Shown here: positions 1 through 30,936 of the stretch, piece after piece
Layout: each line of letters begins with the position of its first letter
Numbering within the stretch: position 1 is the stretch's first letter
Virus record (IMG/VR): IMGVR_UViG_3300027704_000097
Location: 1 to 30,936 of that record
Source of the DNA: a virus
Strand: one strand, 5' to 3'
DNA length: 30,936 bases
The notes under the pieces: model-generated
What the model saw: the letters and a program-made list of their open reading frames with translations, nothing else
Databases searched by the model: none
Told to the model about the DNA's origin: nothing
Made by a program: the position numbers and the translations under genes

Positions 1-2
1 TA

Positions 3-1610
3 CTTCCAGATGAGACACCGCGTGATGCATACAGACGCGTCGCAAATGCTGTTTCGAGGCGTTTAAACAAGCCAGAGATGGCAGATAAATTCTTCGACTA
101 CATATGGAACGGTTGGTTATGCTTAGCATCTCCTGTGTTGTCTAATACAGGCACAGACAGAGGCTTACCGATTAGTTGTTTTGGTATAGATGTAGCTGAT
201 TCAATATATGATATAGGTACTAAGAATTTAGAGATGATGTTGCTAGCTAAACATGGTGGAGGCGTTGGTATTGGTATTAACCAAATCAGACCTGCAGGTG
301 CAAGCATTACAGGCAATGGCACATCTGATGGTGTAGTACCTTTTTGTAAGATATATGATTCAACTATATTAGCAACAAATCAAGGATCAGTTAGACGAGG
401 CGCAGCTAGTGTTAATCTAAACATAGAGCATGCAGACTTTGAAAGCTGGTTAGAGATAAGAGAGCCTAAAGGTGATGTCAATAGACAATCACTTAACATG
501 CATCAATGTGCAGTTATTGGTGATAAGTTTATGCGTAAGTTAAGTGCTGGAGATAAAGTTGCAAGAAGAAAGTGGAGTGCATTATTACAGAAACGTAAAG
601 CAACAGGTGAGCCTTATATTATGTTTAAAGGTAATATAAACAAAGTAAATCCTCCAGCATATAAAGACAATGCCTTGAAGGTGTTTATGACAAACATATG
701 CTCTGAGATAGCATTACACACAGATGAGAACCATAGCTTTGTATGTTGTCTGTCTAGCTTAAACTTAGCTAAGTATGATGAGTGGAAAGATACTAACTTA
801 ATATACGATAGTACTTTCTTCTTAGATGGTGTAATGGAAGAGTTTATACAGAGAGCTAAAGGCTTGAAAGGATTTGAAAATGCTGTTAGATCTGCTGTAA
901 AAGGTAGAGCCGTAGGTCTAGGCGTTTTAGGTTGGCATACATATCTACAAGAAAAGCATCTACCATTTGAGGGATTATTAGCACAACATGAAACACGAAG
1001 AATATTTAGCCAAATTAAAATTGAGAGTGAACGAGCTAGTATGGCTCTTGCTAATCAGTACGGGGAACCGCTCTGGTGTGTTGGTACGGGATTTAGGAAT
1101 ACTCATCTTAGAGCTATCGCTCCTACTGTTAGTAACAGCAAGCTTAGTGGTAATATTAGTGCCGGCATTGAGCCTTGGGCTGCTAATGTATTTACTGAAC
1201 AGAGTGCTAAAGGCACTTTCATACGTAAAAACCCTACTCTGGAAAAAGTCTTAGATAAGTTAGGTAAAAATACCAGTGAGATTTGGGAGAAGATATTAGC
1301 TGACGGTGGATCCGTTCAGGATGTCGAAGGACTCGACGATGATACTAAGGAGGTATTTAAAACCTTTAAGGAGATCAATCAACTAGAACTAGTTAATCAA
1401 GCAGGTATAAGGCAACAGTATATAGATCAGAGTGTTAGCTTGAATTTAGCTTTTCCCTCAGTAGCAGATCCTAAGTTTATAAACAAAGTGCATCTTGAGG
1501 CTTGGAAGAAAGGTATTAAAACCTTATATTATATGAGAACTGAATCAGTTCTGCGTGGAGATATAGCCGAAAGAGCTATGGACGAAGATTGTCTTAGCTG
1601 TGATGGCTAA
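3..1610 (+). CDS. nrdA: Class I ribonucleotide reductase large (alpha) subunit, 5' partial
   Basis: This enzyme reduces ribonucleotides to deoxyribonucleotides, supplying DNA precursors for phage replication. The reading frame is open from the first bases of the window, upstream of the first Met codon at 78, and that stretch reads as protein typical of the family (LPDETPRDAYRRVANAV). The gene is therefore cut by the window edge and 78 is not its start. Visible hallmarks are the first active-site cysteine in SCFG (177-179), the radical-site triad N-x-C-x-E (693-707), the partner cysteine in VCCLSS shortly after, the GIEPWAANVF loop near 1165-1195, the paired tyrosines of the radical-transfer path (YYMRTES, 1527-1532), and a C-terminal redox pair CLSC (1590-1601). 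The Tyr pair and CLSC tail indicate class I, which needs a NrdB partner; none is in the window. Any N-terminal ATP cone would lie outside. It is the only plus-strand gene and converges on the virion operon. Confidence 0.97.
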   Translation, partial: LPDETPRDAYRRVANAVSRRLNKPEMADKFFDYIWNGWLCLASPVLSNTGTDRGLPISCFGIDVADSIYDIGTKNLEMMLLAKHGGGVGIGINQIRPAGASITGNGTSDGVVPFCKIYDSTILATNQGSVRRGAASVNLNIEHADFESWLEIREPKGDVNRQSLNMHQCAVIGDKFMRKLSAGDKVARRKWSALLQKRKATGEPYIMFKGNINKVNPPAYKDNALKVFMTNICSEIALHTDENHSFVCCLSSLNLAKYDEWKDTNLIYDSTFFLDGVMEEFIQRAKGLKGFENAVRSAVKGRAVGLGVLGWHTYLQEKHLPFEGLLAQHETRRIFSQIKIESERASMALANQYGEPLWCVGTGFRNTHLRAIAPTVSNSKLSGNISAGIEPWAANVFTEQSAKGTFIRKNPTLEKVLDKLGKNTSEIWEKILADGGSVQDVEGLDDDTKEVFKTFKEINQLELVNQAGIRQQYIDQSVSLNLAFPSVADPKFINKVHLEAWKKGIKTLYYMRTESVLRGDIAERAMDEDCLSCDG

Positions 1611-1647
1611 AGGCTAAAAGTTATAACTTTACGCTATACATAATACT

Positions 1648-1676
1648 AAAGCCGGTCATAACGATCGGCTTTTTTT
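1648..1676 (+). terminator. Rho-independent terminator after nrdA, at the convergent gene junction
   Basis: AGCCGGTC (1650-1657) pairs with GATCGGCT (1663-1670), giving 8 bp with one G-U wobble around a 5-base ATAAC loop. Two further A-T pairs extend the stem, and a T-run follows (1670-1676). It lies 37 bases after the nrdA stop. On the minus strand the same hairpin is followed only by a weak TTTAGTATT, so it may also slow transcription from the virion operon, less efficiently. Confidence 0.88.
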
Positions 1677-1800
1677 ATTTCTTAACGCAGTTATTTACCA
1701 TCTTAGCTTTACCGCCTTTTGTTTTCTTACCACTAGGTGATTTCTTTTTACCTTTAGCTACGTAACCTGCCCAGCAAGTGTTTTTTCCTTTCTTTTTCAT
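1675..1800 (-). CDS. Small Lys-rich two-cysteine protein, 41 aa
   Basis: The reading frame runs from ATG at 1800 to TAA at 1675-1677. The product is strongly basic: it starts MKKKGKNTCWAGYVAKGKKK and ends VNNCVKK. It has an early CWAGY motif and a late NNC motif, so one Cys lies at each end of a Lys/Gly-rich middle. Short CW-x-GY ... C peptides of this kind recur in marine phage genomes, from my general knowledge; I know of no assigned function. Its start overlaps the stop of the upstream gene by ATGA, which argues for a real, translationally coupled gene. It is the last gene of the operon and its stop codon touches the convergent terminator. A nucleic-acid-binding or packaged basic peptide is possible but unproven. 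Confidence 0.72.
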   Translation of the reverse strand: MKKKGKNTCWAGYVAKGKKKSPSGKKTKGGKAKMVNNCVKK

Positions 1801-1922
1801 TTCTTCTTAGGTTTAGTATGACTGTGTTTTTTCTTTTTTAATGCTAGATGTTTTGCATATGTGTTAGCCATGGTTCCTTTACCAGACGGACTATACATCA
1901 TGTGTGGTTTAAATTTTTTCAT
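1797..1922 (-). CDS. Small His/Lys-rich basic protein, 41 aa
   Basis: The reading frame runs from ATG at 1922 to TGA at 1797-1799. The N-terminus is MKKFKPHMMYSPSGKGTMAN and the C-terminus is a Lys/His-rich tail (KKKKHSHTKPKKK). There are no cysteines and no membrane segment. Both ends overlap neighbours through ATGA: its start sits in the stop of the 53-aa gene and its stop in the start of the 41-aa two-cysteine gene. That arrangement is hard to explain unless all three are translated. I do not recognise a family. The charge suggests binding to nucleic acid or another polyanion, which is inference only. Confidence 0.68.
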   Translation of the reverse strand: MKKFKPHMMYSPSGKGTMANTYAKHLALKKKKHSHTKPKKK

Positions 1923-2080
1923 TTCTTATTATTATATGAGAATAAAATATTCATTGCATCTCTACGACCCTCACATCCACAAGGGATATTTAACTCTTTA
2001 GATACTTTATTGACAACTTTTTTAATACCAGTTGCTTTTGTGAACTTTTCTATACTATCTCCTAATCCTCTTGATTTCAT
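1919..2080 (-). CDS. Small CGC-motif protein of unknown function, 53 aa
   Basis: The frame can be read from a GTG at 2125, but that start would overlap the upstream gene by 41 bases. ATG at 2080 lies 4 bases after the upstream TAA and fits the tight spacing of this cassette, so I chose it. The product begins MKSRGLGDSIEKFTKATGIK and ends with a CGCEGRRDAMN motif. This GLGD-IEK-TKATGIK ... CGC-xRR pattern resembles small proteins seen in other marine and Bacteroidota phages, from general knowledge; the function is unknown. The two close cysteines could bind a metal or form a disulfide. Its TGA overlaps the next ATG. Confidence is high that it is a gene and low for any role. Confidence 0.75.
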   Translation of the reverse strand: MKSRGLGDSIEKFTKATGIKKVVNKVSKELNIPCGCEGRRDAMNILFSYNNKK

Positions 2081-2084
2081 ATAA

Positions 2085-2333
2085 TTAACATTTCCATCTT
2101 CTACGAGCTGCCTTACCCCTTTCACTTGTCCAACTCTTTGATCTAGAACAAAAAGCTGTTCTTCTTTTAGCTGCTTTACTACCTTTTTTAACCTTTCCCG
2201 TAACAGCTGTTTTTAACTTGCTACCAGGATTCTTTTTTTTATATGCAGCTACACCTTTAGCTGTCATACCTGCACCTTCTTTAGTTGTTCTAAAGTTTCT
2301 ACCTGCTCCTTTTGTTGTTTTCCTGATAGCCAT
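2085..2333 (-). CDS. Small basic protein with AGMTAKGVAAYKKKNPGSKLKT motif region, 82 aa
   Basis: The chosen start is ATG at 2333, giving MAIRKTTKGAG; a TTG three codons upstream also fits the frame but is less likely. The protein is very rich in Lys, Arg, Gly and Ala. A central motif runs GAGMTAKGVAAYKKKNPGS, followed by KLKTAVTGKVK, and the tail holds an FCSRS segment and ends RRRWKC. This pattern is widespread in marine phages and cyanophages, and I think it belongs to the DUF6321-like group, a family memory I could not check. The gene begins 2 bases after the DUF5675 stop and ends 4 bases before the next gene. A DNA- or RNA-binding role would suit the charge. No reaction can be assigned. 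Confidence 0.8.
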   Translation of the reverse strand: MAIRKTTKGAGRNFRTTKEGAGMTAKGVAAYKKKNPGSKLKTAVTGKVKKGSKAAKRRTAFCSRSKSWTSERGKAARRRWKC

Positions 2334-2335
2334 AA

Positions 2336-2782
2336 TTAACAAATATCATCTACGATAGTTACCTCAACACTATCAGCATCAGACATTTTTTGATATAATC
2401 TCTTAAATGCTGGTCCTGAGGTAGTTAAGTTGTTATCATTATTAAACCTATTAGACTTAATAGAATCACCTACCAACAAACAACCATCAGTATGATCGTC
2501 ATCGTTACCTATATGAATATAGACGTATTGAAAATTAGGTACATCCTGTAACATAAAGTGAAAATCAAACCAAGGATATTTTTTACGATACTTCTCAGTT
2601 AATCCACTAAGCACTTCACGCTTTTCTACCTTGTAAATACCTGCCGGTATACGTGTTTCACCTTTTATTTTATCGGTACGATATTCATCCTCTAGCGTAA
2701 AGCATTCAAACACTCCATCAGCAAGTAATATTCCTAATGTCGAGTCTGCTCCTGAGCTAAATCTTTTTAGTTCTAGTTTCAT
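2336..2782 (-). CDS. DUF5675 family protein, possible cell-wall-active lysis protein
   Basis: The 148-aa product matches the DUF5675 pattern: an N-terminal beta region (MKLELKRF), a FTLEDEYR strand, a RIPAGIY turn, then HFMLQDVPNF and YVYIHIGNDDDHTDGCLLVG near residues 87-105. His90 followed by a Gly-Cys pair (Gly100-Cys101) resembles the HG ... GC spacing of L,D-transpeptidase active sites. An acyl-enzyme cysteine is therefore conceivable; this is my inference and not an established function. There is no signal peptide. It starts inside an ATGA overlap with the membrane-anchored coiled-coil gene upstream. No other endolysin is recognisable here, so this gene and its neighbour are the best lysis candidates. 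The family call is fairly secure, the activity is not. Confidence 0.8.
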   Translation of the reverse strand: MKLELKRFSSGADSTLGILLADGVFECFTLEDEYRTDKIKGETRIPAGIYKVEKREVLSGLTEKYRKKYPWFDFHFMLQDVPNFQYVYIHIGNDDDHTDGCLLVGDSIKSNRFNNDNNLTTSGPAFKRLYQKMSDADSVEVTIVDDIC

Positions 2783-3096
2783 CTGTCTTTCTTTCTAGCT
2801 AATTTATCTGTCATTTTTTCAATATGCTTTTGCATCTCTTTAACTTCTTCTTCAAGATCACTAATGTGCTCTTTAGTCCAGTCGTTCTTGAGATCATATT
2901 CTCTTCTATCTATAGATGCAGGCGGTAATAGCTTTGCTTCATCTATATCCATTTGCAACTTAACATACATGCTACCTAACGTAAAAACTGCTGCCACTAT
3001 CATACCGATAGTCTTCAATGTTAAGTGAAAATCAGGTTTACCATCTCCATCAACGTCAACCCCCATATTTGTACCTCCTCCTAATTCTTTTGCCAT
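2779..3096 (-). CDS. Membrane-anchored coiled-coil protein, holin- or spanin-like
   Basis: The 105-aa product has a short N-terminal region with a calcium-loop-like DVDGDGKPD (residues 14-22), one hydrophobic segment TIGMIVAAVFTLGSMYV (about 29-45), and a charged C-terminal helix (about 70-105) rich in Glu, Lys and heptad hydrophobics, likely a coiled coil. One membrane span plus a coiled coil resembles inner-membrane spanins and some holin or chaperone proteins. The DUF5675 gene follows with an ATGA overlap, consistent with a lysis pair. Two starts are possible: ATG at 3096, or ATG at 3066, which is preceded by AGGAGGAGGT. I kept 3096 because the other genes here do not use such sites and these bases also encode LGGGT. 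Confidence 0.72.
   Translation of the reverse strand: MAKELGGGTNMGVDVDGDGKPDFHLTLKTIGMIVAAVFTLGSMYVKLQMDIDEAKLLPPASIDRREYDLKNDWTKEHISDLEEEVKEMQKHIEKMTDKLARKKDR
3073..3082 (-). promoter_or_regulatory. Shine-Dalgarno-like AGGAGGAGGT, could set an internal start at 3066
   Basis: AGGAGGAGGT lies 6 bases upstream of an in-frame ATG at 3066. It is the only strong match to the anti-SD sequence near a start that I found in the window. It also encodes Gly codons of the longer product, so it may be coincidental. If used, the protein would be 95 aa and start MGVDVDGDGKP. Confidence 0.35.
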
Positions 3097-3100
3097 ATTT

Positions 3101-3106
3101 ATTATA
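3101..3106 (-). promoter_or_regulatory. Possible -10 element (TATAAT) ahead of the lysis/small-gene cassette
   Basis: A perfect TATAAT lies in the 58-base AT-rich gap between the giant virion gene and the membrane protein gene. A transcript starting about 7 bases downstream would begin near the ATG at 3096 and would carry the SD-like site as its leader, favouring the 3066 start. I see no convincing -35 element, and such hexamers are common by chance in AT-rich DNA. Confidence 0.18.
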
Positions 3107-3154
3107 GTTGTGTCTTATATTATTATTACTTGTTTTAATTATTTATTAAGCTCT

Positions 3155-6100
3155 CTAGTTCTTTTGTGTCTTTTTTCTATTCGCAGCTCGTTTTTTCTCT
3201 ATATATTCTATTGAATTTTTATATTCTATCTCCTCAACAGCTGATCTTTTATTTGTTTTAGAGTTTTTCTTTCTAGTTGCAGCGGATTTTTTATAACCAG
3301 CTTCTCTTCTTTCGTCTTGAGCTCTTTCTTTTATTAAAACACCATCTGAGTTTTTAACTCCAAGATCATATGTACCCCATCCAAACAATAAGGCTAACTT
3401 CTGCCAAGCTTTTACAGAATTATCTAACACATAGGTTAAGTTAGAAACTTTTTTAACAGCTCTATCTAATGGTATATTAGTAAAAACGCTAGTAGCAAGT
3501 CCACCAATCATGTAAGCAGGGTTATCAAATGTGTTGCTAGCACCTTTGAATCCAAAGCTTTCTTTTTTACCAGTTTTTGTTGGATTTAAAGTACCAGGGT
3601 AAAAACCTCTTTCTTTTATTAAATCTTTATTGTATTTTATTGTTTGTTTTATTTGATATGCTTTTCTAAACTTAGATCCAATAGATGGTGCTACGTTAGC
3701 TATAGCTATACCTACATATGCATAATCTATACCATAATCTTTACTCTCTTGTCTGTATACTTCAAATGCTGTATTCTTAACCATAGCGGCTATTGCTCCA
3801 TGATAGCCAGATCCTTTTAATATAGTATCTACCATACTATTTATTACTCTTATTTCTTTCTTTTCAACTTCTTCCTCATCATCAAATGACATGGCAAACA
3901 AAGCACTAGATAGTGAGTTAAATATAAAGTTTTGAGCAAAACCGTAATAAACTATTTTAGAAACGTTTTCTGCAGGATTTCCTCTACGATTAGCTAAGTC
4001 TAATGCCGCTTTCTTCATCATTCTGTTATATTGCATGGATGTGTTTTGGAAAGACAAAACAAACCTACTAAACTTATTTGCTTGTTGCTCAGATACCATC
4101 GAGGGATCAGAAGACTGCTGATGCTTATCAGTTAACTCAGAAAAATCCTCAAAAGCTTTTGCTTCAGCTTCTTTCAGATCCCACCCTTGTTTTTGATAAG
4201 TTTTAGTTCTATTTCTATAGAAAGTAGCTCCACCAGCAGAAATAGCTAAACCATCAGCAGCTTGTGTAGGTGTAAAACCAATTTTAAGTAGGAATCTTAA
4301 AGCTTTCTTATAAGAATCTGTAGAACCCTCCACGCTGCTTGCCATCTCAGCTTGATTAACATCTATTTTAAATCCTTTTCTTCTTTGTTTTAGTTTGTCA
4401 GAGTTAAATAATGTTACAACATCTCTCCAATACTGTGGTTGATTAGCAAATGCTGTACCAGCTTTTAATAAATTGTTATCACTCCAGTTAACATAATTAG
4501 CTGCGGATAGTGTTTGTAATGCAGCTGATCTACTATTAAAAAACATTATAGTACCAACAGAACCATTTAAAAAGTCAGCAAAAGCATTTGCTCTAGCATC
4601 TTCAGATCCAAAATTTCGGTTAGTACCTTTTTCCATCCTAAAAAGCATGTCTTCTAATGATTGCTTAAATCTAGTACCATATATGGCTTCTATTTTATTT
4701 AGGTTTTGCTTGTTAAATATTTCCCTATAATTATCCGTAAATTCTTGTAGGAATTGTTTTCTACCTATTTTGTCTGAAATACTATTTAAATCACTAGCTA
4801 TGTTATCAACCAACCAATCCCTACCTGGTTCTATGTAACCTTTTTCTTGACCAGTAATAAGACCTAATTTTCTAGCAAACTGTTGTATTTCTCTATCTTT
4901 AGCTATAGCGAAAAAAGCATCATTTATTAATTTTCTACCTTCAGCTGTATCTGGTTCTAAACCAGTTTCATTCATATCAAAACCTCCACTTTTCCAAAGA
5001 AATATTCTTATAGCTTGATCATAAGTAAAATCAGAGTCAGGCATTTTTTTACTTAGCTTTTTAGATACCTTAGGATACTTTTTTCTTAGATCTTTGTAAT
5101 CACTTTCTATTTTCTGCTTAGCAGACTCTAGTTTTGCTATACCTCTTTTATACGGTTTGTTTAATGTTTCTTCAAAAAACTGTCCATGAAGCTCTCCTCT
5201 AGAACCCTCACCCATAAAAGCGTACATTAGACCCATGAAATCATCTGCTGAAGGAGGAACAAAGAATTTGTACTTACCTATTGTAGCACCTTTCTGTCTA
5301 GCTATAACTTCTGGTATAATCTTATTAGCTGATGCTAATTTATTTTTTTTACCCTTTGTTTCTTCTATTATACCATTAAATCTACCACTTAAATCACCAT
5401 CACTTTTAGAAAGCTCATCTTGCTTTGTTTCTTGTTTTTTTACTTCTACTATTTTAAGAGGAGGTAATTTTTCTTCACTTTCTTGTATTGCTTTAATAAC
5501 TCTTTTATCATTATACCTAGCGGCTAAATAATATCCATCAACCATCTTAGCTTTTATAGCTTTGTTATTAGCGTCTTTAGGCAAATGTGATTTAAAATAT
5601 TTACTTATGATTTTATCATATGTTTTAGGTATAATAGCAACTCTAAAATCTTCCATTATTTGATCAAACGTAGTATTATTACCGTCTTTATTTAATATAT
5701 AAAGACCAAGTATTTCTTGTATAACTTGCCTAGCGGGTTTAACATGCTCATAAATATAATCCTTATCATTATTTGAGTTTAAATTTTCAATTTGTAAATT
5801 TGGTATTGCAGCTGTTCTAACTAAACCTTCTCCGTTAGAATTAAATGTCATTAGTATCATACCAAGATCATTTTTGCTTATTTTATTTTTTTCATATAAA
5901 TCTTTTAAAGTATCAACTATTTGTCTAAATCCTTCTCTTTGATCTTCTGCTTGACGAATTCTATCTTGTTGTTGTTCGCCGAACTCAACTTCATATCGTT
6001 GCCTAAAAACAGTAGGTAATGTTGTTTCAACATCGTCTATGATTGCCGATTGCGAACCTGATTTATAAGATGCATTATCTATGAAATTTTTGAAAAAATC

Positions 6101-9100
6101 AGGTCTACCTCCTATTAAAAAATACTTTAACGAACCTTTTGCTATATCAAATCCACCTGTTTCTAAATTTAATTTAAAGCCACCTGATTTAAGTCCATAA
6201 GCTCCTTTTACTGTAGGTCCTACATATTTTAAAGCTGAATCAACACCTATTCTGTCAATTAAAAGTTTAAATGATTCTCTAGCAGATTTTATTTGTTCTT
6301 CACTTCGAAAATCTAAACTTCCTTTTTCTAAATCTAATATACCTTGAAAAGTTCTTTTAAAAGTTCTACCTAAAGTTTCTTCGTATATGTACTTTCCTAA
6401 AGTAAGTTTACTTTTGCTTTTCTCCCAAGCTTTAGCAGATTTTTCCATCTGCTCCAATATAAGATCTTCATATTCAAAGTTATAGGTTGCAAACGCTTCT
6501 TTGTATGCCTTTTTTATATCTTTTGGATTATTTAATGTTATAAAACTCTCAGAACCTTTTTTAAAATTATCGTATGTTTTTCCATACATTTGATCAGCAA
6601 TAGCTTGACTCAACATTAATTCACTTTTGCCAGCTCCAATATCAGCTATTTGCTGACTACTTCCTTCATCAGGTTTCAATTGTTCTCTAACTGTAGTGTT
6701 AGTAACTAACTTACCAAACATTATGGCTAAACCTTTAGCTGTCTGAGCTTGTGGTGATTGTATAAAAACCTTATCAGGTATGTTTCCATCAGGTAATATA
6801 CCAAGCTCTTGTCTAAACTGTTCTTTAGTAACTGGAGTTAAGTCATATATAGGTAAACCAGATGCTGTATCGATTCTATCACCTTTTTTATAAAAAGACG
6901 TTAACACATTAGTAGGCAATCCAGTAGATGTACCATATAACTTTTGAGTTACTGCTTTATCAACTACAGCACCTTTAGGAAATATCTTTACAAAATCATC
7001 AAACATTTCATCAAGATTTCTCATTGTATTCTTGAGTTCACCTTGAGTAAAATTGTTTTTAGGAATTAATTTTTTAACTGGTATCTGAAATCTTTCAGCT
7101 GTTGTTTCTGGAGATAAATCAGGTAATGATTTAAAGCTTGTTTTTTCAGAACCAAAATCAGGCATATTATTACTTATTGTTTCCGTGGCTTTGCCAGATA
7201 AACTATCATCCATCAAAGTTCTTGGATCAATTAAACCCCCAACTCTCTGTGCTTCAGCTTCAGCATCTTCTTCTGTTTGTGTAGTTTCTTCTTGAGTTGT
7301 TTGAAAGTCTAAACTTGTTTCAGCTAAAAATTCAGTATCAACTGTTGAATAACTTTGTTCAAACTTTTCCTTTAATATACCTTCAAAAAGCTTAACAGCT
7401 CTCATAGGTAATATCTTGGCTACATATGCAGCTATTGGTACAGATCCGTCATATGTTCTAAATAAATCAACTAATCCGCCTTCATCAAACTTAAGCCTAT
7501 CAGACATTTCCTGTTCGTTGTATCCAGGTACAGCTCTTCTTTTATTTACTATTTTAGATATTAAAGGGTCAAATAAACCTTCTTCAATAGCATTCCAAAC
7601 ACCTTGTGAACCTTCTTCCTTGTATATATCTTGTGCTCTTTTGGATTGTTCTTTCATCCTAGGTGTTATCTCAGATTTACTAACACCTTCTTTTACTTCA
7701 CCTTTTGATTTAGTAAATACTTCTTTATTTCCTCTAATAGCATCTAAATCTTCTTTACTTAAACTACCATCGCCTAGTTTTTTAGCAATACCACCAATAA
7801 ATTGTATTACATCTGTTTCACCTTGAAAATCTATTTTAGCTTTATCACCTCTTTTACCAATCATCATTTTATTAACTAATGATGAAAATAATCCAGTAAA
7901 ACCTCTAGATTGTTTAGATTTAAGATCTATAGTGCCATCAGCTACTCTTTCAATAAAGTTAGCAACAATCTCACTTGGTTTTCTATCAGCTGTTTGATTA
8001 CCAAATAAACCACTAAACATCTTGTCATAAGCCGCTTTGTTTGTCTCTCCGGTCCATCTAATTATAGTATCAGCTAACTCTTTCATTTGTTTAGAGTTGT
8101 TATCTATCTTTAATAATTCAGTAAAAATACCATGACCTATTTCGTGTACACCAGTTCTGGTTCTACGATTACTTACCATTTGATCTCTTATAAGAACTAC
8201 TTCATTTTTTTGATTAGGATCAGCTGTTTGTAAATTATAACCGTTAGAGTTTTTTACAACGTTTAGTTTAATTGTTGATGGTTGTCTTTTTTCTTTTTCA
8301 GCTTTTTTATTTTCTGCTTCTTGAGATTCATTTCTTCTTTTATCTTCATAAGCCTGAGCTTCCTCAGGTGTTTTAAATTCAATTACTTTAGCATTTAAAT
8401 AATCAACAGAACCTAATCCAGTTTCTATTATTAATTCTTTTGTATTAGCTATATCAGCTGTAACTTGTCTTTGTATGTATATATCAAAAGATTTCTTTTT
8501 TAAATCTTTATCACTAACTATATCTTCTGGCGATAAACCTTTATCTTCTTTTATTGCTCTTTCAGCTTCTTTTCTTATATCGTCGTATTGCTTAGGATCT
8601 GATTCTTGTAAATAATGATACTGATTGCCAAAGTCTTTTGGGTTTTTAAATAAATCAATAGCTTGTTGGTAACGATCAAATCTTTCTTTTAACGGCTTTA
8701 GCTTTTCGTTTTTAGACTGTTGACTTTGATCACTGTTTATTATTTTTTCAGCTTCAATTCTTAATGTTTCCTGTGTATCTATGGCACCAACATGAAGTTT
8801 ATAGCTTTCCTCTGATAACTTGTCCCTCATGTTACCATCTAATTCATATAGAATGTCGTCGTTTTGTTCTTTTAATTCTTTTACTTTTTTATCTAATGCT
8901 TTTTTGTCTTCTTTAAAATCAGTTCGTTCTTTTACTTTTTCACCTTTCAAAGCCGCTACTCTTTCAAAGAAAGGTATTTCAGGATGCTTACTTTTAAATT
9001 CAGCATTTAACTTACCCATCTCTGATATGTTTTTTCTGTATGTAGAGTATGAATCATAATCAGCAAACTTACTAGCTGCTGCTGCTCCAAGTACAGGTGC

Positions 9101-10903
9101 TGCAGACATGCCAAATCCAAATAAGCCTCCAGAAAAAACAGCATGACCTACATTTTCTAATACTGGTCTACCAGTTAGTAGGTTTTGAGCTATTGAAGTT
9201 AAACCCTCAGTTGAAGACTCCATAAAAGTAGGTACTACAACCCCGTTCCACGCATTTTCTTTTATGTACTTTCTAAACCCAACTTTAGCTACTTCTCTTT
9301 TTCCAGCTCTACTAAATAATGTTGCTCCTTGTTTTAATATTTTAGCTGTTGGTAAACTACCTAGTACACCTTCAGCTAATCCAAAACCAGTTCCAATTAA
9401 AAACTTTTCAGTATTACTATATTCAATATCATTAAACTTATATTTATCTTTTTTGGACATCATCTCCTCGTAATCCATGTCTGATATTTGATTACCAGCA
9501 GAAGATACACCAATAATACCTACACCAGCAACGCCTGTAGCCATCATAGTAGCTATTATAGGTGCCTGTGTACTTATTTCTTGCATTAGAAACTCACCAA
9601 AGTTACCATCTTTAAAAGCATCTTTAAACTGAACATCAGGAGCATAGTTAAATCTTTCTTTCTCCATTTCAATCCTATGCTGGATCTGAGTTCTTTTCAT
9701 CTTGTCAGCTGCTACTATACCTAGTACACCTAATCCCATACCAGCACCAGTATTAACACTGGCCTCAGCTATATAAGCTGCTCCTCCTAACACTATTCCC
9801 TTAGTGACGTTATAAGCTGAGTTTGCATTTTTACTTAAAGAATCATAATCTCTTCTTAGTAAATCAAATTCTAGTTCTAAATCAAACTTCTCTTTTAAAT
9901 TACTGTTATAATTTTCTCTGTTATTTTGATATGAATCATACATACCGCTTATAAGATTAGATTCTTTACTTACAAATTCATTAGCTATAGTATATTTGTC
10001 AACTATTGATTTTGGTACTTTTTTACCATTAAAAGTAAATTGCTCTTCACCTTCAACACCAGATCCAAATATAAAATTAGGATCATTTAAGTCTTTTTCA
10101 ATTTTTTCTTTGTATTTAAATTGTTCGGACTCTTCAAGTAAAGTTTGTCTAGATATAAAAGAATCATAATCTTTATTTACTTTTATTTGATTTTCATCAA
10201 AGTTGTAGTCATCATTTAAGGTTTTGTAATCTAACCTATTTTTACCTAAAAATTCTTTTTGTTTTTTTGGTGTTAATGATTTAATAAATTGATCTGTCTC
10301 ATACTTCTTTAAATCTACTATTTCTTGATCAGCTAATCTTCTTCTTAAAGTAGCCTCAAGTTCTTCGTCAGACGGTACCTTATTGTTTATTTCTGATAAT
10401 TCTATCTTAAGATTTTTAAGTTCTTTCTCGTAAGGTTTTTTTATTATTTTTTGATCTTGAGTGTAAACACCCATACCTAAGTATTGACCACGGTTCACTT
10501 CTTCTACTTCGTCAAAAAGAAATTGATCACTATATTTATCTTCTATTTCTTTAGTTAGTGTTTTAACATCTAAACTTTCATTAGCATTGTCTAATTGTTC
10601 ATATGTAAAATCTTGATCAACAAAATCCTTTTTAGGAACATATACACCCATACCGGCATAGCTGGGTAAAGAACTTTCTTGTTTTTTTACTTTTTGCTTT
10701 TCTTTTTCAGGCTTTTTCTCTTCTATGTTATTTGTTGCAGAATCAAAATCAGTGTCAAATTGTTTTCCTTGATCAAGTTTTATAGCCTCTGAAGTTATTT
10801 TACTTGACTTCATATAATCCTCAACACTTAACCCTTCGGATTCAGCATTAGTTTTTATTTGCTCAAAAGATATTTCAGAACCGTTTAAATAGAATTTATT
10901 CAT
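3155..10903 (-). CDS. Giant internal virion protein with zincin (HEIGH) domain, 2582 aa
   Basis: The start MNKFYLNGSEISFEQIKTNA resembles the N-terminus of very large marine phage virion proteins. Several parts are visible. A GMGVY motif occurs twice near residues 84 and 144. Four hydrophobic Gly/Ala-rich stretches lie at about 365-400, 440-470, 500-520 and 585-615. A metallopeptidase motif HEIGH falls at 920-924, with a probable third zinc ligand at Glu978 (PSEIVANF). Long charged helical regions follow, with a C-terminal part (about 2100-2480) holding more hydrophobic helices such as GFAQNFIFNSLSSALFAMSF. The tail is very basic and the stop is TAG. Size and position downstream of the tail and ejection genes suggest an internal protein ejected with DNA, perhaps forming a membrane conduit and cutting host or phage protein. 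I see no RNA polymerase DxDGD motif and no clear lysozyme domain. Confidence 0.85.
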   Translation of the reverse strand: MNKFYLNGSEISFEQIKTNAESEGLSVEDYMKSSKITSEAIKLDQGKQFDTDFDSATNNIEEKKPEKEKQKVKKQESSLPSYAGMGVYVPKKDFVDQDFTYEQLDNANESLDVKTLTKEIEDKYSDQFLFDEVEEVNRGQYLGMGVYTQDQKIIKKPYEKELKNLKIELSEINNKVPSDEELEATLRRRLADQEIVDLKKYETDQFIKSLTPKKQKEFLGKNRLDYKTLNDDYNFDENQIKVNKDYDSFISRQTLLEESEQFKYKEKIEKDLNDPNFIFGSGVEGEEQFTFNGKKVPKSIVDKYTIANEFVSKESNLISGMYDSYQNNRENYNSNLKEKFDLELEFDLLRRDYDSLSKNANSAYNVTKGIVLGGAAYIAEASVNTGAGMGLGVLGIVAADKMKRTQIQHRIEMEKERFNYAPDVQFKDAFKDGNFGEFLMQEISTQAPIIATMMATGVAGVGIIGVSSAGNQISDMDYEEMMSKKDKYKFNDIEYSNTEKFLIGTGFGLAEGVLGSLPTAKILKQGATLFSRAGKREVAKVGFRKYIKENAWNGVVVPTFMESSTEGLTSIAQNLLTGRPVLENVGHAVFSGGLFGFGMSAAPVLGAAAASKFADYDSYSTYRKNISEMGKLNAEFKSKHPEIPFFERVAALKGEKVKERTDFKEDKKALDKKVKELKEQNDDILYELDGNMRDKLSEESYKLHVGAIDTQETLRIEAEKIINSDQSQQSKNEKLKPLKERFDRYQQAIDLFKNPKDFGNQYHYLQESDPKQYDDIRKEAERAIKEDKGLSPEDIVSDKDLKKKSFDIYIQRQVTADIANTKELIIETGLGSVDYLNAKVIEFKTPEEAQAYEDKRRNESQEAENKKAEKEKRQPSTIKLNVVKNSNGYNLQTADPNQKNEVVLIRDQMVSNRRTRTGVHEIGHGIFTELLKIDNNSKQMKELADTIIRWTGETNKAAYDKMFSGLFGNQTADRKPSEIVANFIERVADGTIDLKSKQSRGFTGLFSSLVNKMMIGKRGDKAKIDFQGETDVIQFIGGIAKKLGDGSLSKEDLDAIRGNKEVFTKSKGEVKEGVSKSEITPRMKEQSKRAQDIYKEEGSQGVWNAIEEGLFDPLISKIVNKRRAVPGYNEQEMSDRLKFDEGGLVDLFRTYDGSVPIAAYVAKILPMRAVKLFEGILKEKFEQSYSTVDTEFLAETSLDFQTTQEETTQTEEDAEAEAQRVGGLIDPRTLMDDSLSGKATETISNNMPDFGSEKTSFKSLPDLSPETTAERFQIPVKKLIPKNNFTQGELKNTMRNLDEMFDDFVKIFPKGAVVDKAVTQKLYGTSTGLPTNVLTSFYKKGDRIDTASGLPIYDLTPVTKEQFRQELGILPDGNIPDKVFIQSPQAQTAKGLAIMFGKLVTNTTVREQLKPDEGSSQQIADIGAGKSELMLSQAIADQMYGKTYDNFKKGSESFITLNNPKDIKKAYKEAFATYNFEYEDLILEQMEKSAKAWEKSKSKLTLGKYIYEETLGRTFKRTFQGILDLEKGSLDFRSEEQIKSARESFKLLIDRIGVDSALKYVGPTVKGAYGLKSGGFKLNLETGGFDIAKGSLKYFLIGGRPDFFKNFIDNASYKSGSQSAIIDDVETTLPTVFRQRYEVEFGEQQQDRIRQAEDQREGFRQIVDTLKDLYEKNKISKNDLGMILMTFNSNGEGLVRTAAIPNLQIENLNSNNDKDYIYEHVKPARQVIQEILGLYILNKDGNNTTFDQIMEDFRVAIIPKTYDKIISKYFKSHLPKDANNKAIKAKMVDGYYLAARYNDKRVIKAIQESEEKLPPLKIVEVKKQETKQDELSKSDGDLSGRFNGIIEETKGKKNKLASANKIIPEVIARQKGATIGKYKFFVPPSADDFMGLMYAFMGEGSRGELHGQFFEETLNKPYKRGIAKLESAKQKIESDYKDLRKKYPKVSKKLSKKMPDSDFTYDQAIRIFLWKSGGFDMNETGLEPDTAEGRKLINDAFFAIAKDREIQQFARKLGLITGQEKGYIEPGRDWLVDNIASDLNSISDKIGRKQFLQEFTDNYREIFNKQNLNKIEAIYGTRFKQSLEDMLFRMEKGTNRNFGSEDARANAFADFLNGSVGTIMFFNSRSAALQTLSAANYVNWSDNNLLKAGTAFANQPQYWRDVVTLFNSDKLKQRRKGFKIDVNQAEMASSVEGSTDSYKKALRFLLKIGFTPTQAADGLAISAGGATFYRNRTKTYQKQGWDLKEAEAKAFEDFSELTDKHQQSSDPSMVSEQQANKFSRFVLSFQNTSMQYNRMMKKAALDLANRRGNPAENVSKIVYYGFAQNFIFNSLSSALFAMSFDDEEEVEKKEIRVINSMVDTILKGSGYHGAIAAMVKNTAFEVYRQESKDYGIDYAYVGIAIANVAPSIGSKFRKAYQIKQTIKYNKDLIKERGFYPGTLNPTKTGKKESFGFKGASNTFDNPAYMIGGLATSVFTNIPLDRAVKKVSNLTYVLDNSVKAWQKLALLFGWGTYDLGVKNSDGVLIKERAQDERREAGYKKSAATRKKNSKTNKRSAVEEIEYKNSIEYIEKKRAANRKKTQKN

Positions 10904-10915
10904 GTGTTGTTTTGA

Positions 10916-12436
10916 TTATTCTTCTCCTAAAACTTGATTAAGTGTGGCATATTTGTAAGATAATCCATTTATATTTGTTACTGGAGCAAACAATTCTTCT
11001 ATTGTATAATCACCACTTGATCTACCATCACTACCTGATAACATAAATTTTGTTACACCATTATCATCAATTTTCGTATTTACCGTGAGTTTATTATCTC
11101 CTAAGTGTTTTCTTAAGTTATTAGTTAAATTATCTTTTGATATTTCTAACATTTTATCTGATTTTGCTTTGTCAAGCATTTCACCATTAAAATCAACAGG
11201 ATACTCGTTAGGTTTAGCAAGTGTTTTTAGTATGTTTAGGTTGCTTGCAGGTTCTTGAGATTGTTTAGATAATACACTCAAAGCATTTATAACTTTCATG
11301 TCACTTTCTTCTGCTTTTGAGTATGTTTTTCCACCACCTGATGCTCTAGCAACAGCTAATCTATCTTCTTGTTCTTTTTGTTTAATAGCATTATATCTAT
11401 CTAATTTACCTTTGTGTAGTTTAACTGCCGTTTTGTATAAAAAACCATCCCCTTTATTTTCTTCACCAAACAAGTAATTAACAGCATCTGATTTAGCTTT
11501 TGTTCTAATCTCAATGTCTGAACTCTGTAATCTATTTATAAGGTCCTCGTTAGTTTCTTTTAAGTTAACACCAGGTATAGGATTGTCAGTGAACAAAGTA
11601 AGTAATTGATCAGTTCTAACTTGACCTGGCTTTTTTAGATTTTCTCTATATAGATTAAAGTCGTGTTCTAGGTCTGTAACATCTATTTCTTTTCCTAAAT
11701 CACCATCTTTTTGAAGAACATCAGTAATGCCTACAAATTTATCAGATATCTCTGTATCAGCAACCCTAGCTAGCGTTGTGTCGTAGTCATCAATAGAACT
11801 ATATTTGGCGTTTCCTTCTTCATCTGTACCATCTGCTATTACTAAAAATCCATTATCATCCCATTTAGCTTCATATTCTTCTTCTAAGAAACTATTAGTT
11901 CTATTCATTATAGTATCGTCAGGCTCGGCATCACCATTTTCAACAGTATTGAAATCCGCGTAACCGTCCTTGTCTGCTAACTCTTGTCTTGAACTCATTA
12001 TAGAATTTAAATTATCAAGACTCTCTACTGAGTTTTGCATCCCTGTTCTTATTTTTAAAAGTCCCTCTTGTGCTGATGCATATTCAGGTGAGTCAGAAGG
12101 AAATTCAGACATAATCTTAAAATGACCATTAGATTCAGATCTCCAATCTTTTGCTTTAGATAGAATCATTTCTGTTTGTTTCGTTGTCTTTGCATGTCCA
12201 GATGCTTCTACTAAATTATTACTAAACTTATCTGATGATCTTTTTTGAGCTGCACTTTGTTTTTCCCTACGTAGGTTATCTTTTTCTTCTTTAGCTCTTT
12301 GTAACTCACCTCTTTTTGATATACCAGCTGCTACCTTGTCTCCAAGGTCAGCAATTCCTTTACCAACGTTATAATTAACTTCGTTATTTTTATAAGCTTG
12401 ACTTACACTTTTTATTAATCCTACGTCTGCTGCCAT
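10916..12436 (-). CDS. Helical internal/ejection protein candidate, 506 aa
   Basis: I do not recognise a specific family. The product starts MAADVGLIKSVSQAYKNNEV and is mostly polar and helical. Residues about 45-75 are dense in Lys, Arg, Glu and Gln (ELQRAKEEKDNLRREKQSAA) and probably form a coiled coil; an acidic stretch rich in Asp and Glu follows at about 155-230. There is no signal peptide, membrane span or cysteine. It sits between the Gln-rich likely ejection protein and the giant virion protein, ending 12 bases before the latter's start. In podoviruses this slot commonly holds internal core or ejection proteins such as T7 gp15/gp16 analogues, so a similar role is inferred from position. 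It could instead be a chaperone or adaptor for the giant protein. Confidence 0.72.
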   Translation of the reverse strand: MAADVGLIKSVSQAYKNNEVNYNVGKGIADLGDKVAAGISKRGELQRAKEEKDNLRREKQSAAQKRSSDKFSNNLVEASGHAKTTKQTEMILSKAKDWRSESNGHFKIMSEFPSDSPEYASAQEGLLKIRTGMQNSVESLDNLNSIMSSRQELADKDGYADFNTVENGDAEPDDTIMNRTNSFLEEEYEAKWDDNGFLVIADGTDEEGNAKYSSIDDYDTTLARVADTEISDKFVGITDVLQKDGDLGKEIDVTDLEHDFNLYRENLKKPGQVRTDQLLTLFTDNPIPGVNLKETNEDLINRLQSSDIEIRTKAKSDAVNYLFGEENKGDGFLYKTAVKLHKGKLDRYNAIKQKEQEDRLAVARASGGGKTYSKAEESDMKVINALSVLSKQSQEPASNLNILKTLAKPNEYPVDFNGEMLDKAKSDKMLEISKDNLTNNLRKHLGDNKLTVNTKIDDNGVTKFMLSGSDGRSSGDYTIEELFAPVTNINGLSYKYATLNQVLGEE

Positions 12437-12476
12437 AATTTTATTTTTAATATACTATAATTTTATTTCTTTACGA

Positions 12477-13370
12477 TCATTCACCCAGACCAGGAATTGC
12501 CGATGACAGCATGGATCCGCCAGCACTAGTTAATCCACTAAAAGCGTCTGCTGTTTGTTGTCTTGCGGATTGCATCTGTGAGTTAGCAGCACCAACTTGC
12601 TCTCCTGCTATGCCAAATAAAGTGCTTTGTCTATCAAACTGCATTCCTTGTACAGCCATAGCTCCTTGAGCTTTTTGCATTTGATTTTGAGATGCTTGAT
12701 TAATAAACATCTCTTGATTTCTGGACTGAGCATCTACAGATGCCATTTGATTAGCCTGAGACATGTTAGCACCAAACTGTGCTGCTTGTAATTGTGCACC
12801 TTGATTAGAACTTGACTCTTGTGCGGTCATTTGCTGTATTTGAGCGCCTTGTTGAGCAGCCATTTGAGCGTTTTGTGATTCCTGCATACCTATTGATGCT
12901 GATGATTGTTGTAGGTTTTGACTTTGTTGACCAGCCATTGCTTGCGCTAGTGATGCTATACCACTACCACCAGCAGCACCTCGCAAACTACCCATTGTGT
13001 TTGCTAAACCTTGTTGCTGTTGCTGAGATTGATAGTCTGCTTGTTGAGTGTTAACAGTTAAATCTTCCGCTGTGTTCTGCATTCTAGAAGAAAAGTTCTG
13101 CATATTGTCTGCTCTATTTTGAACTCCTACCCCAAAATTCTCTAGGTTTTCAGCAAAGTTAGTAGCTCCAGCAGCTGTGTTTTGTAAACTACCAAATTTG
13201 TTCTCAAACTGAAAGCTCTTATACGCTCTCTTTTCTTTGCTAAAATTTGCATTAGCTTTTCGTTGAGCAGCAGCTGCTCTTTTTTTAGCTTTGCTACCTC
13301 CAATTAAACCTCCAGTTGTTCCAGCCACAGCCATGGCTCCTCCTACTATTGCTATTGCTCCAAATGTCAT
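12477..13370 (-). CDS. Gln/Ala-rich internal virion (DNA ejection) protein candidate, 297 aa
   Basis: The N-terminus is a Gly/Ala hydrophobic segment (MTFGAIAIVGGAMAVAGTTG, extending to about residue 25), followed by a basic stretch KKRAAAAQRKAN and then a long region dominated by Gln, Ala, Ser, Asn and Met. I find no cysteine, tryptophan or histidine. This layout is typical of small podovirus ejection proteins (T7 gp14 or P22 gp7 type): a membrane-inserting N-terminus with a low-complexity helical body containing SLRGAAGGSGIASLAQAMAG. It begins one base after the cupin gene stop and is followed by the two larger candidate internal proteins, so the three probably form the ejection set. The assignment rests on composition and position rather than a diagnostic motif. 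Confidence 0.75.
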   Translation of the reverse strand: MTFGAIAIVGGAMAVAGTTGGLIGGSKAKKRAAAAQRKANANFSKEKRAYKSFQFENKFGSLQNTAAGATNFAENLENFGVGVQNRADNMQNFSSRMQNTAEDLTVNTQQADYQSQQQQQGLANTMGSLRGAAGGSGIASLAQAMAGQQSQNLQQSSASIGMQESQNAQMAAQQGAQIQQMTAQESSSNQGAQLQAAQFGANMSQANQMASVDAQSRNQEMFINQASQNQMQKAQGAMAVQGMQFDRQSTLFGIAGEQVGAANSQMQSARQQTADAFSGLTSAGGSMLSSAIPGLGE

Positions 13371-13371
13371 A

Positions 13372-13860
13372 TTATTTTGTTTTTGTTTTAATTAATAATT
13401 CTAAATCAGCTTTAGTAATAAGTGGATCGCTAAAATCCTTTGCTATAAGCTCTTCTTCTATTTCTTTTAAATCAGTTTTGTCTGTAACAGACACCGTTAT
13501 GAAAACAGTATCTTCGTGCATATACAATATTCTTTTAGTTCCAGGTTTTGTAATACCATTGTATGGAGCTTCTATGTACTGAACACCATCCTCTGTTAGA
13601 ATAGAAACTTTACCTTTTAATATAAAAAAAGGATGTAATTTCTTGTGTATCTTACTTATTACTAGTTCTTTAGCTGGCATGAATATCTCTCTAATATAAC
13701 AACCATCAGCGAATGAGTGCTTTAAAGGATTTACTTTATCAAACTCTTCACCAGTTATAGCCAAGCCAGATTCAAGTAGCTCTTGTTCAAGATCTAATAC
13801 TTTATCTCTATATTCATTTACTTGTTCTAATGAATTTTCTTTTGGTTTTTCTAATTCCAT
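13372..13860 (-). CDS. Cupin-fold protein in the virion operon, 162 aa
   Basis: After a charged N-terminal helix (MELEKPKENSLEQVNEYRDK), the product shows a single small jelly-roll pattern: strands around YIREIFMPAKELVISK, then HKKLHPFFILKGKVSILTED (His72 and His76), then YIEAPYNGITKPGTKRILYM and TVFITVSVTD. This matches cupin motifs, with the PGTKR turn as the second motif. The usual metal-binding Glu of motif 1 is not obvious, so the fold may be structural and not catalytic. Similar cupin proteins occur in other phages beside tail genes. It follows the 111-aa gene and ends one base before the Gln-rich ejection protein. A role as a tail-associated or chaperone protein is inferred. Sugar binding would also fit the fold. 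Confidence 0.77.
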   Translation of the reverse strand: MELEKPKENSLEQVNEYRDKVLDLEQELLESGLAITGEEFDKVNPLKHSFADGCYIREIFMPAKELVISKIHKKLHPFFILKGKVSILTEDGVQYIEAPYNGITKPGTKRILYMHEDTVFITVSVTDKTDLKEIEEELIAKDFSDPLITKADLELLIKTKTK

Positions 13861-13888
13861 CTATTATTATAATTACACTATTAATGTT

Positions 13889-14224
13889 TTATTTACTACT
13901 TTCTGATACATCTGATCCAACCTGATACAATTCTATTTTAGTTGTTGAATCATTTTTCATCTCAACCTCTGCGAAATAACCGTTTAGTGATGATAGATTT
14001 GATTTGTTATCTTTACTAAACAATATAAAGTCTGTACCACCAGGTCTTGCTAAGGTAGTAGGTATTTGACATGTTATCACTGTAGTAGTCAAACTTGTGC
14101 ATTTACCTAACTCCACAGGCGTAGCACCAACACCGGAGGTAACTATACTTTTATAGATAGTATCACCAATTTGCAGTGATGTATTTATAGGATTACTAAA
14201 TGTCATTTGTATTGAATCTGGCAT
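13889..14224 (-). CDS. Small beta-rich virion-operon protein, 111 aa
   Basis: The product starts MPDSIQMTFSNPINTSLQIG and is rich in Ser, Thr and beta-branched residues. It contains two cysteines (GKCTS and TCQIP) and a conserved-looking block DFILFSKDNKSNLSSLNGYF before a final strand pattern EVEMKNDSTTKIELYQVG. I recall similar small proteins next to the large tail gene in uncultured marine phages, always without a function. It lies 12 bases after the giant tail gene and 28 bases before the cupin gene in the same operon. A small tail or decoration protein is the likeliest role, inferred from position. There are no membrane or signal features. Confidence 0.72.
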   Translation of the reverse strand: MPDSIQMTFSNPINTSLQIGDTIYKSIVTSGVGATPVELGKCTSLTTTVITCQIPTTLARPGGTDFILFSKDNKSNLSSLNGYFAEVEMKNDSTTKIELYQVGSDVSESSK

Positions 14225-14236
14225 ATTTTTATTTTT

Positions 14237-17200
14237 TTAAGCTGATGCTCCACTTTTTGTTACACCAAACTGTATGTTTAATGGATCTGATACAGAAGTA
14301 CCATTTGCTATAGTAGCAGCCCAAGTAAAACCTAATTTAGAAGCAGGTCCACCTTGATATTTACCGTTAGATAAAGATGTCCAAGTACTTGTATAATCTG
14401 GGTTTGTTACTTTTAAACCAAATATTTCTAATACAGTTATTTTAGGTGAATTAAGAGAACCAATTAATGATGAAGTAGCTGTTATAACTATCTGGTTTTG
14501 TCCTCCTTGCGTGTTATTATTACCTTCTTTAAGTTCGTTCCCATCTAGCTCAGCTATGATGTATCCAGTACCACGATACGTAATAGAACTACCGCTATCA
14601 ACTTCAATTCTATTGTGACCACTTAGTAGTGCAGCTTCTAACACATCACCAGTAACTAAGGTTTTAATTGCTTTTTTAGTTGTTCCCGTTGGTACAAAAA
14701 CTGTAGCTACACCCTGTCTTTTATGTGATAATAATTTATCTAAATCTAACTCTAAAGTTAAGTCTGCTAAACCATACTTAGATATTTCTAGATCACCAGT
14801 AATAGAATATGTATTACCTCTGGTAGTACCAGTAATTGTTCCGTTTGTATTTTTAAGATTAAAATCCCAATTTTCTGGTGTTGTTTTATTAAATAAGAAA
14901 ACTGTACCAGTTGTTATTGTACTAGAACCTGTAATAGCTGTACCAAGTGTTATTACAGTTCTATCTGTATTTATACCAGCAACTGTATTTGTATGAGAAC
15001 TTACTATAGTACCATCTGAATTGTGTATATTATAATCAATACTACTACCAACATAAACAGCACCAGGTATTGTAGTTGTTATAGTGCGTGTAAAGGTTAA
15101 AACAGTATCATTACTTAATGATTCATTTTCTGATAAAGTTAGTGTTGTTTCATCTGTTTCAGATAAATCAACGGCTGTAACTGTAGGAGTACCAGATATT
15201 CCAGTCCCTGAAATAACATCACCTATTATTATATCACCAACTTCACCATCAACTACTAAAGTACTAACACCACTAATTGCACCTTTTACATTAGCAGTAG
15301 AAGTTGCTGGAGCCGTAAAGCTTAAACTAGTACCAGTAGTTATGCTAGCTGTACCAGTATAAGTTAAAGTTGCTTTTTGATATTTAAAATCATCAGTACC
15401 TACTTCTTCTAATTCGCTTAATATAAAGCTTTGAGCATCTTGACCTGAAACATCAATAGCTTGCATTATCTTGCTTATGTTAGCTATATACTTGCTTGAT
15501 CCACTAATAGGTTCGTGTTCTGAGTATGAACTAATTATATCGTAAGTAGCAGAAGTAGTTACAGCTGAAAATGTTAAATCAACATCGTTAGATATACTTT
15601 GAGCAGAAGATAAAACCAAATTATTTTGATTAGTCAAAGAAGCTACAGTAACATTAAAATCAACACCACTACCAGTAACTCTGTCTCCAACAACAATTGT
15701 TCCAGAATTAGTATCTACCACTAAAGCTGTTGTGTTGCTTATTGCGTTATTAACTTTAGCTGTAGCAGTTCCAGTTCTTGTACTTGTAGTTGCTATGCTA
15801 TCACCTGGAAAAGCATACACTTGATCAGGTATAGACTTTTTTAACTTTAACTTAACTTTAACATCTGGCATTTGTTTTATAACAATATCCCCAAAGACAT
15901 TTGCATTAACTTTAGAAAAAGTTATTACTGTTCCTGATGGTATTTGACTTATAGAAGCTGGTTGTACCCTAGGAGCTGTAATAGACGTACCTTGAGTATC
16001 AGAAGTTTGACCAGGTATAACAAACCTATACGTATTAAAGCCAGCTGAAGAACCAGTATTTATATTAAATATTTGTTCTTTTAAATTTATTTCCGTACCA
16101 CTGTTACCTGTAGTTGAAACTATAAATCTTCTACCACCAGGCATTCCGTCCCATGTTACATCTGTACTCCAATCGCCAGCATCTACTACTGGAGGAGCAC
16201 TAGCAAATGTTAACTTAAATCCACTAGCCCAAGTTGCTGACTGTGTAGATAATGGTAAAAAATTAGCTTTAGTAGATGTGTGATCTGCAATATTAGCACC
16301 TGGAAACTCATTACCAGCTATAGTACCATTTGCATTAAACTTTGTTCTTTTTATTATAGTAAGTGGTTGATTATTAAACACTTGACCACTATTAGCTGAA
16401 TCATTATATTGGTTTATACCTGGATCTATTCTATAGTAAATATATTTTTCGTTAGAGTTTGTTAGCGCTGGTATAACTTCATCAAAATCATAAACACCGC
16501 TTGCTGGAATATAGTGTTGTCCAACATAAGGATGATCTTGCCAAGCATAAGTTGTTCCATGCCAAAATGAAATATTATTACCTACGCTATTGGTAGATGT
16601 ACCATAATTTGTTATTACAGTATAACTTGCTGCATCAACTGTTTTTGTTTGCTCTAACTCTCTTTTAGTTATATTAAAAGTAGCACCAGGTGTTCCAAAT
16701 ATTTTAAAGCCTCTAGTTTCACCTGAAGACAATATAGTTCTTTTAGAAAAGTTGACACCAGTTATAGATGTTGGTACTGCAACTATTTCTCTAATAGCTT
16801 TAGCAACAAATGTTATTTTATCACCAATAGGATTTTTAGATCCAAAAGTATATCTAACGGTAAAAGTAACTACAGCATCCTTGTCTGATGCACTCCAATT
16901 ATTTGTTATTCTATACATGTTATCACCGCCGCCGCCATTGCTATACACAACAGTTGCTACAGGTGCTTCATCAAATTCAAAACCTGAATCTGAAGTAAAT
17001 GCTATAGTAAATAATGTAGATTCAACATCAACAACACCTCCCGTGTAAGTATTTATACTAGTTCTACTTAAAGTAGATGTGTTTTCCTCAAATGTTTCAT
17101 GCGTTAAACCCACGCTGTATGTTGTAGTTGCAAGTGCACCTGAGTGAGATACGTTAACTGTATTACTTATATCACTAGTAACAGAAGTATCAGTAGATGC

Positions 17201-20200
17201 TAAAGAGCATGTTACATTTGCTCCGCTTTGAGAAAAAGTACAACCAGATCCACTAAAATTACTATGAACTAAAGTATAACCCGTAAGTGGTGTTATGGTA
17301 AATGAAGTAGTATTAGATGCATTAGATGTGTTTATATTTTGTACAAAAGACACGGGGTCAGATATAGTAATTTTACCAGTTAAATCACCATCTACCGTAG
17401 CTAAGGTTTTAGTTATGGTTACTTGAGTTCTTGCTGTAGCGCCTGCTATGGAAGCATAAGTACCAACACCCTGCACGGTAAATTCTTTTTCATCTAAATT
17501 ATCTATAGATGTCGTATCACCTGATATAAAGTTACTCCATAATCCTTCTTTTTCTACAAACTCCTTAACTACACCTGTTTGTTTCTCTGTTTTTAAAGAG
17601 TTAGCATACCAACCTGTTTTAGCTAATGTTTGACTAGAGCCGCTGTACGTGTACTTTCTAGAATCACTTCCTTCATAGTTTAATGTTTTAAACTGTTTAA
17701 TAGAAGAAGGTGCTTCATTCATTAATACGTTTACTGATGATTGATAACCAGAACCATAAAAGTTGTTTCTAATAGCATTGTTATGAGAGTATAATAAACC
17801 TTGATTAAAAGTGTAATATAAACCATTCAATGAAGTTCCAAACTCAGGTAGAAAAGACCTAAACGATGTCCATCCATCAACTCTTTCATCAAAAGATATA
17901 GTGTAGTTGTTTAGAGTTAAATTGTAACACTTTTTATTTTCATCAAACGTGCCTAAAAAGCCATTGGACAGCGGTATATTGTCACTAAACCAATCACCCA
18001 TACCCTTTTCAGATATATTAGTTATACCGTCTCTAGATAGCCTTAAAACGCATGATCTAGCCCTGTCTAAAAAATACATTCTATAACCATAAGAACATAT
18101 TGCTTCAGGAAACTTACTACAACCATACTCACCTAGGTAGGGTATTGTTTGACCTAACACATTATTGCTAGCAGTTAATTGAGGATTACCATCAGCATTG
18201 TATAATGCATCTTTATTTGCTAATATTCTAACAACTTTGTCTTCACAAAAAGTAACTAAATCTGTGTCTCTAGCTACTAGCCTCTGTATACTACCATATT
18301 CTGGATTTAACTCTTTAGTTATAGCCTCTGCTTGTATAAATTGATTTAAATCATTAACGCCACTTATAGAATTTATTATACCAGAAAATATTAAACCACT
18401 TTTTTTGTGATCCTCTTTGTATCTAGTATCTATTGTTGAAGAAACAGTTGGCCCTTTGTCTATGTATATGGCATTAAAATCATCTTGTATTCTATTTGAT
18501 TCTACTCCGTTGCCAAAAGAGAAACAATTAAACCAGTCAATGCCATTACTAAATCCATGTACATTATTACTTTGACTTAAAGTTATACTTGTTGTTGTAT
18601 TAACGCCTGTGACCTCAATATCCTTATAATATAACTCATCACTAGACCACACCCTATATGTATATCCAGTGTTAATAGTGCTGTTTATGGTGCCTGACCA
18701 AGATATAGACGTTGTCTTGTCTCCATTAGAATCAACAGAGTTGTTTATTCCTGTTACTACCTGTTTAGCCAAATGCTCTGTGTTTTGTATTTTCATACCA
18801 GGCTTTAGTATAAATAACTGATTTGAAGCCTCATAAAACAAATCTAAATCAACAGATGTAATTGGTTCTGTTTCAAATATAGCTGGATTGTTAGATGTTA
18901 GATTATCGTTTTCAAAATCTATTTCTCTTTTTACTATAGCAATCTCTGTTATTATACCATTAGAAGATGTAGAGCCTGAAACTAAAAAATTATCAAAATA
19001 ACCTCCTCCGTCTTTTATGCTTTCAAGTTGAACATTGTATCTTCTTCTTTTACCTGATAATTTCTTTTTACTACTTTTAGCATCAGATCGATACGACGCA
19101 ATTACATTGCAGCTAGTTATTTTATATATACCACCTGTAAAACCACCTGAGTTTGAGAATTGTATGAGAGTACCTGCAGTATTTATTTTAGATAAAAAGT
19201 CGCTTAATTGATTTTCTAAGTGATGTTCTATAGTATTTTTTCCAGTATCAACTCCTGATAAAACAAAAGAAAATGTTTTATTATCTAATGCAGGGTGTTC
19301 GTTATCTAATATTCTAAGATCTAAAAACTCGTTATGTTCAGCTTTTGAATCTTTCCAAGATATTCCAGAGTTTTCACCGTTATCTTCTGTGAAATCATTT
19401 GTTGAATCTAAAGATATATTTTGTTTTTCTTTTACACTATATTTTACTTTGTTTAAAGAAAATGCATCAATAACGTTTTCATCTAAAATAGTATCTCTGT
19501 TTACTTTTACAAAAAATCTTCCTGAAAACTCAGATTTATAAGATGAAGTCTCTTGATATATATTAACTTTAAAATATTCATTTGCTTCAAGATTTGTTGA
19601 AGATAATATAGATGATTCTTTTGATTCAAAACCATCTTCTAGATTTACTTCATAAACTATAGTAGCATTACTGCTTCCATTTGTCTCTCCATTTATGCCA
19701 CCACTTTCTATCTTATATTTATCTGTAGTACCTATTTCTTTACCAGAACTATCATAAGATGTTATACTAACATAACCTAAAGAATTAAAAGATCTAGCAA
19801 ACTCAGGATTTTCAACATCTGTTGGTCCTCTAAATTTAAAGTAAGAAGAGTTTACAGCGGGTCTGTTAATTGGATCTGTTAATACATATGCTCTATAGCT
19901 TGATTTTAAATTAATGTCAACCGTTAGTGACCTAGGTGCCTCATTCTGTATATCTAATATTCTATACTTTGCTTCTTCCTTAACAAAATTATTAGAATCG
20001 TGTTTCTTTTTTAGTGTAATGTATCTTTCCTCTTGTATTTTATTTCTTTCAGATGATGGAAATGATAACCAAACACTATCATCTTTAGCTATATAAAATC
20101 TATCTAAAGCAAGATTATAATATTCATTTGAAGTTTCTTTTACAAAGTACTTGTAGTGAGTCGCCCAGTCTGGAGGTATACTATCTATTCTTGCTGAAAG

Positions 20201-21793
20201 AGAGTTTATAGAATCAGCTTGAATCTTATTTATGATAGCAGATGATTTTTTACTAGAAAAAACTGGTGTTTCTCTTTGAAAGTAGTCAGAATACACAACA
20301 CCTATTTGGTATGTTCTTTCTGATTTAATTGATTTTTCACCAACACCTATTGCAGATGTTCTATTTTTAACTTTAGAAGTAACAGAAATTTCAGGTATAT
20401 TGTTATCCTGTATATTGTAGCCTTGAATATAATTAGCATAAACTAATCTATTACCAATAGTCTCTTGAGCTTTAGCTTTTAATGGGACATTGTCCCAAGG
20501 TCTTAGCAGTTGATTAGAAGGTATTACTAAACCTAGTGTTTCAGATTCAACAGTATAACTTGTTGATGTATCGGTTATGGTATGTGTTACATAAATTAAA
20601 TTATTATTAGATTCTTTGAGTAATACTTCGATTTTTTCTACATCAATTGGTTTTTCAAAACCACTTATAACTATTGACTTAACAGTATTCAACATACCAT
20701 CGTTAAAACCATCATCTGATTTGTATTCAAATGTTCCAGGTAAAAATGCTACGTCTGAAAATGGTGAAAAAGTAGAATACTCACCATCGTTATATTTCCA
20801 TCTATAAGCAAATCTTACCAACTTCTTCTCAAACAATGGCTTGCCCTCGTCTAATAAACATGTAAACAACAGCGCATTATCAGGTATATCATTAGGCTTT
20901 GTTAATAGAGAAGCTCTAACGCTATTAGCCTCGTTTAATAGTTCTGTTATCTTTATTGTTAAATTATATGTTGTTGTTGTTTTATCTGAATTATCTTGAG
21001 TTGTAGTTAATGTTATTATATCATCCTTTAAAAAATTAGGTGTAGGTGCAAAACCTATAGTAAAATCTTCTCCAATACTTATGCTTGAAAAGTTATAAGA
21101 AACTATAACACTATTATTGCTAGCACTAGTTCCTACCCCAGATCTCTTAGATGAACTTAAAGTTAGTGTAGGTGCATTTCTTGGTGCTAGTTTTATTGTT
21201 GTTACATTCTCATTTTTAAAGTTGCTAGAAGCAGCTCTTTGAGTGGCATTCATCACGGTGCCATTGTATTTCGTAGTGGTAGCAAAGTCTACAGAGCCTG
21301 ATTTAAACTTCTCTATATTAATTTTTTTAGGATCAGTTTTATTATCTGTCCAAGCTAATAATCCCTCTATTACGTTTATACCTGTAACTAAATAATCCTT
21401 ACTAAAGTTTAATATGCTACCCATGTCCACTAATACAGGCAGAACCTCTTTAGTAACGTCATCATACTCTGCTATACAACTAGCTTCATCGGATGCAATA
21501 ACCCAATATATTTTGTTGTTTTCGTTGTCCACAACATGACCTATACACTCAGCATTGGTTAAGTTAGATATGAAGCTAGAACTCCAGTTAGATACTGTGT
21601 TTGTGCCAACATTTAATTTTTTACCGTTGATCAAAGTGTTACCTAGACTGTTTTGAATAGAACCTATGTCAGAACCTTCAGAAGTAACTATTTCTATGTT
21701 CTGCGCATCTCTATACTCACCATTAGGTATTAATCTTTCATCAAGATCTTTATTCATCCGACCTGCTCGGAAGTGATGTTTTATCTCTGGCAT
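14237..21793 (-). CDS. Tail nozzle protein (P22 gp10/muzzle-like) with long adhesin-like C-terminus, 2518 aa
   Basis: The N-terminus (KDLDERLIPNGEYRDAQNIE, then GSIQNSLGNT) resembles the opening of P22 gp10-type nozzle and crAss-like muzzle proteins, which form the tail tip below the portal. Further family-like blocks are RFAYRWKYNDGEYSTFSPFS (about 330-350), SNEYYNLALDRFYIAKDDSV (about 560-580), and a propeller-like part around 1170-1380 including LRLSRDGITNISEKGMGDWF. The core seems to end near residue 1440 (EFTVQGVG). Beyond it lie roughly 1080 residues rich in Ser, Thr, Asn and Gly, with Ig-like strand patterns, a segment holding many aromatics (about 1710-1850), and two tandem copies of a 64-68-residue module (2012-2075 and 2167-2234). 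The extension probably carries receptor-binding functions, an inference. It starts 3 bases after the 374-aa gene. Confidence 0.85.
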   Translation of the reverse strand: MPEIKHHFRAGRMNKDLDERLIPNGEYRDAQNIEIVTSEGSDIGSIQNSLGNTLINGKKLNVGTNTVSNWSSSFISNLTNAECIGHVVDNENNKIYWVIASDEASCIAEYDDVTKEVLPVLVDMGSILNFSKDYLVTGINVIEGLLAWTDNKTDPKKINIEKFKSGSVDFATTTKYNGTVMNATQRAASSNFKNENVTTIKLAPRNAPTLTLSSSKRSGVGTSASNNSVIVSYNFSSISIGEDFTIGFAPTPNFLKDDIITLTTTQDNSDKTTTTYNLTIKITELLNEANSVRASLLTKPNDIPDNALLFTCLLDEGKPLFEKKLVRFAYRWKYNDGEYSTFSPFSDVAFLPGTFEYKSDDGFNDGMLNTVKSIVISGFEKPIDVEKIEVLLKESNNNLIYVTHTITDTSTSYTVESETLGLVIPSNQLLRPWDNVPLKAKAQETIGNRLVYANYIQGYNIQDNNIPEISVTSKVKNRTSAIGVGEKSIKSERTYQIGVVYSDYFQRETPVFSSKKSSAIINKIQADSINSLSARIDSIPPDWATHYKYFVKETSNEYYNLALDRFYIAKDDSVWLSFPSSERNKIQEERYITLKKKHDSNNFVKEEAKYRILDIQNEAPRSLTVDINLKSSYRAYVLTDPINRPAVNSSYFKFRGPTDVENPEFARSFNSLGYVSITSYDSSGKEIGTTDKYKIESGGINGETNGSSNATIVYEVNLEDGFESKESSILSSTNLEANEYFKVNIYQETSSYKSEFSGRFFVKVNRDTILDENVIDAFSLNKVKYSVKEKQNISLDSTNDFTEDNGENSGISWKDSKAEHNEFLDLRILDNEHPALDNKTFSFVLSGVDTGKNTIEHHLENQLSDFLSKINTAGTLIQFSNSGGFTGGIYKITSCNVIASYRSDAKSSKKKLSGKRRRYNVQLESIKDGGGYFDNFLVSGSTSSNGIITEIAIVKREIDFENDNLTSNNPAIFETEPITSVDLDLFYEASNQLFILKPGMKIQNTEHLAKQVVTGINNSVDSNGDKTTSISWSGTINSTINTGYTYRVWSSDELYYKDIEVTGVNTTTSITLSQSNNVHGFSNGIDWFNCFSFGNGVESNRIQDDFNAIYIDKGPTVSSTIDTRYKEDHKKSGLIFSGIINSISGVNDLNQFIQAEAITKELNPEYGSIQRLVARDTDLVTFCEDKVVRILANKDALYNADGNPQLTASNNVLGQTIPYLGEYGCSKFPEAICSYGYRMYFLDRARSCVLRLSRDGITNISEKGMGDWFSDNIPLSNGFLGTFDENKKCYNLTLNNYTISFDERVDGWTSFRSFLPEFGTSLNGLYYTFNQGLLYSHNNAIRNNFYGSGYQSSVNVLMNEAPSSIKQFKTLNYEGSDSRKYTYSGSSQTLAKTGWYANSLKTEKQTGVVKEFVEKEGLWSNFISGDTTSIDNLDEKEFTVQGVGTYASIAGATARTQVTITKTLATVDGDLTGKITISDPVSFVQNINTSNASNTTSFTITPLTGYTLVHSNFSGSGCTFSQSGANVTCSLASTDTSVTSDISNTVNVSHSGALATTTYSVGLTHETFEENTSTLSRTSINTYTGGVVDVESTLFTIAFTSDSGFEFDEAPVATVVYSNGGGGDNMYRITNNWSASDKDAVVTFTVRYTFGSKNPIGDKITFVAKAIREIVAVPTSITGVNFSKRTILSSGETRGFKIFGTPGATFNITKRELEQTKTVDAASYTVITNYGTSTNSVGNNISFWHGTTYAWQDHPYVGQHYIPASGVYDFDEVIPALTNSNEKYIYYRIDPGINQYNDSANSGQVFNNQPLTIIKRTKFNANGTIAGNEFPGANIADHTSTKANFLPLSTQSATWASGFKLTFASAPPVVDAGDWSTDVTWDGMPGGRRFIVSTTGNSGTEINLKEQIFNINTGSSAGFNTYRFVIPGQTSDTQGTSITAPRVQPASISQIPSGTVITFSKVNANVFGDIVIKQMPDVKVKLKLKKSIPDQVYAFPGDSIATTSTRTGTATAKVNNAISNTTALVVDTNSGTIVVGDRVTGSGVDFNVTVASLTNQNNLVLSSAQSISNDVDLTFSAVTTSATYDIISSYSEHEPISGSSKYIANISKIMQAIDVSGQDAQSFILSELEEVGTDDFKYQKATLTYTGTASITTGTSLSFTAPATSTANVKGAISGVSTLVVDGEVGDIIIGDVISGTGISGTPTVTAVDLSETDETTLTLSENESLSNDTVLTFTRTITTTIPGAVYVGSSIDYNIHNSDGTIVSSHTNTVAGINTDRTVITLGTAITGSSTITTGTVFLFNKTTPENWDFNLKNTNGTITGTTRGNTYSITGDLEISKYGLADLTLELDLDKLLSHKRQGVATVFVPTGTTKKAIKTLVTGDVLEAALLSGHNRIEVDSGSSITYRGTGYIIAELDGNELKEGNNNTQGGQNQIVITATSSLIGSLNSPKITVLEIFGLKVTNPDYTSTWTSLSNGKYQGGPASKLGFTWAATIANGTSVSDPLNIQFGVTKSGASA
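15092..15295 (-). repeat. Repeat module copy 2 in the tail nozzle protein
   Basis: Residues 2167-2234 of the 2518-aa protein: begins ANVKGAISGVSTLVVDGEVG, includes IIIGDVISGTGI, and ends ESLSNDTVLTF. It aligns by eye with the copy at 15569-15760: both have x-V-x-x-A-I-S ... LVVD ... G-D-x-(V/I)-(S/T)-G-(S/T)-G, a T-x-L-x-L-S strand and SND-x-x-LTF. It is 4 residues longer. Confidence 0.8.
15569..15760 (-). repeat. Repeat module copy 1 in the tail nozzle protein
   Basis: Residues 2012-2075: begins AKVNNAISNTTALVVDTNSG, includes IVVGDRVTGSGV and ends QSISNDVDLTF. About 90 residues separate it from copy 2. Diverged tandem beta modules of this sort are common in phage fibres and bacterial adhesins, where copy number often varies. 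Confidence 0.8.
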
Positions 21794-21796
21794 ATC

Positions 21797-22921
21797 TTAA
21801 TGTTTAATTTGCTTAGATTTATTTCTCATTATTTGGGTAAGTTCCTCGGACTTGAGGTTAGATAATCTTAGTTTTGCCTTTCTTATTTCTGCAAACCTTT
21901 CTTTTTTAAATCTGCTTACTACATACTCAGGCACTTGGCTTTTGCTAGCTAGAACAGCATGAGCTATATATTTGTATACAGCTTCTTCAGCAAATTTATG
22001 AACAACCATTTCAGAGTCGGTTCCTAATCCATCACTTATATATTTTAACGTTACTATCTTTCCTGATACGTTAGAGCTAAAATATATTATACCTTTTATG
22101 TTGTCTATGAAAAAAGATCCATTTGTTTGAGCATACTCAGGTAGTATACCAAATCTTTTTGAATCAATGATTAATTCATGATCATGGGATTTTGAGTTGT
22201 CATTTGAACTTGGTGTTGATGCTTTTGAGAACTTATCCCAAGTTGTAGAATTATATGACGTTTGAAGTTTGCCATCTGCATCAAATAAATACTTATAATC
22301 AGAATCTTGAAGTATGCCCAATGGGTTGCTAGTATTTCTAGTTGGATATATTATTCTCTCAATACCAACATTGTCTGACCAACTAACCTTAACATAATTA
22401 ACAAAATCTTGAGGCAACACCATATTCAACAAAGGAGATACTTCTATCTCTTGAGCTTTAAAAGATTTTAGCGTATCATAGTTTAATTCTTGTAAGCTTC
22501 TTTGTGCGTGAAAAGCAACGTCAGACTTTTTTACTTTTTGTATAATCTTATCATCGCCCACATATGATACCATAAAGTTATTTATAATATCGTTTATTGA
22601 AACATGTTGGTATGAACCATACTGCTCATTACCAGCTGTTTGTCTTACTATTATTTTAAGGTTAGCCTTAGGAGAACCATCCGCTAGTTGAACTACCAAA
22701 TTCACATTTGTGTTAGTGAATGTTAAATTTGGTGAAGAATAAGTATAATTATCATTACTTATAAGCTGTTCGTTTATAAATACCTCAAACTCAGATTCTG
22801 CCGAAGGTAGTGGATTTATACTATTTGTGCTTATGGCAAATACTTTTGTTGATCCATTACCTATAAAATTTTGTGCTTGGTTATAATAAGATTCTTGAGT
22901 TGTTGTTCCTAGTAGTCCCAT
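21797..22921 (-). CDS. Neck/tail structural protein, 374 aa
   Basis: The product starts MGLLGTTTQESYYNQAQNFI and continues with a beta domain of the type found in phage decoration and adaptor proteins (GNGSTKVFAIS ... FEVFINEQLIS ... YTYSSPNLTF, residues about 20-75). A helical adaptor-like part follows: DKIIQKVKKSDVAFHAQRSL and QELNYDTLKSFKAQEIEVSP, then VLPQDFVNYVKVSWSDNVG (about 170-190). The C-terminus is basic and helical (VSRFKKERFAEIRKAKLRLS). It lies between the 236-aa protein and the tail nozzle, separated by 3 bases on each side, the place for ring or head-tail connector proteins. I recall similar proteins in marine and crAss-like phages. The exact ring position cannot be told from sequence. 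Confidence 0.78.
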   Translation of the reverse strand: MGLLGTTTQESYYNQAQNFIGNGSTKVFAISTNSINPLPSAESEFEVFINEQLISNDNYTYSSPNLTFTNTNVNLVVQLADGSPKANLKIIVRQTAGNEQYGSYQHVSINDIINNFMVSYVGDDKIIQKVKKSDVAFHAQRSLQELNYDTLKSFKAQEIEVSPLLNMVLPQDFVNYVKVSWSDNVGIERIIYPTRNTSNPLGILQDSDYKYLFDADGKLQTSYNSTTWDKFSKASTPSSNDNSKSHDHELIIDSKRFGILPEYAQTNGSFFIDNIKGIIYFSSNVSGKIVTLKYISDGLGTDSEMVVHKFAEEAVYKYIAHAVLASKSQVPEYVVSRFKKERFAEIRKAKLRLSNLKSEELTQIMRNKSKQIKH

Positions 22922-22924
22922 TTA

Positions 22925-23635
22925 TTATGCTTTTTCTTGTTGTACTTTTTTTACTTCTTCCTGAGAAGACACTTGGTATAACTGAGGATCTTCAAGTAAT
23001 ATACCAGCTAAAGCTAATATTTTTATTACTAGACTTGTTTCTTCTGACTCATGTAATTCGAAGTTTGTAGATGTTGAGCTATTATAAAGAGATATATCAT
23101 TTACTATAGTACCAGTCCAACTAACAGCCGAAGGCTTTTTTATATAATTATAAGTAACGCCTGACGTTATAGTAGCTGGATAAACCTCTATTTTATTTCC
23201 AGAATCCGTCTTATCAATGTATACAGGTCTTGCTGTCGTAGGTTTTGCTAAAGGAGATGATTGATATTTTATTAGTTCTTTTTTACTTAATCTTTCTACT
23301 AAAAAGTCTGTTCCTGAAACAGTTAGGTATACGTCTCCAAGCTTATACAAAGCTGTATTTAGGGTAAACGTGTTGTTACTTGTAGCTATTACTGCTTGTT
23401 TAAATAACTCAAATATAGACATTTTTTCTTTTATCAAATCAACAGAACTAGCATACTCATCCTGTGTAGATGGTATTCTAGCAAATTGATTTAAATCATA
23501 AAAGTATTGGTTGAAAATATCTAATTGAGCTTGATTAGCAAAAAGATTATATTCAAGTGGTGTTATATAGCCTCTTTTTTCTTTATTAGAAATACCTAAA
23601 ACTCTTTGATAGACAGTATCTATATTTATTGCCAT
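22925..23635 (-). CDS. Head-tail connector/neck protein candidate, 236 aa
   Basis: The N-terminus reads MAINIDTVYQRVLGISNKEK, then RGYITPLEYNLFANQAQLDI and FNQYFYDLNQFARIP, a helical pattern typical of small adaptor proteins in this phage group. A beta-rich middle follows (LGDVYLTVSGTDFLVERL, about 115-130), then a conserved-looking RPVYIDKTDSGNKIEVYPAT (about 155-175) and GVTYNYIKKPSAVSW. The last part is helical and ends with charged EEVKKVQQEKA. It is followed after 3 bases by the 374-aa neck/tail gene. Upstream of its ATG lies an A-rich leader and a strong hairpin (23656-23679) that could affect expression. Role inferred from position between capsid and nozzle genes; no named family can be given with certainty. 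Confidence 0.77.
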   Translation of the reverse strand: MAINIDTVYQRVLGISNKEKRGYITPLEYNLFANQAQLDIFNQYFYDLNQFARIPSTQDEYASSVDLIKEKMSIFELFKQAVIATSNNTFTLNTALYKLGDVYLTVSGTDFLVERLSKKELIKYQSSPLAKPTTARPVYIDKTDSGNKIEVYPATITSGVTYNYIKKPSAVSWTGTIVNDISLYNSSTSTNFELHESEETSLVIKILALAGILLEDPQLYQVSSQEEVKKVQQEKA

Positions 23636-23655
23636 AATTTTTTATTTTGTAGTAG

Positions 23656-23679
23656 TTAAGCCACCAGTTGATGGCCTAA
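23656..23679 (-). other. Strong hairpin without U-tract between two structural genes
   Basis: TTAGGCCATC and GGTGGCTTAA pair over 10 bp, with two G-U wobbles in minus-strand RNA, around a 4-base AACT loop. No T-run follows on the minus strand (CTACTACAAAATAAA), so it is not a standard terminator. It lies 14 bases after the 269-aa gene stop and 20 bases before the 236-aa gene start. RNA processing, mRNA protection or translational control are possible. It also overlaps a start-less open frame. Confidence 0.6.
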
Positions 23680-23693
23680 CATCTACATGGAAC

Positions 23694-24503
23694 TTAGTCC
23701 TTTAATCGTTTTTCAATATTAGAGTATATTTCCATACCCTCATCTGTTTTAAAGAAAATTGCTAGTGCAGAATATGGATGCTCATCAAAAGGAACAGTCA
23801 TAACTTTTCTTCCATTACTACCCCAAGTAAAATTTCTTTGATCTTGAGATAATTTAATAATACCAGCCTCTGTTGCTTTAATACCAAAGTTTCTTAGCTG
23901 CACGTTGTCGTCAGAAACTAATTCTAAGAATAACTCTGGGTTAGACTTAGCAAACAGTAGTAAATCTCGTTTAAGTTCCTTAGAACTCATGCTATTAACC
24001 TCAGATCCAATCTCTACACGCATCACCGCCTCGGCTATGTCTATATCTAAATTCTTAGCTGCATTTAATGCATCTATTTGAAGTTCTAAATCAACGAGCT
24101 CATCTCTAGCTATTTCAGCTGGTTTGTACTCTTCGTATAGACTGTTTACCCTAGGGTGATAAATTGATAACATTTTTTGTAGAACTGTTTTCTCTCTAGG
24201 AACAAATAGTCCTCCATTTTCAAAAACAATTCTGCCTAATATTTGATCACCTTTCATTTCATCTACAAAAACGGTTTTTTGATTTGTAGTATATTTTAAT
24301 TCTCTTTCATATCCTTGATCTTCATCGAAATAATATATTTCGCTTGATTTCATAGAATAGCTCAAAGGTCTTGCATCGTCTTTTAAGACATACATTCTGT
24401 CTTTTATAACCCAATCGTTTTTCTTTTTAACAATTGGTTTTTCTACTTTTATTGTTGATACTACTTCTTCAGAAGTACCTACTGTATTTTGTTTTTTTGC
24501 CAT
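23694..24503 (-). CDS. Virion-operon protein following the capsid gene, 269 aa
   Basis: The product starts MAKKQNTVGTSEEVVSTIKV with a Lys-rich N-terminus, then a beta-like region KNDWVIKDRMYVLKDDARPL and YYFDEDQGYERELKY (about 30-70). A helical centre of acidic character follows: VDLELQIDALNAAKNLDIDI and AEAVMRVEIGSEVNSMSSKE. The C-terminal half has an LRNFGIKATEAGIIKLSQDQ segment and a final compact part (NGRKVMTVPFDEHPYSALAI). I recall proteins of this kind directly after the capsid gene in uncultured marine phages, with no function given. It comes right after the capsid-gene terminator and has a TATAA-repeat leader, so it may begin a second transcription or processing unit. A head-completion role is plausible but unproven. 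Confidence 0.75.
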   Translation of the reverse strand: MAKKQNTVGTSEEVVSTIKVEKPIVKKKNDWVIKDRMYVLKDDARPLSYSMKSSEIYYFDEDQGYERELKYTTNQKTVFVDEMKGDQILGRIVFENGGLFVPREKTVLQKMLSIYHPRVNSLYEEYKPAEIARDELVDLELQIDALNAAKNLDIDIAEAVMRVEIGSEVNSMSSKELKRDLLLFAKSNPELFLELVSDDNVQLRNFGIKATEAGIIKLSQDQRNFTWGSNGRKVMTVPFDEHPYSALAIFFKTDEGMEIYSNIEKRLKD

Positions 24504-24535
24504 GATATAATATAATATAATAAGTGTAATAAAGA

Positions 24536-24571
24536 GTAAAAATTACCCTCATCCAAAGGACAAGGGTAATT
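24536..24571 (-). terminator. Strong terminator directly after the major capsid gene
   Basis: AATTACCCTTGTCC pairs with GGATGAGGGTAATT over 14 bp, with two G-U wobbles, around a TTT loop (24541-24571). On the minus strand it is followed by a short T-run ending TTTTTAC. It begins 15 bases after the capsid stop codon. It would end or trim capsid transcripts and allow high capsid expression relative to downstream tail genes. Confidence 0.85.
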
Positions 24572-24585
24572 ATTAAATAAATGTA

Positions 24586-26025
24586 TTAACCTTTAATCAA
24601 CATGAAGTTATTAGCTCCTTGAGTAACTAAACATCTTTCAGATAGGTAATGTACTTCCATTACATCTTTTCCAGAAGTTTGTGCTCCAACAGAACCAGTA
24701 ACCCAAGTCTTCATCTTGCGATCATCAGTTTCAGAAGATCTGTAACGTACATGTAGGAAAGGACGAGTTAAGTTCTTACCTAGCTGCTCATCATATACAG
24801 ATGAAACACCAGCAGGAATAACAACTCCTCTAATGGCTCCAGTATTTGAATCATTAATAAATCCTCTAGTTCCTTGATCGTTCAAGTATTTCCAATCAGA
24901 CTTGTAAAAATCATAAGATCCTCTACGGAAACCTGAGAAACCAAGATTCAACGCCATGTCCTCGCTATTGCTGAATACTCCAAAAGAACTACCAGCTGCA
25001 TAAGCGCTGTTAATGCTTCCTAGCATGTCATCAATTTTAAGAGCTGTAGGTCTATTCAAAAACATCATGTTCTCTTCAATAGCACCATTTTTATCAAACG
25101 TGGCTAACATAGCATCAAACTCAGCAAAGTTAGTTGCAGGTGTTCCAGAATCAAGACCATCTGTTACATGACCACGAGATGTGATAGCAGAAAATAATCC
25201 TTCAGTACCAAAGCCTTTAGCAGCTCCGTTAATAGAACCATCAGCAGTTGAATTACCTTCAACACCTTTAACAGATTCCATCATTGACATTTCTAGATAA
25301 TCAGCAAATCTTGCTCTAGTATCACCTTCAGCTTTCAAATACCATAAGTATCCTGACTGACCTTCTTCTCCAGTAACTTCAACCCATCCAATAGCAGACG
25401 TATCAGATCCAGAAACTTCATAAAAATCCTTTAAGATAATATGCTTGTTGTTTAGTGATTTGAACTGAGGAGCGTTAGCAACTGATCTGCCTTCCTTACC
25501 TTTTCCAAATTCTGAACCATAAACAAGTATTTGATAATTTCCTGCACCTGCATCCGCTGCAAAAGCAAAGAATTGAGTTGTATAAGAAAGAATAGTAACA
25601 GCAGCATCACTTACAGCTGAAACATAACCGTTAAACTGCTTGTTTTGAGTTTTACCACCTACAAGAACTTGATCTCCTACTCTAATGCCGTGTGCTGCTC
25701 CAACGGTATTACCATCTACGTCATTTACAATAGTAAAAACGTTAGCGTCATCAGCTGTTTCATTAGTAGCCGTGTAAGCTAGGTGTAATCTACCTTGCTC
25801 AGACCATACGACTTGATCAGATTGTGAGGATTCTTCAGCTCCTACTTGACTTAAAAAACCTGAAATAGTCCTATTACCGTATATTTCAGCTTCTTTTTCC
25901 ATCAAATCAGGTAGATACTGCTGCGCCCAACCTTCATTAGCGGTCGAAGCTAGATCTAAATAATTTGTTGATAATGTTTGTTTGCGTGGTGCCGTATCTG
26001 GACCACTTGCACTTGTAATTGCCAT
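24586..26025 (-). CDS. Major capsid protein
   Basis: The 479-aa size, acidic to neutral composition, position two genes after the portal and a strong terminator right behind all fit the major head protein (HK97 fold expected). The N-terminus is MAITSASGPDTAPRKQTLST, followed by NEGWAQQYLPDLMEKEAEIY and SDQVVWSEQGRLHLAYTATN (about 70-90). Later blocks include an Ala/Gly beta region (about 110-160), TRARFADYLEMSMMESVKGV (about 240), MFLNRPTALKIDDMLGSINS and FLHVRYRSSETDDRKMKTWV (about 420), ending with a compact strand pair before MLIKG. Similar capsid proteins occur in uncultured marine phages. No protease gene is apparent in the neighbouring part of the operon, so the N-terminus may not be cleaved; that is only an inference from what is in the window. 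The leader is A-rich without an SD. Confidence 0.9.
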   Translation of the reverse strand: MAITSASGPDTAPRKQTLSTNYLDLASTANEGWAQQYLPDLMEKEAEIYGNRTISGFLSQVGAEESSQSDQVVWSEQGRLHLAYTATNETADDANVFTIVNDVDGNTVGAAHGIRVGDQVLVGGKTQNKQFNGYVSAVSDAAVTILSYTTQFFAFAADAGAGNYQILVYGSEFGKGKEGRSVANAPQFKSLNNKHIILKDFYEVSGSDTSAIGWVEVTGEEGQSGYLWYLKAEGDTRARFADYLEMSMMESVKGVEGNSTADGSINGAAKGFGTEGLFSAITSRGHVTDGLDSGTPATNFAEFDAMLATFDKNGAIEENMMFLNRPTALKIDDMLGSINSAYAAGSSFGVFSNSEDMALNLGFSGFRRGSYDFYKSDWKYLNDQGTRGFINDSNTGAIRGVVIPAGVSSVYDEQLGKNLTRPFLHVRYRSSETDDRKMKTWVTGSVGAQTSGKDVMEVHYLSERCLVTQGANNFMLIKG

Positions 26026-26037
26026 AATTGTTTTATT

Positions 26038-27282
26038 TTATTTTTTAATTTTAAATTTTAATTTTGAAGAATCATTACCTAAAACTTTAAACTTAAATCC
26101 ATCAGTGCTAGTAGAACCAGCAAGACCTTGTCTTGGATTCATGTCTATATTCTTAGACTTTGAGATACTTTCTTTCAAAGCATCTGCTTTACCTTGCTGA
26201 TAGAAGTGGTTTGCGATAGCATCTGGATTCATTGCGGTAAACATAGACTTGTGATAACCCTTAGCATCTGACATTTGATTCTTTTCATTTAGAAACTTTC
26301 CAATAAAATTACCAATGTCGCTTTGGTCTGTCTTAACTTTACCAGCATCTTTAACATTAAATCTATATTTTTTTTCACCCACGTTATATTCAAAACCTTT
26401 GAATTTATCGGAAAAAACCTCATTGGTTTTTCTATGAAATACAGACTTTTGTTCTTCAGCTAACTTCGTTGTTTGTTCAGATTCCTTATTGTAACGATTA
26501 AAGAAATCAATAGCTTTTTGCTGTTCAGGTGCTAACTTAGAACCCATTTTGATTTCTTCATAATATTTAGACTTTTGCCCGTCTAGATGGCTTTTAGCAT
26601 TAGCGACTTGCTCTTTCAACGCTAATTTTTTTCTTTTAATATCTCTTTCATCATCTACATCTTCGTCCCACAAAAAAGAATCTTCCATTAAAAAGTCTAT
26701 CTCTGCATCATCTAAATGAGGCTTTGTAGATTTATAAAACTCTTTTAGCAATTGTGAATCTGAATGCGATGAATAATCTTGATTTAATCTAACGTAGTCT
26801 TGTAGATCTCCTCCAGTTTCTTTCATGAACTCAACTACCTTTTGTATGTTTTCAGGTAGCTCTTCCCCAGTTTGTTTTTGTTCTTCAACAGCTTCATTAA
26901 CTTCATTAGTTAATTCTTCTGCTTTTTCTTCAACCTCTTCTTCTGTTATCTCCTCGAGAACGCTGTCTTGTTCATCTTTGGAAACTTGTTCTTCACTTTC
27001 TTCTGAGACTGAACCTTTGGTTGTGGTGTCTTCGCCCACTGGTTGTTTTTCTGATCTTGATTGTTCATTTTGTTTTGTTTGTTCTTCTTCTTTATTAATC
27101 ACATCTTCTTGAGATTTATTAACTTCTCTAAGATCTATTTTAGTAACTTCATCTTTTTTTAGTTTCATAGAAGGTTTTTTATTAACCTTTAAAACAGGTT
27201 CTTCTTTAACCTCTACTTGTTCTTGTTTATTTTCAGTTGTAACTTCTACAACCTCTTCTAATTGTTCTTTTTTCTTAGCCAT
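26038..27282 (-). CDS. Capsid assembly (scaffold-like) protein
   Basis: The 414-aa protein is highly charged and low in aromatic residues over its N-terminal 150 residues, where Glu, Gln, Lys and Val dominate (EEVVEVTTENKQEQVEVKEE, then EEQVSKDEQDSVLEEITEEE). A helical middle (about 150-330) includes LDDAEIDFLMEDSFLWDEDV and RDIKRKKLALKEQVANAKSH. The C-terminus is basic with repeated F-K pairs (GFKFKVLGNDSSKLKFKIKK), like tails of scaffold proteins that contact capsid subunits. It sits between portal and capsid genes, the classical position for a scaffold. It ends 12 bases before the capsid start. I infer the function from composition and position; no catalytic motif for a maturation protease is visible. 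Confidence 0.8.
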   Translation of the reverse strand: MAKKKEQLEEVVEVTTENKQEQVEVKEEPVLKVNKKPSMKLKKDEVTKIDLREVNKSQEDVINKEEEQTKQNEQSRSEKQPVGEDTTTKGSVSEESEEQVSKDEQDSVLEEITEEEVEEKAEELTNEVNEAVEEQKQTGEELPENIQKVVEFMKETGGDLQDYVRLNQDYSSHSDSQLLKEFYKSTKPHLDDAEIDFLMEDSFLWDEDVDDERDIKRKKLALKEQVANAKSHLDGQKSKYYEEIKMGSKLAPEQQKAIDFFNRYNKESEQTTKLAEEQKSVFHRKTNEVFSDKFKGFEYNVGEKKYRFNVKDAGKVKTDQSDIGNFIGKFLNEKNQMSDAKGYHKSMFTAMNPDAIANHFYQQGKADALKESISKSKNIDMNPRQGLAGSTSTDGFKFKVLGNDSSKLKFKIKK

Positions 27283-27312
27283 AATATAATATAATAAAAA
27301 ATGTAAAAATAA

Positions 27313-29736
27313 TTACCTAGGTTCAAACGAACCTAAGTCAAAACCACCCAATGTATCATTACCTGATGATTCAAAATTCTTAGGAGGTTTTTCGTTTTTT
27401 CTTTGATCAATCAACTCTGATTGTTGACTGGCTTGTATCTTAGTTCTTTTGTCTTTTCTGTCTTCTTTTTCTTTTTCTTTACCTTGTACTGATTGAACCT
27501 CCATTTGCTTTAACTGCATGTTCATTTGAAACTCTAATTGCATCAGCTCTTTTTTAGCTTGAATTTCAACCTGCATTTTCTGCATGTCTAGTTGTGACTT
27601 TAGCTTTTCCAATTCACTATCTATTTGAATCAATGCTTGCTGCTTTTTAACCTCTGATTGCGCAGCTGCTTCTTGTTGTTGAGCATTTGCTTGAGCCTGA
27701 GCTTGAACGTTTTGTTGGGAAATCTCTTGATCTTTCTTTTGTTTTTTCTGTCTTCTTAATTTAAGTAATTGATTTGCTAATTTAATGTTATTTATTTCTC
27801 TTAAATCTATAGCGTCTTCTAAATCAATGGTTTTTTGTTGAACAGCTACTTGAATATTATTTTCAAGCATTTGCTTTTCTTCTTCGTCTGGTTTTAGTTC
27901 TATGAATATACCAAAGTCGTGAATATGTAAGTTAGACATTTCTTCTAACGTAGCAACGTTATGAACACCTATACTTTGTATAAAAGCCTCTCTTGTAGGA
28001 GAATACTCTATTATGTCTGATATTCTTAACGACAAACACTCTGCTAGCTCGGAAGTTAAATGAACTCCACCTTGAAGTATATGTCTTGTTGCTGTATTTG
28101 AGTTTGCTGCTGCTAGCTTTTGTACACCTACTAATGCTTTAGGGTCAGGTGTGCTACCATCTCTAGCTTCATTCAATCCAGTTACGTCTCTTATCATTTG
28201 TAGATAATAATTATACGTCTGAATAAGTGTCTGCATTTTTTGACCACCACTACCACTAGATATCTCTTGAATTGGAATCTTACCTGGATTCATATCACCG
28301 TCAGATGTTAGTGATCTACCTATAATACTACCAGTTTGAAAGAACATATTAAGCGCTTCCTGCGGGTTGTAGTTAGTCCCATTACCTAAATCAACTTCTG
28401 CTATACCATCAGCATCTAAGTAAACACCATCTGGTATCATGCGAGATAAAACTTGCTGTAGCTTTAAATGAGTTAATTGAATCATATCAGCAAAGCCAGT
28501 TATTCTGCTTACTAGTGATTCTATTTTGCCATTATACATTCTAGGTGCAACAATACTGTAATTCATTTTTACTTTAGTATTGTCACTCTTTGGCCTCATC
28601 ATGTTCTTAGCCATTTCCCACTTTAGTAACTTCTTAGTACCAAGTATTAAAGCTCCTTCGTATAACACTTCTAATGATCTAGATACTTTTTCAAAGTTTT
28701 CATCAAGTACTTCTGTAGGAGGATTAAATTGATCATCTTTTATTAGTATTTTACTAGCTCCAGTGCTAGTTGTTTTAACCTTATAAACCTCATTCATGTA
28801 GGTCTTATAGTTAAAATACAATACCTTTATTTGGTTAGAATCAGAGTTATCACCGTTTAGGTTAGCTCTACTGTACCCACGTTTTTTAGAACTTGGTTGT
28901 GTTGTTATTTCTTCTAAATCCTCAGTTGTTAGATCAGGAAATTGTTTTTTTAATTCATTAATAGGTATTGTTTTTACTTCACCAACATAATATATATCTT
29001 CAAACTCTGGTGATTCAGTATATGAATATACTAAATTAGCAGGATCCACGTATTCTACTTTAACACCTTCTGATTTTGAAAACGTATTTTTAACAGCACC
29101 TATACCTATAACAGTTAAATCATAGTTTATTCTTTTTCTAATAGAATTGTACTTGTTTTTGTTAAGTAAAACGTTTATAGCTTGCTCTTCAGCTAATTCT
29201 ACGTTTTGCTTATATGACAATTGCATGTGCAACTCTAGTTCTTCCTTAGAATCTGGAAGTTCATCTTCTGGTGTTGATGAAAGATTTATATTAAAGTTTT
29301 GTCTAAAAAAATTATCAAAGTTTTTTAATCTCATGTCAGTCAATATACTTTCCATATATTCTGTCCTCTTGCTAACTCCATAAGGATCTTGAGAATAAGC
29401 TTTTATATCAAACGTTCTTTCAGATATACCATTAACAACAATATCAACAAACTTAGGTATTATAGGTATTGGTTTCCAGTCTAAATTAAGATAAGACAAA
29501 TCACCATTTATAGATAACTCGTCTTTATATTTCTGTGTAGACTGCTCTCCTCTAGCATATAGTCTAAGTCTATGATAACTTGTTTCGTTACTTTTAAATC
29601 TATTTCCTCCAGACTCAGTGTCTATCCATTCAGACTCTATAGCTTGGCCTACCTTTAGACCATATTCCATACTTACCTTCTCTAAATCGCTAACTACTTG
29701 ACTAGGAAATAAATTACTACTAATTGAATGAGCCAT
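27313..29736 (-). CDS. Portal protein
   Basis: This 807-aa protein follows terminase by 4 bases and precedes the assembly protein. The portal forms the ring at the capsid vertex through which DNA is pumped and released. Portal-like features are the N-terminal helical region and YLNLDWKPIPIIPKFVDIVV (about 85-105), VEYVDPANLVYSYTESPEFE and DIYYVGEVKTIPINELKKQF (about 225-265), and the clip/wing part leading to MIRDVTGLNEARDGSTPDPK (about 510-530), a block typical of portals near the crown. The last 190 residues or so are a long Gln/Lys/Glu coiled-coil tail with a Gln-Ala segment (QAQAQANAQQQEAAAQSEVK, about 675-695), longer than in compact portals. The large size matches portals of big podoviruses, including crAss-like ones. 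Confidence 0.92.
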   Translation of the reverse strand: MAHSISSNLFPSQVVSDLEKVSMEYGLKVGQAIESEWIDTESGGNRFKSNETSYHRLRLYARGEQSTQKYKDELSINGDLSYLNLDWKPIPIIPKFVDIVVNGISERTFDIKAYSQDPYGVSKRTEYMESILTDMRLKNFDNFFRQNFNINLSSTPEDELPDSKEELELHMQLSYKQNVELAEEQAINVLLNKNKYNSIRKRINYDLTVIGIGAVKNTFSKSEGVKVEYVDPANLVYSYTESPEFEDIYYVGEVKTIPINELKKQFPDLTTEDLEEITTQPSSKKRGYSRANLNGDNSDSNQIKVLYFNYKTYMNEVYKVKTTSTGASKILIKDDQFNPPTEVLDENFEKVSRSLEVLYEGALILGTKKLLKWEMAKNMMRPKSDNTKVKMNYSIVAPRMYNGKIESLVSRITGFADMIQLTHLKLQQVLSRMIPDGVYLDADGIAEVDLGNGTNYNPQEALNMFFQTGSIIGRSLTSDGDMNPGKIPIQEISSGSGGQKMQTLIQTYNYYLQMIRDVTGLNEARDGSTPDPKALVGVQKLAAANSNTATRHILQGGVHLTSELAECLSLRISDIIEYSPTREAFIQSIGVHNVATLEEMSNLHIHDFGIFIELKPDEEEKQMLENNIQVAVQQKTIDLEDAIDLREINNIKLANQLLKLRRQKKQKKDQEISQQNVQAQAQANAQQQEAAAQSEVKKQQALIQIDSELEKLKSQLDMQKMQVEIQAKKELMQLEFQMNMQLKQMEVQSVQGKEKEKEDRKDKRTKIQASQQSELIDQRKNEKPPKNFESSGNDTLGGFDLGSFEPR

Positions 29737-29740
29737 ATTT

Positions 29741-30936
29741 TTACTTTATTATTGTTGATGAATTTCCTTCGTTTTTATATCTTGAGAAACCAATACTTAT
29801 ATTTTGTTTTTCTTTATTTACGTTGGGTGAATACAGATGCCTGTTACAAGCCATAACTGCTAAACCTGAGCTTATAGCTGCATCAAACTTTGTTCTATTG
29901 TTTATGTCAAATTTTGACCAATCATTAAGAGTTTCATTGAAATATAAATCGCCATAATTACCATTTTGCTTTAAACCCACGTGTTCTTGTATATACATTT
30001 CAATAGCGGCAGCGTGTGATTGCTTTATATCTTCACTAGAGTTAGGTATACCACCTATTTCTTTTTCTGTTGTAGATAATTTATTCCAAACCTTGTCAGG
30101 TCTATTCATTGAATAACCTCTATAACCTCTACGTCTTATGTAATATAAAAGTCTAGGTTTATTGTTTTCAGCTAGTATTGGCATACCATAGAATATTAAT
30201 GCCATTAAAACATCTTCAAAGAAAATCTCAGCGGTCTGAGGTCTAGCAACATATTCTAAGAAAAAGTGATTTGGAGGAGCATCTTCCATGGAAAACTTGG
30301 TGAGGCCATGAAGAGCTCCTTTGGAACCTTGCCCGTCGACAGTCCCCGAAATATCATAACTATCACAACCAAAAGCACCGATATGTAAATTACCAGGTGA
30401 TTTATAACCATTTCTATCTACTATATTATTTTGTAGATGTAGCGGTGGCGTCCAGCTTATGTTAAACCTACCCTTAGCATCAGGATAAAATATAACTTTT
30501 GAATCCTTAACGCCATTGACCCATTGAAAATTACCTCTAGTAGTTCTTGCACTACTTGATATGTCTTCGTTGTAATCTATTTGTTCGTAGATCTTAGCTA
30601 AGTTAAATATACTATTCTTAGTTTCATCTCGGAAAGCATGCTCTTCGGTTCTAGGAAATTGCCTATAAAACTCATTAAGAGCATCTCCATCACTCTTTAG
30701 ACCATCAACTTCATTTTGCCAATGTTCTAGTATTCCTATATCTATTGTTTCTCCGTATGGTCCTTTGACCTCTGTTTCAGGAGTGTCAAAAACTGGTTGA
30801 CCATATTCGTCAATAAAACCTTCATAATTCCACTCCATAGGAATAAAAAGACTGTAAAGACCAGTACTGGTTTGTCCGTTTTTGTTTCTTTTATTGACAT
30901 CTGATCCTTTATATAATTTTCTAAAATTATCTCCTC
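29741..30936 (-). CDS. terL: Terminase large subunit, 5' partial (nuclease half)
   Basis: TerL is the packaging motor: an ATPase pulls DNA into the capsid and a nuclease cuts it. The window keeps the C-terminal nuclease part. The first in-window Met is at 30838, but the frame stays open to the right edge and reads as protein (DVNKRNKNGQTSTGLYSLFI), so the ATPase domain and true start lie outside. Counting from that Met, the RNase H-like nuclease begins with GAFGCDSYDIS (Asp159 and Asp162). A second region is IFFEDVLMALIFYGMPILAE, and a last acidic site is FDAAISSGLAV. The RRRGYRGYSMNRPD block lies between them. It is followed after 4 bases by the portal gene, as usual. Confidence 0.93.
   Translation of the reverse strand, partial: GDNFRKLYKGSDVNKRNKNGQTSTGLYSLFIPMEWNYEGFIDEYGQPVFDTPETEVKGPYGETIDIGILEHWQNEVDGLKSDGDALNEFYRQFPRTEEHAFRDETKNSIFNLAKIYEQIDYNEDISSSARTTRGNFQWVNGVKDSKVIFYPDAKGRFNISWTPPLHLQNNIVDRNGYKSPGNLHIGAFGCDSYDISGTVDGQGSKGALHGLTKFSMEDAPPNHFFLEYVARPQTAEIFFEDVLMALIFYGMPILAENNKPRLLYYIRRRGYRGYSMNRPDKVWNKLSTTEKEIGGIPNSSEDIKQSHAAAIEMYIQEHVGLKQNGNYGDLYFNETLNDWSKFDINNRTKFDAAISSGLAVMACNRHLYSPNVNKEKQNISIGFSRYKNEGNSSTIIK

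Follow-up and report, generated by a model that had tools for sequence, protein, structure and literature searches.

The four small genes and their surroundings

The window, i.e., the whole 30,936-base stretch of viral DNA that was analyzed, carries a cassette of four small genes on the minus strand. In the order of transcription, these encode an 82-aa basic protein with a DUF6321 domain and two cysteines, C62 and C82 (2333..2085), a 53-aa protein of a Bacteroidota-phage family with an invariant CGC motif (2080..1919), a first 41-aa basic protein with the HMMY...HTKPKK pattern (family G41A), which contains no cysteine in the window (1922..1797), and a second 41-aa basic protein with the CW.GY...NNC pattern and two cysteines, assigned to the family 'NCVP' (1800..1675). 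The assignments were based on Pfam and PHROG for the 82-aa protein, on IMG/VR relatives (alignment A3) for the 53-aa protein, on an HMM family for the first 41-aa protein, and on phmmer and an HMM family for the second.

The 82-aa gene is separated by 2 bases from the preceding DUF5675 gene and by 4 bases from the 53-aa gene, and the two following junctions (53/41 and 41/41) are ATGA overlaps. Both overlaps, at 1919-1922 and 1797-1800, read AAGAAATGAAAAA, where codons for C-terminal lysines also form the start region of the gene that follows. Lengths, strand, coordinates, and spacings were exactly those given in an earlier note on this DNA.

The upstream neighbor on the same strand is a DUF5675 protein (2336..2782; PF18925, E 7.2e-29), recognized as such in the earlier note, followed by a 105-aa protein that is holin-like by weak resemblance (2779..3096; phrog_20 holin, E 0.15) and is kept in close relatives. 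Further upstream, also on the minus strand, lie a virion structural protein that is probably the major capsid protein (24586..26025; phrog_13704, E 2.9e-96), the portal protein (27313..29736; phrog_6547, E 1.2e-154), and the terminase large subunit, which starts the virion operon and is cut by the window end (29741..30934; phrog_6681, E 2.8e-90). The cassette was thus found at the end of the virion operon, as had been noted, with the convergent gene for the ribonucleotide reductase large subunit next to it on the plus strand (3..1610; PF02867, E 7.9e-93). Since the T-run of a terminator-like hairpin at 1648..1672 lies on the plus strand, this hairpin serves the reductase side. No Rfam elements or tRNAs were found in the window. 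Just upstream of the lysis-like genes, near the operon end, an ORF of 2582 aa (3155-10903, minus strand) occupies the place where a polyvalent injected protein would be expected; two pieces of it that were searched had no Pfam match.

In tblastn searches, the probable major capsid protein showed 47% identity to that of Manatee Spring podovirus MW202828.1 and 44% to that of Maribacter phage Panino, with Flavobacterium and Cellulophaga phages also near. As the nearest relatives of this protein are those of flavobacterial phages, the host of the window phage is probably a marine flavobacterium.

All four cassette ORFs are genes under purifying selection. The dN/dS values, determined by the Nei-Gojobori method for the window together with at most four close relatives, were 0.06-0.17 for the 82-aa gene, 0.06-0.26 for the 53-aa gene, 0.106 for the first 41-aa gene (one pair), and 0.025-0.16 for the second, all well below one and in the same range as for the DUF5675 gene (0.035-0.17). 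In IMG/VR, at least 599 matching stretches were obtained for the 82-aa protein and at least 578 for the 53-aa protein, so that the reading frames are conserved in hundreds of viral contigs. Low dN/dS and the depth of relatives together ruled out chance ORFs, and the genes would escape ordinary gene-length cut-offs, as the earlier note had pointed out for the two 41-aa ones.

The description of the proteins as rich in lysine and arginine also held. The K+R fraction was 0.33 for the 82-aa protein, 0.23 for the 53-aa protein, and 0.32 and 0.37 for the first and second 41-aa proteins, compared to 0.06-0.17 in 15 further proteins encoded on the minus strand of the window. The net charge ranged from +13 to +25 for three of the four proteins and was +7 for the 53-aa protein. 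Cysteines had been reported in three of the four, and each of these three contains two, with none in the first 41-aa protein.

Bead families, alone and in fusions

In each of two PHROG profiles, phrog_727 and phrog_10346, consecutive stretches matched several of the small proteins. The source of these fused profiles is the T4-like cyanophage protein T4-GC119 (S-E7, S-RIM8, S-B43, S-SM2, S-SM1), whose successive domains, here called beads, are DUF5872, DACYHKV, NCVP, and DUF6321 (phrog_727). DUF5872 (PF19197) is a sister bead of DUF6321 (PF19846), and to our knowledge, Pfam gives no function for either of them. Searches of the literature on T4-GC119 by name gave no result, and no mention of DUF6321 was found in the papers retrieved for DUF6321, DUF5872, and DUF5675. 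Among the matches listed for cyanophage internal or capsid-targeted proteins, prohead-protease polyproteins, and disulfide-linked protamine-like phage proteins, none was seen to describe the beads.

The 82-aa protein scored 38.3 bits against DUF6321, above the curated cut-off of 28.5, and matched phrog_10346 with an E of 6e-19. An AF2 model predicted three helices (pLDDT 83, pTM 0.61). No relatives with solved structures were found by sequence for this protein or for the GC119 alignment, and the model matched no PDB fold at E <= 0.001. In a viral structure library, mainly DUF6321 proteins were retrieved, including both matches at E <= 0.001. Part of a 1143-aa AAA-domain protein from an uncultured phage (BFVD A0A6J5R4H4) also matched the 82-aa fold, at E 1e-2 and 41% identity, and beads may be attached to enzymes as well.

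Neither the 53-aa protein nor the two 41-aa proteins gave a Pfam match above cut-off. For the first 41-aa family, 21 distinct full-length domains were collected by HMM, four without cysteine and 17 with two; the protein of the window is cysteine-free, and most of its relatives carry a cysteine pair. The second 41-aa protein found L085, L005, L088, and L026 by phmmer, and its iterated profile recovered the standalone members in L086 and L087. The standalone members of this family matched the fused NCVP family and belong to it; the matches of the window protein itself to PHROG were weak (best E 0.22). No tblastn match among named phages was obtained for either 41-aa protein of the window, and the L086 relative used as query returned 276 records there.

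The 53-aa protein stands apart from the others: it is less basic, has the CGC motif, and was never seen fused to them in the sequences examined here. Across 28 aligned sequences (A3), the residues S3, G5-D8, T14, G18, C34-G35-C36, and N44 were invariant, the CGC motif being present in 28/28. The protein was predicted to be an alpha-helical mini-protein (pLDDT 79); the best sequence match among solved structures had an E of 0.82, and the model matched no PDB fold at all. In 45 of the 62 loci that hold both, its gene immediately follows the DUF6321 gene. In bacterial genome bins, 15 loci with relatives were found, mostly on Bacteroidota contigs, and in three of them the domain was lengthened to 124-162 aa, with no other beads. 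One such case is a prophage of the cultured Galbibacter pacificus, where the domain lies within a 162-aa protein two genes before a terminase small subunit (L347:3890-4378 and 4503-4964).

The arrangement of the standalone genes was examined in 235 loci on viral contigs, each with one or more standalone bead genes, after four repeated contigs had been dropped; as these loci were gathered by bead searches, the counts describe arrangement and not natural frequency. At least two bead families were present in 177 of the loci, and 40 gene orders were distinguished. The earlier note had expected a set of genes conserved in fixed order, which was not the case: all four window genes occur together only in L031 and L086, and the order of the window is shared by L086 alone, so that a fixed four-gene operon was ruled out. 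The first 41-aa gene stands before the DUF6321 gene in nine loci and after it in 10, and the second in 16 and 15, respectively. Among the 77 loci found via the 53-aa protein, another bead was present in 58 and none in 19, and among the 80 found via the 82-aa protein, another bead was present in 42.

In seven close loci, the DUF5675 and 105-aa genes were constant, and the genes after the 82-53 pair varied. L086 carries the four genes of the window, the first 41-aa gene is absent from L085 and L005, and L087 holds eight or more small genes, including those for DACYHKV, LYTDENP, PAP2 phosphatase, and LRDWF proteins. Balancing of total charge was considered as a purpose of the cassette and is disfavored, since the number of such genes in close relatives ranges from three to at least eight, and repertoires varying so widely argue against a fixed charge-neutralizing dose.

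Genes for PAP2-family phosphatases were observed inside bead cassettes at L087:5717-6256 (PF01569), L090:5332-5880, and L093:2206-2754, the latter two assigned by ORF resemblance. Additional families of small Lys/Arg-rich proteins, each with about two cysteines, were seen repeatedly in the cassettes (L087:6256-6435, L087:6425-6661, L100:5121-5366) and are probably more beads; the two from L087 had no Pfam match. The sequence A[AG]AAATGA was present at 36/74 ATGA bead junctions versus 39/263 other ORF ends, a control that includes spurious ORFs, and may act as recombination microhomology that helps the shuffling.

Standalone bead genes are about 35-95 aa in length and often overlap, and have been overlooked for this reason. 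The beads are conserved across phages of Pelagibacter, Synechococcus, and Methylophilales. A DUF5872 protein is also listed for the algal virus CpV-BQ1 in the accessible part of PMC12085832, so that one or more bead families may extend to viruses that infect eukaryotic algae.

Fused beads were collected from all loci retrieved; after removal of redundancy, there were 80 multi-bead proteins, 133-1077 aa in length, with 38 bead orders. Three of the four window families, those of the 82-aa and both 41-aa proteins, also occur as domains of such proteins. The DUF6321 and NCVP families were common among them, the first 41-aa family was found in a single protein (KDHEVSM-DUF5872-DACYHKV-NCVP-G41A-DUF6321), and the 53-aa family was found in none of the 80. 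An NCVP bead is also present in an Sf-CH8 protein annotated as cytidyltransferase, a name of the kind used for T4-GC190.

Cysteine pairs, linker sites, and virion proteomes

Cysteines were counted in 606 distinct full-length domains of seven bead families; KDHEVSM, which has no cysteine, and the ribbon-like ZnR, with three cysteines in a 25-aa match, were left out. Every domain contained zero, two, or four cysteines and none an odd number, compared to odd counts in 141/470 non-bead small ORF clusters from the same loci. After thinning at 80% similarity, 0/108 domains were odd, and with slightly wider domain borders, 5/668. For whole standalone ORFs, the count was 72/515, of which 49 were DACYHKV genes with three cysteines, and start-codon extensions perhaps account for part of these odd values. 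Parity is partly built in for families such as NCVP, whose model begins and ends on cysteine.

Pairs were also variable within families. LYTDENP and DACYHKV domains have zero or two cysteines, and DUF5872 domains two or four. The first 41-aa family has zero or two, with the pair sometimes at other positions, and DUF6321 domains have two or four through two different extra pairs. Such joint gain and loss points to the cysteine pairs being disulfides. Disulfides in a phage protein with no evident export signal would in turn suggest maturation outside the cytoplasm, and hence in the virion.

The second line of evidence concerns the linkers between fused beads. The T4 prohead protease gp21 cuts after L/I-X-E (PMC9026906, partial text). 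In the 80 multi-bead proteins, the related motif [LIVMF]xE[AGS] occurred 277 times in 25,887 aa of linker versus four times in 14,470 aa of bead. In the linkers of the 50 proteins that remained after thinning at 70% identity, 170 sites were observed versus 65 +- 7.5 in shuffled sequences, i.e., a 2.62-fold enrichment. The reversed motif gave 1.43-fold and [LIVMF]xxE[AGS] 1.53-fold; replacement of E by D, K, or Q yielded 1.03-, 0.98-, and 0.77-fold, respectively; and [LIVMF]xE followed by other residues gave 1.01-fold. In controls drawn from the same loci (125 proteins after thinning), the motif itself reached 0.82-fold. Shared ancestry inflates the z-scores of the motif, and the argument is carried by these controls.

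With the strict form [LI]xE[AGS], the enrichment was 1.91-fold, some junctions deviating from strict L/I-X-E. Regarding position, 92/170 sites were followed by the next bead at a distance below 20 aa, and [LIVMF]xE was present at most 12 aa upstream of 110/146 bead starts, versus a fraction of 0.22 of linker 13-mers. The linkers between fused beads are thus enriched in sites close to that of the T4 prohead protease, with cleavage there being putative. A leader-like F..F.E stretch was present in only 8/50 multi-bead proteins. By reading, the four proteins of the window contain neither a leader nor an [LIVMF]xE[AGS] site and start at the bead.

Bead-bearing proteins were identified in the virion proteome of CsCl-purified S-CREM2 (Table 3 of PMC10665884, partial text). 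ORF137/gp137 (108049-109521) was detected there with four unique peptides and 4.1% coverage, and ORF160/gp160 (128342-129235) with seven unique peptides and 13.1% coverage; both coverages are low, and the table leaves it unspecified whether the bead parts or the rest of the proteins were sampled. As translated here, the C-terminal end of ORF137 is a DUF6321 bead (E 1e-30), and ORF160 carries DUF5872, NCVP, and DACYHKV beads. Five bead families are held by S-SCSM1_29, annotated as 'virion protein'; mass spectrometry identified 45 virion proteins in S-SCSM1, and S-SCSM1_29 is not named in the available text (PMC9602691). T4-GC15 and T4-GC190 are reported as virion proteins in the consulted part of PMC3037559, and the portion of PMC9964418 at hand contains nothing on bead proteins.

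Two other virion-detected S-CREM2 proteins, gp154 (L335:2109-2969) and gp136 (L334:802-1515), a cytidylyltransferase and a hypothetical protein, respectively, begin with a leader-like F..F..E stretch. This suggests that such starts could predict head-internal proteins of cyanophages.

Proposed role and comparison with known systems

The reading favored here, with a probability only just above even, is that the products of the four genes are small peptides carried inside the virion. They would come from a modular pool of short beads that have two cysteines and are mostly strongly basic; such beads would be cut from a longer protein in cyanomyoviruses and made separately in the window phage. Cyanomyoviruses would cut the multi-bead protein inside the prohead, and the podovirus-like window phage would make equivalent peptides from separate, translationally coupled genes. 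The peptides would enter the head together with the DNA, to which their basic surface would bind, and the cysteine pair would close as a disulfide once the virion leaves the reducing cytoplasm. The peptides may next be injected, like the internal proteins of T4. Packaging of basic peptides had been among the suggestions of the earlier note, and it gained independent though indirect support from the cyanophage fusions near the terminase gene, the S-CREM2 virion proteins, and the protease-like linkers. The fixed four-gene set was given up.

The beads could instead be effectors that are packaged and act in the new host cell, in anti-restriction or take-over like IPI and Alt of T4, their binding of DNA being incidental. 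The hypervariable repertoire, shuffled between close relatives as in arms-race genes, agrees with this, and there are precedents in the basic, packaged, and injected internal proteins of T4 (PMC9026906, PMC9958956, both partial texts) and in the polyvalent proteins, which are multi-domain and injected (PMC5512222, partial text). The beads are, however, strongly conserved across very different hosts and show low dN/dS, unlike typical arms-race proteins, and this explanation is considered rather unlikely.

Unlikely to a greater degree is that the peptides stay unpackaged in the cytoplasm late in infection, as nucleic-acid-binding regulators or as assembly or packaging helpers acting on DNA or terminase before lysis. 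The genomic position of the beads speaks for such a role, in addition to their basic composition. A GC119-type protein is encoded within three genes of the terminase gene in 8/8 annotated cyanophage records examined (S-E7, S-RIM8, S-B43, B23, S-SM2, S-SM1, S-CREM2, S-SCSM1). Among four named phages with a standalone DUF6321 gene, this gene lies two genes from the terminase gene in S-TIP28 and Venkman, and no terminase gene was nearby in the regions viewed of HTVC028P and HTVC010P. The position of the 53-aa domain in the Galbibacter prophage fits as well. A purely cytoplasmic role is opposed by the presence of proteins with beads in the virion proteome of S-CREM2, by the protease-like sites between beads, and by the pairing of cysteines, which is unexpected in a cytoplasmic protein. 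Binding of zinc or another metal by the cysteine pairs, alone as half-sites or in dimers, is very improbable despite the ribbon-like ZnR bead with three cysteines in its matched stretch within the same fused proteins, since two cysteines per domain are too few zinc ligands unless dimeric, no histidine is invariant in alignments A1, A2, and A3, and some families drop both cysteines and keep the remainder.

The 53-aa protein invites a comparison with CXC mimics of thiol-disulfide oxidoreductases. A reduction potential of -167 mV, close to that of protein disulfide isomerase, is given for CGC in the available part of PMC4316792. The 53-aa protein shares the CGC motif, with any redox activity being putative, and it is a matter of speculation that it catalyzes disulfide formation in its neighbors. 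The most far-reaching version, in which marine phages draw on one exchangeable kit of basic, disulfide-locked peptides of the head, made from a prohead-cut polyprotein in cyanomyoviruses or from overlapping mini-genes in podovirus-like phages, and the flavobacterial cassette adds the 53-aa CGC protein as a mini disulfide isomerase that assists in closing these disulfides, is regarded as a long shot.

DUF6321, DUF5872, and GC119 are widespread in marine phages and were previously without assigned function. Assigning them to a single modular set of head peptides with two cysteines would give hundreds of sequences a function open to test. The polyprotein and split-gene forms would constitute a natural experiment on how the same peptides are produced for packaging when a prohead protease is present and when it is absent. 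Provided that the disulfides exist, they would mark proteins that mature only outside the cell and offer a handle for finding internal virion proteins from sequence.

Disulfide-linked protamines are Arg/Lys-rich, cysteine-bearing proteins that pack DNA. The beads resemble them in being strongly basic and in their paired cysteines (even counts in 606/606), with the first 41-aa protein of the window differing in its lack of cysteine; the comparison is one of analogy, with no homology claimed, and condensation of DNA by the beads is putative. Polyvalent proteins likewise consist of several unrelated domains strung together, occur in a late-gene context, and have been proposed to be cut into units, but their domains are large and mostly enzymatic (PMC5512222, partial text), whereas the beads comprise 25-80 aa with two cysteines.

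The T4 proteins IPI, IPII, IPIII, and Alt are likewise small, basic, and head-associated, and the beads of cyanophages are preceded by gp21-like sites. The T4 internal proteins carry a capsid-targeting leader and are cleaved by gp21, whereas the window proteins have neither leader nor site; the beads are also far more widely shared, and the likeness is one of kind, no sequence similarity being claimed. The closest counterpart is T4-GC119, which shares the bead families of the 82-aa and second 41-aa proteins with the window. In T4-GC119, the beads are fused through linkers with protease-like sites, whereas in the window, each bead is encoded by its own overlapping gene with no linker.

What the first reader, a model, noticed from the sequence alone, without database searches (positions are those of the whole stretch)
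3155..10903. Giant 2582-aa virion protein with an embedded zinc-peptidase motif
HEIGH at residues 920-924 with a likely third ligand Glu978 is the zincin pattern (HExxH plus a distant Glu), set inside a huge protein with several membrane-prone segments. A virion-carried protease delivered with DNA could cut host defence or envelope proteins, or process phage proteins. I know of no described function for such a domain in this phage type.
Basis: partly seen in the sequence, partly recalled or inferred. Interest (0 to 1): 0.65.

Follow-up and report, generated by a model that had tools for sequence, protein, structure and literature searches.

The report
Swappable zinc-protease in giant phage protein
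A marine phage related to those infecting flavobacteria encodes a giant protein, probably carried in the virus particle, with a real zinc-protease domain whose four key residues never change in relatives even though the rest of the domain diverges beyond recognition or is swapped wholesale, so the enzyme activity, whose target is unknown, is clearly under selection.

Summary
The ORF at 3155-10903 (minus strand, 2582 aa) has HEIGH at 920-924 and Glu978. All 71 full-length homologous giants from IMG/VR carry exactly one HExxH (0.55 expected in total by composition). In an alignment of 69 domains at roughly 15% identity, the only invariant columns are H920, E921, H924 and E978. AlphaFold2 gives a confident three-strand domain with HExxH and Glu978 on two separate helices. 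Its best solved match is the anthrax lethal factor gluzincin (Z 6.6, not decisive); ligand distances could not be measured. The all-helical C-terminus matches phage polyvalent proteins by fold, and the gene is the last large one of the structural module, syntenic with an MS-detected virion protein. It is therefore best read as an ejected polyvalent protein with an active zincin, the kind predicted by Iyer et al. 2017 and seen in N4 vRNAP. What is new is a zincin clade outside Pfam's MPTase-PolyVal, and a cassette (residues about 46-1256) replaced wholesale between phages 73-94% identical in the C-terminus while the incoming piece always brings another zincin. Whether it cuts the giant itself after ejection (slightly favoured) or a host target is open.

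The parts
3155..10903 (-). Giant 2582-aa ORF, last large gene of the structural module
   Evidence: synteny with the last structural giant of phi18:3, phi38:1, elemoC, ctfjg026
7544..8626 (-). Zincin (gluzincin-like) metallopeptidase domain, residues 760-1120
   Evidence: AlphaFold2 pLDDT 82.3, pTM 0.76; best PDB rows are anthrax lethal factor, Z 6.6; alignment A3
8132..8146 (-). HEIGH motif, residues 920-924: two His as zinc ligands, Glu921 as general base (roles inferred)
7970..7972 (-). Glu978, predicted third zinc ligand
   Evidence: invariant in 69/69, also when the downstream part is aligned without the HExxH anchor
9074..9763 (-). Region holding three membrane-prone segments (residues 381-399, 449-467, 588-610)
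   Evidence: hydropathy; residues 400-684 match phi38:1 gp101 at E 7e-14 and residues 434-812 match the elemoC giant at E 2e-9
7136..10767 (-). Exchangeable cassette 1 (residues about 46-1256), including the membrane-prone region and the zincin
   Evidence: no DNA match to L145/L146, while the flanks match at 87-92% (window vs L146); protein BLAST
6621..7135 (-). Conserved middle block retained across cassette swaps (residues 1257-1428)
   Evidence: 86-87% nucleotide identity to L145/L146
5385..6620 (-). Variable slot 2 (residues about 1429-1840); in 57 of the giants searched a HAD-like DxDxT domain is found N-terminal of the C-terminal domain, in some a zeta-toxin/AAA_33 kinase; no HAD in the window protein
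3224..5413 (-). Conserved all-helical C-terminal domain (residues 1831-2560)
   Evidence: A2, A4; AlphaFold2 pLDDT 80.7; fold matches to phage polyvalent proteins
14237..21793 (-). Crassvirus-type muzzle protein (context)
   Evidence: Pfam PF25729, E 2.5e-8

Best explanation
The 2582-aa protein is a phage-type polyvalent protein that is packaged in the virion and ejected with the DNA (inferred). It contains a catalytically competent gluzincin-type zinc metallopeptidase at residues about 760-1120, with His920, His924 and Glu978 as zinc ligands and Glu921 as base (residue conservation and predicted fold shown; metal binding and cleavage inferred). Most likely working order, all inferred: the N-terminal hydrophobic segments sit in or on the host inner membrane; the zincin refolds in the host; it then cuts the giant chain, or partner ejection proteins, in cis, releasing the C-terminal half (slot 2 plus helical domain) to the cytoplasm. 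Probabilities: real zincin 0.93; active peptidase 0.85; carried in the virion 0.85; main substrate is self or other ejection proteins about 0.5; main substrate is a host protein about 0.35.
For: Motif: 71/71 full-length giants have exactly one HExxH against 0.55 expected in total. The two members with short C-terminal ORFs that are not cut by a contig end have the HExxH in the ORF just upstream. Four invariant columns only, the catalytic ones, in an alignment at about 15% identity. Glu978 is 100% conserved when aligned without the motif, against at most 80% for any column in shuffled controls. Fold: three strands, HExxH helix, then Glu helix, pLDDT 82, as Iyer describes for MPTases; anthrax-toxin chains, nearly all lethal factor, fill the top 12 rows, Z 5.1-6.6. 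Virion and ejection: the C-terminal domain matches phage proteins named PolyVal ART or large polyvalent protein by fold at E 7e-6 to 2e-4; last giant in the structural operon; phi18:3 gp123 at that place was found by MS/MS; hydrophobic N-terminal region. For self-processing: the zincin is universal while the other enzyme domain is patchy (HAD in 57); it lies between the membrane-prone region and the C-terminal modules; Iyer infers autoprocessing for P1 DdrB.
Against: No cleavage, zinc or virion data exist for this phage. N4 vRNAP, with the same kind of domain, is packaged unprocessed. Some cultured relatives (phi38:1, phi18:3, phi46:3, Panino) lack the domain, so it is not indispensable to the wider lineage. 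Very fast divergence and wholesale swapping would fit a host-facing target as well or better.
Confidence: 0.55

Rival explanations
1. The zincin is an injected effector protease that cuts a host protein (a defence or envelope factor), and its sequence diversifies to follow hosts.
For: The domain falls to 10-20% identity between most members and the window while the C-terminus stays at 45-55%. It is replaced wholesale between phages with 73-94% identical C-termini, yet the new piece always keeps HExxH and Glu. Iyer et al. list effector action as an alternative.
Against: Universal presence in this clade fits a core step better than a host-specific weapon. A swapped cassette that carries its own cleavage sites would also fit self-cleavage. 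No target is known.
Confidence: 0.35
2. The zincin acts before packaging, as a maturation protease trimming the giant or its neighbours during assembly (P1 DdrB model).
For: Iyer et al. infer this for P1 DdrB. No other HExxH-bearing ORF of 100 aa or more occurs in the window.
Against: N4 vRNAP is packaged unprocessed. Phages without the domain have comparable structural modules.
Confidence: 0.2
3. The HExxH is not a peptidase: a structural metal site or a dead remnant.
For: Only sequence and predicted structure are available. For N4 the paper read reports the HExxH domain without describing an activity and notes that the motif also occurs in other enzymes.
Against: The catalytic base Glu921 is as invariant as the ligands. 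A structural site needs the ligands but not the base, and a remnant would decay at this divergence.
Confidence: 0.07

Closest known systems
Zincin-like MPTase domains of phage polyvalent proteins (Iyer et al. 2017, PMC5512222)
   Same: Giant multidomain protein encoded by late virion genes; HExxH helix followed by a Glu helix; combined with other enzymes (in relatives) and a helical polyvalent-type C-terminus; relation to lethal factor
   Different: Not recognised by Pfam MPTase-PolyVal; very fast divergence and cassette exchange; Flavobacterium, Cellulophaga and crAss phages are not named in that paper's main text
N4 virion RNA polymerase gp50 (Schitoviridae; PMC12633501)
   Same: Giant protein delivered with DNA; membrane-prone N-terminus; HExxH zincin-like C1 domain plus a large helical C2 domain
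   Different: No RNA polymerase domain detected here; zincin lies in the first half, not directly before the C-terminal helical domain
phi18:3 gp123 / phi38:1 gp101 / elemoC gp20 giant structural proteins
   Same: Same genomic position; detectable homology of phi38:1 and elemoC to the N-terminal half (E 7e-14, 2e-9); elemoC has HEIFH and its domain is hit by the zincin profile at E 1e-13
   Different: phi38:1, phi18:3 and phi46:3 lack the HExxH domain; the window's C-terminal domain is not detectable in them by sequence
Crassvirus cargo proteins gp45-gp50 (PMC10172136)
   Same: Large proteins encoded next to the muzzle gene and stored in the virion for ejection through the tail
   Different: No peptidase described there; no sequence homology tested to gp45-gp50

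Membership tests
Zincin (gluzincin) metallopeptidase | HExxH on a helix | tested here: met
   HEIGH 920-924; predicted helix at model residues 158-171; 71/71 homologues
Zincin (gluzincin) metallopeptidase | Distal Glu on the following conserved helix as third ligand | tested here: met
   Glu978 100% invariant; helix at model residues 217-230; anchor-free alignment
Zincin (gluzincin) metallopeptidase | Fold match to a solved gluzincin | tested here: inconclusive
   Lethal factor tops the list, Z 6.6 over 180 residues, but under Z 8 and with no Foldseek E below 0.001; M48 profile match E 0.033 at the HExxH
Zincin (gluzincin) metallopeptidase | Zinc binding and peptide-bond cleavage | not testable with these tools
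Phage polyvalent protein | Very large multidomain protein among late virion genes | tested here: met
   2582 aa; relatives up to 4058 aa; adjacent to structural genes
Phage polyvalent protein | Several unrelated enzyme domains in one chain | tested here: inconclusive
   Met in the family (HAD in 57 giants, zeta-toxin/AAA_33 kinase in 2 of 14 scanned); in the window protein only the zincin is recognised
Phage polyvalent protein | Shared polyvalent C-terminal region | tested here: met
   By fold: 34 BFVD matches at E <= 1e-3, including proteins named PolyVal ART and Large polyvalent protein associated domain
Pfam MPTase-PolyVal (PF18818) | Sequence match to the family profile | tested here: not met
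   0 of 35 records at E <= 1
Pfam LPD38 (PF18857) | Sequence match to the family profile | tested here: inconclusive
   0 of 35 records, but the control set was silent too
N4-like virion RNA polymerase | RNA polymerase domain in the giant | tested here: not met
   No Pfam family at E <= 1 in the whole protein

The most novel reading that the evidence does not exclude
An abundant marine phage group, apparently infecting Bacteroidota, injects a protease from a swappable cassette: the cassette, with its own membrane-insertion segment, is exchanged between phages and sets which host protein is cut at entry, making it a modular virion-delivered anti-defence or entry protease.
Probability: 0.3. Interest if true: 0.75.

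Novelty: new variant of a known kind. Interest (0 to 1): 0.47.

Why it matters
Zincin domains in giant phage proteins have been predicted since 2017, and in N4 one has been seen in a structure, but their job is unknown. Here is a large natural family in which catalysis is frozen while everything around it diverges or is swapped, which argues that the domain works as an enzyme rather than as a relic. Cultured relatives that carry the domain (Flavobacterium elemo phages, Tenacibaculum Gundel_1), alongside relatives that lack it (phi38:1, phi18:3), make the open question of what these proteases cut directly testable.

Tried and rejected
Pfam and PHROG scans of the whole giant found nothing, and phmmer against PDB sequences found nothing. 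tblastn of the giant against phage records found nothing, so relatives were reached through the capsid protein and the C-terminal domain instead. The 506-aa neighbour as a bait found no relative. C-terminal domain against PDB by VIA-align: no match above Z 4.6, mostly a single long helix. Sequence profile A2 gave no convincing match in phi38:1, phi18:3, Panino or elemoC. Considered and rejected: chance motif; an RNA polymerase in the giant. Loci L158 and L173 first looked like exceptions without HExxH, but it lies in the ORF just upstream; the other seven members without it are cut by a contig end. A papers search for crAss-like phages plus zincin found none.

Full report
WHAT IS THERE. The ORF is real: 2582 codons, 3155-10903, minus strand. 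It holds a single HExxH, HEIGH at 920-924, and Glu978. By composition 0.005 such motifs are expected in this protein, which has only 12 His. Three hydrophobic segments lie upstream of the motif, at 381-399, 449-467 and 588-610.

GENOME. The window is a 30.9 kb virus record. Capsid and portal proteins are 40-54% identical at best to Flavobacterium elemo phages, Maribacter phage Panino and uncultured ctfjg026, and more distantly related to Cellulophaga phi38:1, phi18:3, phi46:3 and Tenacibaculum Gundel_1. A muzzle protein with a crassvirus C-terminal domain lies upstream of the giant. In phi18:3, phi38:1, phi46:3, elemoC and ctfjg026 the structural module also ends in giant genes. phi18:3 gp123 is annotated as structural from MS/MS. 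The window giant matches phi38:1 gp101 (E 7e-14) and elemoC gp20 (E 2e-9) over its N-terminal half. Virion location is therefore inferred, not shown.

CONSERVATION. Using the capsid gene and then the C-terminal domain as bait, 19 and then 80 IMG/VR giants were collected, with overlap. All 19 of the first set have one HExxH. Every full-length one of the second set, 71 of 71, has exactly one; 0.55 are expected in all of them together. Nine lack it: seven are cut by a contig end, and in L158 and L173 it lies in the ORF just upstream. In an alignment of 69 domains, mostly 10-25% identical to the window, the only invariant columns are H920, E921, H924 and E978. Glu978 stays 100% conserved if only the part after the HExxH is aligned, with spacings of 46 to 99 residues; composition-shuffled segments reach at most 80% in any column. 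The elemoC domain is recognised by the profile at E 1e-13, and one of the two ctfjg026 HExxH regions at E 7e-8. Gundel_1 has HEFGH in its 2483-aa giant. phi38:1, phi18:3, phi46:3 and Panino have none.

FOLD. AlphaFold2 on window residues 760-1120 with 69 sequences gives pLDDT 82.3 and pTM 0.76, with strands 79-84, 129-132 and 141-146, the HExxH helix at 158-171 and the Glu helix at 217-230. That is the core Iyer et al. describe for polyvalent MPTases. Foldseek found no PDB match below E 0.001, but its top row is anthrax lethal factor. In VIA-align, anthrax-toxin entries fill the first 12 rows; the best (lethal factor, Z 6.6, 180 residues) spans the catalytic region, while others fall on the related non-catalytic N-terminal domain. 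Z under 8 is not decisive by the tool's own note. Among viral predictions the elemoC giant ranks first. I could not measure ligand distances.

THE REST OF THE PROTEIN. Residues 1831-2560 are the most conserved block, about 45-50% identical across the family, and are predicted all-helical. By fold they match 34 viral proteins at E 1e-3 or better, including ones named PolyVal ADP-ribosyltransferase and Large polyvalent protein associated domain. N4 vRNAP also has a HExxH C1 domain and a large helical C2 domain in its C-terminal part; homology of the helical parts was not tested. A HAD-type DFDDT domain lies before the C-terminal domain in 57 of the 89 giants of this clade and not in the window. 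In L178 a zeta-toxin/AAA_33 kinase lies between HAD motif I and the rest of the HAD.

CASSETTE EXCHANGE. L144 and L145 are 94% identical over the C-terminus, yet their zincin regions cannot be aligned by BLAST. At the DNA level window and L146 match at 92% up to residue 45, not at all until residue 1257, at 87% for 1257-1428, not for 1429-1840, then at 76% to beyond the end of the gene. At the protein level weaker similarity resumes at about residue 1112. Of 40 pairs with C-termini at least 65% identical, 14 have zincin regions that BLAST cannot align. Each replaced piece still brings HExxH plus Glu. Selection thus holds the activity, not the sequence.

MECHANISM. Shown: motif, invariance, predicted fold, modular exchange. 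Inferred: zinc binding, peptidase activity, packaging, ejection, substrate. I favour cleavage of the giant chain or its partners after ejection, because the zincin is universal while the other enzyme slot is patchy, and because it sits between the membrane-prone and C-terminal parts. A host target is the main rival, favoured by divergence and swapping. Pre-packaging maturation (P1 DdrB model) is third. Iyer et al. named all three possibilities in 2017.

VERDICT. Observation confirmed; interpretation partly supported. It is a divergent member of a known kind (polyvalent-protein metallopeptidases), with a cassette-swapping pattern that I did not find described in the papers searched.

Noticed in passing
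L150, L151, L167, L169, L221 and others (giant ORFs): A HAD-family DFDDT phosphatase-like domain sits upstream of the C-terminal domain in 57 of 89 related giants, but not in the window protein.
   Followed up: partly
L178:155-12286, residues 2435-2826: A zeta-toxin/AAA_33 P-loop kinase (residues 2470-2612) appears inserted between HAD motif I (2447) and the rest of the HAD domain.
   Followed up: partly
L173:4379-12004 and L158:4162-12187: The giant is split into two ORFs (in L173 in one frame with a stop between, in L158 in two frames), the HExxH being in the first; either true gene splits or sequencing errors.
   Followed up: partly
L005 (MW202828.1) 741-12320: The ctfjg026 giant, annotated 'reticulocyte binding/rhoptry protein', carries two HExxH motifs (residues 1615 and 2500).
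   Followed up: partly
L230, L233, L234 and L226: Contigs with this phage giant are binned into MAGs named Woesearchaeota, Aliivibrio and other non-Bacteroidota taxa, probably contamination of the bins.
   Followed up: no
window 2085-2782 (-): Small genes after the giant: DUF5675 (148 aa) and DUF6321 (85 aa), no function known.
   Followed up: no
window 14237-21793 (-): The muzzle homologue is 2518 aa; the crassvirus muzzle C-terminal domain is found at residues 1341-1423, leaving more than 1000 residues after it unexplained.
   Followed up: no
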